The position numbers were made by a program, and so were the translations under genes. Positions 1 to 61,293 of a DNA stretch of 61,293 nucleotides are shown here, piece by piece (position 1 is the stretch's first letter; each line of letters begins with the position of its first letter). The notes under the pieces were generated by a model. The model had not been told where the DNA came from, made no database searches, and worked only from the letters and a program-made list of their open reading frames with translations. This DNA is from an uncultured Bacilli bacterium (GTDB lineage: Bacteria > Bacillota_I > Bacilli_A > ML615J-28 > CAG-313), in contig CANQDG010000009.1 of the NCBI GenBank assembly GCA_947591495.1, positions 1-61,293 on the forward strand. The letters are read 5' to 3'.

Positions 1-26
1 CCATATTCACCACGGCATTGATTCAT
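1..26 (-). CDS. Start of an unidentified leftward gene (partial)
   Basis: An ATG at 26-24 on the minus strand opens a reading frame that runs off the window after eight codons (MNQCRGEY). It is preceded, 7 bases upstream, by a perfect AGGAGG ribosome binding site at about 34-39, which is why I believe it is a real start. Eight residues are too few to identify the product. The 247-base gap to the next gene means the two genes are divergent. Confidence 0.6.
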
Positions 27-202
27 CGTTTTTCCTCCTTTCAATCCTTATAATGAACTATCATTTTACACTTTTAATCTATGATAATTTTTAGAAGATG
101 ACGATTACTTTTGCCTATTATTTTATTTTCACATTAATTTCACATTTACCTTTTTTTAATTAAAAATGTGGGATTTTAATAAGTAAAATAAGACTTTAAT
201 GG

Positions 203-231
203 TTGAAAAAAAATCTAAAAAATGATACAAT
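203..231 (+). promoter_or_regulatory. Sigma-A-type promoter of the foldase-like gene pair
   Basis: TTGAAA at 203-208 and TACAAT at 226-231 are separated by exactly 17 bases. The start codon of the downstream gene is 42 bases further on, behind an AAAGGA ribosome binding site. The rest of the gap (27-202) is very AT-rich and shows nothing else I can name. Confidence 0.7.
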
Positions 232-273
232 AGATTTGTTAAAAATTTTAAATATTAAGAAAGGATAAATAAA

Positions 274-3200
274 ATGAAAATTTTTAAGAAACTACTACCT
301 GTCATAGTAGGTCTTTCTTTAATCATTGTAATTGGTATTACGATTGTGATTGTTAACGTTGCCACTAGTAAAACACCAAAACTTAGTAATGGTAAAGAAA
401 ATTATTTATACTTCGATAGTGGAAACGGAACTGTCAGTGTTAATAAACAAGATCTCTATGATGCTTTAAAAAAGAATTATGCGGTAGGTGAATTAACTCG
501 TATAATTGATAATCTGCTTTATGCGGATGAATTAGAGAGTATGAAAGACAAAATCAAAAATAATACCGATGGTGAAGCCGATAAATTTAAAGAATATATC
601 GACGAAGACCTCTTTGGTGAAGATTTTGAAGGAGACAAAGAAAAAGAATGGGAAGATATTCTTGAATCTTTAGTTTTAACTGGCATTATTACCAGAACAG
701 ATAAAAATAATAGTTCTGATTATGAAGATGTTAATTCTACAGCTTGGCAAAAAATCAAAGAATATTATCTTTTACAATACACTAAAGAAATGTGGGCAAG
801 AGCCGAATATTTAAAACGTTATCAAGATGAACGTAAAGATGCTGGCAAACCTGAATTTGATGAAGATGATATCGAAGATTACTTTGAAGAAAACTTTGGC
901 AAGAAAACGACTGGTTTATATATTCCTTTTACAAGCAGCGAAGCAGCTGAAGCAATGTTAAAGAAATATGGTATCAGTGTTTCTGATTCAAAAGAATCTA
1001 CTAATAGTGATCAAAGTGCAGGTTGGATTAAGACTTCTTTCAACGATGAAACAGTTGAAGGTGATAAGACTTATACTCGTTATCCTACTTTTGATCAATA
1101 TTTGACACCTGAAGAAGTTATTAGAGTCTTTATTGCTATATATAATGAAGTTTGGGCTTATACCAATAGTGGTAATCCACTAATTACCGAAAGTGATTAT
1201 ACAACTAAAGTTAGTGAGGCAAAAACCCTTGAGCTTGTTAAGAATGCTTTAACTGCAGCAATGAAAGATGTAGCAACTATTAAAGGTGATGTTATCTTAC
1301 CTGCTGAAATTAGAATCGCAGATGGTGGCGAAACTGGTGATAAAGTAGAAGTTACATGGACTGGTATTGACGATGAAAACTTCAAATTATTAGCTGATGA
1401 ACATAAAATTGTAGTTAATCCTGTATCAAGTAAAATTACCAAAGATATCGAGGCTACTTTAAAATATGGTGAATCAGATATTAAAGTTACTTTCAAAGTT
1501 GAACTTTCAAAATTTAACGAAAAAGATGGTAACCTTGAAGATAAAGAAGAAGAAAAAACTGTTGTTGTAAATGGCGGTAACGAACTTAAAGCCGTTAATG
1601 ATTTTATCTTTAATTTAACAAATGATAAAAATGATTACACAACCTTTGTTTTTGATTCTAATGATAGTTCAACTTATGGTAAATACTTAAGTTCTTCTGA
1701 CACTACTTATACTTATAGCGATACTGCTACTGATTTCTATAAATCATATTCTATTAAGCCACGTAGTGTTGGTAGCTTCTATTGTTTATTCATTAAACTT
1801 GGTGAAACCGAGGAAGTTTCATTAGATGATGAAGGTGTTAGAGATGAAGTTATTGCAGCAATGCGCGAAGATTTATATACTGTTGGTTCTAATGAAAAAG
1901 CTAATCTTGAAAGAATGTATTATGTAAGACGTCAAGAAAATAAATTTAAAATTTATGATAAATTTATCGAAGCTATCTATGAATATAATTACAATACTTT
2001 CTATAGTTCTACTTTAAGTGAAACTGATTATCCTAAATTCAAAAAATCTTCTAAAACAACCAAAAAATATGTTGCTTCAATTAAAGGACACAAAATTACT
2101 GCTGATGAATTATTTGATGTTCTTCAAGAAAAATATGGCGCTACTTATGTTAAAACTTACATTGACCAATTCAATATCGTCAATAGTGACTTTAACAAAT
2201 GGTATAACCCTTGGAAAGGTGGCGTGATGGAAGGACAAAAAGAATATGTTGAATCTTTATTAAAATCAAGCATTGCATCATTTAAACAAAACTTTGAACT
2301 TGATTATTTCACTTATTCTTATTTATCATATTATGACTTTATTCCAAATTTCCCATCTTCTTATGGTTGGAAAGATTTCATTCATGATTATTATAATGCT
2401 GATTCTGAAGAAGAATTATTAATTAATCGTGAATTTGCGGGTCAAGTTTATAGTGACACTTTAGATGAATATACTTTATCATTATATAATTATGATAATA
2501 TTAAAGCTGAAATGGATAAGTTGCTTGAAAAGTTTTATAAAGTTGATGTTATGAATTTAATTATATCAGTTGACTATGATTACGATAGCAATCCTGATAC
2601 TAAGATTGTGGAAAGCAATAAGGAAGATGTTACTAAAGAAAACTGGACAGAAGAACAAATTAATCTTGTTGAAGAATTAGCTGAATTAATTATGACAAGA
2701 TGTGATGAAGTTTTAGCTACTGGTAATTTATCTAGTAAATTAACAGAAGTTGTTAATGTTTATAACAAAGCTCCTTATGAAATTGTCGAAAATCCAACAA
2801 CTTTATCAGAAGCATTTGGTAAATATAAACTTGCAGGTTTACAAATTAAATTTGAAGCATCTGCTAATTATAGTAATACTTCTTCATTAGTTGATGAATT
2901 TAAAGATGCCCTTGTTGAAATTTGGCAATATGCGAAAGATAATAACTTAGTTTATGATGACAAAGCCGCTAAAGAAGATCCTGCTTATCTTAACCCAATT
3001 GAAAAACCATTAACATATAATTTAATTGATGGTAAATATGCTTTCGCAAGTTCTTATGGTTACCATGTTGTTGCAGTAGAAAAAGCTTATGATCCGGTTG
3101 AACTTCCAACTGAAGATGAAATCAAATTATATGAAGCATCTACTAATTTAACTAATGCTAAATCTAGTTTAGATTCTGCTAAATCTGGTTTAGATAGTGC

Positions 3201-3600
3201 ATCAGGTAATGAAGTAGCTGTAAGATCTTACAAAGAACAAGTTAAACGTTATGAATCTGAAGTTGAAAAATATAAAGCTGAAGTAATCGAATTAGTAAAT
3301 AAATTAAAAGAAAAAGATCCTGATAAATATGGTGAAATGGAAGGTTACAATGAAGAGACTGATACCTTTACTTTAGATAGTGGTATTAATGATCGTTGTA
3401 CTGCTTGGTATACTTCTGCTAAGACGACTGTGACAACTAATATTGTTGAAAAAACCCTTCTTCAAAAGTTTAAGGACGTTTTAAGCAAAATTCAATTTAA
3501 TGGCTTTACTGAAAGTGACAAGCAAAAAGAGCAACTAGAATTCTATCTTGAATATCTAGATAAAGAATATTCAGACGAAGGAGAGCACAACCATGACTAA
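274..3600 (+). CDS. Membrane-anchored PrsA/SurA-like protein with an inserted Ig-like domain
   Basis: A 1108-residue exported protein. Residues about 7-30 are one hydrophobic segment with no lipobox, so it is probably an uncleaved anchor. Two segments, about 45-75 (SVNKQDLYDALKKNYAVGEL) and 599-625 (KGHKITADELFDVLQEKYG), have the pattern of the N-terminal helix of PrsA/SurA foldases. A segment near residue 490-520 and a 'YGYHVVAVEK' stretch near 930 resemble the parvulin core and its end, but no canonical catalytic domain is evident. Residues about 310-413 look like an atrophied bacterial Ig domain (aBig_2) that is absent from the paralogue immediately downstream. The C-terminus is charged and coiled-coil-like (about 960-1020) and ends EHNHD. 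Family assignment is by pattern, not search. A role in folding secreted or surface proteins is inferred. Confidence 0.6.
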   Translation: MKIFKKLLPVIVGLSLIIVIGITIVIVNVATSKTPKLSNGKENYLYFDSGNGTVSVNKQDLYDALKKNYAVGELTRIIDNLLYADELESMKDKIKNNTDGEADKFKEYIDEDLFGEDFEGDKEKEWEDILESLVLTGIITRTDKNNSSDYEDVNSTAWQKIKEYYLLQYTKEMWARAEYLKRYQDERKDAGKPEFDEDDIEDYFEENFGKKTTGLYIPFTSSEAAEAMLKKYGISVSDSKESTNSDQSAGWIKTSFNDETVEGDKTYTRYPTFDQYLTPEEVIRVFIAIYNEVWAYTNSGNPLITESDYTTKVSEAKTLELVKNALTAAMKDVATIKGDVILPAEIRIADGGETGDKVEVTWTGIDDENFKLLADEHKIVVNPVSSKITKDIEATLKYGESDIKVTFKVELSKFNEKDGNLEDKEEEKTVVVNGGNELKAVNDFIFNLTNDKNDYTTFVFDSNDSSTYGKYLSSSDTTYTYSDTATDFYKSYSIKPRSVGSFYCLFIKLGETEEVSLDDEGVRDEVIAAMREDLYTVGSNEKANLERMYYVRRQENKFKIYDKFIEAIYEYNYNTFYSSTLSETDYPKFKKSSKTTKKYVASIKGHKITADELFDVLQEKYGATYVKTYIDQFNIVNSDFNKWYNPWKGGVMEGQKEYVESLLKSSIASFKQNFELDYFTYSYLSYYDFIPNFPSSYGWKDFIHDYYNADSEEELLINREFAGQVYSDTLDEYTLSLYNYDNIKAEMDKLLEKFYKVDVMNLIISVDYDYDSNPDTKIVESNKEDVTKENWTEEQINLVEELAELIMTRCDEVLATGNLSSKLTEVVNVYNKAPYEIVENPTTLSEAFGKYKLAGLQIKFEASANYSNTSSLVDEFKDALVEIWQYAKDNNLVYDDKAAKEDPAYLNPIEKPLTYNLIDGKYAFASSYGYHVVAVEKAYDPVELPTEDEIKLYEASTNLTNAKSSLDSAKSGLDSASGNEVAVRSYKEQVKRYESEVEKYKAEVIELVNKLKEKDPDKYGEMEGYNEETDTFTLDSGINDRCTAWYTSAKTTVTTNIVEKTLLQKFKDVLSKIQFNGFTESDKQKEQLEFYLEYLDKEYSDEGEHNHD

Positions 3601-3637
3601 TAAATATTTTAACTCTTCTTTTACTGAAAATAAATAA
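3593..3637 (+). CDS. Possible 14-residue coupling peptide
   Basis: An ATG at 3593 overlaps the last codons of the upstream foldase-like gene in another frame and opens a 14-codon reading frame (MTNKYFNSSFTENK) ending at 3637, just before the next gene. A GGAG motif sits at a fitting distance upstream. It could be a leader that carries ribosomes across the junction, or simply chance. Confidence 0.25.
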   Translation: MTNKYFNSSFTENK

Positions 3638-3651
3638 GGATGGTGCTCGAA

Positions 3652-6075
3652 ATGAAAACAATGAAAAAATTTTTTATTCTAGTATTATTAATTTGCACAA
3701 TTGCAATAACGGCAAGTTGTACCAAAGATAAACCAAAGGTTACTCCTCAACTTACCGATCCTTCTTCTTCCTTTTTAAAGATTGGTAACTTTAACGTTAC
3801 TAAAAATGAAGCATATCATCAATTACTTAATTCTTATGGTTCTGATACAATAATGGAAATGATTGATGAGGCTTTACTTCCTTCCCTTACAGATGAAGAA
3901 GGCTTCCAAGAAAATTTAGATGAAATTATCTATGGTGATGAAGATGACGAGGAAAAGCGTCAAGAAAATGCAAAAGAATTTTATGATAATTTAATTCTTG
4001 CTGGTTTATCACAAAATGAAAGTGATCCAAACTATTACATGAATTATTATCGTTTACAATATCGTCGCTTTGTTTTTGCTAAACAATATTACATTGATCA
4101 TCTTGCTGAAGATTACTTCAAAGATGAAGACATTGAAGATTATTTTGAAACGAAATATCGTAAGAAAAATGATTTAATTATTATTGCTTTTGATTCTAAT
4201 GTTAATGCTAAAGAAGTGATGGAAGCTAATAATATTGATTTTGACCATTTAAATACTGGATGGCAAAATAGTGAAGGTACTTCTTATACTGATGAAGAAA
4301 TTTTAGCTATTTTTGAAAAGATGTATAATTTTGTCAATAATACTGAATCTGCCTCAGGTATTAAAACCTATGAATATACAGACTTAACTACTATTAATAC
4401 TTCCCTTGCAAGTTATGCTTATAATCTTGATGTCAAAGGATATTCAAAAGCTCCATTATCATATGGTTCAAAAGTTTACTTAGTTTATAAAAATGCTGAA
4501 ACAGCTAATCTCGATGAAGAAGGCAATGATATTACCTTAACTGATGAAATTAAAGAAAAAATCAAAGATAATATCATTGAAGATAATGTTTCTAATGTTT
4601 ATGTGTCAATGGTAATGCAAAAGAATCAACTTCTTCATAATCTTAAGATCTATGACAAAGGCGTTGAAAACTTCTATCGTATGTCTTATGAAAATGTTTA
4701 TAATAGTTTAGGCTATTCCACAGGAGATTACCCTAAATTTGCTAAAACAACAGCTGAAAGTGATAAAAATGTTTGTAGTTATGTTGTTGATGGTGTTGAA
4801 AAAGTGATAACTGCTGATGAAGTTTATAATAAACTAACTACTAAATATGCAAATTATCTTGCTTCTTTATATATGAAACAATATTTTGTTTTAAAAGACA
4901 ATGGTGTTTATGATCTTGCTACAGGACAAATTTTAGATAAAGACAAATATCAAGATTATTATGATGAAGAAGTTCAAGAATATAAAACAGCTTTTGAAAA
5001 TGGTGATTATGCTTCTTTAGGTTATGATAGCAGTTATGGTTGGGAAAATTTCATCCGTGATTACTTAGGCTTATTATCTGAAGAAAAAATCATTGTTAAT
5101 CTTGATTCATCATTATATAATGATAATTTAGATGATTTTAAAAAGACTTTATATTTATTAGAAAATCCTGGCAAAGATGAAGAAGGTAATGATATTCCTG
5201 TTGATAAACTTGTTCAAGATAAAATGCAAGAAATATATGATAAATATCTAAATGTTACTGCTATTGGTATTAGTGCTTATTATGATAAAGATTTAGATGG
5301 TACTGCAGATGAAATAACGGTAGAAGAAGGCGAGCCAAATCCTAATGAAGATCTTGCCAAAGAATTGTTAGCAACAGTTTATGCTAAGGTTGTTGAAAAA
5401 CGTAAAGCTATTTCAACTGCTTTAACCGAAATAGTTCTTGAATATAATATTGCAAGCCTTAATAATGATAATACTTGGAAGAAATTTAAAACTGCAGGTT
5501 TAAAATTACAACTTATGTCTAGTACATCTTATACAGCAACTAGTAATTCTGATGAAATTATCTTAAATCAATTAAGAAAACAATATGCTAAATTCTTAGC
5601 TTATCCAGATGCCGAAAATGGGGTTGATTTACATGCTATTAATTTAAGTGAAAAATATGTTTATAATAAAAACGATGTTACTTATATTATTAGACCAACT
5701 GATTCAACCTTTATGAATGTTGATTTAGAAAGTGAAGATAACGATTTAATTATGTGTGAAGATAAAGCTTATTTATATTTTGTAACACAAATATCTCGTC
5801 CTCCATATCGTAGTATTAGTGATAAAACTTTCAAACCTACTTATGATGAGTATACAAAATATCTAAATAAAGCATCTGATGTTATTTCTAGCGTTAGAAC
5901 ATTAATTACTACATATTATGTTCCGGCAATTAATGAATTAACAACTGATAAGATTGTTAATAATGCTTTAATTGAAAAAGTTAAAGAATTATTAGATAGT
6001 GTTGAATTCGCAGGTGGAAACAAAACTAGTCTTAAAGCATATTTAGATGCTTGTGTAACTCCTGATGAAGAATAA
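3652..6075 (+). CDS. PrsA/SurA-like lipoprotein
   Basis: An 807-residue lipoprotein. The signal peptide begins MKTMKKFF and ends at the lipobox ITASC, so Cys is about 20 residues in. I prefer the ATG at 3652 over the one at 3640 because AAGGA at 3636-3640 is 11 bases before 3652 and the 3640 codon has no usable site. Just after the lipobox, FLKIGNFNVTKNEAYHQLLN has the PrsA N-domain pattern, and VDGVEKVITADEVYNKL repeats it around residue 375. It is a diverged copy of the preceding gene, sharing for example DIEDYFE and SSYGW(K/E)(D/N)FI, but without the Ig-like insertion. Probably an extracytoplasmic folding factor or a structural surface protein. No complete parvulin domain is seen, so isomerase activity is not claimed. 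Confidence 0.6.
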   Translation: MKTMKKFFILVLLICTIAITASCTKDKPKVTPQLTDPSSSFLKIGNFNVTKNEAYHQLLNSYGSDTIMEMIDEALLPSLTDEEGFQENLDEIIYGDEDDEEKRQENAKEFYDNLILAGLSQNESDPNYYMNYYRLQYRRFVFAKQYYIDHLAEDYFKDEDIEDYFETKYRKKNDLIIIAFDSNVNAKEVMEANNIDFDHLNTGWQNSEGTSYTDEEILAIFEKMYNFVNNTESASGIKTYEYTDLTTINTSLASYAYNLDVKGYSKAPLSYGSKVYLVYKNAETANLDEEGNDITLTDEIKEKIKDNIIEDNVSNVYVSMVMQKNQLLHNLKIYDKGVENFYRMSYENVYNSLGYSTGDYPKFAKTTAESDKNVCSYVVDGVEKVITADEVYNKLTTKYANYLASLYMKQYFVLKDNGVYDLATGQILDKDKYQDYYDEEVQEYKTAFENGDYASLGYDSSYGWENFIRDYLGLLSEEKIIVNLDSSLYNDNLDDFKKTLYLLENPGKDEEGNDIPVDKLVQDKMQEIYDKYLNVTAIGISAYYDKDLDGTADEITVEEGEPNPNEDLAKELLATVYAKVVEKRKAISTALTEIVLEYNIASLNNDNTWKKFKTAGLKLQLMSSTSYTATSNSDEIILNQLRKQYAKFLAYPDAENGVDLHAINLSEKYVYNKNDVTYIIRPTDSTFMNVDLESEDNDLIMCEDKAYLYFVTQISRPPYRSISDKTFKPTYDEYTKYLNKASDVISSVRTLITTYYVPAINELTTDKIVNNALIEKVKELLDSVEFAGGNKTSLKAYLDACVTPDEE

Positions 6076-6085
6076 TTAAAAAAAG

Positions 6086-6121
6086 AAAATCGTGATATCT
6101 TAAAGGTATCACGATTTTTTT
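6086..6121. terminator. Intrinsic terminator, probably bidirectional
   Basis: A 10-bp perfect stem (AATCGTGATA / TATCACGATT) with a 9-base loop, followed by seven T on the plus strand and preceded by A-runs that give T-runs on the minus strand. It ends the rightward foldase-like pair and may also stop the leftward yhaM transcript, which ends 170 bases away. Confidence 0.85.
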
Positions 6122-6291
6122 GATGGTTAAATAAACTTATAACAAAATACGCCACTTTCCAGCAAAGTAATTTTAGACAAACTTTTTCCGTTTTTAATAA
6201 AGTTTTTTATCGATTTACAAAATTTCAAAACTATTTTAATTACTAATATTTATAAGATTTTCTTTATTATATCTAAAATGAAATAAACTAC

Positions 6292-7230
6292 TTATTTAAT
6301 ATTAGGCACATAAATACTTTTACGATTAAGTGTTGTAATAGGTGCTGTATAATTGCCTTTAGAAGTTTTTAAAACTTCAACACTAATTGGTGCTAATTTG
6401 GAATCTGCTAAATCAATAAAATGTAGCACAAATGCTTCCATAATAGCTGGTTCTTTTGGTGAACCATATTCAAGTTCACCATGATGGGAAGCAAGTAAAT
6501 GACTTAAAAGTTTGTATTCTTCAGTATTTTCAACCCCTTGAGCGGCAGCTTCTATTGCTAACATTTGTAAGCCAATAACAATATGACCAAGTAAATTACC
6601 ATCTTCGGTATAAATAGGCGTTTTAGGACTAGATAATTCTTTTGTTTTACCGATATCATGTAATAAGATTCCCGCATACAATAAATCACGATTCATGCCT
6701 GGATAAACTTTTAAGTATTGATCAGCCATTTGAAGCATTGTATAAGTATGATATACTAAACCATTTAAATAGTTATGATGCATAGACATCGCTGCAGGAT
6801 AAATAAAATAATCCTTTTCAACTTTACTTAAAAGTTTACTTGTTAATTTATTTAAGATTGGATTATTAATTTGATTTAGATAAGTTTCTATATTTTTTCG
6901 TAAAACTTCTTCAGAAAGCGGGGCAGTTCGATAAAATTTACGATCTTTAATTTCTTCTTCACTAACTTCTCTTATACTTGTAATTACAAATTGAGGTTTA
7001 CCTACATATTCGTTAATATGTGCTTTAAAAGCAAAAACCGCGCCTGCTAGAACATCATTTTTTTCAATTAAATTGACATCCCATACTCTAGCATCAATGC
7101 TAGTATCACCATCTGATAAAGTTATACTGTAATATGCGCTTTTATTAGGTGTATAACGTTTTTGAGTTGCTTCAACTAAAGCATAGAATTCAACATCTTC
7201 ACCTATTTTCATTTCAATAAACTTTTTCAT
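6292..7230 (-). CDS. yhaM: 3'-5' exoribonuclease YhaM
   Basis: 312 residues, close to the 314 of Bacillus subtilis YhaM. Residues about 10-95 form an OB-fold nucleic-acid-binding domain (YYSITLSDGDTSIDARVWD). Residues about 150-290 form an HD domain with the metal-binding H...HD signature: HHNYLNGLVYHT, then LLYAGILLHDIGK, then SHLLASHHGE. The family degrades RNA, and DNA in vitro, from the 3' end in the cytoplasm. Its ATG shares the A of the cca stop codon (TAATG), so the two are translationally coupled. It is the last gene of the zinc-ribbon protein - ychF - cca - yhaM unit. Confidence 0.92.
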   Translation of the reverse strand: MKKFIEMKIGEDVEFYALVEATQKRYTPNKSAYYSITLSDGDTSIDARVWDVNLIEKNDVLAGAVFAFKAHINEYVGKPQFVITSIREVSEEEIKDRKFYRTAPLSEEVLRKNIETYLNQINNPILNKLTSKLLSKVEKDYFIYPAAMSMHHNYLNGLVYHTYTMLQMADQYLKVYPGMNRDLLYAGILLHDIGKTKELSSPKTPIYTEDGNLLGHIVIGLQMLAIEAAAQGVENTEEYKLLSHLLASHHGELEYGSPKEPAIMEAFVLHFIDLADSKLAPISVEVLKTSKGNYTAPITTLNRKSIYVPNIK

Positions 7231-8891
7231 TAAATTAATCCTTTCTCATGTAAAATGCGATATTTTTCATTAGTCCTTAAAAGGAATTCTTTAACTTGTA
7301 ATTTTATCTCAGCCGAACGAACTCGTTGTTCACGCTCAGGTAAATTATAATAATCTTTAATGCCTTTTAAATAAATTTGATATAAATGCATAAAGTCTTC
7401 TCGATATTCTTCTTTCAAAGCATTAATAGCATTATCGGAAATTTCATTATTTTGAGCATTTGATTCTTTATTTTCATCATCATAATCATCATAAGATATT
7501 TGATCCCAAGCATCAAAATTAGTAACCGTTTCTTCTTGATAATCATCATAAAACTTTTTATATAATTTAGTTTCTTCACTTTCATCATTGAAATCTTGTT
7601 CATCGTTTTCTTTATGATGGCGGAATAAATTACCAAGTGACTTCTTATCATTAGAATTAGTAATTACATTAGCACTTGTAGCATTACTAATCATTTTATA
7701 AACTTCATCTTTTAGGCTCTTAGTATCATTATGAACTTCATCATTTACAACCATAACAACTAAGCGTTTCATTATTCGGGTAATTTTTTCTTCATCATAA
7801 TTAGCTAGTTCCATAATTTCACGTCTTGTAATTTCTAATTCATTAGCATTATGAATTTGTAATTTTTTATCAATTTTTTTAATTAGATGCTTTTGTTTTT
7901 TATAGCGATGACCAAGCGCTTTAGAAATACGATCAGCTGCTAATAAATCGGTTGTGCCAACTTTAAAAACCATTATCTTATTAACTTTATTAACACTGAT
8001 GTTTTGGGATAATTCTAGTAATTTTTTAATTTCTGCTAATTCTTCATGAGTATGACCAGTATTTTCAGGAATCTTACCCATAATACGATATAATAAAGTC
8101 ATCTTTTCATTAAGATTAAGTTTACGATAGTTTTTAATAATTAGTCTAACCCATTCATCAAAAAGGGGAATAAATTTAAAGAGACGATCATCATCGATAA
8201 TTTTAAGTGCTTTTAGAGCATATTTTTCTTCCAGAAGCCTTTTCATTAAATTAATAAGTTTATACTCACTTACTTCTTTTAGAAACGTTTTGCTTTTGCG
8301 CATACCTTTTTCGGTATTTAATTCTAAGCGAAAGTTGTATTTAGCAACTAATAATAAACCTCTTAAAATTCGTGAAGGATCTTCTTTGAATCTTCTTTTA
8401 CCACTACCAATAATTCTTACTATACCATTTTCTAAATCCTTTTGGCCATCAACAATATCAACAATCGTCAAATTAGGTGTTAAGGCTAAAGCATTAATCG
8501 TATAGTCTCTTCTTATAACATCTTCTACTAATTTTTTTGAATAATGGACATCTTTGATTTTAAATTTTGCGTAACCTTCCATTCTAAAAGTAGTAATTTC
8601 ATAACGGAAACCGCCAGCCTTTAAAACAATGGCACCAAATTGTTCATAAGTATCATCTAAATTGCAATCAGAAAAGATTTCTTTAATTGCATCTGGTGTT
8701 GCATTAGTAGCAATATCAATATCATTAAAATCAATATTTAAGATTAAATCACGAACTGCTCCACCAACGATATAAGCTTCATAAGTTTTTTCTTTTAATC
8801 GTTCAATTATTTCAACACCAATTTGAAAATATTTAAACATTTCTTCATTTCTAGCTTTTAATGATTCTAAATATAGATTATTTCCATCCAT
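7230..8891 (-). CDS. cca: CCA tRNA nucleotidyltransferase with a long acidic C-terminal extension
   Basis: Adds or repairs the CCA tail of tRNA. The head domain is clear: YIVGGAVRDL, then NDIDIAT with the DxD metal site at residues 57-59, then EDVIRRDYTINALAL and SGKRRFKEDPSRILRGL. At 553 residues it is about 150 longer than the usual ~400 of Bacilli. The extra part (about residues 395-553) is rich in Asp, Glu and Asn (for example SYDDYDDENKESNAQNNE) and ends in a helical segment (EYREDFMHLYQIYLKGIKDY onward) of unknown role. A GGAG site 8 bases before the ATG supports the start. Whether the enzyme adds full CCA or only part cannot be settled by eye. Confidence 0.88.
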   Translation of the reverse strand: MDGNNLYLESLKARNEEMFKYFQIGVEIIERLKEKTYEAYIVGGAVRDLILNIDFNDIDIATNATPDAIKEIFSDCNLDDTYEQFGAIVLKAGGFRYEITTFRMEGYAKFKIKDVHYSKKLVEDVIRRDYTINALALTPNLTIVDIVDGQKDLENGIVRIIGSGKRRFKEDPSRILRGLLLVAKYNFRLELNTEKGMRKSKTFLKEVSEYKLINLMKRLLEEKYALKALKIIDDDRLFKFIPLFDEWVRLIIKNYRKLNLNEKMTLLYRIMGKIPENTGHTHEELAEIKKLLELSQNISVNKVNKIMVFKVGTTDLLAADRISKALGHRYKKQKHLIKKIDKKLQIHNANELEITRREIMELANYDEEKITRIMKRLVVMVVNDEVHNDTKSLKDEVYKMISNATSANVITNSNDKKSLGNLFRHHKENDEQDFNDESEETKLYKKFYDDYQEETVTNFDAWDQISYDDYDDENKESNAQNNEISDNAINALKEEYREDFMHLYQIYLKGIKDYYNLPEREQRVRSAEIKLQVKEFLLRTNEKYRILHEKGLI

Positions 8892-8911
8892 GATTTTTCT
8901 CCATAATTTTT

Positions 8912-10009
8912 TTATACATTAAATCTAAAGAGCATTATGTCACCATCTTGAACTACATAGTCTTTGCCCTCTAAGCGCACACGCCCTGCTTCTTTAACTT
9001 TAAGGGGACTTTTATATTCCATTAAATCATCATAAGAATACGTTTCTGCTTTAATAAAGCCTTTTTCAAAATCACTATGAATAATTCCTGCACATTGAGG
9101 TGCAAGCATTCCTTTTTTAAAAGTCCAAGCACGACATTCTTTTTCACCTGCTGTAAAGAAAGTGCAAAGACCTAAGAGTGCATAAGCTTCCCTTACTAAT
9201 TTGTCAAGACCACTTTCTTTAACACCTAAATCTTCTAAAAAAACATCCCGATCTTCTGGATCTAACATTCCTAGCTCTTCTTCAATTTTAGCTGAAATCA
9301 TAACAACTTTTGAGCCTTCTTTTTTAGCATATTCTTCAACCATTTTAACATAGTCATTGCCAGTTACAATATCTTCTTCTCCAACATTGGCAACATATAA
9401 TAATGGTTTCATTGTTAAAAATTGATAATTTTTAATATATACTTTTTCTTCAGCTGTTAACTCAACAAGGCGTGCTGGTTTACCATTTACAAAAGCCTCT
9501 TGTAATTTTTTCAAAATTTGATATTCAAAAACTGATTCACTATCAACCTTTAATAAAGCTTTCTTTTCAATTTTAGGTAGTCTTTTTTCCACTACTTCTA
9601 AATCAGCTAACACTAGTTCTAAATTAATTACTTCAATATCACTAATCGGATCAACTTTTCCATCGACATGAATAATATTAGCATCATCAAAGCATCGAAC
9701 AACCTCACAAATCGCATCTACATCACGAATATGAGATAAAAATTGATTGCCTAATCCTTCACCCTTACTAGCACCTTTAACAAGTCCTGCAATATCCGTA
9801 AAGGAAAAAGAAGTTGGAACAACACTTCGTGGTTTAATTATTTCCACAATTTTATCTAATCTTTCATCTTTTACTTCAACAACGCCCACATTAGGTTCGA
9901 TTGTAGCAAAAGGAAAGTTCGCTGCGAAAGCGTTAGCTTTAGTAATAGCATTAAATAAAGTTGACTTTCCAACATTTGGTAAGCCAACGATTCCCGCTGT
10001 TAAACTCAT
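8912..10009 (-). CDS. ychF: YchF/Ola1-type P-loop ATPase
   Basis: 365 residues beginning MSLTAGIVGLPNVGKSTLFN, the standard YchF start. Upstream GTG and ATG codons (to 10018) sit inside the ribosome binding site GAGGTG, so I start at 10009. P-loop GLPNVGKS, switch region FTDIAGLVKGAS, and the C-terminal TGS-like domain (AGIIHSDFEKGFIKAETYSY...VQDGDIMLFRFNV) are all present. The family lies within the Obg GTPases but prefers ATP, binds ribosomes and is linked to oxidative stress responses. Second gene of its operon, 13 bases downstream of the zinc-ribbon gene. Confidence 0.95.
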   Translation of the reverse strand: MSLTAGIVGLPNVGKSTLFNAITKANAFAANFPFATIEPNVGVVEVKDERLDKIVEIIKPRSVVPTSFSFTDIAGLVKGASKGEGLGNQFLSHIRDVDAICEVVRCFDDANIIHVDGKVDPISDIEVINLELVLADLEVVEKRLPKIEKKALLKVDSESVFEYQILKKLQEAFVNGKPARLVELTAEEKVYIKNYQFLTMKPLLYVANVGEEDIVTGNDYVKMVEEYAKKEGSKVVMISAKIEEELGMLDPEDRDVFLEDLGVKESGLDKLVREAYALLGLCTFFTAGEKECRAWTFKKGMLAPQCAGIIHSDFEKGFIKAETYSYDDLMEYKSPLKVKEAGRVRLEGKDYVVQDGDIMLFRFNV

Positions 10010-10021
10010 TTTCATCACCTC

Positions 10022-10834
10022 TTAGATAAAGACAATTACGGCTATGATAACTGTCATAATTCTTATTATAATATTTATTAATAAATTGCGATTGGCATAC
10101 ATATAAATACCAGTTGCAACAAAGTTAATAATCAAAGATATTATTGCAACGTCTAACGACATTACCCATACTATTTCAAATAAAGTTGTAACTAAACTTG
10201 TAATTAGATATATGCTTCGATCAGAAAGCATTGTTTCATCTAAAGCATCGACTAAATATTTGCGACCTAAAATTTCAACTCCCACACCAACTAAAATGCT
10301 ACTAACTACTATTTTTAAAATGCATGGATTTAGCATATCAAAAAAGCGTGGATTACCTTCTTTTAAATACTCAACAATATATTTAGGAAAAATAAGTGTT
10401 ACATTTGTTAAATTAGTTAATAAAACAACAATTGTAATCGTGAAAAAAGCAATTAATAAACTGCCAAGAAGTTGTTTTAAATTCATCGTTGGAAAATAGT
10501 TTTTCAAATCTTTACGAAAAGCAATTAACGTTACAATTAAAGTTAAAATACTACTATAAAAAAGACTATTAGTTTGGCAAAACAAACTAGTATAACCATT
10601 TTCATTATTTATTTTATTTTCAATCATCGCAAAAGTAATTTGCAAAGCTCCACAAACGATAAATCCGACAAGCGCAAAAATCCCAAAAGCAATTTTGAAT
10701 TTACCTACATTATCAGGTCCATAATTGCCCGTAAGCATTGCCTGTTGCATTTTAGCGCTATGTTCGCCACAATTAGTGCAATATTCTTCATTAGGATTTA
10801 AAACACGATAACATTTTTCGCATCGAATTTTCAT
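10022..10834 (-). CDS. Zinc-ribbon membrane protein with a degenerate CPBP-like domain
   Basis: 270 residues. The N-terminus is a zinc ribbon (CEKCYRVLNPNEEYCTNCG, four Cys as two CxxC knuckles), followed by about seven hydrophobic segments. The last third has the shape of the CPBP/CAAX-protease-like family, but the hallmark residues are lost: VEILGR where EExxxR is expected, FEIVW where FxxxH is expected, and Asn instead of His in the third motif. If related, it is unlikely to be a protease. It leads the ychF-cca-yhaM operon. The promoter found upstream would give a very short leader. Confidence 0.55.
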   Translation of the reverse strand: MKIRCEKCYRVLNPNEEYCTNCGEHSAKMQQAMLTGNYGPDNVGKFKIAFGIFALVGFIVCGALQITFAMIENKINNENGYTSLFCQTNSLFYSSILTLIVTLIAFRKDLKNYFPTMNLKQLLGSLLIAFFTITIVVLLTNLTNVTLIFPKYIVEYLKEGNPRFFDMLNPCILKIVVSSILVGVGVEILGRKYLVDALDETMLSDRSIYLITSLVTTLFEIVWVMSLDVAIISLIINFVATGIYMYANRNLLINIIIRIMTVIIAVIVFI

Positions 10835-10850
10835 TTTATCACCTTTTTTT

Positions 10851-10879
10851 ATTATAACACAAAGATAAAGTTTTGTAAA
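10851..10879 (-). promoter_or_regulatory. Promoter of the zinc-ribbon-ychF-cca-yhaM operon
   Basis: On the minus strand TTTACA (10879-10874), 17 bases, then TATAAT (10856-10851). The start codon is at 10834, so a transcript starting 6-7 bases after the -10 box would have only about 10 bases of leader, beginning within the AAAGGTGAT ribosome binding site. Confidence 0.7.
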
Positions 10880-10897
10880 TCATTTAATGTTTTTAAT

Positions 10898-10926
10898 TTA
10901 CAAAGAATTTTGCAATATGGTATAAT
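10898..10926 (+). promoter_or_regulatory. Promoter of the 104-residue hypothetical gene
   Basis: TTACAA (10898-10903), 17 bases, TATAAT (10921-10926). It lies head to head with the leftward promoter of the ychF operon; the two -35 boxes are about 19 bases apart. Confidence 0.7.
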
Positions 10927-10943
10927 AAGATAGAGGTCTTATT

Positions 10944-11258
10944 ATGAAAGATTTTTATCAAATTATAATTTTAACCAAAAGTGATTTTAATCAATATTCT
11001 GATTGTTATGCAGTTATTAAAGATGCCATCTTTTTAGTCGATCACAATACCATTAAATTTCATAATCAAATTATTAATTTTGAATATTTAGTTTTTGATG
11101 ATCCTAAATTAATTAGTAATTTTCTTAATTGTAATATTTTACATGATAATCAAATTCCAGTCACTAATTTCTTTTGTGCTACTTCTATTGAAAATATTTT
11201 TTATACAAAAGATTTAACTAAAGCTATTGCCAATATCGAAAATGAAGAACTTTTTTAA
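10944..11258 (+). CDS. Hypothetical protein, 104 residues
   Basis: I do not recognise this protein. It has its own consensus promoter, an AGAGG ribosome binding site 8 bases before the ATG, and a terminator right after the stop, so it appears to be a real monocistronic gene. The sequence is soluble, rich in Phe, Tyr, Ile and Asn with three Cys, and looks alpha/beta with no signal peptide or membrane segment. The next gene in the same direction is the penicillin-binding protein, but a terminator lies between them. Confidence 0.65.
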   Translation: MKDFYQIIILTKSDFNQYSDCYAVIKDAIFLVDHNTIKFHNQIINFEYLVFDDPKLISNFLNCNILHDNQIPVTNFFCATSIENIFYTKDLTKAIANIENEELF

Positions 11259-11261
11259 ATC

Positions 11262-11292
11262 AACAATTATGCAAATAATTGTTAATTTTTGT
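11262..11292 (+). terminator. Intrinsic terminator of the small hypothetical gene
   Basis: A 9-bp perfect stem (AACAATTAT / ATAATTGTT) closes a GCAA tetraloop and is followed by AATTTTTG. It separates the hypothetical gene from the penicillin-binding protein gene. Confidence 0.75.
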
Positions 11293-11340
11293 TTTGTATA
11301 AAAAACCCCATTATTGAAAAAATATAATCGGTGATAAATT

Positions 11341-13278
11341 ATGAAAAAACACTTTTTAAGGATTTTGAAAGGATCTATTATTGCCATTACACTATTATTA
11401 ACAATCCTCATTTTAAGTATTGCGATTATTACTTCTAAGATGAATTATCAAATGCCCGAAATTCTTAATGTTGAATTATATGATAGTGATAATTATAAAT
11501 ATTTAAGTTACTCTAACGGAAAAAAACAATCATATGTAAAATTAGCTGATATTTCACCTTTTTTAAAAAATGCTTTTATTTCCATTGAAGATAAACGTTT
11601 TTATGAACATCATGGAATTGACCTCATTAGAATTGGCGGAGCGTTATTAAAAAATCTCAAATCAAATAAAATTTCTGAAGGTGCATCTACTATTACTCAG
11701 CAGTATGTAAAAAATCTTTATTTAACATCAGAAAAAACTTGGAAGCGTAAAATTAATGAGATCTTAATAGCTTTAAGTATTGAAAAAAAATATTCTAAAG
11801 ATGATATTTTAGAAGGTTATTTAAATTCTATTTATTTTGATCATGGTATATATGGGGTAGAAGATGCTAGTATTTATTATTTCAATAAACATGCTAGTGA
11901 ATTAACTTTAGTTGAGGCCGCCTCAATTGCTAGTATTCCCAAAGGTCCAACTTTATATTCACCAATTAAAAATCCTTCAAATAATAAAACAAGGCGGGAA
12001 TTAATTTTAAATGAAATGTATCATGATGAAGTTATTACAAGTTTAGAATATGAAGAAGCTATCAATGCTATGATTGAATGTGTTGGTAATAATCCTAATG
12101 ATGATGCTATCAATGCTCCTTATTTTCAAGATTTAGTGCTCGCTGAACTAAAAAATATTCCAACCATTACTGATAAAGCTCCAGGTGGTTTAAAAGTTTA
12201 TACAACCCTTAATAGTAAATTATATCAATCTATTAATGATAGTATTATTAAAAGAGCACCTACATCTAATATTGAAACAGCGGTTTATGCCATTGAACCT
12301 GCTAGTGGTAAAGTTTTGGCTGTCATAGGCGGCCGCAATTATGAAAATAGTACTTATAATCGCGCTGTATCAAGTGTTAGACAGCCTGGTTCATCTATAA
12401 AACCATTTTTATATTTAACTGCTTTAGAAAATGGCTTTACTGTAGCTACAACTTTCAAAAGTGAACCAACAACCTTTTATTATAATAATATGGCTTATTC
12501 ACCAACTAATTTTCAAAGTATTTATGCGGGATTTGATGTTTCAATGGCTTATGCCTTAGCAACCAGTGATAATATATATGCGGTGAAAACTCATTTATTT
12601 TTAGGTTGTGATAAAATGGTTAAAACGCTTAAACGTTTTGGTTTTACAGGAGATATTCCCGCCATTCCTTCACTTGCCTTAGGTGTAAAAGAAGTTTCAG
12701 TTCAAGAGTTAACCGAAGCATATAGTATTCTTGCTAATTTAGGAACCAAAGTAACACCTCATCTTATTACTAAAATTACCACAATGGATGATGAAGTATT
12801 ATATGAGGCTAACCCCCAAGTTACTAAAATAGCAGATACAAGTGATGTTTATTTACTAAATGAAGCGATGACTTCCGTCTTTGATAACAATATGACTTAT
12901 AATATTAGGCCAACAGGTGTTGCCGTTAAAAGTTTATTAACGACTAAATATGCGGCTAAAAGTGGTTCAACTGATACCGATAATTGGATGGTTGGTTTTA
13001 ATCCTGATATTGTCGTAACTGTTTGGACTGGTTATGATGATAATAGTTTAATTATTAATACGCAAGATGCCAAATTCGGTAAATATATTTGGGCTGATGC
13101 GGTTGAAGCATATTATAAAATAACCCAAAAAAGTCCTTCTTGGTATCAAATGCCAGATGATGTAATCGGAATTGAAATTAATCCAACAACAGGCTTTTAT
13201 GGTGCCTTTGGCGATTATACTAAACCTATTTATTTTAAAAAAGAAAATCTCCCCTGGTTTATTGGGATAAATAAATAA
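11341..13278 (+). CDS. Class A penicillin-binding protein (glycosyltransferase/transpeptidase)
   Basis: 645 residues that polymerise and cross-link peptidoglycan outside the membrane. A single N-terminal membrane segment (about 10-34) is followed by the GT51 domain: the catalytic Glu in FISIEDKRFYEHHGID, then GASTITQQYVKNL, KRKINEI and the ASIPKGPTLYSP end motif. The transpeptidase domain carries the three penicillin-binding motifs: SSIK near residue 350, TSDN near 408 and KSGST near 539. Length is typical of PBP1-type enzymes without extra C-terminal domains. A GGTGAT site precedes the ATG; a TATAAT at 11323-11328 has no good -35 partner. Confidence 0.95.
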   Translation: MKKHFLRILKGSIIAITLLLTILILSIAIITSKMNYQMPEILNVELYDSDNYKYLSYSNGKKQSYVKLADISPFLKNAFISIEDKRFYEHHGIDLIRIGGALLKNLKSNKISEGASTITQQYVKNLYLTSEKTWKRKINEILIALSIEKKYSKDDILEGYLNSIYFDHGIYGVEDASIYYFNKHASELTLVEAASIASIPKGPTLYSPIKNPSNNKTRRELILNEMYHDEVITSLEYEEAINAMIECVGNNPNDDAINAPYFQDLVLAELKNIPTITDKAPGGLKVYTTLNSKLYQSINDSIIKRAPTSNIETAVYAIEPASGKVLAVIGGRNYENSTYNRAVSSVRQPGSSIKPFLYLTALENGFTVATTFKSEPTTFYYNNMAYSPTNFQSIYAGFDVSMAYALATSDNIYAVKTHLFLGCDKMVKTLKRFGFTGDIPAIPSLALGVKEVSVQELTEAYSILANLGTKVTPHLITKITTMDDEVLYEANPQVTKIADTSDVYLLNEAMTSVFDNNMTYNIRPTGVAVKSLLTTKYAAKSGSTDTDNWMVGFNPDIVVTVWTGYDDNSLIINTQDAKFGKYIWADAVEAYYKITQKSPSWYQMPDDVIGIEINPTTGFYGAFGDYTKPIYFKKENLPWFIGINK

Positions 13279-13308
13279 AAGGCTTAAGATATTTCTTAAG
13301 TCTTTTAT
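13278..13308. terminator. Bidirectional terminator between convergent genes
   Basis: A 12-bp stem (AAAGGCTTAAGA / TCTTAAGTCTTT, one G-T pair) with a 4-base loop begins at the last base of the PBP stop codon and overlaps the stop of the convergent HtrA-like gene. T-rich tracts flank it on both strands. Confidence 0.85.
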
Positions 13309-14135
13309 TCATTTGTTTTAGGTAAATAATTACTAAACGTTTCATAAACTATTCTAATGGGAATAGCAAAATTAATTCCTTCGATATGATCATCTAAATC
13401 ACCAACTAGTTTCCAAGTATTAATACCTATTAACCTACCATAAATGTCATATAATCCGCCACCGCTATTACCAGAATTAATAGCAGCATCATGTTGAATA
13501 AATTCATTATCAACCATTTCTCCATTCGCATTTTCCCGTTTATAGATACGCTTACTAGCACTTATTGAACCAACAGTTACCGTATTATAAAATTCTTCAA
13601 GATCATATGGTGAACCTACCGCAATCGCAAATTGTCCTTCTTTTAGGGTGCCATCATAAATCTTAGCAACATTAAGAAGAACTGATGTATCAAAACAAAT
13701 GAGAGCTAAATCATTTGTAACATCATATGTTAATAATTTGGCATTACAATAAGACGTTCCTAAATAAACTTTAATCGTGACATTTGTTGCGGTACCAATG
13801 ACATGACGATTAGTCACAACAAGATAGTGATAAGAATTATCTGCATTAGTTGTTCTTGCTAAAATAACGCCACTACCTAAATAATATGTATCAGAAAATA
13901 GGGTTGTTTTTGTTACAATAATTCCTAAGGTACAAGTTTTAGCAATACTAGATGCTTCTACTAAGGCTTCTTCAATATTTTCAACTGTAATATCTTGGGT
14001 ATAATCTATATATTTGTTATATATTTCGTTAGTCGTTTTAGTTTTTAACAAGTCATTAAGACTGCAACTTGTTAGAAATAATCCCATACTTAAAATAAGG
14101 ATTAGGATAAAATTTTTTACGATTTTTTTATTCAT
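13305..14135 (-). CDS. HtrA/DegP-like serine protease lipoprotein without a PDZ domain
   Basis: 276 residues from MNKKIVKNF. The signal peptide ends at the lipobox LFLTSC, so it is anchored outside the membrane. The trypsin-like triad is visible: His in VVTNRHVIG, Asp in VTNDLALICF and Ser in NSGNSGGGLYD. No PDZ domain follows the protease core, unlike HtrA proper, and it ends soon after FAIPIRIVYETF. The ATG at 14135 lies in the last codons of tatD (8-base overlap) behind GGTGAT; the longer frame reaching back inside tatD is not a real extension. Likely an extracytoplasmic quality-control or processing protease. Confidence 0.85.
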   Translation of the reverse strand: MNKKIVKNFILILILSMGLFLTSCSLNDLLKTKTTNEIYNKYIDYTQDITVENIEEALVEASSIAKTCTLGIIVTKTTLFSDTYYLGSGVILARTTNADNSYHYLVVTNRHVIGTATNVTIKVYLGTSYCNAKLLTYDVTNDLALICFDTSVLLNVAKIYDGTLKEGQFAIAVGSPYDLEEFYNTVTVGSISASKRIYKRENANGEMVDNEFIQHDAAINSGNSGGGLYDIYGRLIGINTWKLVGDLDDHIEGINFAIPIRIVYETFSNYLPKTNE

Positions 14136-14901
14136 ATTTATCACCAAAAATTCTTTTAACATTATCTTTAATATTTTGTGCCATTTCTGAAATTGATATT
14201 CCTTTAAGTTTGGCCATTTCCTCAACAATTAATAAAACATTTTTAGGACCATTAATTTGGCCTCGATAAGGTTCAGGGGTAAGATATGGCGAATCTGTTT
14301 CAGAAACAAGATATTTTGCATCAATTGCTTTTACTACATCTTTCATATTTTTACCATTTTTAAACGTTACCGGTCCTGATATGCCCAAACAAAAATGCAT
14401 TTTAAGGTATTCCTTAGCCATTTCTACACTGCCACTATACGAATGCATAATACCACCAACCTTAGAAGCATTGTGTTTTTTTAATGTTTCAAAAGTTAAT
14501 TGATGGGCATCGCGACTATGGATGATGAGAGGAAGTTTTAATTTTTTTGCAAGTTCAATTTGTCTTACAAAAGCTGTTAGTTGTTCTTCTTTGGTTGTTG
14601 TATCCCAGTGAAAATCAAAACCGACCTCACCAATAGCGACAACTTTAGGCATCGATGCTAAAAGTTCTAAATTTTGATATTCATCATCCGTATAATTTTT
14701 GATTTCGGTAGGATGAAAGCCAACTGCCGCATAAATAAAATCATATTGGTTAGCTAACTCAACAGCCTTTTTTGAAGTTTCTAAATCATATCCAACAACA
14801 ATCATTTTTTCTACTCCAACCATTAAAGCATCATTTATTACTTGTTCAAAATTTGCTTCTAATTGGGGATTATTTAGATGAACATGGGTATCAATAAACA
14901 T
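14128..14901 (-). CDS. TatD-family metal-dependent hydrolase
   Basis: 257 residues. The metal-binding motifs of the family are in order: THVHLNNPQ, the VGFHPTEI and AIGEVGFDFHW segments (Glu ligand), IHSRDA, HSYSG and SETDSPYLTPEP. TatD proteins act as DNases or 3'-exonucleases, and some remove D-aminoacyl groups; the substrate cannot be read from sequence. The family's usual length is 255-260. First gene of a two-gene unit with the HtrA-like lipoprotein, behind AAAGGAGG and its own promoter. Confidence 0.93.
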   Translation of the reverse strand: MFIDTHVHLNNPQLEANFEQVINDALMVGVEKMIVVGYDLETSKKAVELANQYDFIYAAVGFHPTEIKNYTDDEYQNLELLASMPKVVAIGEVGFDFHWDTTTKEEQLTAFVRQIELAKKLKLPLIIHSRDAHQLTFETLKKHNASKVGGIMHSYSGSVEMAKEYLKMHFCLGISGPVTFKNGKNMKDVVKAIDAKYLVSETDSPYLTPEPYRGQINGPKNVLLIVEEMAKLKGISISEMAQNIKDNVKRIFGDKYE

Positions 14902-14939
14902 TTATATACCCTCCTTTAGAAAGTATTTTTTATAAACAT

Positions 14940-14968
14940 ATTATAGCAAAAGAAAATTATTTTGCCAA
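14940..14968 (-). promoter_or_regulatory. Promoter of tatD and the HtrA-like gene
   Basis: Minus strand: TTGGCA (14968-14963), 17 bases, TATAAT (14945-14940). The ribosome binding site and tatD ATG follow at 14901. Confidence 0.8.
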
Positions 14969-15006
14969 TTATTAAACATTGAAATTAATTAAATAAATAA
15001 GGATTA

Positions 15007-15060
15007 ATAAAAAGCAGGTCTATCAAGAAATTCTTCTTATAAAAGAATTTTTAATAGACC
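15007..15060 (-). terminator. Terminator of the MarR-plsY-glycolipid operon
   Basis: Long imperfect hairpin: GGTCTAT / ATAGACC at the base (15017-15023 with 15054-15060) and AAGAAATTCTT pairing with AAGAATTTTT inside. On the minus strand it is followed by GCTTTTTATT. It has a T-run on the other strand too. Confidence 0.75.
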
Positions 15061-15066
15061 ATTTTT

Positions 15067-16185
15067 TTAAACACTAGCCTTAGAAATAATTAAATCTGCT
15101 ACTTTTTCAGTAGTTAACAAATCAACATTTTCTACTTGGGCATTTTTCATTTTAGTTAACTGATTATCATCATTTAATAATTCAATTCCAATTTTGGCTA
15201 AATCATCACTTGAGGAAGCTGAAATTGACATTCCTAAATGATTAAAGAATTCTTTATTCGCTGTCTCACATCCAGGAATAGGATAAGTATGAACTAGGGG
15301 AATCCTAGCAGCGGCTGCTTCTGTTGAGCTTAAGCCTCCTGGTTTGGTATAAATTATATCACAAGCCTTAAGGTATAAAGGCATTTGATTCGTTTGTTTT
15401 AATATTATAAAATTAGGATTTTTGCCATAACATTTATTAATTTTACGATAAACTTTTTTATTATTGCCACAAATGGCGATGACTAAGATAGGCTTTGTAG
15501 CTTGGATTTTAGCAAAACTTTTAACTAATTTAATCATTTTACCTGCTCCCATACTGCCACCTACTAAAATAGCAATTTGTTTATCTAATGGTAATTCTAA
15601 TTTTTTTCTTGCTTCATCTTTAGCAATATTGTCTAAAATTTTAGGCGTAAACGGAATACCAAGAGGATAAATCTTTTCTCTTGGAACTCCTCTTTTAACA
15701 AATTCATCAACTAACAATTGATGAGGAATGATATAATAGTCACAATTGGTTTCTTCCCAAAAAGGAATACAAGTATAATCAGTTGCCACCGCAACTAATG
15801 GTGGTAAACTAATATTTTCTTTTTTCATATAGGTTAAAGTTTCAGCTGGAAAAAGATGCGTCATAATAATCGCATCAAAATGATTATCAGCCAAATAGGT
15901 TGTTAAATATTTAGCCATTTTTTTATTTACTTGATAAACTGGTGATTTCTTGGTGTGCTTGCTTACAACAAGTGCTAATTTATAGAATTGGCCAAAAATA
16001 CTAGGAGCGGTTTTAACTAAATTGACATATGCTCCTGCTACTCTTTTGGAAACTTTTTCACCTGCTAAAGTTAAATAATCAAAGACAAAGGCTTCATGGC
16101 CCATATTAAGAAGTTGCATTTCGATTGCATAGGCTGCCGCATCGTGACCGCCACCAGTTTTACATGATAAAATTAAAAATTTCAT
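15067..16185 (-). CDS. UgtP/MGDG-synthase-like glycosyltransferase (family GT28)
   Basis: 372 residues, starting MKFLILSCKTGGGHDAAAYA, the glycine-rich N-terminal motif of the diacylglycerol glycosyltransferase branch of the MurG family. A MGDG-synthase N-domain (about 1-165) is followed by the sugar-nucleotide-binding half: LVGGSMGAGKM, then KPGGLSSTEAAAARIPLV and PIPGCETANKEFF. It should transfer glucose or galactose to diacylglycerol, giving membrane glycolipids or the lipid anchor of lipoteichoic acid. The ATG at 16185 is one base after the stop of the PlsY-like gene; a longer TTG start at 16206 overlaps that gene and has no better ribosome site. Confidence 0.85.
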   Translation of the reverse strand: MKFLILSCKTGGGHDAAAYAIEMQLLNMGHEAFVFDYLTLAGEKVSKRVAGAYVNLVKTAPSIFGQFYKLALVVSKHTKKSPVYQVNKKMAKYLTTYLADNHFDAIIMTHLFPAETLTYMKKENISLPPLVAVATDYTCIPFWEETNCDYYIIPHQLLVDEFVKRGVPREKIYPLGIPFTPKILDNIAKDEARKKLELPLDKQIAILVGGSMGAGKMIKLVKSFAKIQATKPILVIAICGNNKKVYRKINKCYGKNPNFIILKQTNQMPLYLKACDIIYTKPGGLSSTEAAAARIPLVHTYPIPGCETANKEFFNHLGMSISASSSDDLAKIGIELLNDDNQLTKMKNAQVENVDLLTTEKVADLIISKASV

Positions 16186-16186
16186 T

Positions 16187-16816
16187 TTAACGTCTTCTGA
16201 AAGCAAAACAAACTTTCGGTTCCTCCATTTTTTTTAATGATTTGATATGTTTCAAAATAACTGTTAGTGAAATAATTAGACAACTAATTAAAATAGTTAC
16301 AATTCTAACAATAAAAATAATTGTTATAAAAAAGCATAGATAAGTAAGAACTGATCTTAAAGCATGAGGTTTTATGACAATCAAAGTTGAAAAGAATATA
16401 TACCAAAAAGCTAGTGCAATTGCACAACGAAGATAAGGACATAAACCAAGTAGGACACCAAATGAAACCGCAATGCATTTTCCGCCTTTACGTAATTTTT
16501 GATAAATCGGATAAGCATGACCAATCACGGGTGCAATCATAATTAAAATAAACCAATAGTTATCAATATTAATAAAAAATTTAGCAAAATAAACTGGAAT
16601 AAAACCTTTTAATAAATCTAAAATTAAAGTGCTAGTTCCACAAACCATTCCACCATATAAATAAGCATTAGCGGTTCCAGGATTATTATCTTTACTTTCC
16701 TTAATTATATCAACCTTTTTAAAAGTTTTCAAAATTAAATAGCCAAACATAATACTACCTAAAAAATAGCCTAAAAAAATAAAGAGAAGGGCATAATATA
16801 CATTTTTATTAATCAT
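16187..16816 (-). CDS. PlsY-like acylphosphate:glycerol-3-phosphate acyltransferase
   Basis: 209 residues, polytopic. The first PlsY motif is GYFLGSIMFGYL; the second, normally GSGNPGATN, reads DNNPGTANAYLYGG; then LDLLKGFIPVYFA and APVIGHAYPIY...RKGGKCIAVSFG match the later conserved loops. The substitutions (NNPGTAN, GGKCIA) suggest a paralogue rather than the housekeeping PlsY. PlsY acylates glycerol-3-phosphate, the first step to phosphatidic acid. Its ATG overlaps the MarR stop by four bases (ATGA), and it is followed by the glycolipid synthase, so the unit is probably devoted to glycerolipids. Confidence 0.8.
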   Translation of the reverse strand: MINKNVYYALLFIFLGYFLGSIMFGYLILKTFKKVDIIKESKDNNPGTANAYLYGGMVCGTSTLILDLLKGFIPVYFAKFFINIDNYWFILIMIAPVIGHAYPIYQKLRKGGKCIAVSFGVLLGLCPYLRCAIALAFWYIFFSTLIVIKPHALRSVLTYLCFFITIIFIVRIVTILISCLIISLTVILKHIKSLKKMEEPKVCFAFRRR

Positions 16817-17229
16817 AAATCTAATAGACGGCTAAGAATTCTTACATATTCATTAGCATCGTGTTCTCCTAATTGATTAATAATTTTTTGAATGTTAGAA
16901 TTAATCTTATTAAAAATTTTTTTGGCTACTTTTTTTCCTAATTCGGTTAATTTAATAAGGATCTTGCGATGATCAATTTCATCGGTATGACGAATTATAT
17001 AAAGTTTTCTTTCTAAACTTTTTAGGGCAGTGGCAATTCTTCCACTTGTCAAATGTTGTATTCGACATAATTCACTTGGAGTTAAAAGGCGTTTTTCATT
17101 TTCTTCATAAAAATATAAAGTTTTTAAAATACCATTTTCCCCACTATTTAATTTACGTATTTCATCCATAGGATCTTTTTTAGTTTTTGATACTTTAAAC
17201 AATTTATACATTAAATCATTTTCCAACAT
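16813..17229 (-). CDS. MarR-family transcription regulator
   Basis: 138 residues from MLENDLMYKLF. The winged-helix core is visible: LTPSELCRIQHLTSGRIATALKSLE (helix-turn-helix), then the wing RHTDEIDHRKILIKLTELGK. A frame open upstream to 17292 would begin at the TTG of the -35 box, so I start at the ATG at 17229 behind GGTGAAAAT. It leads an operon with PlsY-like and UgtP-like genes. By analogy with FabT, a MarR-family regulator of lipid synthesis, it may control this lipid unit; that is inference. A palindrome over its own -35 box suggests autoregulation. Confidence 0.88.
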   Translation of the reverse strand: MLENDLMYKLFKVSKTKKDPMDEIRKLNSGENGILKTLYFYEENEKRLLTPSELCRIQHLTSGRIATALKSLERKLYIIRHTDEIDHRKILIKLTELGKKVAKKIFNKINSNIQKIINQLGEHDANEYVRILSRLLDL

Positions 17230-17263
17230 ATTTTCACCATAAAAATACCTTTCACTAGAAGAT

Positions 17264-17293
17264 ATTATATCATATTCGACACATTTTGTCAAA
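17264..17293 (-). promoter_or_regulatory. Consensus promoter with overlapping palindromic operator
   Basis: Minus strand: perfect TTGACA (17292-17287), 17 bases, perfect TATAAT (17269-17264). TTTGACA-AAATG-TGTCGAA (17293-17275) is an inverted repeat with six of seven matching pairs and spans the -35 box. Its natural reader is the MarR protein encoded immediately downstream. Confidence 0.8.
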
Positions 17294-17351
17294 TTTGGCT
17301 ATGAAAGATAGCCCAAATAAAAATCAAAAATAAAAGAAAACACAATTAAGA

Positions 17352-17384
17352 CATCAAAAAAAGCTCTCTATTTGAGAGCTTTTA
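17352..17384 (-). terminator. Terminator of the str operon (after tuf)
   Basis: Stem AAGCTCTC / GAGAGCTT (17361-17368 with 17374-17381), 5-base loop, followed on the minus strand by a run of T. Confidence 0.9.
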
Positions 17385-17389
17385 ATCAA

Positions 17390-18574
17390 TTAGTTTTCAA
17401 GTTCAGAAACAGAACCTGCACCTACTGTTCTTCCACCTTCACGAATTGAGAATTTAGTACCTTTTTCAACAGCGATAGGGTGAATTAATTTAACAGTCAT
17501 TTGAGTATTATCACCAGGCATTACCATTTCAGTACCTTCAGGAAGTTCAATAACACCTGTTACATCAGTAGTACGGAAATAGAATTGAGGACGATAGTTA
17601 GAGAAGAATGCTGTATGACGTCCACCTTCTTCTTTAGTTAATACATAAACTTCAGCTTTGAATTCTGAGTGAGGTGTAACTGATTTAGGTTTTGCAAGAA
17701 CTTGTCCACGAACAACTTCTTCACGAGCAATACCACGAAGTAAAACACCAATGTTGTCACCAGCTTCAGCTTGGTCTAATAATTTTCTGAACATTTCAAC
17801 ACCTGTAATAACAGCTGGACGAGTTTCTTTAATACCAACGATTTCAACTGTATCACCAACTTTTACAGTACCACGTTCAACACGTCCTGTAGCAACAGTT
17901 CCACGACCAGTAATTGAGAATACATCTTCAACAGGCATTAAGAATGGTTTATCAACTTCACGAACAGGATCTGGGATATATGAATCAACTGTATCCATTA
18001 ATTCCATAATAGCTTCTTGTGCTTTAGGATCGCCTTCAAGAGCTTTTAAAGCTGAACCACGGATGATAGGTGTTTCATCACCAGGGAATCCATATTCATT
18101 TAATAAGTCACGAACTTCCATTTCAACAAGTTCAAGTAATTCTTCATCATCAACCATATCGCATTTATTTAAGAATACGATTAATTTAGGAACACCTACT
18201 TGACGGCTAAGTAAAATATGTTCACGAGTTTGAGCCATAGGTCCATCAGTTGCTGCAATAACAAGAATTGCACCATCCATTTGGGCAGCACCAGTGATCA
18301 TATTTTTAACATAGTCAGCATGTCCTGGGCAGTCAACATGTGCATAGTGACGTTTTTCAGTTTCATACTCAACGTGACAAGTATTAATGGTTATACCACG
18401 AGCTTTTTCTTCTGGTGCACCATCAATTTGGTCATAATCCATTTTCTTTGATAAACCTTTTGCAGCTAATACATATGTAATAGCAGATGTTAAAGTTGTT
18501 TTTCCATGGTCAACGTGGCCAATAGTACCAATATTTACATGGGGTTTTGTACGTACAAATTTTTCCTTTGCCAT
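17390..18574 (-). CDS. tuf: Translation elongation factor Tu
   Basis: 394 residues, the usual length. GTPase motifs [17 protein letters not shown] and NKCD are intact, the RGITI effector segment is present, and domains 2 and 3 follow (for example [13 protein letters not shown]). Delivers aminoacyl-tRNA to the ribosome. It lies 83 bases after fusA with its own possible promoter in the gap and a strong AAAGGAG ribosome binding site. Last gene of the str operon. Confidence 0.99.
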
Positions 18575-18615
18575 TTTTAAAAATCTCCTTTTTTTATTTG
18601 ATTCAATAATATTTT

Positions 18616-18644
18616 ATTATAAAATTGTTTTTTTTGCAAGTAAA
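18616..18644 (-). promoter_or_regulatory. Possible internal promoter for tuf
   Basis: Minus strand: TTTACT (18644-18639), 17 bases, TATAAT (18621-18616), lying wholly in the fusA-tuf gap. This would allow extra tuf expression independent of the rest of the operon. Confidence 0.55.
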
Positions 18645-18657
18645 ACGTAAGTTTTTA

Positions 18658-20733
18658 TTATTGAGCATTACGTTTTTTAATTACAGTTTCTGCAACATTT
18701 TTTGGACACTCTTCGTAGTGGTCAAATTGCATTGTATAATTACCACGACCTTGTGTATTAGAACGAAGAGCAGTTGCATATCCAAACATTTCTGCAAGCG
18801 GCACAAATGCTTTAATTGATTGGGTTTTTCCTCTTGCTTCTTGACCATCAATTCTACCACGACGAGTAGATAAGTCACCAATTACTGTACCTACATATTC
18901 ATCTGGAACAATAACTTCTACACTTTCAATTGGTTCAAGTAATACTGGTTGACATTTATCAGCTGATGCTTTAAAAGCCATACCACCTGCTACTTCAAAT
19001 GCTATTTGACTTGAGTCAACTTCATGATAAGAACCAAAAACAAGTCGAGCTTTAATATCGATTGTAGGAAAACCAGCTAAGTTTCCATTAGCAAGAGCAT
19101 TTTCAATTCCTTTATTAACCGCAGGAATATATTCACGTGGAACAACACCACCAACAATTTCATCAACAAATTCATATCCTTTACCTGGATTTGGTTCAAA
19201 AACAACTACGCAATGTCCGTATTGTCCACGACCACCAGATTGACGAACGAATTTACCTTCAATTTCAGCACTCTTTTTAATTGTTTCACGATATGATACT
19301 TGAGGTTGACCAACATTACATTCAACATGGAATTCTCTTCTCATTCGATCGACAATAATATCAAGGTGTAATTCGCCCATACCAGAAATGATTGTTTGAC
19401 CAGTTTCAACATCAGTATAAGTTCTAAAGGTTGGATCTTCTTCAGCTAATTTTGATAGAGCAACTGACATTTTATCTTGGTCACCTTTTGTTTTAGGTTC
19501 AATTGCTACGGAAATAACGGGTTCTGGGAAAACCATTTTTTCTAAAATTACTGGATGATCAGGATCACACATTGTATCACCTGTCGTTGTATCTTTTAAA
19601 CCTACAGCTGCAGCGATATCGCCTGAATAAACTTCTTTAATTTCTGTTCGATTATTAGCATGCATCAAAAGAATACGACCGATTCTTTCTCTTTTATCCT
19701 TTGTTGAATTTAATACATAGGAACCTGATTCTAAATGACCGGAATATACTCTAAAGAATGTAAGTTTTCCTACAAAAGGATCAGTCATAACTTTAAATGC
19801 TAAAGCAGAAAAAGGTGCTTCATCATCTGAATTAACTACTACTTCATTACCATCTTCATCATGACCTTTAATTTGCATAACTTCAATTGGTGATGGTAAA
19901 TAATCAATAACAGCATCAAGAACTTTTTTAACACCTTTATTTTTAAAGGCGGTTCCACAAAGGATTGGGAAGAATTTTACCGCAAGCGTTCCTTTACGGA
20001 TTGCGCTCTTTAACATTTCAACGGATATTTCTTGTCCTTCAAGATATGCCATCATTAAATCATCATCATATTCAGCTACAGCATCAATTAATTCATCACG
20101 ATAAATTTCTGCTTCATCTTTTAAATCTGCAGGAATTTCTATTTCCTTACCATTCTCATCTATGTTTCCTTCATCATAAACAAATGCTTTCATTGTAACA
20201 AGGTCAATAATACCTCTAAAATTATTTTCTGCACCAATAGGATATTGAATTGGGTGAGCATTAGCACCTAATCTATGATCTAGTGACTGACAACTATATT
20301 TGAAATCAGCACCAGTTTTATCCATTTTGTTAATAAAAACAATTCTTGGTACAAGATAATCAGTAGCTTGACGCCATACTGTTTCTGTTTGAGGTTCAAC
20401 GCCTGCTTGAGCGTCTAATACCGTAACCGCACCATCTAAAACTCTTAAAGATCTACTAACTTCAACTGTGAAGTCAACATGTCCTGGAGTATCGATGATA
20501 TTGATACGATGACCTTTCCAAAACGCTGTGGTTGCTGCAGAAGTAATTGTAATACCTCTTTCTTGTTCTTGTTCCATCCAGTCCATTTGAGCAGCACCAT
20601 CATGGGTTTCACCAATTTTATGAATTTTACCTGTATGATATAAAACTCTTTCCGTAAATGTTGTTTTACCCGCATCTATATGCGCCATAATACCGATATT
20701 ACGGGTATGTAATAATGAATATTCACGAGCCAT
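18658..20733 (-). CDS. fusA: Translation elongation factor G
   Basis: 691 residues. GTPase motifs [21 protein letters not shown] and NKMDKTGAD, then domains II-V ending in the region [30 protein letters not shown] (given here only as a landmark near residue 625-655). Drives translocation of the ribosome along mRNA. It sits in the standard order rpsL-rpsG-fusA-tuf, 16 bases after rpsG. Nothing unusual in length or motifs. Confidence 0.99.
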
Positions 20734-20749
20734 TTAAATTTTTCTCCTA

Positions 20750-21220
20750 TTACCATTGATAATGAGCAAATGCTTTATTTGCTTCAGCCATACGGTGGGT
20801 ATCTTCACGTTTTTTAACGGCACCACCAACACCATTAGCTGCGTCCATAATTTCTTTTGCTAATTTTTCTTCCATTGTCTTTTCATTGCGAAGACGCGCA
20901 TAATTAGTTAACCATCTTAAGCCTAGAGTATACCGTCTTGCTTCTCTAACTTCAACTGGAACTTGATAGTTAGCACCACCTACACGACGTGATTTAACCT
21001 CTAATTGGGGCATAATATTTTCTAGAGCTTGTTTGTATACTTCAAGGGGATCACGACCGGTAGTCTTTGATACTTTTTCAAAAGCACCATATATTATTTG
21101 TTGTGCCACACCTTTTTTACCATCCAACATTACACTGTTAATTAATCTTGTTACAAGTGTTGAATTATAGATTGGATCAGGTAATACTTTTCTTTGAGCG
21201 ACATGTCCTTTACGAGGCAT
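20750..21220 (-). CDS. rpsG: Small ribosomal subunit protein uS7
   Basis: 156 residues beginning [16 protein letters not shown], with the family core [20 protein letters not shown] and C-terminal [20 protein letters not shown]. Nucleates assembly of the 30S head. Length is the family norm. Second gene of the str operon, with a GGAGG ribosome binding site. Confidence 0.99.
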
Positions 21221-21261
21221 GTTGTTTCCTCCTTTCTACATTTATATTATTTTATCTTTTT

Positions 21262-21684
21262 TTACTTTTTAGCAGCTTTAGGGCGTTTTGCACCATATTT
21301 AGAACGAGCTTGTTTACGATTTTCAACACCAGTTGTATCAAGTGTACCACGAATAATATGATAACGAACACCTGGTAAATCCTTAACACGTCCGCCACGG
21401 ATTAATACTGTGTTATGTTCTTGTAATTTATGTCCAATACCTGGAATATAAGCAGTTACTTCAATTCCATTACTTAAACGAACACGGGCCATTTTACGAA
21501 TTGCGGAATTAGGTTTTTTAGGTGTTAAAGTTGTAACACGTGTACAAACACCTTTTTTCTGAGGACAGTTAATCGTTGTTGATACTTTCTTTAATGAGTT
21601 AAAACCGATTCCAAGATGTGGAGATTTAGATTTCTTAATCTTATCTTCACGTGAATTACGGACCAATTGATTAATTGTAGGCAT
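21262..21684 (-). CDS. rpsL: Small ribosomal subunit protein uS12
   Basis: 140 residues: [13 protein letters not shown], then the decoding-site loop [11 protein letters not shown] with the Lys found in streptomycin-sensitive strains, and the second loop [11 protein letters not shown]...[18 protein letters not shown]. Part of the 30S accuracy centre. The N-terminal insertion around [17 protein letters not shown] is usual for Gram-positive relatives. First gene of the operon, read from the promoter about 115 bases upstream. Confidence 0.99.
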
Positions 21685-21799
21685 CTTGTTTCTCCTTTCA
21701 TTAGTATTTTTTTCTTTTGGTGAAATATTTCCACATTTCCACGCGTTTCAATATCTCAAAAAATATAGCCTTGACCATAGTCAAAACATAACCTCTAAT

Positions 21800-21828
21800 A
21801 TTATACTCATTTTATTGATAAAAGTCAA
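21800..21828 (-). promoter_or_regulatory. Promoter of the str operon
   Basis: Minus strand: TTGACT (21828-21823), 17 bases, TATAAT (21805-21800). The leader to rpsL is about 110 bases and contains a small palindrome TTGAC-TATG-GTCAA (21784-21771). The rest of the gap to the next gene shows only the terminator at 21933-21966. Confidence 0.8.
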
Positions 21829-21932
21829 ACAAGATACTTTAAATTTTATTGACTATTTTAATTATGTCCTAGATTAATAATTTTTATACATTTATTTATC
21901 ATTTATCTAAGAATCATAAATAGAAGCCCAAA

Positions 21933-21966
21933 AAGGCCTGTAAAATCAATTTTTACAAGCCCTTTG
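21933..21966 (-). terminator. Terminator of the gmk-rpoZ-M32-uL15-like operon
   Basis: Minus strand: AAAGGGCTTGTAAAA pairs with TTTTACAGGCCTTT around a 5-base loop with one bulge, followed by a T-run. Confidence 0.8.
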
Positions 21967-21980
21967 ATTATTTATTAATT

Positions 21981-22751
21981 CTAAAAATATTTTTTCTTAG
22001 TAAGCATTACTACTTTACCACCCGTAAGTTGAATCATCTTAGCCGCATCAATTGAGAAATCTTGGGCTTTAACAGTAAGTGGTTTATCAAGTGTACCTCT
22101 TGCAAGAACTTTAACAAAGCAAACATTCTTATCAATTAATTTCTTTTCTTTTAAGATATTAACTGTAACAGTTTCACCTGCTTCAAAATTACGTGAAATA
22201 ACATCAAGATTAATAATTGCTTTCTTTGTACCATAAATCTTTTCGGTATTTTCTTCTTTTTCAATTAAAATCTCAGCTGTTTCATCAGATACGATTTCTT
22301 TAACTTCACTTGCACTTACTTCAGCTCTTTGAAGTTCTTCCATTCGTTTTTGTTCAGCAGCCTTTCTTGCAGCTTCTTCTTCAGCGGCTTTTCTTGCAGC
22401 TTCTTCTTCAGCAGCCTTTCTTGCGGCCTCTTCTTCAGCAGCTTTTCTTGCGGCTTCTTCTTCAGCAGCTTTTCTTGCAGCCTCTTCTTCAGCAGCTTTT
22501 CTTGCAGCTTCTTCTTCAGCAGCCTTTCTTGCAGCCTCTTCTTCAGCAGCCTTTCTTGCAGCTTCTTCTTCAGCAGCTTTTCTTGCAGCCTCTTCTTCAG
22601 CAGCTTTTCTTGCAGCTTCTAAATCTTCTTCTTTAGTTTCTTCTTCAAATTCATCTATTTCTTCTTCTGTGAATTCACCAGTTCCTTGTAATTGTCTTTG
22701 TAAGAAAGTATTTGTTTTTGATCTTTCTCTATGTAAAACGATTTTTGCCAT
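21981..22751 (-). CDS. Charged repeat-helix protein with a C-terminal uL15-like domain
   Basis: 256 residues in three parts. Residues 1-45 start [20 protein letters not shown] and turn acidic. Residues 46-134 are ten copies of AARKAAEEE (the last AARKAAEQ), expected to form a long, possibly free-standing charged alpha helix. Residues about 170-250 match the C-terminal half of ribosomal protein uL15: [38 protein letters not shown], then [15 protein letters not shown]. The N-terminal rRNA-threading part of true uL15 is absent and the gene is not in a ribosomal protein operon, so it is unlikely to be the housekeeping uL15. Last gene of the gmk-rpoZ-M32 unit, 18 bases after the carboxypeptidase. 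Function unknown; ribosome or RNA binding is a guess. Confidence 0.75.
22350..22616 (-). repeat. Ten tandem 27-bp coding repeats
   Basis: In-frame tandem repeat of 27 bp encoding AARKAAEEE. Copies differ mainly at third codon positions (GCT/GCC/GCA), which shows selection on the protein rather than very recent duplication. The opposite strand is open in several frames only because of the repeat. Confidence 0.95.
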
Positions 22752-22769
22752 TGTTGCCTCCTCATATTT

Positions 22770-24275
22770 TTATTTTTTTAATTTGTATATTTTTGTATAT
22801 TTATCTTTTAAATATTCTACATAATAATGGGGATTAAATTTTTCATTAGTTGCCATCAATAAGATTTCTTGTGGTGTTTTTAATCCAGCATATTTATGGA
22901 CTTTTTCTTTTAGCCATTCATTGACTTTTGCTAAGGTTTCATCACCAAAGACTTCTTCAATGTTTAATTCTTTTTGCATTTGATGATATAATTGTGCCGC
23001 ATATGCACTACCTAAAGCATATGTTGGAAAATACCCAAATGAACCACCGGCCCAATGAACATCTTGTAAAATGCCCATTTGATCACTTGGAACTTCAACA
23101 TCTAAATATTCTTTATATAACTTATTCCAAAGTTTTGGTAGTTCGTTAATATCTACATCTTCACTAAAAATTAATTTTTCCAAATCATATCTAATCATAA
23201 TATGAAGAGGATATGTGAGTTCATCAGCTTCGGTTCGAATTAATGATTTTTCGACTTTGTTAACAATATGATAAAAATCGATTGCTGATGTATCTTTTAA
23301 ATTATCTTTAAACATACTTTGTAATTTAGGATAATGCCGTTGCCAAAAAGGAAGGCTTCTTCCTACAATATTTTCATAAAAACGTGATTGTGATTCATGC
23401 ATTGCCATAGTTGTGCCACCACTAAGAGCGGTGTCATCATATTTACTATCGCATTGTCTTTCATATGTTGCATGACCTAATTCATGAATCATGGAAAAAA
23501 TACTTGATGTTAGAAGATTAGGATAATAATGACAAGTAACACGCACATCGGTTGTGCCATATCCTGAAGTAAATGGATGTTCTGATTCTTTTGTTAGGCC
23601 AAAATTTTGATCAAAACACATTACATTCATTAAATATTTAGCAAATTCTTTTTGTTTATCAACATCATAATATTTTTTAACCACCTCATCATTGATTGGT
23701 TGCGCTTTAGTAATTTCTTTTACAAAAGGAACTAATTCCTTTTTTAAAGTTGTAAAGAAATTATCATAATCATCAATGGTAAAACCTTTTTCATAATCAT
23801 CTAAAAGCACATTATAACCTTTAAGCGTTGGTGTTTCTAAATATTTAATATATTTTTTTTGCCAATCAATGATTTGTTTTAAAATAGGCGCAAATAATTC
23901 ATAATTATTCGTAAGTTTTGCTTGACACCAAATATTATTGGCCTTTCCTAATAACATTTCATATTCAACTAATTCAGCATTAGGAATTTTTAGTTCTTTT
24001 TCTAAGGCTTCAAAAACTTTTGTAATTTCTACTTGTAAAACAGGTGAAAGTTCTTGTTTATGATTAAACAAATCGCGCACTGCTTCAACATATTCACTAT
24101 TATGTGATACTTCTAGCATCATTTCAACAAGTGAACCGATTTGTTTAGATCTTTCTTCCATAGCCCCTTGGGGTGCTTCGGTTTCCGTATCCCAATTAAT
24201 CAAATATAAAGCATAGTTAAAAGCATTTAGTTTTTTTCTGGTTGCTTCATAGATTTCTAGGCTTTTATTCATCAT
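22770..24275 (-). CDS. M32-family metallocarboxypeptidase
   Basis: 501 residues, the family length (~500). The zinc site HELGH is near residue 263 in SIFSMIHELGHATYERQ, followed by the M32 motifs ALSGGTTMAMHESQSRFYEN and TEADELTYPLHIMIRYDLEK. No signal peptide: a cytoplasmic enzyme that trims C-terminal residues from peptides with broad specificity. Its ATG overlaps the end of rpoZ by 11 bases behind AAAGG. Confidence 0.95.
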   Translation of the reverse strand: MMNKSLEIYEATRKKLNAFNYALYLINWDTETEAPQGAMEERSKQIGSLVEMMLEVSHNSEYVEAVRDLFNHKQELSPVLQVEITKVFEALEKELKIPNAELVEYEMLLGKANNIWCQAKLTNNYELFAPILKQIIDWQKKYIKYLETPTLKGYNVLLDDYEKGFTIDDYDNFFTTLKKELVPFVKEITKAQPINDEVVKKYYDVDKQKEFAKYLMNVMCFDQNFGLTKESEHPFTSGYGTTDVRVTCHYYPNLLTSSIFSMIHELGHATYERQCDSKYDDTALSGGTTMAMHESQSRFYENIVGRSLPFWQRHYPKLQSMFKDNLKDTSAIDFYHIVNKVEKSLIRTEADELTYPLHIMIRYDLEKLIFSEDVDINELPKLWNKLYKEYLDVEVPSDQMGILQDVHWAGGSFGYFPTYALGSAYAAQLYHQMQKELNIEEVFGDETLAKVNEWLKEKVHKYAGLKTPQEILLMATNEKFNPHYYVEYLKDKYTKIYKLKK

Positions 24276-24501
24276 CTGCTACCTTTACTTTATCAGCTAT
24301 GATTTCTTCTAAAGCAATGCCTATGCTTTTACTATTTTTGGTTTTTTCAAGATAAGATTTTTTGCTAGCATCAATTTCTTTAGCTCTTTTAGCCGCCGCA
24401 ATAACTAATTTATATTTAGATGAAGATTTATCAGTTAATTCATCAATTGATGGATAACGTAGGCCATCTCTTTCTTGATTAAAATTCTCAAATTGACTCA
24501 T
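24265..24501 (-). CDS. rpoZ: RNA polymerase omega subunit
   Basis: 78 residues: LRYPSIDELTDKSSSKYKLV then IAAAKRAKEI, the omega signature, and IGIALEEIIADKVKV at the end. Assists assembly of RNA polymerase. It follows gmk directly, the common gmk-rpoZ pairing in Bacillota, with GGAGG overlapping the last gmk codons. Confidence 0.95.
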   Translation of the reverse strand: MSQFENFNQERDGLRYPSIDELTDKSSSKYKLVIAAAKRAKEIDASKKSYLEKTKNSKSIGIALEEIIADKVKVADDE

Positions 24502-24504
24502 ATC

Positions 24505-25121
24505 TTATTCCTCCATTAATTTATAATATCCTTCAAGGGCCCGATCACATTTTGCATGTTCAGCCCGAATTATAGCAATAATTTTATCAACCGCATTTTC
24601 CACTTCATCATTGATAACGATATAATCATATGATGAGGCAAGCATAATTTCATTACGGGCTTTCGTTAGACGTTCTAAAATGATATCACTAGTTTCCGTT
24701 CCACGATTGATTAATCGATTTTCTAAAGCTTTCCATGATGGAGGTTCAATAAAATAAAAACCGCATCACTCATTTTAGCTTTTACTTGTAAGGCTCCTTG
24801 AACCTCAATTTCTAAGACGACTTCTTTGCCTTTTTCAAGTTTTTCTAAGACTTTATCTTTGGGTGTGCCATAATAATTATTAACAAACTTAGCATGTTCT
24901 AAGAGATTGCCTTTCGCAATTTCATCTTCAAATGCTTCCTTAGAAACGAAATAATAATCTCGACCATCGACTTCTCCTTCACGAGGAGCACGAGTTGTCA
25001 TTGATACTGAAAAATCAAGATTATGACCAGGTCTTTTAAAAAGTGCTTTTCTAATTGTTCCTTTGCCCACTCCTGAAGGTCCAGAAATGACAATTAATAA
25101 TCCTTTTTCATTAAGTTTCAT
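24505..25121 (-). pseudogene. gmk: Guanylate kinase, interrupted by a one-base frameshift
   Basis: Phosphorylates GMP to GDP. The first part, from [21 protein letters not shown] (P-loop) through [24 protein letters not shown] and [20 protein letters not shown], is normal and then runs into a stop at 24723. The rest ([20 protein letters not shown], then the lid and a C-terminus ending YYKLMEE at 24505) is intact in another frame. Adding one T to the T-run at about 24751-24760 restores a standard ~205-residue enzyme. Because gmk is normally essential, a sequencing or assembly error in the homopolymer is the likeliest explanation. The ATG at 25121 has GAGG 8 bases upstream; a TTG at 25133 is part of that ribosome binding region. 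Confidence 0.85.
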
Positions 25122-25154
25122 AGAATACCTCAAAAAACGATATTTATTTAATTC

Positions 25155-25183
25155 ATTTTACCACTATTAGTTTTTTTTTTCAA
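25155..25183 (-). promoter_or_regulatory. Promoter of the gmk operon
   Basis: Minus strand: TTGAAA (25183-25178), 17 bases, TAAAAT (25160-25155) with a TGG just before it, giving an extended -10 character. Confidence 0.65.
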
Positions 25184-25188
25184 TAGTT

Positions 25189-25217
25189 TTGTTATTTTTA
25201 ATTTTTTGTAGTATAAT
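25189..25217 (+). promoter_or_regulatory. Promoter of rqcH
   Basis: TTGTTA (25189-25194), 17 bases, TATAAT (25212-25217). Its -35 box lies five bases from that of the divergent gmk promoter, so the two promoters are back to back and may compete for polymerase. Confidence 0.7.
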
Positions 25218-25253
25218 AAATATCGATTTTAAAAAGTAAAGGAGGTTGATTTA

Positions 25254-26864
25254 ATGCCATATGATGGAATTTTTATTCACTTTCTCGTAGAAGAATTGCA
25301 AAATATGCTTGTAGGCGGTAAAGTAAATAAAATTGCTGAAACAGGTAGTTTTGATCTTGTTTTCCATATTAGAGCTAAAAATGCTTTAGGAAAAATCGTT
25401 AATCATCAACTATTAATCTCAACATCACTTGATATGCCTAGATTCTATTTAACCAAGCAAAAATTAGAATCCCTTGATACACCCCGTAATTTTTGTATGA
25501 TTCTTCGTAAATATTTAGATCGCAGTATCTTACAAGAAATTAAACAACTAGATAATGATCGGGTTATTATTTTTAATTTTAATAGTGCAAATGAACTAGG
25601 TGATGCTAAAAAATATTCTTTAATTGTGGAATTAATGGGGCGTAATAGTAATATTATTTTAACAAATAACCAAAATATTATTGTAGATGCCATTCGAAAA
25701 CTTCCGCCTAGCGACAATGTTACAAGGATTATTTTACCTAAAGCTCTTTACCAGTTCCCTAACTCTGATCACCAAATTAATCCTTTTACTTTAGATAATA
25801 ATACGCTACCTGAAAACTTACAAGGCATCTTTAAAGGAGCTTATTTTACTATGATGGAAAATCATTTATCTTTTAAAACTTTCTTACAAACTTTAAGATC
25901 ACCTTATATTTATCAACAAAATAATAAATATGATTTTTATCTTTTTCCTTTAAATAATGTCGATATAGTTGAAAGTGATTTTACTTCAATTAGCCAAATG
26001 TTAGAAGTTTTTTATCGCAAATATCGTAGGATTGATACCGATAAAGCTAAAGATTTAAAGCGTCATTTAAAAAGTAAAATTACCCATCTTAAAACAAAAA
26101 TGGCCAATCTTGAAACTGATTTAGAGGCTGCTCAAGATAATCTTAAATATAATGATTTAGGACTACTTTTGCAAGTCAATTTATATAAAGTTCAAAAAGG
26201 AATGGATAAGATTACAGTTGAAGATTTTACAACTGATAATCATTTAGTTGAAATTCCTTTAGACCCTTTACTTGATCCTAGTATTAATCTTAAGAAAATT
26301 TTTATAAAAGCTAAAAAAGCTAAGAATGCCCTGATTTTTGTTAATGAACAACTTAAATTAACGCTTGCGGAAATCAATTATTTAGAAGAAATTCTTAGTC
26401 AAATTGATTTTGCTAGTAGCACTGATTTAGATGAAATTAAAGATGAATTAATTGATAATAAATATTTAAAAGCACACAAAAAAAGTTTTAGTAAAAATAA
26501 ACGAATTAATTTAACTAGCTTTGTATTTAATGGTAATGAAATTTTAGTTGGAAAAAATAACATTCAAAATAATTATTTAACGCATAAAATTGCCAATTCA
26601 TTTGATTGGTGGTTTCATGTGAAAGATATTCCTGGTTCACATGTTGTGTTTAGAATGCCTTATAAAGATTATGTTTTAACCGAAGATGACATTCGTTATT
26701 GTGCCAATCTTGCCGCAAGTTATTCCAAAGCCAAATATTCTTCAAGTGTCCCAGTAGATTATCTTGAGGTTAAATATTTAAAAAAAATCCCGGGTATCAA
26801 GGGTTCAAAAGTAACCTACACTAATCAAAAAACGATTTATATTGATCCTAACCCCGAATCATAA
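25254..26864 (+). CDS. rqcH: RqcH, ribosome quality-control NFACT protein
   Basis: 536 residues. The N-terminal NFACT-N domain opens MPYDGIFIHFLVEELQNMLVG and continues with VELMGRNSNIILTN. A coiled coil lies around residues 265-300, and the C-terminal NFACT-R domain contains DWWFHVKDIPGSHVVFR and AKYSSSVPVDYLEVKYLKKI. RqcH binds stalled 50S-peptidyl-tRNA complexes and adds C-terminal alanine tails that mark the peptide for degradation. Older annotation calls it a fibronectin-binding protein. Preceded by AAAGGAGG; convergent with the Cse60-like gene, whose last 17 bases overlap it. Confidence 0.93.
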   Translation: MPYDGIFIHFLVEELQNMLVGGKVNKIAETGSFDLVFHIRAKNALGKIVNHQLLISTSLDMPRFYLTKQKLESLDTPRNFCMILRKYLDRSILQEIKQLDNDRVIIFNFNSANELGDAKKYSLIVELMGRNSNIILTNNQNIIVDAIRKLPPSDNVTRIILPKALYQFPNSDHQINPFTLDNNTLPENLQGIFKGAYFTMMENHLSFKTFLQTLRSPYIYQQNNKYDFYLFPLNNVDIVESDFTSISQMLEVFYRKYRRIDTDKAKDLKRHLKSKITHLKTKMANLETDLEAAQDNLKYNDLGLLLQVNLYKVQKGMDKITVEDFTTDNHLVEIPLDPLLDPSINLKKIFIKAKKAKNALIFVNEQLKLTLAEINYLEEILSQIDFASSTDLDEIKDELIDNKYLKAHKKSFSKNKRINLTSFVFNGNEILVGKNNIQNNYLTHKIANSFDWWFHVKDIPGSHVVFRMPYKDYVLTEDDIRYCANLAASYSKAKYSSSVPVDYLEVKYLKKIPGIKGSKVTYTNQKTIYIDPNPES

Positions 26865-27024
26865 TTAAACATGAATAGCAGTAAACTTGACTTCTACCAT
26901 CATATAAAGTAGCAACACAATACTTAATATCAATAATATCATCATCATCAAAACTGGCTAAGTATTCATTAACTTTCTTTTCTAAATCAAGTTCATGTTC
27001 TTCATCAAATAATTTTACAAACAT
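26848..27024 (-). CDS. Cse60-like small protein, 58 residues
   Basis: An ATG at 27024 opens 58 codons: MFVKLFDEEHELDLEKKVNE, then a stretch with FDDDDIIDIKYCVAT and a Tyr/Cys-rich end, stop TAG at 26850-26848. This matches my memory of the B. subtilis Cse60 family (VKLFDEEHE...IDIKYSV), described there as sporulation-controlled though also found outside spore formers. A strong AGGGG ribosome binding site precedes the ATG but forms the 3' arm of the nth terminator hairpin. The gene probably depends on read-through from dnaD-nth. Its end overlaps rqcH on the other strand. Confidence 0.75.
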   Translation of the reverse strand: MFVKLFDEEHELDLEKKVNEYLASFDDDDIIDIKYCVATLYDGRSQVYCYSCLIMIRG

Positions 27025-27086
27025 AAAAAAAGCCCCTAACTATGTGATATTAATAATTATTTTATCACTTAATTAAGGGTTTTTTT
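27025..27086. terminator. Hairpin joining the nth stop to the ribosome binding site of the Cse60-like gene
   Basis: On the minus strand the last codons and stop of nth (CCCTTA) pair with TAGGGG, and inside GTGATA pairs with TATCAC, followed by a run of seven T and then directly by the ATG of the Cse60-like gene. On the plus strand the same structure ends in GGGTTTTTTT and can stop rqcH transcription. It both looks like an intrinsic terminator and hides the AGGGG ribosome binding site. Confidence 0.75.
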
Positions 27087-27707
27087 GTCATATTTACATT
27101 GTTCAAATAAAATACAATTTTGACAGTTAGGCTTTTTAGCAAAGCATTGATAGCGTCCCATAAATAATAAAAGATGATGGGCCTTATGCCAATTTTCTTC
27201 TGGAATTAATGACATCAGCGTAAGTTCAGTTTCTAAGACTGATTTATCATTTTCAACTATCCCTAATCTTTTACTAACTCGTTCAACGTGAGTATCAACT
27301 GGTAGCCGTGGAATATTAAAACCTTCCGTTAACACAACATTAGCGGTTTTGCGACCAACTCCTGGTAAACTTTCTAAATCACTTTGATAATTAGGAACAT
27401 TACCTTGATATTTTTCAACTAGTTTTTTGCTAAGGTTAATAATGTTACGACTTTTATTTTTAAATAAGCCAATTGGCGCTAAAATTTGTTCAACATCTAA
27501 GATGTCTGCTTGAGCTAGTGCATATGCATCAGGATATTTAGCAAAAAGGATGGGCGTAACTTTATTAACAGCTTTATCGGTTGTTTGGGCAGATAGGCTC
27601 ACCGCAATCAATAATTCAAATACATTATGATAAATTAGTTCACATTTAGCATTAGGAAATAGGGTTTGAATTTTTTCTAAAATAAGTTTTACTTCATCAC
27701 TTGACAT
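27069..27707 (-). CDS. nth: Endonuclease III
   Basis: 212 residues from MSSDEVKLILEKIQTLFPNA; a longer frame upstream lies inside dnaD. The helix-hairpin-helix LPGVGRKTANVVL, the catalytic-Asp segment PVDTHVERVSKRLG, and the four-Cys [4Fe-4S] loop CFAKKPNCQNCILFEQC are complete. Removes oxidised pyrimidines and nicks the abasic site in base excision repair. Overlaps the end of dnaD by 11 bases, the same pairing as in B. subtilis. Confidence 0.97.
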   Translation of the reverse strand: MSSDEVKLILEKIQTLFPNAKCELIYHNVFELLIAVSLSAQTTDKAVNKVTPILFAKYPDAYALAQADILDVEQILAPIGLFKNKSRNIINLSKKLVEKYQGNVPNYQSDLESLPGVGRKTANVVLTEGFNIPRLPVDTHVERVSKRLGIVENDKSVLETELTLMSLIPEENWHKAHHLLLFMGRYQCFAKKPNCQNCILFEQCKYDKKTLN

Positions 27708-28314
27708 ACATTTCATCCAACATTTTTTTAATATCTTCATCGTATTCAACGGTTTGGCGTTTAACTGGTTTATTGCGATTTGCTAAAATGGCGTCCGCAT
27801 ATTTTAAGTGTAATTTTTTAGCTTTTAAACTATCTAAAACCGCTTTTTTAATTTGATTATAGGAGTAACCTAAATCAAGCCAACTATTAATAATTTGTAA
27901 ATCAGCCGGTGAACAACTTTTTGCGTAAGTCGTTTCAATATATAACACAATTTGACTTAATAAATCTTGACGATCTTTAAAGCTATGATCATCTTCATTT
28001 TCAAGGACTTTAGCTAAGGCCTCATATGCTCCATCAAGTTCAAATGATTCAACGGAGTTTTCCATATTAATATTAATAAAGCCTTTTTGAACAAGATTAA
28101 TTACTAAATTTGATATTTGTTCTTCATTAAGCGTCATTTGAGATGTTAAATCACTAATTGATAAAATATTATTTTGTTCATCTAATCTGCGATACAAAAG
28201 AATTAACACAATTAGTTCGGTTTCATTTAATTGTAATTTTTTATAATTAGTAATCATTTCTTCCGTAAAAGAAATCGTTTTGGCTTTTATTAGGCGAGCA
28301 ACTGAAGTCATCAT
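27697..28314 (-). CDS. dnaD: DnaD-family replication initiation protein
   Basis: 205 residues. An N-terminal winged-helix region (ELIVLILLYRRLDEQNNILS...DLTSQMTLNEEQISNLV) is followed by the DnaD/DnaB_2 domain ending in the conserved ADLQIINSWLDLGYSYNQIKKAV and ADAILANR. The family remodels DNA at the origin and helps load the replicative helicase in Bacilli. Followed by nth as in B. subtilis. A GGAG site precedes the ATG-ATG start. It ends in TGA, showing standard stop usage. Confidence 0.93.
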   Translation of the reverse strand: MMTSVARLIKAKTISFTEEMITNYKKLQLNETELIVLILLYRRLDEQNNILSISDLTSQMTLNEEQISNLVINLVQKGFININMENSVESFELDGAYEALAKVLENEDDHSFKDRQDLLSQIVLYIETTYAKSCSPADLQIINSWLDLGYSYNQIKKAVLDSLKAKKLHLKYADAILANRNKPVKRQTVEYDEDIKKMLDEMYVK

Positions 28315-28359
28315 ACCACTCCTTTTTTATTATCTTTTTTTTGCTAAATAGTTATGTTT

Positions 28360-28368
28360 ATTATATCA
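28360..28368 (-). promoter_or_regulatory. Extended -10 promoter of dnaD-nth
   Basis: Minus strand TGATATAAT (28368-28360): a perfect -10 box with the TGn extension. The -35 position reads only AAGACA, so activity would rest on the extended -10. Confidence 0.5.
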
Positions 28369-28439
28369 TAATTTTATTTTTTTGTCTTAAATTAAAGTTT
28401 TTTTATCATAGTTTGGCAAAGATTGTTATTTTTTATTTT

Positions 28440-28492
28440 AATAAAAAAAGGAACCTTTCTTGTTAAACTTTTTTGCCTAACAATTTAGGTTC
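28440..28492 (-). terminator. Terminator of the purB-purA-hpt operon
   Basis: Minus strand: GAACCT / AGGTTC outer stem, TTGTTA / TAACAA inner stem with small internal loops, followed by CCTTTTTTTAT. Confidence 0.8.
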
Positions 28493-28511
28493 ACTTTAGC
28501 TTTATGACCGA

Positions 28512-29060
28512 TTAATTTTTTTTATAGACTGCTTCATCTAAAATACCAATATATGGTAAATTACGATATTCTTCATTATAATCTAATCCAAAACCAACAA
28601 CGAATTCATCAGGAATAGTAAATCCCACATATTTAGGATTTATTTCACTGGTTAGTCGTCTTGATGGTTTATCTAAAAGGGTTGTAATTTCAAGACTTGC
28701 GGGGGCCATTTCAAGCATAACCTTTTTAATGGCTGACAAGGTTAATCCTGTATCAATAATATCTTCAACAATAATGATATGACGATTTTTCAAAGGAATC
28801 GTAGGCACATGAAGTAATTTAATTTGACCACTTGATGTAGCGCCATGATAACTTGATGCTCTTAAAAACTCATATTCTAACGGAATACTAATCTTTTCAC
28901 AAAGGTGCGCAAAATAAGATATGCTTCCCTTTAAAAGACAAATCATAACGGGGTTTTTATCATAATAATCTTCATTAATTTCTTTGGCAATTTCTTCAAT
29001 TCTTTTTTCTAATGTTTTTTCATCAATCAATATTTTTTTAATATTATTGTTAATATTCAT
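28512..29060 (-). CDS. hpt: Hypoxanthine phosphoribosyltransferase
   Basis: 182 residues. The PRPP-binding motif IIIVEDIIDTGLTLS is perfect and the base-binding end VVGFGLDYNEEYRNLPYIGIL is typical. Converts hypoxanthine or guanine plus PRPP to IMP or GMP. It is the last gene after purB, purA and a flavoprotein, so the operon combines the AMP branch of purine synthesis with salvage to IMP. One base separates it from the upstream stop. Confidence 0.96.
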   Translation of the reverse strand: MNINNNIKKILIDEKTLEKRIEEIAKEINEDYYDKNPVMICLLKGSISYFAHLCEKISIPLEYEFLRASSYHGATSSGQIKLLHVPTIPLKNRHIIIVEDIIDTGLTLSAIKKVMLEMAPASLEITTLLDKPSRRLTSEINPKYVGFTIPDEFVVGFGLDYNEEYRNLPYIGILDEAVYKKN

Positions 29061-29061
29061 C

Positions 29062-30480
29062 TTATTTGTTACTCTCCTTTTCGATTATGCTCCTTGCAAT
29101 TTTTATTCCATTAGCTCCAGCTTGCGCAAGACCACGGGTAATACCAGCACCATCACCGCCGACATATAAATTTTTAATAGCTGTTTCAAAATTGCTATTT
29201 ACCACTGGTCGATCACTATAAAATTTCGCTTCAACTCCATAAAATAAAGTATGATCACTAGCAATACCAGGGGTAATATAATCTAATGCTTCAATCATTT
29301 CAATTAATGATTTCATGACATTATATGGTAATACTAAACCAAGATCACCTGGAACTGCTTCTTTTAAGGTCGGTTTAACAAAGCCTTCATCGATTCTTTT
29401 TTTAGTTGAACGTCTACCTTTTTTGATATCACCAAATTTTTGAACAATTACGCCTCCATTACTTAACTGATTAGCAAGGCGACTAATTTCTTCGGCAAAT
29501 CCATTAGGATCTTTAAATGGTTCATCAAAATCAAGGGACACTAGTAACGCAAAATTAGTATTTTTTGATCCAAGGCGAATGTCATTAAAAGCATGACCAT
29601 TACATACCTTTACACCATGATGATTTTCAACAACCACATGGCCACTAGGATTAGAACAAAATGTTCTAACTGTTGTGCCTACACTAGTATTAAAAATAAA
29701 TTTTCCTTCATAGAGATTGCGATTAATATCTTCCATAATAATATCATTAGTTTCAACTCTAACTCCGATATCAACTTTATTATTTTTAAAAGATACACCA
29801 TGTTTAGAAAGAACTTTTGTAAGCCAACTAGAACCAGCTCGACCAATACATAAAGCAACATATTTAGCTTTAATTTGTTCTTTGTTTTCTAAAATAATTC
29901 CTTTAATGGTTTGGTCTTCAATTATTAATTCTTCAACGGTTGTCGCAAACAAATAATCAACATTATTTTTCATATCTTCATAGATATTCTTCAAGACTTG
30001 TAAATTGATTTCGGTTCCAAGATGACGAACTTCACTTCTTAAAAGTTTTAAACCTCTTGCAATTCCATGTTTTTCAATTTCTAGAACTTCTTTGGTATTA
30101 GGATTGGTGATTTCTTGAGGTGCTCCATGTTCTAAGTTAATTTTATCAACATATTTGATTAAATCTAAAACTTCTTCATCACTTAAATAATCTGTCATCC
30201 ATCCCCCAAATTCACTAGTTATGTTAAATTTACCATCTGAATATGCACCACATCCGCCAAATCCGGAAGTCATAGCGCAGCTTGGGTAGCAAGTTCCTGT
30301 TTTAGTGTTAGGGCACTTTTCGACCTTTTTTTCAAGGATTGGACATTTTCTTGAATAAATATCTAACCCTTTATCAATTAACAATACTTGTAAATTTTTA
30401 TTTTTAGTCATTAATTCATAGGCACAAAAGATTCCGGCCGGTCCTGCACCTACTAGTATTACATCATATTCTTTTTTCAT
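29062..30480 (-). CDS. FAD-dependent dehydrogenase of the COG2509 type
   Basis: 472 residues. It starts with a Rossmann FAD motif, VILVGAGPAGIFCAYEL, then a Cys-rich segment (CPILEKKVEKCPNTKTGTC...PSCAMTSGFGGCGAYSDGKFN) and ends GGDGAGITRGLAQAGANGIK, the second FAD contact. This is the layout of a widespread but uncharacterised family of flavoproteins near purine genes in Bacillota. The clustered Cys could bind metal or an iron-sulfur centre. The substrate is unknown. It sits between purA and hpt with almost no gaps. Confidence 0.8.
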   Translation of the reverse strand: MKKEYDVILVGAGPAGIFCAYELMTKNKNLQVLLIDKGLDIYSRKCPILEKKVEKCPNTKTGTCYPSCAMTSGFGGCGAYSDGKFNITSEFGGWMTDYLSDEEVLDLIKYVDKINLEHGAPQEITNPNTKEVLEIEKHGIARGLKLLRSEVRHLGTEINLQVLKNIYEDMKNNVDYLFATTVEELIIEDQTIKGIILENKEQIKAKYVALCIGRAGSSWLTKVLSKHGVSFKNNKVDIGVRVETNDIIMEDINRNLYEGKFIFNTSVGTTVRTFCSNPSGHVVVENHHGVKVCNGHAFNDIRLGSKNTNFALLVSLDFDEPFKDPNGFAEEISRLANQLSNGGVIVQKFGDIKKGRRSTKKRIDEGFVKPTLKEAVPGDLGLVLPYNVMKSLIEMIEALDYITPGIASDHTLFYGVEAKFYSDRPVVNSNFETAIKNLYVGGDGAGITRGLAQAGANGIKIARSIIEKESNK

Positions 30481-30488
30481 CTATTCAC

Positions 30489-31769
30489 CTACATTATCGG
30501 ACGTCTAATAATTGTTTGTTCAGCATCAGGGCCAACTGAAACAATTACTACTTCAATCCCAATTAATTTTTCAATAAATTCAATATATTTTTTGGCATTA
30601 ACTGGTAAGTCATCATAATTTCTAATACCTGAAATATCTTCACTAAAGCCAGGTAATTCTTCATAAAGCGGAACACATCTTTCAAAATCACTAATACGAG
30701 CTGGCACAGTTGTAATTTTTTGACCATCTAACATATAAGCAGTACAAACCTTTAAGGTTTTAAGTCCCGCTAAAACATCTAAGAGCATTAGGGAAAGTCC
30801 TGTTAAACCATTAATTTGGGCACTATATTTTAAAATAACACCATCTAGCCAACCAATTCGTCTTGGGCGCTTAGTTGTTGTGCCATATTCATGAGCGGTT
30901 TCGCGAATATAATGAGCAACTTCATCATCAAATTCAGTAGGGAAAGCGCCGCTACCAACTCTTGTTGAATAAGCTTTAGCAATTCCAATAATATCTTTGA
31001 TATTAGTTGGGCCAATTCCACTACCAATTGAAACACCACCACCCGAAGGATTAGATGAAGTAACAAAAGGATAAGTCCCAAAATCAATATCTAAAAGAGC
31101 ACCTTGGGCTCCTTCAAAAAGAATTTTTTTGTTATTTTTAATTTCATCATTAAGTAATTGAACAGTATCAACCACATAAGGTCTAATCGCATCAGCTATG
31201 ATTTGATATTCTTGATAGCTTTTATCAATATCAAACATTTGACCACCATATGATTTAATTTGTTCATTTTTGATTTGTAAAGTGGCACGATAAATCTTTT
31301 CAAAATCTTTACTAACAAAATCAGCTACTCTAATACCTTGACGAGCTATTTTATCGGTATAGCAAGGTCCTATTCCTTTTTTAGTTGTTCCTATTTTATT
31401 TACGCCTAAATGTTCTTCAATTAAACCATCTAAGGCTTGATGATAATCGAAAATAATATGAGCCCGATTACTAATATAAAGATTGTTGCAACTAAAGCCT
31501 TGAGCTTGTAAATTCTTAACTTCCGCAAGAAAAGTCTTAGGATTTAAAACGACACCATTTCCTAAAACATTTTTAATTTGAGGATTAAAAACACCCGAAG
31601 GAATAACATGTAAAGCGTATGTTTTACCTAAAAATTTGATGGTATGACCGGCATTATCGCCTCCTTGATAACGCACTACTACATCGGCTTTTTGACTTAA
31701 ATAATTTGTTATCTTTCCTTTTCCTTCATCTCCCCATTGGGTTCCAACAACTACAACGGCATTTTTCAT
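30489..31769 (-). CDS. purA: Adenylosuccinate synthetase
   Basis: 426 residues. GDEGKGKITNYLSQKADVVVR holds the P-loop-like GTP site, and GGDNAGHTI, GTTKKGIGPCYTDKIAR and TTKRPRRIGWLDGVILKY are the IMP and aspartate contacts. Joins aspartate to IMP using GTP, committing IMP to AMP. Follows purB in the same operon (3-base gap), giving both steps from IMP to AMP. Confidence 0.98.
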   Translation of the reverse strand: MKNAVVVVGTQWGDEGKGKITNYLSQKADVVVRYQGGDNAGHTIKFLGKTYALHVIPSGVFNPQIKNVLGNGVVLNPKTFLAEVKNLQAQGFSCNNLYISNRAHIIFDYHQALDGLIEEHLGVNKIGTTKKGIGPCYTDKIARQGIRVADFVSKDFEKIYRATLQIKNEQIKSYGGQMFDIDKSYQEYQIIADAIRPYVVDTVQLLNDEIKNNKKILFEGAQGALLDIDFGTYPFVTSSNPSGGGVSIGSGIGPTNIKDIIGIAKAYSTRVGSGAFPTEFDDEVAHYIRETAHEYGTTTKRPRRIGWLDGVILKYSAQINGLTGLSLMLLDVLAGLKTLKVCTAYMLDGQKITTVPARISDFERCVPLYEELPGFSEDISGIRNYDDLPVNAKKYIEFIEKLIGIEVVIVSVGPDAEQTIIRRPIM

Positions 31770-31772
31770 ATT

Positions 31773-33062
31773 TTACTCCAATCCAAGGCGTAAATAAATA
31801 CTATCTACTCCTTTTAAATAATAATTTAGATCAAAACATTTAGCAAGATCATCTTGTAATAATGTCTTAGCTTTCGTGTTTTCTAATAATTTTAGTAACG
31901 ACTCTTTATTAAACAAAGCCTGCATTGCTTTTTCTTGAACTAACTCATATGCATCTATTCGCATCATTCCTTTTTCAACTAAAGAGTTAACTACATTCCC
32001 TGAAAAAACAGCTCCACATGTTAGATTAATATTTTCTAACATTTTATCTTCAAATACAACTAAATTTTTTAAAACTTTATAATAACGATTTAACATATAA
32101 TCGATTAAAGTCGTTGTATCAGCTAAAATAATTCTTTCAGCTGATGAATGACTAATATCACGTTCATGCCATAATAAATTATTTTCAAAAGCAACATTTA
32201 AACTAGCAATAACTACTCTTGATAAACCACAAATATTTTCTGAGGAAATGGGATTACGTTTATGTGGCATCGCACTTGAACCTTTTTGTTTAGGTGCAAA
32301 ATATTCTTCAACTTCTTTTACTTCGGTTCTTGATAGATGTCTAATTTCAGTGGCAATTTTTGCAAGCGTTGAGGCAATTTGAGCTAAAGCATAAATATAT
32401 TCACAGTGCCGATCTCTTGATAAAACTTGAGTTGAAATTTTAGCATATGATAAACCGAGTTTAGCACAAACAGTTTCTTCAATTTTAGGTGATATATTAG
32501 CAAAGTTACCAACGGCACCACTAATTTTTCCTACTTCTACTAATTGGCGAGCATTTTGAAAGCGTTGTAAATTACGCATCATTTCATCATACCATAAAGC
32601 CCATTTAAGACCAAAAGATGTTACTTCGGCATGCATTCCATGGGTTCTACCCATACAAGGGGTCTTTTTATATTGTAAGGCTTTATGCTTTAATAGTTCA
32701 ATAAAATCTTCTAAATCTTTTTCAATAATTTGATTAACCTTTTTTAAAGTAAGACCTTGAGCTGTATCAACAACATCTGTACTAGTTAAACCATAATGAA
32801 GCCATTTAGCCTCTTCTTGTAAATTTTCGCTTACTGCTTGGGTAAAGGCAATCACATCATGATGCGTAACAGCTTCAATTTCTTTAATTCTCGATATACT
32901 AAAGGTTGCATTATGTGCCATTTTTTCATAGTCTATTAAAGGTATTATTCCTTCTTGGACAAAAGCATAAGTTGTGGCAAGTTCAACTTCTAGCATATGA
33001 CTAAATTTAGTTTTTTCACTCCATAATTCTTTTAAAGGTTCCCTTGTATATCTTTCAATCAT
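31773..33062 (-). CDS. purB: Adenylosuccinate lyase
   Basis: 429 residues of the fumarase/aspartase superfamily. The signature GSSAMPHKRNPISSENICGLS is present around residues 262-281, as are the catalytic-His segment TSTDVVDTAQG and GRTHGMHAE. Releases fumarate from adenylosuccinate (giving AMP) and from SAICAR. First gene of the purB-purA-flavoprotein-hpt operon, preceded by GGTGAG and a consensus promoter; no purine riboswitch fits in the ~30-base leader. Confidence 0.98.
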   Translation of the reverse strand: MIERYTREPLKELWSEKTKFSHMLEVELATTYAFVQEGIIPLIDYEKMAHNATFSISRIKEIEAVTHHDVIAFTQAVSENLQEEAKWLHYGLTSTDVVDTAQGLTLKKVNQIIEKDLEDFIELLKHKALQYKKTPCMGRTHGMHAEVTSFGLKWALWYDEMMRNLQRFQNARQLVEVGKISGAVGNFANISPKIEETVCAKLGLSYAKISTQVLSRDRHCEYIYALAQIASTLAKIATEIRHLSRTEVKEVEEYFAPKQKGSSAMPHKRNPISSENICGLSRVVIASLNVAFENNLLWHERDISHSSAERIILADTTTLIDYMLNRYYKVLKNLVVFEDKMLENINLTCGAVFSGNVVNSLVEKGMMRIDAYELVQEKAMQALFNKESLLKLLENTKAKTLLQDDLAKCFDLNYYLKGVDSIYLRLGLE

Positions 33063-33096
33063 TTTCTCACCAAATTTCTATAAAAAATACATATTA

Positions 33097-33125
33097 ATTA
33101 TATCAAATTTGTAAACTTTTAACAA
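33097..33125 (-). promoter_or_regulatory. Promoter of the purB operon
   Basis: Minus strand: TTGTTA (33125-33120), 17 bases, TATAAT (33102-33097) with a TGn extension. Confidence 0.75.
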
Positions 33126-33169
33126 ACAAATTGTATATTATTATGAAAAACTTACAATTAATGAAAATA

Positions 33170-33209
33170 AAAAACTAACTTCTTCTAATAAAGAGGTTAG
33201 TCTTTTTAT
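33170..33209. terminator. Terminator at the end of the 15-gene operon
   Basis: Stem GACTAACCTCTT / AAGAAGTTAGTT on the minus strand (one mismatch) with a 6-base loop and T-runs on both sides. It closes the long leftward operon that ends with the FAD oxidoreductase. Confidence 0.85.
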
Positions 33210-33237
33210 TAAACTAATTTTCTTTGATAAGTTTTTT

Positions 33238-34575
33238 TTAATATTTTGTAATGTGATGATTTTGATGCAAAACATCAACTAATTGTTGATAATCTACTTC
33301 TCTTAAACTTTTGTGCTCACTAGTTGCAAGTGAAGCTAAAGTTCCTGCTACTTCACCTAAAGCCATACAAACTGGACTCACTCTTAAGGAAGCTGCAGCC
33401 TCATGGGTTGCCCCAATAATACGGCCCGTAACAACTAAGTTTTTAAGTCCTTTCGGAAGCAAAGAGCGAAGCGGTATTTCAAAAGCTAAATTGTTTGATG
33501 ATGCTTTTTCATCAACTTCAAGACTTGCCCCATCAGGTGAATGAATATCCATTGGAAAAGCACTAACGCAAATAGCATCACTAAATCTTTGATGGTTATA
33601 CACATCATCTTTAGTTAGCATATATTCACAAACAATGTGGCGACTTTCCCGCACTCCAATTTGATATGGTGTTTGCAGAAGATAACTATTAGCAAAGCCG
33701 GGAATATATTTTTGTAAAAACTTCAAAGTTTTCGTAATTTGTTTACGACCTTCTACTTCAGCCTTAGTTAAATCAATTGGATCTAAAGCTGATTTACCAA
33801 GAACTCTTGTCATATTAACAGTTACTTCATGAGGCTTAACATTTTCAAATAATAAAACGCGGTCACGTTCAATATCAAAATCATGATTAGCTTTGGCAAG
33901 TTGGACTTCCGCAAAAAAGCCACTAATTCCTAAATACTTAAAATCATAATTATCCCTTAACACAAAGTTTTCGGGATTTTTTTGCATTGCTTTTCTTAAG
34001 GCTTCCATATCAACATTACCAACAATAAAAGGCATTGTCATTGGTTGGCATAAGTGATCACTGTCGCGTCCTATTTGATATTGGGCCTTGGCATAAACAG
34101 CTAAATCACCATCACCGGTTGCGTCAATAAAGATTTTAGCTTTAATTTTGGATAAGCCTTTTTTATTAGCAATGGTGATACTTTTAATCATACCATCTTG
34201 AATGGTTGCATCAATGATTTTAGTATGTAAAAGCAAATCTATGTGATTTTCTTCAATTAATTCAAAATATAGTTTTTTTAAAGCCTCCGGATCAATTGGA
34301 GTTACCGTACTACAAAAACCTAATGGATCATCAAGATGACCTAAACTACCTTTTTCTTTAATTAATCGTTCAACAATTTCATTTGCAATCCCACCTATTA
34401 CTTGTTGATCCATATTATGATAAGTCATTAACGGACCAACTAAACTAAGAATATTACTTCCCCCAAGTAAAGCGGTATCTTCAATTAATAAAATTTGAGC
34501 GCCACAGCGTTTAGCACTTAAGGCAGCACAAATACCCGAAGGTCCTGCACCACCAATAACGACATCATAAATCAT
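33238..34575 (-). CDS. FAD-dependent oxidoreductase (FAD_oxidored type)
   Basis: 445 residues from MIYDVVIGGAGPSGICAALSA, a clean dinucleotide-binding motif; the family then shows LLGGSNILSLVGP, KAKIFIDATGDGDLAVYA and the late block VVTGRIIGATHEAAASLRVSP. This family is common in carbohydrate-utilisation clusters, but reactions are known for few members. I start at 34575 because GAGG lies 9 bases before this ATG; a TTG at 34590 is part of that site. Last gene of the operon. An oxidation or reduction of a sugar or its derivative is inferred from context. Confidence 0.8.
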   Translation of the reverse strand: MIYDVVIGGAGPSGICAALSAKRCGAQILLIEDTALLGGSNILSLVGPLMTYHNMDQQVIGGIANEIVERLIKEKGSLGHLDDPLGFCSTVTPIDPEALKKLYFELIEENHIDLLLHTKIIDATIQDGMIKSITIANKKGLSKIKAKIFIDATGDGDLAVYAKAQYQIGRDSDHLCQPMTMPFIVGNVDMEALRKAMQKNPENFVLRDNYDFKYLGISGFFAEVQLAKANHDFDIERDRVLLFENVKPHEVTVNMTRVLGKSALDPIDLTKAEVEGRKQITKTLKFLQKYIPGFANSYLLQTPYQIGVRESRHIVCEYMLTKDDVYNHQRFSDAICVSAFPMDIHSPDGASLEVDEKASSNNLAFEIPLRSLLPKGLKNLVVTGRIIGATHEAAASLRVSPVCMALGEVAGTLASLATSEHKSLREVDYQQLVDVLHQNHHITKY

Positions 34576-34579
34576 ATTT

Positions 34580-36034
34580 TTATTCCTCAACTTTAATTTC
34601 TATTTCAAACATTCTTCGCCATGGAAGGCAAAATTGGTAAGGAGTATAATCAATCATATAATCATACTGATGAATCATTTTAGCAATTTCGGCGGTTGCT
34701 AAAGGGGTTGCATCTTGAAGATTAAAAACGGAACATTTTTGCTCATATAAGATTTTTGATACTTTCCGCCTTACAATGTATTGATAAATGCAATCATCCA
34801 TAATCCGCTCTTTAAGGAAAGCTTGATTAGCAGGTGATTTAGGATTAGCAAGGTATGCCATAGCATTGCAAAGGGCGCTTCCTAAAGCATTAGATGAGGT
34901 ATTCCAAGCAGAATATCCTAATAAATTTCGATAATCGATATCATTTAATAACTCAAAACTACCCCCATTAGGGAAAAATAAATCAACTAACAAAACCGGT
35001 TTTTGTTTAATTAAACCATTGAGTTTTTTTATATAGGCCAAATAAGATTCATCACGATTAATTGGAACTTCAATATACTCATTTAATTCAAGAGAATGAT
35101 TTTGTTCTTCTGCGAAAATAGCTAACACAAATGATGCTTTATCTAAATCATCAACTAGTTTAATGCCAATCGTTTCAAGCATTTTTAAAAGATTTTCGCT
35201 AAAGGGCCGGTCCTCAAAAAGGTGACATTTATCTAAAATTTTAGGCGTTGGGACTAAAAGATAAGCCGTTGGCGCTAAATGATATTCTTCATTGATAATA
35301 CGCGCTAGTAAAACAGCCGCTCCTTCATCAGTTCCATTGTAAAATTCAACTTGATCAGTTAAATGGTCTTTTTCCATTTGTTCTTTGATTTCAACTTGAT
35401 CAATGGCTTGAATACCATAAGGGCTTGAATCTTCTTGTAAGAGAATCATTTTATCTAGCACTTTATCTTTAACTAGGGATAAAAAGTATTTATTTAAAAA
35501 TAGTTTTGTTTTTCTAGCCCTAAGATAAGTTCCTAAAATACGCTCTGGAATGGTTTCTTCTAATTTTTTTAATTTAGCCAAGTCTTCTTCTTGATGGAAA
35601 AAATAATAAGCTCCTTTTAATCTTGCAAATTCATTCATTGCTTGATAATATTGATGACTTTCATCATCAAAGGTTGTGATAGCCGTTCGCATAATGGTAT
35701 CAAAAACATAGATTTTCAAAGCTGGATATTGCTTTTTTAATTCTTTAATTACCTCTAATTGCTTTATAACTTTTTCTAAGTCAATTTGTGCCTTTCTTGC
35801 TTGAATTAATCCCCCATAACAAAGTCCATCAGTGGAAATAATTAAATATTGCATTTGGGCGATGTTTTCTTTAAGCCAAGGCATAATTAAGTCAATATTT
35901 GCACCCGTAAATAAATTGCCACAAGCACTGCGTGGATACATCACAATTTCCATTTTAGCAATCCTTGCCAAGCTTACAATCCAACTGGTGTTACATGGTC
36001 TACTATCAAGCGGTATAAGGCCTACTTTAATCAT
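34580..36034 (-). CDS. DUF4127 family protein
   Basis: 484 residues with no signal peptide. The N-terminal block GLIPLDSRPCNTSWIVSLAR, then LIISTDGLCYGGLIQARK, and the later NGTDEGAAVLLARI and LLGYSAWNTSSNALGSALC are the conserved blocks I associate with DUF4127. As far as I know no activity has been shown for the family. The conserved Asp, Ser, Arg and Asn residues look like an active site. It overlaps the TIM-barrel gene by four bases (ATGA) and the FAD gene follows at once, so the three are probably made in fixed ratio and may act in one pathway. Confidence 0.75.
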   Translation of the reverse strand: MIKVGLIPLDSRPCNTSWIVSLARIAKMEIVMYPRSACGNLFTGANIDLIMPWLKENIAQMQYLIISTDGLCYGGLIQARKAQIDLEKVIKQLEVIKELKKQYPALKIYVFDTIMRTAITTFDDESHQYYQAMNEFARLKGAYYFFHQEEDLAKLKKLEETIPERILGTYLRARKTKLFLNKYFLSLVKDKVLDKMILLQEDSSPYGIQAIDQVEIKEQMEKDHLTDQVEFYNGTDEGAAVLLARIINEEYHLAPTAYLLVPTPKILDKCHLFEDRPFSENLLKMLETIGIKLVDDLDKASFVLAIFAEEQNHSLELNEYIEVPINRDESYLAYIKKLNGLIKQKPVLLVDLFFPNGGSFELLNDIDYRNLLGYSAWNTSSNALGSALCNAMAYLANPKSPANQAFLKERIMDDCIYQYIVRRKVSKILYEQKCSVFNLQDATPLATAEIAKMIHQYDYMIDYTPYQFCLPWRRMFEIEIKVEE

Positions 36035-36720
36035 AAATTATCGATTTCTTTTCTAAAAGCCTTAATGGTTGAGACAATACTTGCTTTTTCTTTTCCCATT
36101 GAAATAGCTCCAACCATAACTGCATTAACTTGGCATTTGGCAAGTAATTTAACATCACTAGGTAAAATAACATGTTGAGTTGGAACAACGGTTGGAATAT
36201 TTACATGGCTTGCAATATATTTATATTTGACTAAATCTTTCGCGTTTAAGCGTTCACCATAAGTTTCGGGTTGACAAATAGATAATTCTAAAATATCAGC
36301 GAAACTTCCTTCGCCTACCGCAACAATTTCATCTAAAGAATAAGTGCTATTGACCGCAAAGAAATTATTAACATCATCTCTTGCAACTAAAGAAGCAGGT
36401 GTATGATGACCATAAAGGGAAATAAAGTCAAAGCCCATTTTAACAATTTCATCTAAATTAGCCTCAGCCTTAAACGCATCTTCACCGGCAACAATGCCAA
36501 CAGGCACTGGTGAATCTTTAATGATTCTTGCAAATACTTCTTTATTGTCTTCTAAACTACCAAAGGTGTTATTGCTAGCACGATGCCAAACATTAATATG
36601 AACTTTAATAGCATCAGCGCCTGCTTCCCAAGCGGCTTTAGCAAACTCGTAATTATTTTCGGGAATGCTTGCAATTAAACACATTTTATTCTTTTTTAAT
36701 TTATCTAATAATCTATTCAT
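36031..36720 (-). CDS. TIM-barrel protein of unknown function
   Basis: 229 residues. Alternating strand-helix pattern with typical barrel features: CLIASIPENN (strand 1), AWEAGADAIKVHINV, VPVGIVAGEDAF, GFDFISLYGHHTPASLVARD, IPTVVPTQHVI and the C-terminal NAVMVGAISMG, which could bind phosphate. It recalls NanE- or ThiG-like barrels but I cannot place it in a named family. It is sandwiched by overlaps between the SGNH esterase (8 bases) and DUF4127 genes, so it likely acts on the same compound. Confidence 0.6.
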   Translation of the reverse strand: MNRLLDKLKKNKMCLIASIPENNYEFAKAAWEAGADAIKVHINVWHRASNNTFGSLEDNKEVFARIIKDSPVPVGIVAGEDAFKAEANLDEIVKMGFDFISLYGHHTPASLVARDDVNNFFAVNSTYSLDEIVAVGEGSFADILELSICQPETYGERLNAKDLVKYKYIASHVNIPTVVPTQHVILPSDVKLLAKCQVNAVMVGAISMGKEKASIVSTIKAFRKEIDNL

Positions 36721-37822
36721 TTTTTATTTCATCTTCCTTTTTCATTATTTTCTTAAATTCCTTTTCTAAATTATTAGCTATTTGTTTAAATCCTAAATCA
36801 TTAGGATGAATACCATCAATGGTATATTCATCATAAGGTGAGCCTAATAGTTTTCTACCATCAATATAATAAAGATGATGGTCAACTTTGCGCAATCTTT
36901 TTACTAAATTTTGTTGGAATAAGCGAATTTCTTCTCTTCTTTTTCCCAGTGTTTCTGGATTTAAATCATCTAATAAATATTTTATTCTTGAAATTACAAT
37001 GATTGGTTTTTGGGAATGATGGTTTCTGATAATTTTAATAAAATCCTCTAATGTTGCTTCTAATTTACCATTAGTTCCCCCATTGGCTTCGTAATCGATT
37101 ACAAACATTGAAGCATCTTCAATAGAGGCCATAATTTTCGCAATAATTGCTTCCCCAAAAGCATTGCCAGAAAAGCCAAAATTAATGATTTCAGCTTTCA
37201 TTGATCTTGACAAAAGATTAGTATAGCATAAACCTGGTCTACTGGCACAACCACCTTGGGTGATAGATGTGCCATAATAAACTATTTTATTATTTTTTGA
37301 TAAATCATCTTCTGGTTTAATTAAATATGCATCTTCATCAATTGCAATCTCGATGTTGTCAACTGTTCCATATAAAGGAAAGTTAATAACAACTAATCGT
37401 TTTTCTTTTTTTAGATTTTTAAACAAAGTGTATTCATATTCTTTTTGATCCACTTTAAAGCGACTAGTATCCCAAAACATAAGGGTATCATAGTCTTGAC
37501 CAATGTAACAATCAAAACCTGCTTGAGCTACATAAGTCATTCCTGAAAGGTGGGCAAAATCTTGAATTTTAGCATGAATAATTAAACATGTTGAATTAGT
37601 AACAAAATGAAGTTGCCCACCTGCTGAATTTTTACTTAAAGCAAGCACATTAGGTGCTACACTTTTTAAGGCGGAGTCTAAATGGCGCGGTAATCTTTGG
37701 TAAAGACCATCCTCTTTTATCCAATTGAAGCCATAAAATTTAACGTCCGCAAGTAAAGGATTGATCCACCTAGTATGATCGATGGTTGAATGAGGTAAAT
37801 CAAAGTTTCTATCTAAATTCAT
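36713..37822 (-). CDS. SGNH/GDSL hydrolase with an N-terminal beta domain
   Basis: 369 residues. Residues about 1-165 look like the beta-sandwich that precedes the hydrolase in the GxDLY/GDSL_3 group (NFPLYGTVDNIEIAI). The catalytic half starts KIVYYGTSITQGGCASRPG with the nucleophile Ser, has GFSGNAFGE and DYEANGG as the oxyanion blocks, and ends DGIHPNDLGF with the Asp-His pair. No signal peptide, so it works in the cytoplasm. Probably removes acetyl or other acyl groups from an imported sugar. Follows the GntR gene by 9 bases. Confidence 0.82.
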   Translation of the reverse strand: MNLDRNFDLPHSTIDHTRWINPLLADVKFYGFNWIKEDGLYQRLPRHLDSALKSVAPNVLALSKNSAGGQLHFVTNSTCLIIHAKIQDFAHLSGMTYVAQAGFDCYIGQDYDTLMFWDTSRFKVDQKEYEYTLFKNLKKEKRLVVINFPLYGTVDNIEIAIDEDAYLIKPEDDLSKNNKIVYYGTSITQGGCASRPGLCYTNLLSRSMKAEIINFGFSGNAFGEAIIAKIMASIEDASMFVIDYEANGGTNGKLEATLEDFIKIIRNHHSQKPIIVISRIKYLLDDLNPETLGKRREEIRLFQQNLVKRLRKVDHHLYYIDGRKLLGSPYDEYTIDGIHPNDLGFKQIANNLEKEFKKIMKKEDEIKNE

Positions 37823-37831
37823 TGTTATCCT

Positions 37832-38560
37832 CTATTTTTTAGAGAAATTATGTTTAAACCTAAAATAAGTGCCAAGGAAGTATTGTCTTTCATACATGAA
37901 AGGAGCACCATTTTCTAAATAGCTAACCGAACTCATATATAAAGCCGCCTCATTAGGTGTGCAATTTAAAATTTCAGCTACTCTTGGCGCAAGTGATCTT
38001 GCTTCAATTGCACATTCACAATTTCTAATAACAAAGCCAAGTTCTTTTTGCACATAAGTATGAATAGAGTTTAAGAAAATATCAGCTGATAGTTCAGGAT
38101 ATAAATTAATTGGTAAATAAATTCTTTCATATACTAACGGAATATTGTTGAGTTTGCGCACTCTTTCAATGAAATAAACTTGATTAGATGATGTAAGTTG
38201 TAATCTTTTCATAATAATTTCATCGGCTTGTTCAACTGAAAAATTAATTACCGTATTAACTAATTTTCCTTTAGCGCCAATCATTTCTCGTGCGAAACTA
38301 AAATAAGGTAACTTGGAATTTTGATCCATTTCAGTTTTATTAAAAATTACAAAAGTTCCTTTTCCTTTATGACGATAAATATAGCCATCAATTAATAAGT
38401 TATCAATTGCATGTCTAACAGTCATTCTTGCCACACCATATTTAGAACAAAGTTCTATTTCGCTAGGAATCATATCACCTTGTTTTAATTTTCCGGTTAA
38501 TATATCTTTTCTTAAATCTCTTTCTATTACTTTATATATTGGTTCTTTATATTCTACCAT
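37832..38560 (-). CDS. GntR-family regulator with a UTRA effector domain (HutC type)
   Basis: 242 residues. The N-terminal winged helix is standard: YKVIERDLRKDILTGKLKQGD, then SEIELCSKYGVARMTVRHAID and the wing GYIYRHKGKGTFV. The UTRA ligand domain covers about 90-238, with VYFIERVRKLNNIPLVYER and a C-terminal PFMYERQYFLGTYFRF. HutC-type members usually respond to a sugar phosphate or other small metabolite. Being the eleventh gene of the operon, it is expected to be autoregulated. Palindromes matching or nearly matching the HutC consensus GTMTAKAC lie at the operon promoter and at the promoter of the 1034-residue lipoprotein. AGGAGG precedes the ATG. Confidence 0.92.
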   Translation of the reverse strand: MVEYKEPIYKVIERDLRKDILTGKLKQGDMIPSEIELCSKYGVARMTVRHAIDNLLIDGYIYRHKGKGTFVIFNKTEMDQNSKLPYFSFAREMIGAKGKLVNTVINFSVEQADEIIMKRLQLTSSNQVYFIERVRKLNNIPLVYERIYLPINLYPELSADIFLNSIHTYVQKELGFVIRNCECAIEARSLAPRVAEILNCTPNEAALYMSSVSYLENGAPFMYERQYFLGTYFRFKHNFSKK

Positions 38561-38569
38561 AACTTCCTC

Positions 38570-40069
38570 CTAGTTATTATTATTAGGGCTTAAACTTACA
38601 ACTTCTCCTCCTAAATTAACATTAACACCTTCATAGGTAACACTATGACAATTAGTAAAGCTTGATGGAGCATTACATGCGGAAAAACGAGTTGCTACCA
38701 TTGGAACTTTATAAAGGGTTCCATTGATATTACGATATAAATAAACTTCTTGCCAAATACAATTAAGGCTTGCCGCATTAGTTTTTTGGGTTGGTTTACC
38801 TTCATTATTAACTTGGTCAAGGGCACATACCCGTTTAAATTCAGCTTTAGCTGTTCCCATTCCTTTGGCCGCAAATTCTTCTGATAAGAAAACTTTGGAA
38901 TAGTTAGAACCTAAATTATAACTTGCACGTTTTTGAACATATTTTTCAATAGTTGTTTCTTTTAATAATTCAACTCTTAATTGCAAGAAATTAGGTCTTG
39001 GGGAAAAGACACTGATTCTTACGGTATCACCAGGATAGTAGTAATAACAGGTATCTTTCCAATTTGAATTAGCATAATTGTTTCTGCCTCCATCGATATA
39101 ACGCCAAAATGGTCTAAAAGCAACAGATTGTGAATAATCAACAGCGGTGCAATTAGCATCTTGGGCGCCAAATGACCAACTTAAGCCGGTATCACATTCA
39201 GCTGAACTATTGCCACCAAGATAAACCGACGGATTATCTAAATAGCGATAAGTATTAGCAGCATAAGGATTATCGTCTTTTCTTTTTTCATCAGGAATAA
39301 ATTCTGGAAGGGTAACAACCACTTCAATTCCTAACCAATAATCACGACTTGATACACATTTACGATAAACGGCCCCAGGAAATTCTGATTGTCTGCCGGG
39401 AGCAATTTCTCCTACAATTTGATCTTGGTAAACACTTGCTTGATGCCAAGTGGCACTTGGTGACAGATTAGGATCTTGTAAAACGGTTATGGAAAAGCTT
39501 TTTTCTAAAAAACTTGTACCTAAACTAAGATGGGCTGTCAAAGTTACGACAGTATCACTTGCTGGCAAAGTTAGTTTACCGGTTGCATCAATAATATCTG
39601 GATGAGAAGAAAACCAAACAATATTAACAACCTTCCCATCGGCTTCTTTTGATGTTGTTAAACTAAGTGATGCATCAATTGTTTGAGGTAAGATTAAACT
39701 ATCTGCTACCTTTTGTAAAGTTTTCATACTAGTATCTCCTAAGATTGTAATAATATATCTTTTTTTCAAGGTTTCACCATTTAAACTAGCTGTGCCAATT
39801 AAGATTATTGTTTGATCAGTTTCAAGTCTTGTGATTACCCCTTGATTATTTAGGGCTCTTTCGTTATTTGATTCCCAAACCACTTCGATGGTTTTACCTT
39901 CAAATTCATAAGAACTAGCTAGATTAAGGTTACTCTCAACCGTTGTTGAAATATTTAATTGGTCAAAAAATCTTTCAAGAATCTTGGCATTACTTGAGGC
40001 GCATCCTCCGATGAAAAAAAGCATCAACAAACATAAAGGTAACATTAAGGTTTTACGCAGTTTAAGCAT
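38570..40069 (-). CDS. Lipoprotein with two atrophied Ig-like domains
   Basis: 499 residues from MLKLRKTLM; the signal peptide ends at the lipobox FIGGC. Two aBig_2-like domains follow, about 25-105 (IEVVWESNNERALNNQGVIT) and 110-195 (VNIVWFSSHPDIIDATGKLT). The remaining 300 residues are rich in Tyr, Asn and Trp, all beta in appearance, and unknown to me; they contain several Cys (DANCTAVDYS, SLNCIWQEVY). The ATG at 40069 lies within the last codons of the upstream binding-protein gene, behind AGGTGAAG. It is probably an extracellular glycan-binding or capture protein working with the transporter; that role is inferred from position. Confidence 0.65.
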   Translation of the reverse strand: MLKLRKTLMLPLCLLMLFFIGGCASSNAKILERFFDQLNISTTVESNLNLASSYEFEGKTIEVVWESNNERALNNQGVITRLETDQTIILIGTASLNGETLKKRYIITILGDTSMKTLQKVADSLILPQTIDASLSLTTSKEADGKVVNIVWFSSHPDIIDATGKLTLPASDTVVTLTAHLSLGTSFLEKSFSITVLQDPNLSPSATWHQASVYQDQIVGEIAPGRQSEFPGAVYRKCVSSRDYWLGIEVVVTLPEFIPDEKRKDDNPYAANTYRYLDNPSVYLGGNSSAECDTGLSWSFGAQDANCTAVDYSQSVAFRPFWRYIDGGRNNYANSNWKDTCYYYYPGDTVRISVFSPRPNFLQLRVELLKETTIEKYVQKRASYNLGSNYSKVFLSEEFAAKGMGTAKAEFKRVCALDQVNNEGKPTQKTNAASLNCIWQEVYLYRNINGTLYKVPMVATRFSACNAPSSFTNCHSVTYEGVNVNLGGEVVSLSPNNNN

Positions 40070-41567
40070 AATAATCTTCACCTAAATTATACATCATTTT
40101 GAAAGAATTTTCAACTAAAGATTTAACCGTCGCCATCGTGCTCCTAATATCAGCACTTTCACCTTTGACGGCTGATTGAATATATAACATATAAGAGCCT
40201 TCGGTTTGCGCTTTAGCTTGGTCAAGGCTATAGAAGTAATCAGGATAACCTTTTTGAATAATTGAACGATGAGCCTCGATTGATGATTCATTACCATAAT
40301 AAGGAATGATACGGTTATTAATATATTCATCAATATATTCATCTAATGCACAATAACCAGTTGTTTCATCAATATCGGTAAATACTTGTAATTCTGACCA
40401 AATTTTAAAGATAATTTCATCATATAAAGTTGAATTTTCATAGCCTGGTTTAATATTTGATTTAGCATATGAAGAAGAAATGACAAATTGGGTTTTACCA
40501 TATACATCATTAATATAATAATCAGTTAAATTAGTTGTATCTTTAACATTTGGACCGACAGGATATGGCACAAAACCAATATCAAAGTTTTTATGAAGCC
40601 ATTTGTTTTCTTGATAAATCCAATAAGATTGACCATTATGGAAAGCAACTTTACCTTTAACCATTTCGGTTGAGGTAGCATTATCTAAAGCACAAGAATC
40701 AATATCCCAACTAACGGTTTTTTGTAAACGATTCAAATATGTAAGGGTATCAATAGCAGCTTGACTATCTAATTGACATTTTAAATCCATATCAACAATA
40801 TGAACACCATTAGCACCTAGTAATTGATAAGCCCAGTTATAAGCAGTTCCACCCATAACATAATAATCAGATGGTAATACTTGATCTAATTGGTTACATA
40901 AAGCTTCATATTTATCCCAAGTCCATTCACCTTTTAACCAAAGGTCACTTGGTAAATCTTCATTTGGTAAATATTTTTTAAACAAATCAATATTATAGAA
41001 AATTCCTTCATCAGCGGTTGGATAAATATCTTGATATGCATATACTTCACCTAAAGCTGTTCCATAATTTTTAGCTTCTGGCCAATATCCTTTATTACCA
41101 TAAGCCTCAATAAAGGTTGTGATAGGCGTAATAGCATTAGCTACCGCAAGCGTTCCAATTGAATAAGATGGAACTTCATAAATATGAGCTTGTGGGGTTC
41201 CCGCAACGCTATTTTCAATAATATATCGTTCACGTGCACCACCCCATGAAGCACTAGATGGATAAGGAACATATTGAACTTTTATATTATATTTCTTTTC
41301 AACTGCCTCAATGGCTTTAACTTTTTCCGCTTGGAAAAGTCTTGTATAATCGGCATTTCGTGGATCAGAAGTTGATACCGTATCAACCATAATTTTAAAT
41401 GGTGCACCCATAAAATCATAAGTTGGTTCGGTTGGATCACCACTTGGGTTTGGATTAGGATTTGGATTAGGATTTGGTTTTGGTTTATCCTTTTTACATC
41501 CACTCATACAAACAACTAAAACAAGGCTTAAAATAACACCTAAAATTTTACAAATTTTTGTTTTCAT
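40062..41567 (-). CDS. Extracellular solute-binding lipoprotein, carbohydrate ABC type
   Basis: 501 residues. Signal peptide ending VVCMSGC (lipobox), then a Pro-Asn repeat linker (KPNPNPNPNPNPSGDP) that keeps the domain off the membrane. The body has the bacterial SBP family 1 layout: GIFYNIDLFKKYLPNEDLPS and WLKGEWTWDKYEALCNQL, then MGGTAYNWAYQLLGANG and MVKGKVAFHNGQSYWIYQ. It should pass a sugar or oligosaccharide to the two permeases encoded just upstream. This is the second solute-binding protein of the operon. Confidence 0.85.
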   Translation of the reverse strand: MKTKICKILGVILSLVLVVCMSGCKKDKPKPNPNPNPNPNPSGDPTEPTYDFMGAPFKIMVDTVSTSDPRNADYTRLFQAEKVKAIEAVEKKYNIKVQYVPYPSSASWGGARERYIIENSVAGTPQAHIYEVPSYSIGTLAVANAITPITTFIEAYGNKGYWPEAKNYGTALGEVYAYQDIYPTADEGIFYNIDLFKKYLPNEDLPSDLWLKGEWTWDKYEALCNQLDQVLPSDYYVMGGTAYNWAYQLLGANGVHIVDMDLKCQLDSQAAIDTLTYLNRLQKTVSWDIDSCALDNATSTEMVKGKVAFHNGQSYWIYQENKWLHKNFDIGFVPYPVGPNVKDTTNLTDYYINDVYGKTQFVISSSYAKSNIKPGYENSTLYDEIIFKIWSELQVFTDIDETTGYCALDEYIDEYINNRIIPYYGNESSIEAHRSIIQKGYPDYFYSLDQAKAQTEGSYMLYIQSAVKGESADIRSTMATVKSLVENSFKMMYNLGEDYYA

Positions 41568-41588
41568 CTTTTTACTTCCTTTCTTTTT

Positions 41589-42581
41589 TTATCCAACAAT
41601 ACCTGATCTTTCAATTCCTTCAACAAATAATTTTTGTACAAAGAAATACATAATAAGAACCGGTAACATAACTAAAATACCTGCCGTATTTAAAATCATC
41701 GAAACAAAGAGGGGATTACTAGTAACATCTTGACCCATCAATTGCCAAATATTGGCTTGCATTAAAGCTGATTGTAATGATGAACCAGTCGAAATGGTTT
41801 GTAACTGGGTCGTTAATGTAACAATATCAGGATTGCCCCCAATATAGAATAAATTAGTATAATAGTAATCATTCCATTGCCAAACAAAAGCTAACAATAA
41901 AACCGTAATAATGGTGCTTTTTACACAAGGAAACATTACTTTAGCAAATACTTGAAAGACATTACAGCCATCCATATAAGCAGCTTCTTCTAATTCTTTT
42001 GGTAAACCTTTAAATCCTTGTCTAAATAAATAGACAAAAATACCAGATTTAATTCCCATTCCTAAAGCTGCCATTAAGAATAAAACATACTTTTTACCAA
42101 GGAGGCCGGTTCTAGCAAAATTAATATACATTGGTAAACTAACCATAGTTTGAGGAACAATAATCGTAAACAAACTGAAGAAAAAGAGTAGTTTACTTCC
42201 TTTAAACTTTAATCTAGCAAACGCATATCCAGCTAGTGCTGTTGATAACACTTGTAAAATGGCAACCCCTAAAGAATTAAAGAAGGTGGTGCCAAGAGCT
42301 TTCCAATAATTTAAAGCGGTAATGGCTATTTTAAAGTTTTGTAAGGAAAATTGTTCGGGAATCCACATGACCTTTGGATTATTAACATCAGTTGGTAATC
42401 TAAAGGCTACTGCGATTTGTAAGATTAGCGGATAAACAATAATAAAAGAAATACCAATCATAAAACTATATTTAATGATCGTTACAATAATGTTTAATAA
42501 TTTAGAACCAACGACTTTGCGTTTTTTTGGATTTGTCAAAGTATCTTTTAAGTTACTTGTTAATTTAACCATTTTATTCAT
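41589..42581 (-). CDS. ABC sugar permease, MalG type
   Basis: 330 residues with six membrane segments. The inner-membrane-complex motif that contacts the ATPase, EEAAYMDGCNVFQVFAKVMFP, is at about residues 217-237. Carbohydrate-uptake subfamily CUT1 by layout. Overlaps the paired MalF-type gene by 8 bases and precedes its binding protein by 21. The nucleotide-binding partner is not encoded in the window. Confidence 0.9.
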   Translation of the reverse strand: MNKMVKLTSNLKDTLTNPKKRKVVGSKLLNIIVTIIKYSFMIGISFIIVYPLILQIAVAFRLPTDVNNPKVMWIPEQFSLQNFKIAITALNYWKALGTTFFNSLGVAILQVLSTALAGYAFARLKFKGSKLLFFFSLFTIIVPQTMVSLPMYINFARTGLLGKKYVLFLMAALGMGIKSGIFVYLFRQGFKGLPKELEEAAYMDGCNVFQVFAKVMFPCVKSTIITVLLLAFVWQWNDYYYTNLFYIGGNPDIVTLTTQLQTISTGSSLQSALMQANIWQLMGQDVTSNPLFVSMILNTAGILVMLPVLIMYFFVQKLFVEGIERSGIVG

Positions 42582-44019
42582 TATTGTTCACCGCCTTTCT
42601 TAAAAATAGATATAAAATTCCAATAATAAGGAAATTAACAATAAAGTAAATAATAGCGATTGCCGAAGACATACCATATGGAATTTTTGATCCAGTGGAA
42701 TCAACTGTCATAATTCTGATTAATTCGCTTGAAGCAAAATTATCAACAATGGTATAAATTAAAACCGGCAAAAACATTCGTGATGTCATAGGAACAGTTA
42801 TTTTACAGAAACAATCATATGTTGTTGCACCTTCAATTTTCGCTGCTTCATATAAATGTTTCGGAATAGATTGGAGGGCCGCAATAAAAATCAAAATTTG
42901 AATACCAGATTTGGTAACAATCGTGAAAATACGATCAACGGCTGCTATTAAAAATTCAATTAAACGATCCCCAATACCTAAGTCTAATAGAAAATTTTGA
43001 ATACCAACTGACATTTGAGAAAAGCCAGTCATTGTTGTATCCATCGTTGAACCAAAAGAACCATTTAAAGCTAAGCTAATAACCGTTGTATTATAAATAA
43101 CCGGAATAAAGAAAATCATTTTAAAGAATTGATGACCTTTAAATTTCGTATTTAAAACCACAGCTACTAGTAAACTAAAAATGAAAATAATCGGAACATT
43201 AATAATCATTTCTAAAACAGAACTTGTTAAAACTTCTAAAAAGGTTTTAGTTCCTAACATTTGGGTTTTAAACAAATCAAAATAGTTTTTAAAACCAAGC
43301 CATTTAATTGTTAATCCGCCTGCCACACTTTGAACATCATTAAAACTCCAATAAATCGTAGTTAAAAGCGGAATGGCAAAAAATAACGCAAATCCAATTA
43401 GCCATGGAAGCACAAATAGATATCCACCTAAGGCTTCTTGTTTTCTAAAACTCATTGAGTTTAATTTTTTAATTGTTCGCATGAGGAAATTAAGTTTAAC
43501 ATATGTTCCATCTTCAAGTCTAATAAGGTCTATTTTAAGAGCTTGCATTTTGGTTTTAATTTTTAATTCTTGACGTTCTAATCTATTTAATTTCTTTAAG
43601 TTCGGATGCTTTTGTGTTTTGGTTTTTTGTCCAAATTCAACATATTTTTTTTCAACCATTGCTAGTTTAACTTCCCATTGGTTTAAGCGCTTTTCATATT
43701 TTTCAACTAATATTTGCTTTTCTTCTTCAATTAAATTAGATGGTTTATTTAAATTAAACTTTTGGCTAAAACGTTTGAAGAAGTTTTCTTTAACATAAGA
43801 ATCATTAGCTAATTGTTCAAGCGTTGTTAAAACATCTCTAATTTGATAAAGAATTTTAATTTTTTGTTTTTGTAAATGTCTAAATTTAGCTGTCTGTTTG
43901 CTAATTATAGCCAGTGCTTCTTCTTTTTCGTTTAAACGCTTTTCTAATTTAGTAAGTTTATGATTTAATTGCTCTTGAAGTTTGTTTTTAGCATCTTTTG
44001 TTAAATTTTTCTTGGCCAT
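42574..44019 (-). CDS. ABC sugar permease, MalF type, with a long cytoplasmic coiled-coil extension
   Basis: 481 residues. Residues 1-190 are highly charged and helical, with no membrane segment, and contain two similar segments (LTTLEQLANDSYVKENFFKR near 67-86 and LIRLEDGTYVKLNFLMRT near 165-182). A regular six-helix permease follows from GGYLFVLPWLIGFALFFAIP, with the ATPase-contact motif YEAAKIEGATTYDCFCKITVP. CUT1 permeases normally have a short N-terminus; an extension this long is unusual. The ATG follows the DUF5696 stop directly, and its ribosome binding site lies in the last codons of that gene. Confidence 0.88.
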   Translation of the reverse strand: MAKKNLTKDAKNKLQEQLNHKLTKLEKRLNEKEEALAIISKQTAKFRHLQKQKIKILYQIRDVLTTLEQLANDSYVKENFFKRFSQKFNLNKPSNLIEEEKQILVEKYEKRLNQWEVKLAMVEKKYVEFGQKTKTQKHPNLKKLNRLERQELKIKTKMQALKIDLIRLEDGTYVKLNFLMRTIKKLNSMSFRKQEALGGYLFVLPWLIGFALFFAIPLLTTIYWSFNDVQSVAGGLTIKWLGFKNYFDLFKTQMLGTKTFLEVLTSSVLEMIINVPIIFIFSLLVAVVLNTKFKGHQFFKMIFFIPVIYNTTVISLALNGSFGSTMDTTMTGFSQMSVGIQNFLLDLGIGDRLIEFLIAAVDRIFTIVTKSGIQILIFIAALQSIPKHLYEAAKIEGATTYDCFCKITVPMTSRMFLPVLIYTIVDNFASSELIRIMTVDSTGSKIPYGMSSAIAIIYFIVNFLIIGILYLFLRKAVNNNE

Positions 44020-46674
44020 CTAATTTCCCCCCTTTACTACTTGATAATTATTAGGGGCAATTAAAATGCCATTATAAAGATAATCAACTGGACTATAATT
44101 TAAAACAATTTCAACGCCATTACTATAAGTTGTTTTAACAACTGTTGCTTCGGCATTTAGATATTGATGGTTTATCAAATAAGCACTATAGATATTTAAG
44201 GCATTTAATTCTTGATAAACATCTAAAGATGCTTGATACCAATTATCATAATAAGTTGAATATAAATAGTTATATTCGGTATCAACTAAATCAGTAGTTC
44301 TTTCATATGTCCACGTCATAGCGATATTGGAAAGAGTTTCGATTGCTTTCATCTTATGATAAGCAAATGAATATTCATCATTCATATTAAATGATTCAGC
44401 CGAATAATCTAAATAGCCACTTAAAACGAGTTGATAAAATGGCACAGAAGTTTGAAAAATCGTATAATCGGTTGCCTCAGTTGGAACATCAATTGCTATA
44501 GTTGCATATTTTAAAGCATAATCGTTAGGTGCCGTAAAAGCCATTCTATAATTTTGATAGTTTTGCATGATTTCTTGGAATAAAGTTAATGTTTGATTTT
44601 TAAAAATCATATCAGTTGATTGATAACTACCATATAAAATATTACCAATATCAGAAAAGGCCATATTTTGAATTTTTAATTTATTTAATACTTTATCAAT
44701 GCTTTTTAGGGTCTTTTTATAGGTTGTTGGCTTTAAAGTATAAAGCGGAGTTGTTTGTAAATCTTGTTGATATAATGCTTCATTGTTTTGATAATTAACA
44801 ATTGTTTTACCATATTGATTCGTAATGAGTTTTTTATTACTAATATGTTTATCCGTATATATATTAGCGATATTAAACATTGGATAAAAGTTAATGGTGT
44901 TTTCCGCTAAATGATTTTGCAAGATTTGTAATTTTTTCTTAGTCGTAATGGCTTTATTAAATTTGATTTTACCATTATATGTGGTATTAATACCATTATT
45001 CATAAAGCCTTGATAAATAATATTTAACTCTTTAATGCCATCTTGTTTAAGGCCTAAAGCAAGTGTTTCAACATTATCAGAAGTTGTTAAAGCTTGCACT
45101 TTTTGATAATTAATACCTAAGAAATTACGTTTTTCTAAATAACCACCAAGTAAAGTTAAATTGAAAACTACTTCTTTAGTATCATCTTTATTAGTAAGAA
45201 CGCCTTGTTCAATTAAATATTTTTGATATTGTTTAGCCATTCCCACATAAGTTACATCATCAGCCAAACTTTCAATTAACATTGTAACTGATTGATCATT
45301 AGCATCATTTGTCCATGTTTGAATATCATCAAGTCCCGCAAGCGATTCAAATTTATAAGTATCGGTTTCGCGATAATAATAACGATAAAAGATTTGGTTG
45401 TATCCATTTTGGTTACCTTCACTATTTATTCTAGCAACAATGGATGAATTAGGACTACCTGATTCTAAAATATTAATCATTCCTTTAGTTAGATTATCAT
45501 CTTCAATCATCATTCCATAAACGCTTAAAGCAATTTTAGTTTTATCAAAATTAAAGGTATTTTTACTAGTTGCAAGATCATCACCATATAATCGCTGTTC
45601 ATAATTGGTTGCATATTGACGATTGTTATTAAAATCAACAATGGCACCACTACCATCAGGAATAAGAGCATAACCTTTGCCATCCGCATTAACAGCCGAA
45701 AAATAAGGTAAAATATCAATATAAATTAAAGGGTAATCTTCATAATCTTTGATTGATTCATTAATTAATTCAACTTTTAAGTTTTCTTCTTCTAAACTAT
45801 AACGCATTGATACCTCAAAGGTTGGATAAGTTTTACTAGGTTCAATGCCATTTTCTAAATTATCAGCCGTTAAATCATCAGTTGTATAACCACAAACTTC
45901 ATAGAAAAGTTTATATAAGCCTTCAATAACCATTGGGGTTAAAGCATTGGGATTATTAAGGGCATAATAACCATAACTTGTATTAAGGCGATATTGTCTA
46001 AGATACACAAGATAACGATTATAAGTGCTATAATTTGGATCATTTATTTCTTTTAAATGCGCAACATAAGCCTCAGCCCTATTTTGAATTAAAGTTTCAA
46101 AACGTTCTTGGGAAATTAAGCGTGGTAGATCGGTATAATCAATTCGCACTTTACCACCTAAATAATATAAGACTTCAATGCTATTAGGCGTTTTTCTAAG
46201 CGCATAGCGGTGCATGTCTTCATAATTGATGGAGTATTGATAGTTACCATACTCAAAAGGTTCGCCCCGACTTTCTTCATACCAAATAGTTAAGGTATCA
46301 ATTTCACTTCTTGGTGTTGGGTTAGAAGCAAAATTTTGACCAGTTAGTTTATCAGTTAAAACAAAATGGGTCGTGCTTGGATCTAAAGTAAAGATGTAGC
46401 GTTCATTTTCGATAATTATGGGGTTTGTTTTTTCTTCTTCGGTTAAGTTATCATAATCAACAAAATTGGTTTTATCATAAGCTGCTTTAACTGGAAAACT
46501 TTTTTTACCAGTAACAACGATTAAAACAATCGCCCCAACCATAATTAATACTAAGAGAAAAATTCCTAGTTTCACAAAAGGAAATTTAAAGTTTTCCTTT
46601 TTCTTTTTGAAATAGTTTTTGATATTAATAAACCATTTTTTATAAAAGGGGAGTGTAAAATAATTATCTTCCAT
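44020..46674 (-). CDS. DUF5696-family membrane-anchored protein
   Basis: 884 residues. A basic N-terminus is followed by one membrane segment (about 34-56), then a large extracellular part. The block GYALIPDGSGAIVDFNN is the landmark by which I recognise DUF5696, a family found next to carbohydrate ABC transporters in Paenibacillus and relatives. The C-terminal half (about 490-800) looks like a TIM-barrel-type glycosidase fold (NVETLALGLKQDGIKELNII, MAFSDIGNILYGS), which would make it a candidate glycan-processing enzyme, but I see no diagnostic catalytic motif. Lies between Yip1 and a MalF-type permease. Confidence 0.75.
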   Translation of the reverse strand: MEDNYFTLPFYKKWFINIKNYFKKKKENFKFPFVKLGIFLLVLIMVGAIVLIVVTGKKSFPVKAAYDKTNFVDYDNLTEEEKTNPIIIENERYIFTLDPSTTHFVLTDKLTGQNFASNPTPRSEIDTLTIWYEESRGEPFEYGNYQYSINYEDMHRYALRKTPNSIEVLYYLGGKVRIDYTDLPRLISQERFETLIQNRAEAYVAHLKEINDPNYSTYNRYLVYLRQYRLNTSYGYYALNNPNALTPMVIEGLYKLFYEVCGYTTDDLTADNLENGIEPSKTYPTFEVSMRYSLEEENLKVELINESIKDYEDYPLIYIDILPYFSAVNADGKGYALIPDGSGAIVDFNNNRQYATNYEQRLYGDDLATSKNTFNFDKTKIALSVYGMMIEDDNLTKGMINILESGSPNSSIVARINSEGNQNGYNQIFYRYYYRETDTYKFESLAGLDDIQTWTNDANDQSVTMLIESLADDVTYVGMAKQYQKYLIEQGVLTNKDDTKEVVFNLTLLGGYLEKRNFLGINYQKVQALTTSDNVETLALGLKQDGIKELNIIYQGFMNNGINTTYNGKIKFNKAITTKKKLQILQNHLAENTINFYPMFNIANIYTDKHISNKKLITNQYGKTIVNYQNNEALYQQDLQTTPLYTLKPTTYKKTLKSIDKVLNKLKIQNMAFSDIGNILYGSYQSTDMIFKNQTLTLFQEIMQNYQNYRMAFTAPNDYALKYATIAIDVPTEATDYTIFQTSVPFYQLVLSGYLDYSAESFNMNDEYSFAYHKMKAIETLSNIAMTWTYERTTDLVDTEYNYLYSTYYDNWYQASLDVYQELNALNIYSAYLINHQYLNAEATVVKTTYSNGVEIVLNYSPVDYLYNGILIAPNNYQVVKGGN

Positions 46675-46683
46675 AAGCCCCTC

Positions 46684-47364
46684 CTAAAAATAACGTATTT
46701 TGATTTCATTATACACCGCATAAATCCAACTAAGGATTCGTTCCATAAAGGTGAAGAATAATAAAATCACAAAGATAATAATGGCTATAACCACAATTGT
46801 AAAAATGATATTAATAATATTCATCCCAAAACTATTTTCATGCACGCCTTTAAGGCCGAAAAACATCATCCAAATCGTTAAAGCCGTTCCAATTCCCATT
46901 AAGATGTTATAATACATTAACTCATCTGTTCCAATAAAATTACTGATAATGGTCGCAATAATTGATAACCAAACATATGGGAAAAAAGCATAATTAATAA
47001 CCCGGAAGATTTCAGGAATTTTACCTTTGCCATCAAATAGTGATCCAACACACCAATTAGCAATAGTTGCTACTACCACTGATAAGATAATCGTTAAAAT
47101 GGTATTAAATAAACGAAAATCTTTAATGTTACCTCCGCCTACCACAAAGCCCTTTAACGTTTTATTGATAATAACCGCCATAATCATCATGATCAAATAA
47201 AAGAAACTGACCCATCTTTTCGAGGTCTTATCATATTTAAAATCTTCCCATCCACTAATAGGATGAATAATTAATTCTAGGGGTCTTTTAAATGCTTCTT
47301 TAAAGAAAGTTGATAAGTAATATTTTATTTTAGAACTATGATGTTGTTTTTTTACTTGTTCCAT
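46684..47364 (-). CDS. Yip1-family membrane protein
   Basis: 226 residues, about five membrane segments. The N-terminal FKRPLELIIHPISGWEDFKY is the typical Yip1-domain entry, then GKIPEIFRVINYAFFPYVWLS. The bacterial members have no settled function, but they recur in operons with DUF5696, NHL-repeat proteins and sugar permeases, so a scaffold or assembly role is possible. One base from the NHL gene upstream. Confidence 0.8.
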   Translation of the reverse strand: MEQVKKQHHSSKIKYYLSTFFKEAFKRPLELIIHPISGWEDFKYDKTSKRWVSFFYLIMMIMAVIINKTLKGFVVGGGNIKDFRLFNTILTIILSVVVATIANWCVGSLFDGKGKIPEIFRVINYAFFPYVWLSIIATIISNFIGTDELMYYNILMGIGTALTIWMMFFGLKGVHENSFGMNIINIIFTIVVIAIIIFVILLFFTFMERILSWIYAVYNEIKIRYF

Positions 47365-48834
47365 TTACATATCTCCTTCCTTTTTTTCTTCATTAGCATT
47401 TTTAATAAAACTTCTTACAAGTAGCGCCACACAACCTAAGAGGACAACGCCTAAAATAATTGGTGCTACTTTGCTTAATTTTTCATAACGATATTGTTTA
47501 TATGCTTGTGAATAATTATATGTATCGTTTCCTTTTTTTAAGTTTTCTAAGGCTTCTTCATAATCGCCTTGTCTAAATTGAGCTTTGCCAATTCCGGCAT
47601 AAGCTAATAAATAATTACTATTTAAAGTTAGAACTTCTTCCCAGACCTTAGATGCTTCTTCGTAATTATTTTCCCGATAAAGATGGGTTGCTTTATTAAC
47701 TAATTGGCCAAAGGTTGTGTATTCAAAGACGATTAAATTACGCCCTTTAGAATCAACTGTTAAGATTTTATCTTGAAAATAACAAAGCGCCTCAGGTAAT
47801 TGAAATAATTTATTTTGATTAAGTGCTGCATCACTTGCAAGAGCAGCTAGGGCTCCTGCTTCATATAATAAATTACCATCAAAGTCATAAGCAAAAATAC
47901 GTCCACGAACTCGATCTAAACTAATATAGGTTCCATCTTCATTAACATCGATATCTACAAAAATGGAAGGATCAGCCGTTTGACCATTTTGACTAGTAAC
48001 TAAATCACCATCATTATGGATATAACCATTGCGATTTAATACATCTTGGGCTTTATAATTTAAGCGTTTAATAAAGTTACTACCCGCAGTTGGGGAAGAA
48101 ACGGTATAAACGTATTCATCTTGATCGATGCATAAATTAAGTAAAGCCGCTCCAAAATTATACCCTTGAGCTTTTCGTTGTTCTTCCGAGGTAAATAGTA
48201 ACCAAAAAGCTTGCCAGCCGGATACTGTTGCTTGATTAGTGCCATAAAACCGGCTAAAAGTGCCATCAGGATTAAAGTCTAAAATACCTTCATTAATACC
48301 TTCGGCAACCACATACATTCTTCCGGTTCGACTTACAGCGATTTTCTTTGGTCTAAATTGATATCCTTCAAAAACAACATCAGTTGGGGTTAAAACTTCT
48401 TGAACTAATTGATAATTTTTATCAAAAATTGCAACTCTGTTATGACCATAGTCACAAACATAGATATATTGATTAGTAATATATAAGCCTTGAGGATTAG
48501 CTAAAGTGACATCACCTTCAGGAAATTTCGTTAAATAATTAAAGTTTTGATCTAGGACAACAATTTGATTGTTACTACCATCACAAATATAAATATGTTC
48601 TTCATCATCGGCTACATCATATAAACTACCAAAAGTGTAATTCTTTGAAACTAAATTACCATTTATATCGGTTAAATTAGAAGAGTCAATGGATTTAGTA
48701 GCAACTAAACTTTCAGCTGATGATACATCTTCACCATCAGGCGTATAAATATAAGCTGCCTTTGGCAAAATCATTTGGCCAAAGAAAAGTATTGTAATAG
48801 TGAGGCTCCATAAAATTATTATAACTTTTTTCAT
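47365..48834 (-). CDS. NHL-repeat beta-propeller with TPRs and a C-terminal anchor
   Basis: 489 residues. A signal/anchor segment (6-25) is followed by a six-bladed propeller of NHL repeats, for example YNYSQ-independent blocks such as NPQGLYITNQYIYVCDYGHN and PKKIAVSRTGRMYVVAEG, to about residue 375. Then come two TPR-like helical pairs (NNYEEASKVWEEVLTLNSNY, RQGDYEEALENLKKGN) and one membrane segment (about 455-475) with a charged tail. The propeller would face outside the cell. It may bind glycan or protein partners of the transporter; that is inferred. Confidence 0.8.
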   Translation of the reverse strand: MKKVIIILWSLTITILFFGQMILPKAAYIYTPDGEDVSSAESLVATKSIDSSNLTDINGNLVSKNYTFGSLYDVADDEEHIYICDGSNNQIVVLDQNFNYLTKFPEGDVTLANPQGLYITNQYIYVCDYGHNRVAIFDKNYQLVQEVLTPTDVVFEGYQFRPKKIAVSRTGRMYVVAEGINEGILDFNPDGTFSRFYGTNQATVSGWQAFWLLFTSEEQRKAQGYNFGAALLNLCIDQDEYVYTVSSPTAGSNFIKRLNYKAQDVLNRNGYIHNDGDLVTSQNGQTADPSIFVDIDVNEDGTYISLDRVRGRIFAYDFDGNLLYEAGALAALASDAALNQNKLFQLPEALCYFQDKILTVDSKGRNLIVFEYTTFGQLVNKATHLYRENNYEEASKVWEEVLTLNSNYLLAYAGIGKAQFRQGDYEEALENLKKGNDTYNYSQAYKQYRYEKLSKVAPIILGVVLLGCVALLVRSFIKNANEEKKEGDM

Positions 48835-48842
48835 CGCATCAC

Positions 48843-49817
48843 CTACTTAATACCTGATGATGCCATTGTTTCTAGCATCTTTGATTGGTTAATAACAAAA
48901 ACCGTAATTGGAATAATTAACATAATAACGGTTACAGCAGCGGCAGTTCCCGTTCTTGCGATACCACCTGCTACGATTTGGCTTAAAGCATAACTTAATG
49001 GTTTAAGATTTTCCGTAAAGATGTAATTTCCCCCGTCGGTTCCCCATAATTGTTGGAATAAAAGGATAATTAAGGTTAACCAAGCTGGTTTAACCATCGG
49101 CATCACAATTTTCCAAAAAATGGTAAATTCATTAGCACCATCAATTCTAGCTGCTTCTAATAAATCATCCGGAATATTGGTCATAAATTGACGCATTAAG
49201 AAAAGTCCTAAAGTATAACCCCATGAAGGAATAATAATGGCCCACTGAGTATCTAATAAATGAAGTCCACTAATAATCATATAAATAGGGATTGAAGTAA
49301 CCGCAGTTGAAAACATTAGTGAATAAACGATTAGTTGATTTAAAACTTTCTTACCAACAAATTTATGTTTAGCAAGCGGATATGCACAAAGGGAAGCAAG
49401 GAGGACATGTCCAATCGTTCCTGCTAAAGTAATCCAAATAGTATTTAAGAAATACCTTGAAATAGGGATTCTGCTATTACTCATCAAATTAAATAAATCG
49501 ATGAAATTGTTAATTGTAAAATGACGAGGAAATAGTTTAGGTGGGAAAATGAATAATTCATCTAATGGTTTAAACGCATTACAAATAGCAAATACCAAAG
49601 GGTAAGCACTAAAAAGTGCAAAAGCAAAAAGAATAACAAATAAAATAACATCACCAGCAATAGATCTACTTAAACGAACGCGTTTATATTTTTTATGTTT
49701 AACGCTTTTTTTGAGCTCAAGATGTTGCTTTTTTAAATCTTGAACTTGTTCTTCTAAAGTTTGATCATCTTTTAATTGACTAAAATCTAATTCTTGTTCA
49801 TTTATTTCTTTTTTCAT
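48843..49817 (-). CDS. ABC sugar permease, MalG type
   Basis: 324 residues. About 55 charged, coiled-coil-like residues (TLEEQVQDLKKQHLELKKSV) precede six membrane segments; the ATPase-contact motif is LEAARIDGANEFTIFWKIVMP. Pairs with the MalF-type gene immediately upstream, whose stop it overlaps by one base (TAATG). First of two permease pairs in this operon. Confidence 0.9.
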   Translation of the reverse strand: MKKEINEQELDFSQLKDDQTLEEQVQDLKKQHLELKKSVKHKKYKRVRLSRSIAGDVILFVILFAFALFSAYPLVFAICNAFKPLDELFIFPPKLFPRHFTINNFIDLFNLMSNSRIPISRYFLNTIWITLAGTIGHVLLASLCAYPLAKHKFVGKKVLNQLIVYSLMFSTAVTSIPIYMIISGLHLLDTQWAIIIPSWGYTLGLFLMRQFMTNIPDDLLEAARIDGANEFTIFWKIVMPMVKPAWLTLIILLFQQLWGTDGGNYIFTENLKPLSYALSQIVAGGIARTGTAAAVTVIMLIIPITVFVINQSKMLETMASSGIK

Positions 49818-50821
49818 TATGATCCCACCCTCTTAATCAATTTTTGAATAATAAGGTTACTTGCCATCATCATTAAGAATAAGATTACCGCAATCGCACT
49901 AGCGTAACCCATTTCTAATCTAGTTGAATTAGTTGAACCAAAATCAAGTAAATGAGTTACAATCGTATGTGCCGAATATTCGGTTGATGGCATACCAAAT
50001 AAACTAATTGAAACCATTCCAATTCCGAGTGAATTAGTGATTTGCATAACAGCACCAAATAAAAGTTGTGATTTCATTTGAGGAAGCGTAACATACCAAA
50101 GTTCTTGCCAACGATTTCGAATACCATCGATCGCTGCGGCCTCATAAAGAGTTCGATCAACCGTTTGAAGACCTGCTCTAAAAGATAAGAAACTAACACC
50201 AAGACTTAACCATAATTGAACAATGATTAAAATAGGTAGCGCATAAGCTGGTGTTGAAAGCCAATAAATCGGTTCATTAATAATGCCTAAATTTAATAAA
50301 AATGAATTAATATAACCATAGCGATCGGATGAAAATAGTAATTGCCAAATTAAATAAGCATTCCCCGAAATAGATGGAGCATAAAAAATTAAGGTCATCA
50401 AGCCTCTTAATTTATGAGGCAATTCATTAATTAGCCAAGCAAAAAGAAAGGCCATAATGTAAGATAGTGGACCGGTAATAACGGCTAAAATTAACGTATT
50501 CTTTAAAGCTATTAAGAAAACTTCATCATGTAAGAATAAATTAACATAATTATCAAGACCAATAAATTTAGGTGCTTGTAACATATCATAATTAGTAAAG
50601 CTTAACGCAAAACTCATTATAACTGGAATAATCGTAAAGGTTAAAAAGATTATTAAGTAAGGAGCCATCATCGCATAAGAAACGCGACTTCGTTTTAAGG
50701 CTTTTTTAAAGTTAGCTTTCTTAGTTGATAAACTACTTTTTTTAACGCGCTTTTCATATTTATTAACAACAACTTGTAAGGTTTGTTTATTGGCTTTTTT
50801 TAAGGTGTATTTTTTATTCAT
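49817..50821 (-). CDS. ABC sugar permease, MalF type
   Basis: 334 residues from MNKKYTLKK. A strongly basic N-terminus of about 50 residues precedes six membrane segments, with the ATPase-contact motif YEAAAIDGIRNRWQELWYVT. I start at 50821: AGGTGATAG lies just before it, inside the last codons of the binding-protein gene; an upstream GTG start would overlap more and lacks a site. Forms the transmembrane pore with the following MalG-type protein. Confidence 0.9.
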   Translation of the reverse strand: MNKKYTLKKANKQTLQVVVNKYEKRVKKSSLSTKKANFKKALKRSRVSYAMMAPYLIIFLTFTIIPVIMSFALSFTNYDMLQAPKFIGLDNYVNLFLHDEVFLIALKNTLILAVITGPLSYIMAFLFAWLINELPHKLRGLMTLIFYAPSISGNAYLIWQLLFSSDRYGYINSFLLNLGIINEPIYWLSTPAYALPILIIVQLWLSLGVSFLSFRAGLQTVDRTLYEAAAIDGIRNRWQELWYVTLPQMKSQLLFGAVMQITNSLGIGMVSISLFGMPSTEYSAHTIVTHLLDFGSTNSTRLEMGYASAIAVILFLMMMASNLIIQKLIKRVGS

Positions 50822-53729
50822 CACTATCACCTAATCCTAACTCTCGCTGTTTTCGTGCAAGTTCAGCATTGATTTTTAGATAATAATTATATAAAGCATC
50901 AGCTGAAGGCGTATTTTCATTTAAAATATTACGAAAAGCATTATCGATATAACGACCCACAATATAATCACCAGGAATTGTCGGAATTCCTCTTGCGACA
51001 GAACGTTGTTCTTCTAAGATTCGATAATCCCGAGCCGACCAAGGAAGTTTTGCGAAAGCACCTTTATTAGCTGTATTATATCTGGCGGCAGAACCTAAAA
51101 TAGACTCCATTCCTTTAGCATAAGTTATTTGAGCATCTTCGCCTAACCACCATTTAACATATTCCCAAGCGGCATTAAGATGTTTAGTTTGCGCATTTAT
51201 AATGGTGCCAGTTGATGATGAGGCAGTTGCATAGGTAATACCTTCATCTGTTTGATGACCAGGTAGTAATGCAAATTCCCAGTTACCACTAATTTCAGGT
51301 GCTGATACCGCAAGCGTATTATAAAGGGTAAAAGATGATACACCAATTGGCGTTTCACCCGTTCTAAAACGATTAGTGAAATTGGCATCTACATCAAAGC
51401 CGTAATTTTTATAAAAATCGACAAAGTCATAAAAAGCATTGGCACTTTCATTCATCATTAAGCCTGATTCTTTACCATTATTAAGATAAAGTTCACCACC
51501 ATATTGACAAATCATTGAATATAGAAGTGGACTTAAGGCTCCTCTTGTATTTGGTAAATAATAATCTAAATATTGTCTTTGTAAAGTTGGTAGAAGATCT
51601 AAGACTTCATCCCACGATTTAGGAGTAATTGGTTTTCCAGTTTCATCAATTAATTGTAATTCTTTAAAAATATCTTTTCGAACAAATTGAATTTGGAAAT
51701 CTTCGGTATCAGGAAGTGCATATGTTGCGCCATTATAACTAAAAGGCACCACCGCACTTTCATAGAAGTTTTGGACAAATTCATCAAAGCCATCAAGTAA
51801 ACTTAAATCAACAATTGCATTTCGAATTCCCCAGTTAACCGGAATGTTTGCGGCAACGCCCATTGCAACATCCGGACCATTACCTGATAAAATTGCCTTT
51901 AATAAGACGGCTGATGAAACAAGTTTCATTTCCACATTAATATTTTTTTGCATTGTGAAACTTTGGTCAATCATTGAACGAAGTAAATTAGCTTGATCTT
52001 GACCTGACATAATCCAAACAGTAATGGTTTCACCATCGGCTGTAACACTACTTTTTAACGATGTATCAGTTGTAAAAGAACCAATTAAAAGGGTAAATTC
52101 ATGACCTATTCTTTGAAATAAATTAATCGTTGATTTAGGTAATGTAGTATTTTTGCCATGAACCATTAAATAATCAATTGCAAGTGGTTGAGATGCAATA
52201 TTCATAACCCATGTGCCAAGGGAGGTAATATTATTTTCCAAACTATTTAATCCGGTTAAAATATTAGTTTCACTTTCAAGAAAATCACTTAATTGATCTT
52301 TCGTTGTTTCAAGGCTTGAAATTAAGCTACTTCTTTCACCTGCGATTTTAATTACCTCATCGATTGCAAAATCTAAATTTTTAACGCATTGTTCAATCGT
52401 TTCTCTTAAACCCTCAATACTTTCATATAAGCGATATGTTTGATATTTACTAGGGTTGACACCTGTTCGCATAATGACTTTACGATAAATCCAGTTGCAG
52501 TCCGCAATCGTTTCATTAACAACTCTCACACTACTAGCATAACTACCAATAACATTTTGTAATTTAATTTCATTAAGGCCTTTTTTTAGATAGAAATAAT
52601 ATGGTTCATCATCATTACCAATTGTAATATTTTGCCAGTCACTTTTATAATTAAAAGTGATTGTTTCACATTCTTTAAAAGGCACTTCATCATTAATATA
52701 AAGTTTTCGATTGGTTTGAAGACCACGACTATAATTTTGTAAAGCTTTAATCGTTATTTGATATAAGCCATCTGCTGGAACTTCGATTTGCCAACTAATC
52801 CAATCACCAGCCACATCCCAGTTTTCTCCACCTATGGTGTTATATCTTGTTATAAATTTTTCATATGGTTCAATTTTGTAAGAATTATATAAAGCAACCG
52901 GCGTAAGCGTTGCTTGATTGTATTCATAAGTGCTTTCGCCTTGAACTTTGCTAACAATTGCTCCTTCACTTTGATAGGTAGCACCATTTGTTAAATAATT
53001 ATTAAGATAAGTTTGATAATCAGAAATGGCTTTTTCTTGATATAGACTAATTGTGCTAATAACCATCGGTTCTGAAACACCAACTAAACTTATTTCATTC
53101 ATGCCACTTTCAAAATAGAATAGATATGCATCGGTATAATATCCTTCATTATCTCTAATTGGTTCTTCATTCCAAACTTGTTTTTCAATTGCTTGAGGTT
53201 TAATATCATGTTTTTTAGCCTCGCGTTTACTTGCGACATCAAATTCATTATGCCAAATTCGCGATAAGCTAAAGGTTGTTGCTTCTTGAAATTGATATTC
53301 ACCATTGATTAAAATACCTTTAAGAATACTAGAACTTCTTCCCGCAATCGTATAATATTTGATTTTAATATTATAGTATCCTGCTTCTTCAACATCTACT
53401 TGATAAGTTATAGTTCCGGTTTCTGGTAAATATAAACCTGTTATTTGATCAACATTTTGTATTTCGACTTCTTCATTAAATTCAGGATCTAAAAAGCTGA
53501 CATAATTTGTAGCATCAATCACAATGTCTTGATTTAGGATAGGTCGATTAATTTGGTTACCATCAAGAAAGGCTTGATAACTATTTTCTTCACCATGAAC
53601 ATAAATACTACCAGTATAATCATCAGGACTATAAGCAAAACTCGTTGTAGAATTTAGTAATGCATAAAAGCCAACTAATAAGGCCATCACAAAGATAATA
53701 ATAATGGCTTTTTTCATTATTTTTTTCAT
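50814..53729 (-). CDS. Solute-binding protein fused to two carbohydrate-binding-like domains
   Basis: 971 residues. After a signal peptide (about 1-32, no lipobox Cys) come two beta-sandwich domains resembling CBM6/35-type modules: about 75-230 (VDVEEAGYYNIKIKYYTIAG) and 290-410 (DWISWQIEVPADGLYQITIK). A helical segment follows (about 430-510), then a family 1 solute-binding domain from about 568 (ITVWIMSGQDQANLLRSMID) with MAVAAN-like DVAMGVAANIPVNWG and AWEYVKWWLGEDAQ. Classic binding proteins are about 420 residues, so more than half of this one is added. It leads the 15-gene operon and probably captures a polymer fragment at the cell surface. Two paired Lys-rich starts, MKKIMKK, follow AAGGAGG. 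Confidence 0.85.
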   Translation of the reverse strand: MKKIMKKAIIIIFVMALLVGFYALLNSTTSFAYSPDDYTGSIYVHGEENSYQAFLDGNQINRPILNQDIVIDATNYVSFLDPEFNEEVEIQNVDQITGLYLPETGTITYQVDVEEAGYYNIKIKYYTIAGRSSSILKGILINGEYQFQEATTFSLSRIWHNEFDVASKREAKKHDIKPQAIEKQVWNEEPIRDNEGYYTDAYLFYFESGMNEISLVGVSEPMVISTISLYQEKAISDYQTYLNNYLTNGATYQSEGAIVSKVQGESTYEYNQATLTPVALYNSYKIEPYEKFITRYNTIGGENWDVAGDWISWQIEVPADGLYQITIKALQNYSRGLQTNRKLYINDEVPFKECETITFNYKSDWQNITIGNDDEPYYFYLKKGLNEIKLQNVIGSYASSVRVVNETIADCNWIYRKVIMRTGVNPSKYQTYRLYESIEGLRETIEQCVKNLDFAIDEVIKIAGERSSLISSLETTKDQLSDFLESETNILTGLNSLENNITSLGTWVMNIASQPLAIDYLMVHGKNTTLPKSTINLFQRIGHEFTLLIGSFTTDTSLKSSVTADGETITVWIMSGQDQANLLRSMIDQSFTMQKNINVEMKLVSSAVLLKAILSGNGPDVAMGVAANIPVNWGIRNAIVDLSLLDGFDEFVQNFYESAVVPFSYNGATYALPDTEDFQIQFVRKDIFKELQLIDETGKPITPKSWDEVLDLLPTLQRQYLDYYLPNTRGALSPLLYSMICQYGGELYLNNGKESGLMMNESANAFYDFVDFYKNYGFDVDANFTNRFRTGETPIGVSSFTLYNTLAVSAPEISGNWEFALLPGHQTDEGITYATASSSTGTIINAQTKHLNAAWEYVKWWLGEDAQITYAKGMESILGSAARYNTANKGAFAKLPWSARDYRILEEQRSVARGIPTIPGDYIVGRYIDNAFRNILNENTPSADALYNYYLKINAELARKQRELGLGDSDE

Positions 53730-53756
53730 GATTAAAACCTCCTTCTTTCTACACTT

Positions 53757-53785
53757 ATTATACCACTTTTAACTTGTCTAGTCAA
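53757..53785 (-). promoter_or_regulatory. Promoter of the 15-gene transport operon
   Basis: Minus strand: TTGACT (53785-53780), 17 bases, TATAAT (53762-53757). Upstream and overlapping are the operators listed separately. The leader to the first ATG is about 20 bases. Confidence 0.85.
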
Positions 53786-53802
53786 GCAAATGTCTATACA
53801 AG
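53773..53802. promoter_or_regulatory. Two GntR(HutC)-type operator candidates at the operon promoter
   Basis: GTCTATAC at 53792-53799 (GTATAGAC on the other strand) is a full match to GTMTAKAC and lies just upstream of the -35 box. CTTGTCTAGTCAAG at 53773-53786 is a 14-bp palindrome with one mismatch, centred on the -35 box; its core GTCTAGTC differs from the consensus at one base. Their centres are 16 bases apart. Binding here would block polymerase. Confidence 0.7.
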
Positions 53803-53858
53803 TTAAAAAAAACAATTTTTACCATCCACCTGGCAAAAACTGTCCCTTTTATATTTAA

Positions 53859-54521
53859 TTAACAATCATAAGGATTTAAAGTTTTTTTATCTTTCGGAAT
53901 TAATTTCGTATACGGCTTATCTAAAAGTTTTAAACAAATAAACATAAAAAGTGATATTAGAAAAATAGGTAAGGCCGGTACAAATAAAACCCCTAAATAA
54001 ACAGCTCCAATTAAAAGAATAAAAATAATTAATGCCCTTAAAGTTACAACTAATAAAGTCTTAAAAGCATATTTTATAATCTTAAGAAATTTTAAATGCG
54101 GATAATAAACAATCATGAAATTGGCATTAATTGTTGCTAGTAAAAATACTGCTTCAACAAAGAGCATTAAATAATATGCTAAAGCAAAAAAGATATGAGT
54201 TGACTCTAAAGTGAAACAATAGAAATAAAAAGTACTAAAAGCTCCTAAGAAAAGTAAAACAAAAAAAACTAATGATACGCTAAAAGCTTTCCAATATATT
54301 TTTTTTAGGGTTCGAAAATATAATTTAAGCATACCAATAAATGTTTCATCATTACTATTTCGAAGCATTGCAAGAAGTGATACAAGGGCAGGAAATAGGG
54401 AAAAAATCCCTAAACCAAGAACAATCGTTATAAAGGTTATAATGTTCAAAATAATTATTTGATAAACTTTATTCATAAAGCTAGCAAAGCTCTTTTTAGG
54501 CTTTGGTTGTTCTTCCATCAT
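53859..54521 (-). CDS. DUF624/YesL-family membrane protein
   Basis: 220 residues, five or six membrane segments. The order (short cytoplasmic start, FMNKVYQIIILNIITFITIV, PALVSLLAMLRN, TLKKIYWKAFSVSLV, late LKIIKYAFKTLLVV) fits DUF624, the YesL family that travels with sugar ABC permeases. Function unknown. AGGAGG suits the second of two adjacent ATGs (54518) best. No clear terminator follows, so transcription may run on into the 15-gene operon. TGATATAAT at 54555-54547 is a possible extended -10 box. Confidence 0.75.
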   Translation of the reverse strand: MMEEQPKPKKSFASFMNKVYQIIILNIITFITIVLGLGIFSLFPALVSLLAMLRNSNDETFIGMLKLYFRTLKKIYWKAFSVSLVFFVLLFLGAFSTFYFYCFTLESTHIFFALAYYLMLFVEAVFLLATINANFMIVYYPHLKFLKIIKYAFKTLLVVTLRALIIFILLIGAVYLGVLFVPALPIFLISLFMFICLKLLDKPYTKLIPKDKKTLNPYDC

Positions 54522-54595
54522 AACACCTCCTAACTATTATATCTTCATTATATCATAAATAAATTTTTTTAGGAAATCTTTTCCTTTATATTAAG

Positions 54596-54645
54596 AAAGA
54601 TAGTAGAAAAACTTGACTTTTAAGCTTTTTCTACTATCTTTATTT
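54596..54645 (-). terminator. Terminator of the 1034-residue lipoprotein gene
   Basis: A perfect 16-bp stem (AAAGATAGTAGAAAAA with TTTTTCTACTATCTTT) and an 14-base loop immediately after the stop codon, with T-rich sequence on both sides. Confidence 0.85.
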
Positions 54646-54652
54646 TTATCAA

Positions 54653-57600
54653 TTATGCATTAACTTCAGTTACAGTTAATTTAATTTGATATTGAGTATT
54701 AGCAAAATCTATTCTTGTTGCAACTAATGAAGCATCGCCAATAGCAGTTTTTGCCATTACAGCATCAGCATTACTATTAACAAATAATTTTGCACAAAGG
54801 GTTAATTGAGCCTTGCTACCAACATTAGCTGTGATAAGAACATATTCATCATCTGCTATTTCATTTTCAAGATTTAATAAGTTACCTGCACCACTTGCAC
54901 TAGGTCTTTCGGCATTATCCCATGTTGAAGCAGCTGTAATATTATATTCTTGATCGATTTCATAAGCAGCCGCAAAACCAAAACGAACCTTCTTAACTTT
55001 TAATGAACTATCTAATACGACAACGATTGAGTTATTTAACCAAATATGTTGACCATTAGATGCATAATTTGCACTACCTGCATATGTTGTAACAGCATTT
55101 TTGTAACTAGCACCGGTAAATAATACTGCTACTAAATCATTTAAACGGAAATTAGCACCAGAACCACCATTCCAAAGAGTGTTTTCAAGGTTATAGTTAA
55201 CGTTAAGACTAGTTGTTCCATCAGTTATTTGAGCTGCAATTCGATATGTCTTAGTTATTTTTTCACTATCCTCTTTATCATCACCAGTTGCAACCACCGC
55301 AACAGTTAAATCAGAATAGTTAACTGCAGCTGCACCAGATTTTCCAATTGATGTAGCATATTTGGCTAAATCAAATGTTGTTACATTAACGGTTTCTTCT
55401 AGTGTTCCATTAATCCAAATTTCATAACCAGTTGCACCATCTATTTCTTCCCATGTAAGATTAGTGCCATCGATTGTTAAAGTAGGTGCTTCTAATTGTT
55501 GAGCATTAGCTGGTTTAATTGCAAATTGAGGGAATGAATCAACTGTATGTTCTGCTCTAAATGGATCAGCACTTCCATCGTATGCTCCCCAATAGTAATT
55601 AGCAACAACGTTTCTACCATCAGTAGTATTATGGCCATTAACGGTGAAATTACCACCACTTCTACCAATTAATAATTGATCGCCTTCAGCTAAAATACTA
55701 ATAAGGGCATCTATTTGTTTACTTGCATTATAACTAAATGTTGCACTATCAACCCATTCACCATTAAAATATTGTTTTTGATTAGCAAGAGCATTAAGAA
55801 CGGCCTTAACATTACCAGTTTTATCAAATAGAACTAGTTCGCCATTAGCTTCAACATCGCCTGCTTTAAAGTTATGAGCATCAGTAATTAAATATAAGTA
55901 TGATTTTGTTGCATATCCAAGATCAGTTGTATCATTTCTTCTTGCTAGATAATCAGCAGCTGTTGTAACAATAACAGGATATCGATCTTCACCTATTACA
56001 ATTACTTGTTCGATACCACAGAAATATACAGCACTATTAGAAAGATCAGAATCTAACCATTCAGTACCATCACCGATTGCCCGAACTAAAATATGAGCAT
56101 TAGCAACTAATTTTTGAAGCTCTACACATTCTTTTAAATTAAATGATGTTATAGATACTTTACCTAAAGTAATTAAATCACCAACTTGTTGAGCATAAAC
56201 TTCATATTCTTTTGCACCATTTACTTCTTCCCATGATACGATACCATCTTCGATTTGAATTTCAGGAGCTGATAAAGTTTGTGCATTTGGCATTTCATAA
56301 CTTAATTCATCAGAAAAATCAGAATCACTATATTTACGAATGTCTGAAGTAATTGCTTTAACTTTAATCTTATAAGATTCACCTTCTAAACTTGGTTCAA
56401 GTTCTAGATCAATCATTTTAACTGATGTTTGAGTAGTTGTTAATTTTAATTCACCATCAACATAGATTTCATATTCTTTAGCACCTGTAACTGCTTCCCA
56501 TGATAATACATGGTTGTCCATCCTTAAAACAGGAGCTTCCATTGCATCAGGTTTTGGATATATAGTTGTATCATCTTCAACAAAACTAAATTGAGCTTTT
56601 TCAAGTAAACCAGTTGCTACATCTTCAACAGCTTCCCATCCTAGAGCACCACCATTAAAAGTATCACTTAAAAGATTCTTAATTAAGAAAATCTTGCAAG
56701 TATCTAGGTTACCACCAAGAGGGGCACCAGCAAGTAAAACATAACCACCATCAGGAATATAAGATGCAAAGTTACCGCCAAGAACACCAACAGGTTCGTT
56801 TGCATCAGGGGCAGATTTATCAACGAAAGTTAAATCTTGACCTTTATGAAGTTCCCAACCAGCATCAGTTTTAACTGCTTCAATAGCATAAGTAGCATTA
56901 CGAACTAAAACAGGTTTATAGTCTGCATCTAATACTACAGCAACACCAAAAGGTAAATATGGTGCACCACCATTGTTAGTATAACTACTACTATTTAATT
57001 CTATTTGTTGTAAATAGAATTCTTTAGTCATAACTTGAATAACATTTTTTAATCTTAAATGTAGACCACTACCACTATCTACTAAAGCATCTTGATCGTT
57101 CATTACAGCAGCATGACTTTCACCATTGATTTTTAAAACATCTTCAACATATTTAATACCTGGAGTAACTGTAATATCACGTGTAGCAGTTGTTTTATTA
57201 TTAGATGAATCGGTTACGGCATATGTAACGGTGTATTTACCAGATACTTCATAATTAAATCCACCATCATTTTCAATAGTAGCTGTTAAATTAGTATCAT
57301 AGTTATCAATGATTGATAAATAATCAAGTGATAATAAATCAACTTCAACATATTGCAATGTTTCAACATCTGGTAATTTTCCACTTTGAGCATTTGCATA
57401 TTCAAAATAAGGTGCTATAGTATCAATAACATTTATTTTTCGTGATACTTTGGCAAGATTGCCAGCTTCATCAGAAGCAGAATAATAAATAGTATATTGA
57501 CCTACTTTATTAAAATCAAAGTCACCTAATTCGACAACAACTTTAACGTTGCCATCTACATCATCGGTTGCGCTAACATCAGCCAATAAATCATCTGCGG

Positions 57601-57757
57601 TTGTATTTGTTTTAACTAAAATATTCTTTTCCGGTAAAACATCATTAACTGCATCTTTAAAAACAGGTTTGGTAGTATCAGTTTTTGTACAACTAGCTAA
57701 ACCTACTAAGCCAATCATTAGCAAAAATGCGATTATAAATAATCTAATTTTTTTCAT
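54653..57757 (-). CDS. Large surface lipoprotein with Ig-like and fibronectin-like domains
   Basis: 1034 residues. Signal peptide ending LVGLASC (lipobox). Two DUF5011-like Ig domains follow, about 28-108 (VGQYTIYYSASDEAGNLAKV) and 112-198 (GKYTVTYAVTDSSNNKTTAT). Three fibronectin-III-like segments have a common pattern APxLxxxxxxLSWExVxGAxxYEI: about 398-480, 490-575 and 755-850. The stretches between (about 200-390, 590-745 and 870-1034) are similar in style to each other (ADYLARRNDTTDLGYATKSY; NSIVVVLDSSLKVKKVRFGF) and unknown to me. Probably an adhesin or glycan-binding protein. Its promoter shares operators with the transport operon, so it is likely part of the same response. Confidence 0.75.
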   Translation of the reverse strand: MKKIRLFIIAFLLMIGLVGLASCTKTDTTKPVFKDAVNDVLPEKNILVKTNTTADDLLADVSATDDVDGNVKVVVELGDFDFNKVGQYTIYYSASDEAGNLAKVSRKINVIDTIAPYFEYANAQSGKLPDVETLQYVEVDLLSLDYLSIIDNYDTNLTATIENDGGFNYEVSGKYTVTYAVTDSSNNKTTATRDITVTPGIKYVEDVLKINGESHAAVMNDQDALVDSGSGLHLRLKNVIQVMTKEFYLQQIELNSSSYTNNGGAPYLPFGVAVVLDADYKPVLVRNATYAIEAVKTDAGWELHKGQDLTFVDKSAPDANEPVGVLGGNFASYIPDGGYVLLAGAPLGGNLDTCKIFLIKNLLSDTFNGGALGWEAVEDVATGLLEKAQFSFVEDDTTIYPKPDAMEAPVLRMDNHVLSWEAVTGAKEYEIYVDGELKLTTTQTSVKMIDLELEPSLEGESYKIKVKAITSDIRKYSDSDFSDELSYEMPNAQTLSAPEIQIEDGIVSWEEVNGAKEYEVYAQQVGDLITLGKVSITSFNLKECVELQKLVANAHILVRAIGDGTEWLDSDLSNSAVYFCGIEQVIVIGEDRYPVIVTTAADYLARRNDTTDLGYATKSYLYLITDAHNFKAGDVEANGELVLFDKTGNVKAVLNALANQKQYFNGEWVDSATFSYNASKQIDALISILAEGDQLLIGRSGGNFTVNGHNTTDGRNVVANYYWGAYDGSADPFRAEHTVDSFPQFAIKPANAQQLEAPTLTIDGTNLTWEEIDGATGYEIWINGTLEETVNVTTFDLAKYATSIGKSGAAAVNYSDLTVAVVATGDDKEDSEKITKTYRIAAQITDGTTSLNVNYNLENTLWNGGSGANFRLNDLVAVLFTGASYKNAVTTYAGSANYASNGQHIWLNNSIVVVLDSSLKVKKVRFGFAAAYEIDQEYNITAASTWDNAERPSASGAGNLLNLENEIADDEYVLITANVGSKAQLTLCAKLFVNSNADAVMAKTAIGDASLVATRIDFANTQYQIKLTVTEVNA

Positions 57758-57792
57758 TTTTTTCCTCCATTTTTATTTTTTTCTACGACTTT

Positions 57793-57821
57793 ATTATACA
57801 CCTGTCTAGACATTTTGTCAA
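57793..57821 (-). promoter_or_regulatory. Promoter of the 1034-residue lipoprotein
   Basis: Minus strand: perfect TTGACA (57821-57816), 17 bases, perfect TATAAT (57798-57793). An AGGAGG-like site precedes the ATG. Confidence 0.88.
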
Positions 57822-57836
57822 GCAAATGTATATACA
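57803..57836. promoter_or_regulatory. Two GntR(HutC)-type operators at the lipoprotein promoter
   Basis: TGTCTAGACA at 57803-57812 is a perfect palindrome between the -10 and -35 boxes; TGTATATACA at 57827-57836 is a second perfect palindrome just upstream of the -35 box. Their cores GTCTAGAC and GTATATAC both fit GTMTAKAC. The stretch ACTTGTATAKACATTTGCTTGAC is common to this promoter and the operon promoter (K = G or T; written as an alignment of the two sites). Confidence 0.75.
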
Positions 57837-57853
57837 AGTGCTACTTTAAAAAA

Positions 57854-57890
57854 GCAAAAAACAGTTACCCTAATTGATAACTGTTTTTTT
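57854..57890. terminator. Terminator of the InlB-repeat protein gene
   Basis: Stem AAAACAGTTA / TAACTGTTTT with a 10-base loop and long T-runs on both strands, eight bases beyond the stop codon. Confidence 0.88.
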
Positions 57891-57897
57891 ATGCTTT

Positions 57898-60800
57898 TTA
57901 TTCAGTTTCCTTATTCCAAGTATCACCATTAAATACATAAGTGCCAGCTTCTAAAGCTATTTCACCACTTGATGAAACAAGTGAAGAAGAAACACTAATT
58001 GTTAATGAATTTGAACGATCTTTTTCAATAGAATCGATTTTCAAAGTTGCACCAGACTCAACTATAACTTTGCCAGTAGTTGAACCTTCTGTAGCACCAA
58101 TGGCTGCCGCAATCTTACCATTACTTGAAACATAAATCGTTCCATCATTTACTAGCGTAGCCGCAGCATACTTACCATAAGGCACACCTCCTGTAGTTGA
58201 ATTATCATTAAATTCTTTATAGAATATTAATTCACCACCTTGATTGATATTTAAAGTAGCACCTTCTTCAATTGTAAGACCTGAACCTGTTAAGAATTTA
58301 AATTTGTTAACTAAATCTAAATTACATCCCTTTTTAAGAATCATATTTACATTATGATTAATTGGGAAAAATAATTTTTCAGTTGTAATAGAAATAGAAG
58401 TCATAGCTGCAACTGTTAATTTTAATGTTCCATATGAAGTTGTAGCATTTCCATATATTTCCATTTGACTTTTTCCATTAACAAATGATCTTGTAACATA
58501 TGCATCAGAATCTTTTAAAATTAGCATTGCATCTTCTGTTCCTACTAATCCTAAATCAGCATCATTAACTTGAGGATTGAACGTGAAAAATGCAATAGTT
58601 TTCTTTGTCGTTGTTATTCTTGCATGGCCAACAAGTCTTGCGCCATAATGAATTTCAATTGTAGGTTCAATACTTCTAACCTCATAATCATTAAATGGGA
58701 AAACCGATTGATATACATCTTTAGCATTGCTTCCTCCACGCCAGCCTGTTATGACAAGCATATCTCTAACAATACCACCATTGGCAATAATTTTACCATT
58801 TCCTTTGATTTCACCATATGATTCAACTGTTCCGGTAGAAATAATAGTACCATCTAAAATTAATCTACTATAGCCACCAGAAATCATATTTTGCGGATTA
58901 CCACCACTATTAAACAATCCTCTTATAGCACCAACGGTTAAAGTGCTATTATCAGAAACATTTAAGATGATTCCTGTAGGAATAGTTAAAGTTAAATAAA
59001 GTTGTGGATTAACACTACCACTACCAGATACTGGCATATCACCACTATCTTCACCATTACCTGTATGACCAACTTTATCGCCTTCTTTATAAGGTAATAA
59101 TAAATTACCATTTAAAGTATAAGTATTGGCTGGTGCTAATGATTCGTCACAAAGATCTGCATCAACAAATTTAGTACTAGCAAGTAAAATAATTTGTTCT
59201 CCTGATTTTGCTTGACAAATAGCTTCTTCAATAGTTCGATATTTTATAGCATTAATTTCTGCTACATAATCTGCATCCATTGTAATCGTTAGTGTTGAAT
59301 TGTTTGTAAAATAGTTAGGATCAGTTATTGTAGCTGTTGCTAGATATTCACCATAATATAAGAATTTAACAATATCACCTTTATTAACAAAGCCACCATT
59401 TTTTGTCAAAGTAATTGCTACAGATATTTCATTACCTAAAACATCAGTATAACTTACTTGAATTGCATCTGTTTGATCTTCAGCGTTATATTTAACATCA
59501 TAACCTTGCCAATTAAGCGTTACTTCTTTAGCGTTAATTTTAACTTCAACTTGATCACTTGTTACTTCTTTAGTCAATTTACCATCACTAACAGTAACAA
59601 CACAATAATAAACACCGCTATCAACTACATTAGTAAGAGTTAATGTATTATTTGAAGATGATAAAACTAATTCTTTGTTTTGTGGATTGCCTTTATACCA
59701 TGTATAACTTATTAGTTCGCTTAATGGATAATTTACGGATACTTTTAATTGATGTCCATTACCATCATAAGTTATTTCGCCAAAGCCTTTAATTTCTTCT
59801 ATTGTAAATTCTTCTAATTCATATATAGCAATAAATTCTAAATCAGCTTTTACTTCAACATTAGTTGGATCAACTTTTGTATCACTTTGAGTCTTATATG
59901 CCCAGCCAACAAATACAAAACCTGTTTTGGTTGGAGCCTCAACTGCACCTACTTTTTCTAAGTATTTAACGCCTTTAGTTAAAATTGCACCCTCTTTAAA
60001 ATTACCACCATTTGCATCAAAAGTTATGGTATATGTATGTATTTCCCAATGCGCTTCTAAGGTAATCGGACCTATTATAACTATTTTTTCAAAATCAAAT
60101 GGTTGTCCATCTAAGAACCAGGCAGTAAGATCATAGCCTTCAAGCGTAGGATTTTTTTCTAACTCTGGAATTAATTCTTCATATTTAACTTCTTTTGTTG
60201 TTGTGTTTTCACCATTTTCAAAACGGCCACTTCCCGCATCAAAAGTAATAGTAAATACATGCTTTTCCCAATGTGCTTCTAAGGTAATATCTTTTGTAAC
60301 AGGAGTTTCTTTAAAATTAAATATTTCTCCATCTAAGAACCAGTCAACAAAGTCATGACCTTTACGGGTAGGGGCTTCTTCTAGTTCTGGAACTAAATCT
60401 TCATATTTAACCTTTTTTGTTACCTTATTTTCACCATTTTCAAAGCTACCACTTCCCGCATCAAAGGTAATAGTATATATATGCTTTTCCCAATGTGCCT
60501 CTAAGGTAATATCACTTGTAACAGGGGTTTCTTCAAAATTAAATACTTCTCCATCTAATAGCCAGCCAGTAAGATCGTATCCTTCACGGGTAGGAGCTTT
60601 TTCTAACTGTGAAATTAATTCTTCATACTTAACTCCTTTTGTAGATGTATTTTTACCATCTTCAAAACTACCACTTCCCGCATCAAAAGTAATTGTATAT
60701 ATATGCTTTTCCCAATGCGCTTCTAAATCTAAATTCTTTTCTACTGGTTGATCAAATTGATATGCTTCTCCATCTAAGAGCCATTCAACAAAGTCATATC

Positions 60801-61293
60801 CTTTAAGTGTTGGAGTATCTGGCTCTTCTACTAAATCTCCATATGCAACCTTTTGACTGTTAACAGGACTTCCACCATTTGAATTAAAAGTTATGGTATA
60901 TACTTCTTTTTCCCATTTTGCTTTAATTACTTTATCTTCTGTGATAGTTTCATCAAAGTCAAATTCTTCTTCATCTATATACCAACCTTGGAAAATATAA
61001 CCTTTTCTAGTTGGTGTTTCTATTTCTCCTACTTTTTCTAAATATTTAACACCTTGAGTTAAAGTTTCACCATCTTTAAAGCTTCCACCATTTGCATCAA
61101 AGGTCAATGTATATGTATGCTTTTCCCAATGTGCTTCTAGGGTAATAGCACCTGTAACAAGGGTTTCTTTAAAATTAAAAGGTTTTCCATCTAATAGCCA
61201 TTCAACAAAGTCATACCCTTCAAGCGTAGGATTTTTTTCTAACTCTGGAATTAATTCTTCATATTTAACTTCTTTTGTTGTTGTGTTTTCACC
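57898..61293 (-). CDS. Large repeat-containing surface protein (InlB B-repeats), 5' end outside the window
   Basis: At least 1131 residues. The frame stays open to the window edge; an apparent start at 61107 is a TTG Leu codon inside a repeat, so the real start is outside. Seven InlB/Listeria-Bacteroides repeats (about 70 residues each, pattern YTITFDAxxGxFxxGE...GYDFxxWxxDGExF...ITLEAHWEKH) occupy 61293 to about 59830. Next come an Ig-like segment (VDSGVYYCVVTVSDGKLTKE), an MBG/YDG-type domain (VTLNWQGYDVKYNAEDQTDA), and a long Gly/Ile/Thr-rich region that looks like a right-handed beta helix (GTIISTGTVESYGEIKGNGK). It ends KETE with no LPXTG or membrane anchor, so attachment must be at the missing N-terminus. 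Likely adhesion. Confidence 0.85.
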   Translation of the reverse strand, partial: GENTTTKEVKYEELIPELEKNPTLEGYDFVEWLLDGKPFNFKETLVTGAITLEAHWEKHTYTLTFDANGGSFKDGETLTQGVKYLEKVGEIETPTRKGYIFQGWYIDEEEFDFDETITEDKVIKAKWEKEVYTITFNSNGGSPVNSQKVAYGDLVEEPDTPTLKGYDFVEWLLDGEAYQFDQPVEKNLDLEAHWEKHIYTITFDAGSGSFEDGKNTSTKGVKYEELISQLEKAPTREGYDLTGWLLDGEVFNFEETPVTSDITLEAHWEKHIYTITFDAGSGSFENGENKVTKKVKYEDLVPELEEAPTRKGHDFVDWFLDGEIFNFKETPVTKDITLEAHWEKHVFTITFDAGSGRFENGENTTTKEVKYEELIPELEKNPTLEGYDLTAWFLDGQPFDFEKIVIIGPITLEAHWEIHTYTITFDANGGNFKEGAILTKGVKYLEKVGAVEAPTKTGFVFVGWAYKTQSDTKVDPTNVEVKADLEFIAIYELEEFTIEEIKGFGEITYDGNGHQLKVSVNYPLSELISYTWYKGNPQNKELVLSSSNNTLTLTNVVDSGVYYCVVTVSDGKLTKEVTSDQVEVKINAKEVTLNWQGYDVKYNAEDQTDAIQVSYTDVLGNEISVAITLTKNGGFVNKGDIVKFLYYGEYLATATITDPNYFTNNSTLTITMDADYVAEINAIKYRTIEEAICQAKSGEQIILLASTKFVDADLCDESLAPANTYTLNGNLLLPYKEGDKVGHTGNGEDSGDMPVSGSGSVNPQLYLTLTIPTGIILNVSDNSTLTVGAIRGLFNSGGNPQNMISGGYSRLILDGTIISTGTVESYGEIKGNGKIIANGGIVRDMLVITGWRGGSNAKDVYQSVFPFNDYEVRSIEPTIEIHYGARLVGHARITTTKKTIAFFTFNPQVNDADLGLVGTEDAMLILKDSDAYVTRSFVNGKSQMEIYGNATTSYGTLKLTVAAMTSISITTEKLFFPINHNVNMILKKGCNLDLVNKFKFLTGSGLTIEEGATLNINQGGELIFYKEFNDNSTTGGVPYGKYAAATLVNDGTIYVSSNGKIAAAIGATEGSTTGKVIVESGATLKIDSIEKDRSNSLTISVSSSLVSSSGEIALEAGTYVFNGDTWNKETE
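59820..61293 (-). repeat. Tandem InlB-type coding repeats, including a 77-bp exact repeat
   Basis: Seven in-frame repeats of roughly 190-220 bp. The block 60137-60213 recurs without a mismatch at 61217-61293, exactly 1080 bp (360 codons) away and cut only by the window edge, so the exact repeat may be longer. Such arrays can change length by recombination and are difficult to assemble. Confidence 0.9.

Follow-up and report, generated by a model that had tools for sequence, protein, structure and literature searches.

Layout of the locus

The window, i.e., the whole 61,293-nucleotide stretch of DNA analysed here, corresponds to contig C9 in a genome of 48 contigs totalling 1.51 Mb. The host is an Anaeroplasma-like gut bacterium, placed in one genus with a MAG that carries the label Anaeroplasma bactoclasticum; the TIM-barrel proteins of the two are 79% identical. 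Four genes on the reverse strand encode, in the order of transcription, a GxDLY/SGNH-type esterase (GDSL_3; 36713..37822; PF14607 and PF14606), a TIM-barrel protein of an unnamed family (36031..36720), a DUF4127 protein (PF13552; 34580..36034), and an FAD_oxidored (PF12831) flavoenzyme (33238..34590, with a likely ATG start at 34575). The esterase and TIM genes overlap by 8 bp and the TIM and DUF4127 genes by 4 bp (ATGA). The DUF4127/FAD junction depends on the start codon of the FAD gene: a TTG start gives an 11 bp overlap, whereas the ATG at 34575, preceded by GAGGAA, leaves a gap of 4 bp. A terminator-like inverted repeat, flanked by runs of T on either strand and read in the sequence at about 33174..33201, stands between the FAD gene and purB. 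The four genes thus close a long operon, and the coordinates, the Pfam matches and the repeat all agree with the original prediction, which had placed four overlapping or nearly touching enzyme genes (8, 4 and a few bases) at an operon end.

Family membership was clear for three of the four products. The DUF4127 protein scored 392.7 bits against a cut-off of 27, with the match running over its full length (residues 5-480), and the flavoenzyme scored 400.6 bits, above the cut-off, with G14 and G19 of the glycine-rich dinucleotide site and E37 downstream of it invariant. The esterase scored 144.4 bits for PF14606, and its sequence carries the Ser in GTS, the Gly/Asn in NFGFSGN and the Asp-His in DGIH; its relative in the PDB, 4lhs, is uncharacterised.

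The rest of the operon, also on the reverse strand, begins immediately upstream of the esterase with a GntR/UTRA regulator (37832..38560; PF00392 and PF07702), followed by an aBig_2 lipoprotein whose C-terminal part belongs to no named family (38570..40081; PF20578), an ABC transporter solute-binding lipoprotein (SBP) that is the probable substrate importer (40062..41567; PF01547), a permease (41589..42581; PF00528), a second permease with an N-terminal extension (42574..44019; a weak PF00528 match), and a membrane-anchored DUF5696 protein, a conserved upstream gene (44020..46674; PF18952, 450.7 bits). Upstream of DUF5696 lie genes for Yip1 and NHL/TPR proteins, two further permeases and an SBP that includes a CBM35-like part. 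A PDB sequence search with the SBP retrieved nothing. Among the related loci described below, the regulator is also kept in L038-L041, L072 and L093, and DUF5696 in L038-L040.

Several features of the window are recorded here as separate observations. DUF5696 has an N-terminal membrane span and a weak C-terminal match to the 3,6-anhydro-D-galactosidase 5opq (E 0.006), and to judge from its sequence it is possibly a surface glycoside hydrolase. The unnamed C-terminal part of the aBig_2 lipoprotein is common to proteins of about 320 and 450 aa encoded beside DUF4127; such relatives occur near DUF4127 in 15 of 38 loci (including L048, L049, L054, L057 and L061), with two per locus in several genomes, and the short form has no Pfam name. 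Elsewhere in the window, a guanylate-kinase-like ORF (24723-25133) ends early, at 136 aa against the usual 200 aa or so, possibly through a frameshift or an assembly error; a 256-aa protein (21981-22751) carries a long AARKAAEEE tandem repeat; and a very large surface protein (57898-61293) with many TFDAGSGSFENGE/AHWEKH-type repeats is cut by the window end.

A conserved unit of three genes

The TIM-barrel protein matches no Pfam or NCBIfam name above cut-off. Its family was found at 14 loci: the window, six loci from the window organism's family and order (L038-L043), L044 in genome G345, L072 and L075-L078 from a named genome collection, and L093. DUF4127 is present at all 14. The two genes are directly joined in 12 of these, ten of the 12 having the identical 4-bp overlap, and in 11 of the 14 the FAD enzyme follows DUF4127 at -44 to +17 bp. 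Junctions like those of the window recur at 10 other loci. L042 and L043 are rearranged, with DUF4127 still a few kb from the TIM gene and the FAD enzyme retained in L043. An orthologous FAD enzyme is encoded at 12 of the 14 loci, and these 12 enzymes form one group in a quick tree (SH-aLRT 87). As for the remaining two, the FAD enzyme is absent from the fetched stretch of L042, and the only one in L076 is distantly related (25% identity) and lies 2.7 kb off.

The linkage also holds at the level of whole genomes. In a sample of 392 genomes from the phylum, the TIM gene occurs in three, all within the 21 that have DUF4127 (1.3e-4, for genomes that are related and not independent); among 40 relatives it occurs in six, all within the eight that have DUF4127 (hypergeometric 7e-6, again for non-independent genomes). 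No TIM gene without DUF4127 was found among the sampled genomes. For the flavoenzyme, the 28 genomes with DUF4127 encode 31 full-length FAD_oxidored proteins (defined as scoring over 250 bits), 22 of which lie within 10 kb of DUF4127. The original prediction had named separate occurrence of the four families in most genomes as an outcome that would count against it, and this outcome is not what the sampled genomes show.

In a tree of 43 DUF4127 sequences, all 14 TIM-linked members fall on one side of a single branch with support of 100/99. The branch grouping them is present in 100% of bootstrap trees, and shuffled labels would need 12 changes. The TIM tree has the same main split as the DUF4127 tree. 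This clade spans Anaeroplasma-like bacteria, Acholeplasma, Erysipelothrix, G345 and a Roseburia-labelled genome, and its loci hold importers of at least three kinds. Some genomes, among them G206, G345, G403, G481, G499 and G501, carry extra DUF4127 copies that have a higher Pfam score and are not next to a TIM gene, and those of G206 and G345, the ones in the tree, fall in the other clade. The TIM-linked DUF4127 is therefore one co-inherited subfamily, regardless of the surrounding transporter.

Compact low-GC genomes often contain overlapping genes, so that the four genes might in principle be functionally unlinked and the arrangement ordinary operon packing in a small genome. We consider this extremely improbable: the same order and junctions recur across several families in differing surroundings, the TIM gene was never found without DUF4127, and the single-clade DUF4127 tree contradicts it. 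Because of that single clade and the similar junctions at 10 other loci, the tight coupling of the genes, which had been read as a sign of consecutive steps, is not due to chance.

The coupling does not extend to the esterase. It is encoded at only seven of the 14 TIM loci (the window, L038-L041, L072 and L093) and is not found at the Acholeplasma, Erysipelothrix, G345 or Roseburia-labelled TIM loci. The conserved unit is therefore the three genes TIM-DUF4127-FAD, and the earlier grouping of all four enzymes as one unit does not hold; the esterase is an accessory. Loci of the other DUF4127 clade repeatedly hold esterases of different types (GDSL, alpha/beta hydrolase, acetylxylan esterase). 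Since esterases of various types recur near DUF4127, the substrate would often carry some ester or lactone.

Predicted structures of the TIM-barrel and DUF4127 proteins

The predicted structure of the TIM protein (pLDDT 93.7) and its Foldseek matches confirm the TIM-barrel assignment, the nearest folds being phosphate-binding-type barrels (TrpA, KDPG aldolase, ribulose-phosphate epimerase and ThiE). Six residues (K39, H41, Y103, E145, S147 and Q182) are invariant across 13 aligned members, and all map to barrel strands or their ends. Lys39, looked at as a possible Schiff-base lysine, is on strand 2 of the model. A PDB sequence search with the family profile returned nothing, and the window protein stays below the DeoC/LacD cut-off (17.7 against 23.8 bits). 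Kinship with orotidine decarboxylase was rejected, the match being short with an E of 0.1.

Could the TIM protein instead be a disguised NanE-type 2-epimerase, standing in for the NanE found in operons of the sister DUF4127 clade? The two profiles match over 185 columns (P 1.5e-5, probability 80%), and the structural matches of the TIM protein belong to a related barrel superfamily. However, Lys86 and Glu200 of A2, which are invariant in NanE and which we take to be its catalytic residues, align with positions that are neither Lys nor Glu in the TIM family. The window protein gives no NanE hit at all; three of 13 members do (best E 0.026), against 12 of 13 that match DeoC weakly. Furthermore, L041 and L042 encode the TIM protein and NanE together. 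We rejected a role as NanE replacement, which is very unlikely on this evidence, and with the NanE-invariant Lys and Glu missing, the TIM protein should not be named an epimerase.

The DUF4127 model, built from an alignment of 38 sequences, is highly confident (pLDDT 94.9, pTM 0.95), yet Foldseek found no PDB match reaching E 0.001, and whole-chain TM values of the listed matches were 0.13-0.23 of the query. The best match (E 0.002) was dismissed at a TM of 0.18. Only a small flavodoxin-like part aligns well, with a response-regulator-like receiver domain (3jte), and a PDB sequence search with the DUF4127 profile yielded nothing. Twenty-four residues are invariant, six Arg and six acidic residues among them; they include D10, R12, R80, R116, R174, Q200, D202, D236, E274, D351, Y374, W377, N378, N382, D414, R422, W472 and R474. 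In the model, D10/R12, R116, Q200/D202, D236, D351 and Y374/W377/N378 are at or just past strand ends, the usual place of the active site in alpha/beta enzymes, which makes this region the candidate active site. The Arg and acidic residues would suit an anionic ligand and the aromatic residues a sugar. Between the TIM-linked clade and the other clade the core is retained, with switches at nearby positions (P78/Q, D201/E, P233/N, A235/T and Y130/W). As far as an alignment can tell, this fits the same DUF4127 chemistry acting on a different substrate in each clade.

Gene neighbourhoods and the likely substrate

DUF4127 is present in about 5% of the phylum sample (21 of 392 genomes) and in Deinococcota as well. 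A search of viral contigs found no DUF4127, and another gave only two phage-labelled faecal fragments. Separately, a BFVD entry listed as viral, A0A346TNQ6 (693 aa), can be superposed on the DUF4127 model along almost all of its length (TM 0.85, 26% identity). Our literature search, which mostly did not reach subscription journals, returned no paper naming DUF4127, PF13552 or DUF5696.

We counted neighbours in the 7.5 kb around DUF4127 at 38 loci, with labels from locally built profiles. FAD_oxidored proteins occur at 20 loci, NanE at 16, RpiR-type regulators 13 (some of these hits being SIS-domain proteins), ROK proteins six, GHL10, HAD and PTS proteins five each, and GH84 and GH20 three each. 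The 28 DUF4127 genomes contain 23 full-length NanE genes, 15 of them no more than 10 kb from DUF4127. For NanE and FAD_oxidored alike, fewer than one would be expected by chance, a rough estimate that assumes genomes of 1.9 Mb with about 1.4 DUF4127 loci each. NagA adjoins DUF4127 in G375 and G117, with an NagB-like isomerase too in G375, and L072 runs on into SIS and N-acylglucosamine 2-epimerase (AGE epimerase) genes. In a Deinococcus plasmid record, from a different phylum, NagZ, an SBP, GH20 and permeases accompany an FAD enzyme overlapping DUF4127 by 4 bp. DUF4127 genes without amino-sugar neighbours are a minority (L063-L066, L080 and L090). Two further plasmid records carry a DUF4127-NanE-PTS-MurR-type set, one from Priestia (L079: ROK, acetylxylan esterase, DUF4127, ROK, ManA, PTS, NanE, MurR) and one from Carnobacterium (L081: NanE, HAD, DUF4127, PTS, MurR), so the amino-sugar version may spread horizontally.

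Because relatives of this DUF4127 adjoin NanE, NagA/NagB, ROK, MurR-like regulators, hexosaminidases and GHL10, the imported compound is most likely a modified amino sugar, probably an acidic or phosphorylated one. The acetylated sugars and sugar lactones proposed earlier were too broadly drawn, the context indicating amino sugars specifically. The TIM-linked clade is mostly without NanE, which is near it only in L041 and L042; for this clade the argument therefore leans on the sister clade and on L041, L042, L072 and L093.

At the Erysipelothrix and G345 loci the trio has no sugar genes beside it; its neighbours there encode hydantoinase A, an HExxH protein and a transporter resembling antiporters. 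These genes (the transporter being NhaC-like) are directly upstream of the trio, and similar ones, read from the sequence only, precede TIM-DUF4127 in L076. The substrate could accordingly be an amide- or lactam-containing small acid, with the sugar context belonging only to the other DUF4127 clade. We find this unlikely, since the other TIM loci hold sugar-type ABC transporters, the SGNH esterase, SIS, AGE epimerase, NanE and GH84, and the DUF4127 active-site core is the same in both clades. As an observation in its own right, at L044, L076, L077 and L078 a conserved set of antiporter-like transporter, hydantoinase A and HExxH-like protein (190-215 aa, with no Pfam match) replaces the ABC system before TIM-DUF4127, and it may supply the same route through a second means of import and processing.

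A narrower reading takes the substrate to be specifically muramic or anhydro-muramic acid from peptidoglycan, with the module serving in place of the MurQ etherase route or alongside it. GHL10 adjoins DUF4127, as do NagZ, GH84 and GH20, and Cwp19, whose catalytic domain is GHL10, has demonstrated lytic transglycosylase activity on peptidoglycan (PMC6016235). MurR-type regulators are near DUF4127, MurQ is about 5 kb from it in G225, and the Arg-rich invariant residues suit a carboxylate or phosphate. Nevertheless, MurQ scores above its curated cut-off in 16 of 25 DUF4127 genomes, including that of the window (C12:5061-5927), which disfavours DUF4127 as a plain MurQ substitute; GHL10 is perhaps not single-substrate, and GH20 and GH84 fit mucin or chitin equally well. 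A muramic substrate is on balance rather unlikely, and we retain the broader amino-sugar reading.

Proposed route

We give about an even chance to the proposal that the trio catalyses successive steps, in the cytoplasm, of a single route that breaks down an imported amino sugar, probably anionic, often O-acylated and plausibly derived from the cell wall. For the substrate, the reaction types and the order of steps, we infer the following scheme. The ABC transporter would import a modified amino sugar (phosphorylated or carboxylated), and the SGNH esterase, where encoded, would strip O-acyl groups. DUF4127 would then perform the defining step on the sugar in its new-fold active site, with a redox step by the FAD flavoenzyme before or after it, and the TIM barrel would act on a phosphorylated intermediate in the manner of an aldolase or isomerase. 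The product would be a central intermediate that could feed the NagA step of the genome, whose NagA is encoded on contig C5.

A bolder version is that DUF4127 is a new-fold enzyme class that, with the flavoenzyme, opens or cleaves anionic amino sugars by an undescribed oxidation-dependent route, e.g., by taking the lactyl group off muramic sugars independently of MurQ, and that the TIM-linked clade is a second substrate branch. We hold this to be distinctly unlikely. The amino-sugar route proposed above, if correct, would fill a gap in the use of cell-wall or mucin amino sugars by gut and rumen bacteria. The steady neighbours of DUF4127 (NanE, hexosaminidases and the flavoenzyme) point to a concrete substrate class, and the TIM-linked clade defines a three-enzyme set small enough to reconstitute.

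Comparison with known systems

The individual enzymes resemble known ones in part. The TIM protein shares with the DeoC/LacD aldolases and with phosphate-binding barrels such as KDPG aldolase and ribulose-phosphate epimerase the fold and, at the ends of strands, a buried Lys and Glu; in contrast, it falls below the DeoC cut-off, is no more than about 19% identical to any of the PDB matches listed, and has its invariant Lys on strand 2, not strand 6. The oxidoreductase resembles the FAD-binding N-terminal part of the fumarate reductase/flavocytochrome c superfamily, but only about the first 150 residues match, and it has no haem domain.

At the level of the operon, the likeness to MurNAc recycling (MurQ/MurR/NagZ) consists of the MurR-like regulators, NagZ and GHL10 near DUF4127 in other genomes. 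The window operon, however, has no MurQ, the genome's MurQ being on another contig, and to our knowledge the known recycling route includes neither an FAD enzyme nor a new-fold enzyme. NanE-type operons (ManNAc-6P epimerase, ROK kinase, RpiR regulator and NagA/NagB) house the sister-clade DUF4127 and, like the window, combine an importer, a regulator and soluble enzymes, whereas the window operon lacks NanE, the kinase, NagA and NagB and has instead the unnamed TIM protein, DUF4127 and the FAD enzyme. The module thus resembles in its working a portion of an amino-sugar catabolic operon, yet has none of the enzymes that define the known ones, and it probably represents an undescribed route.
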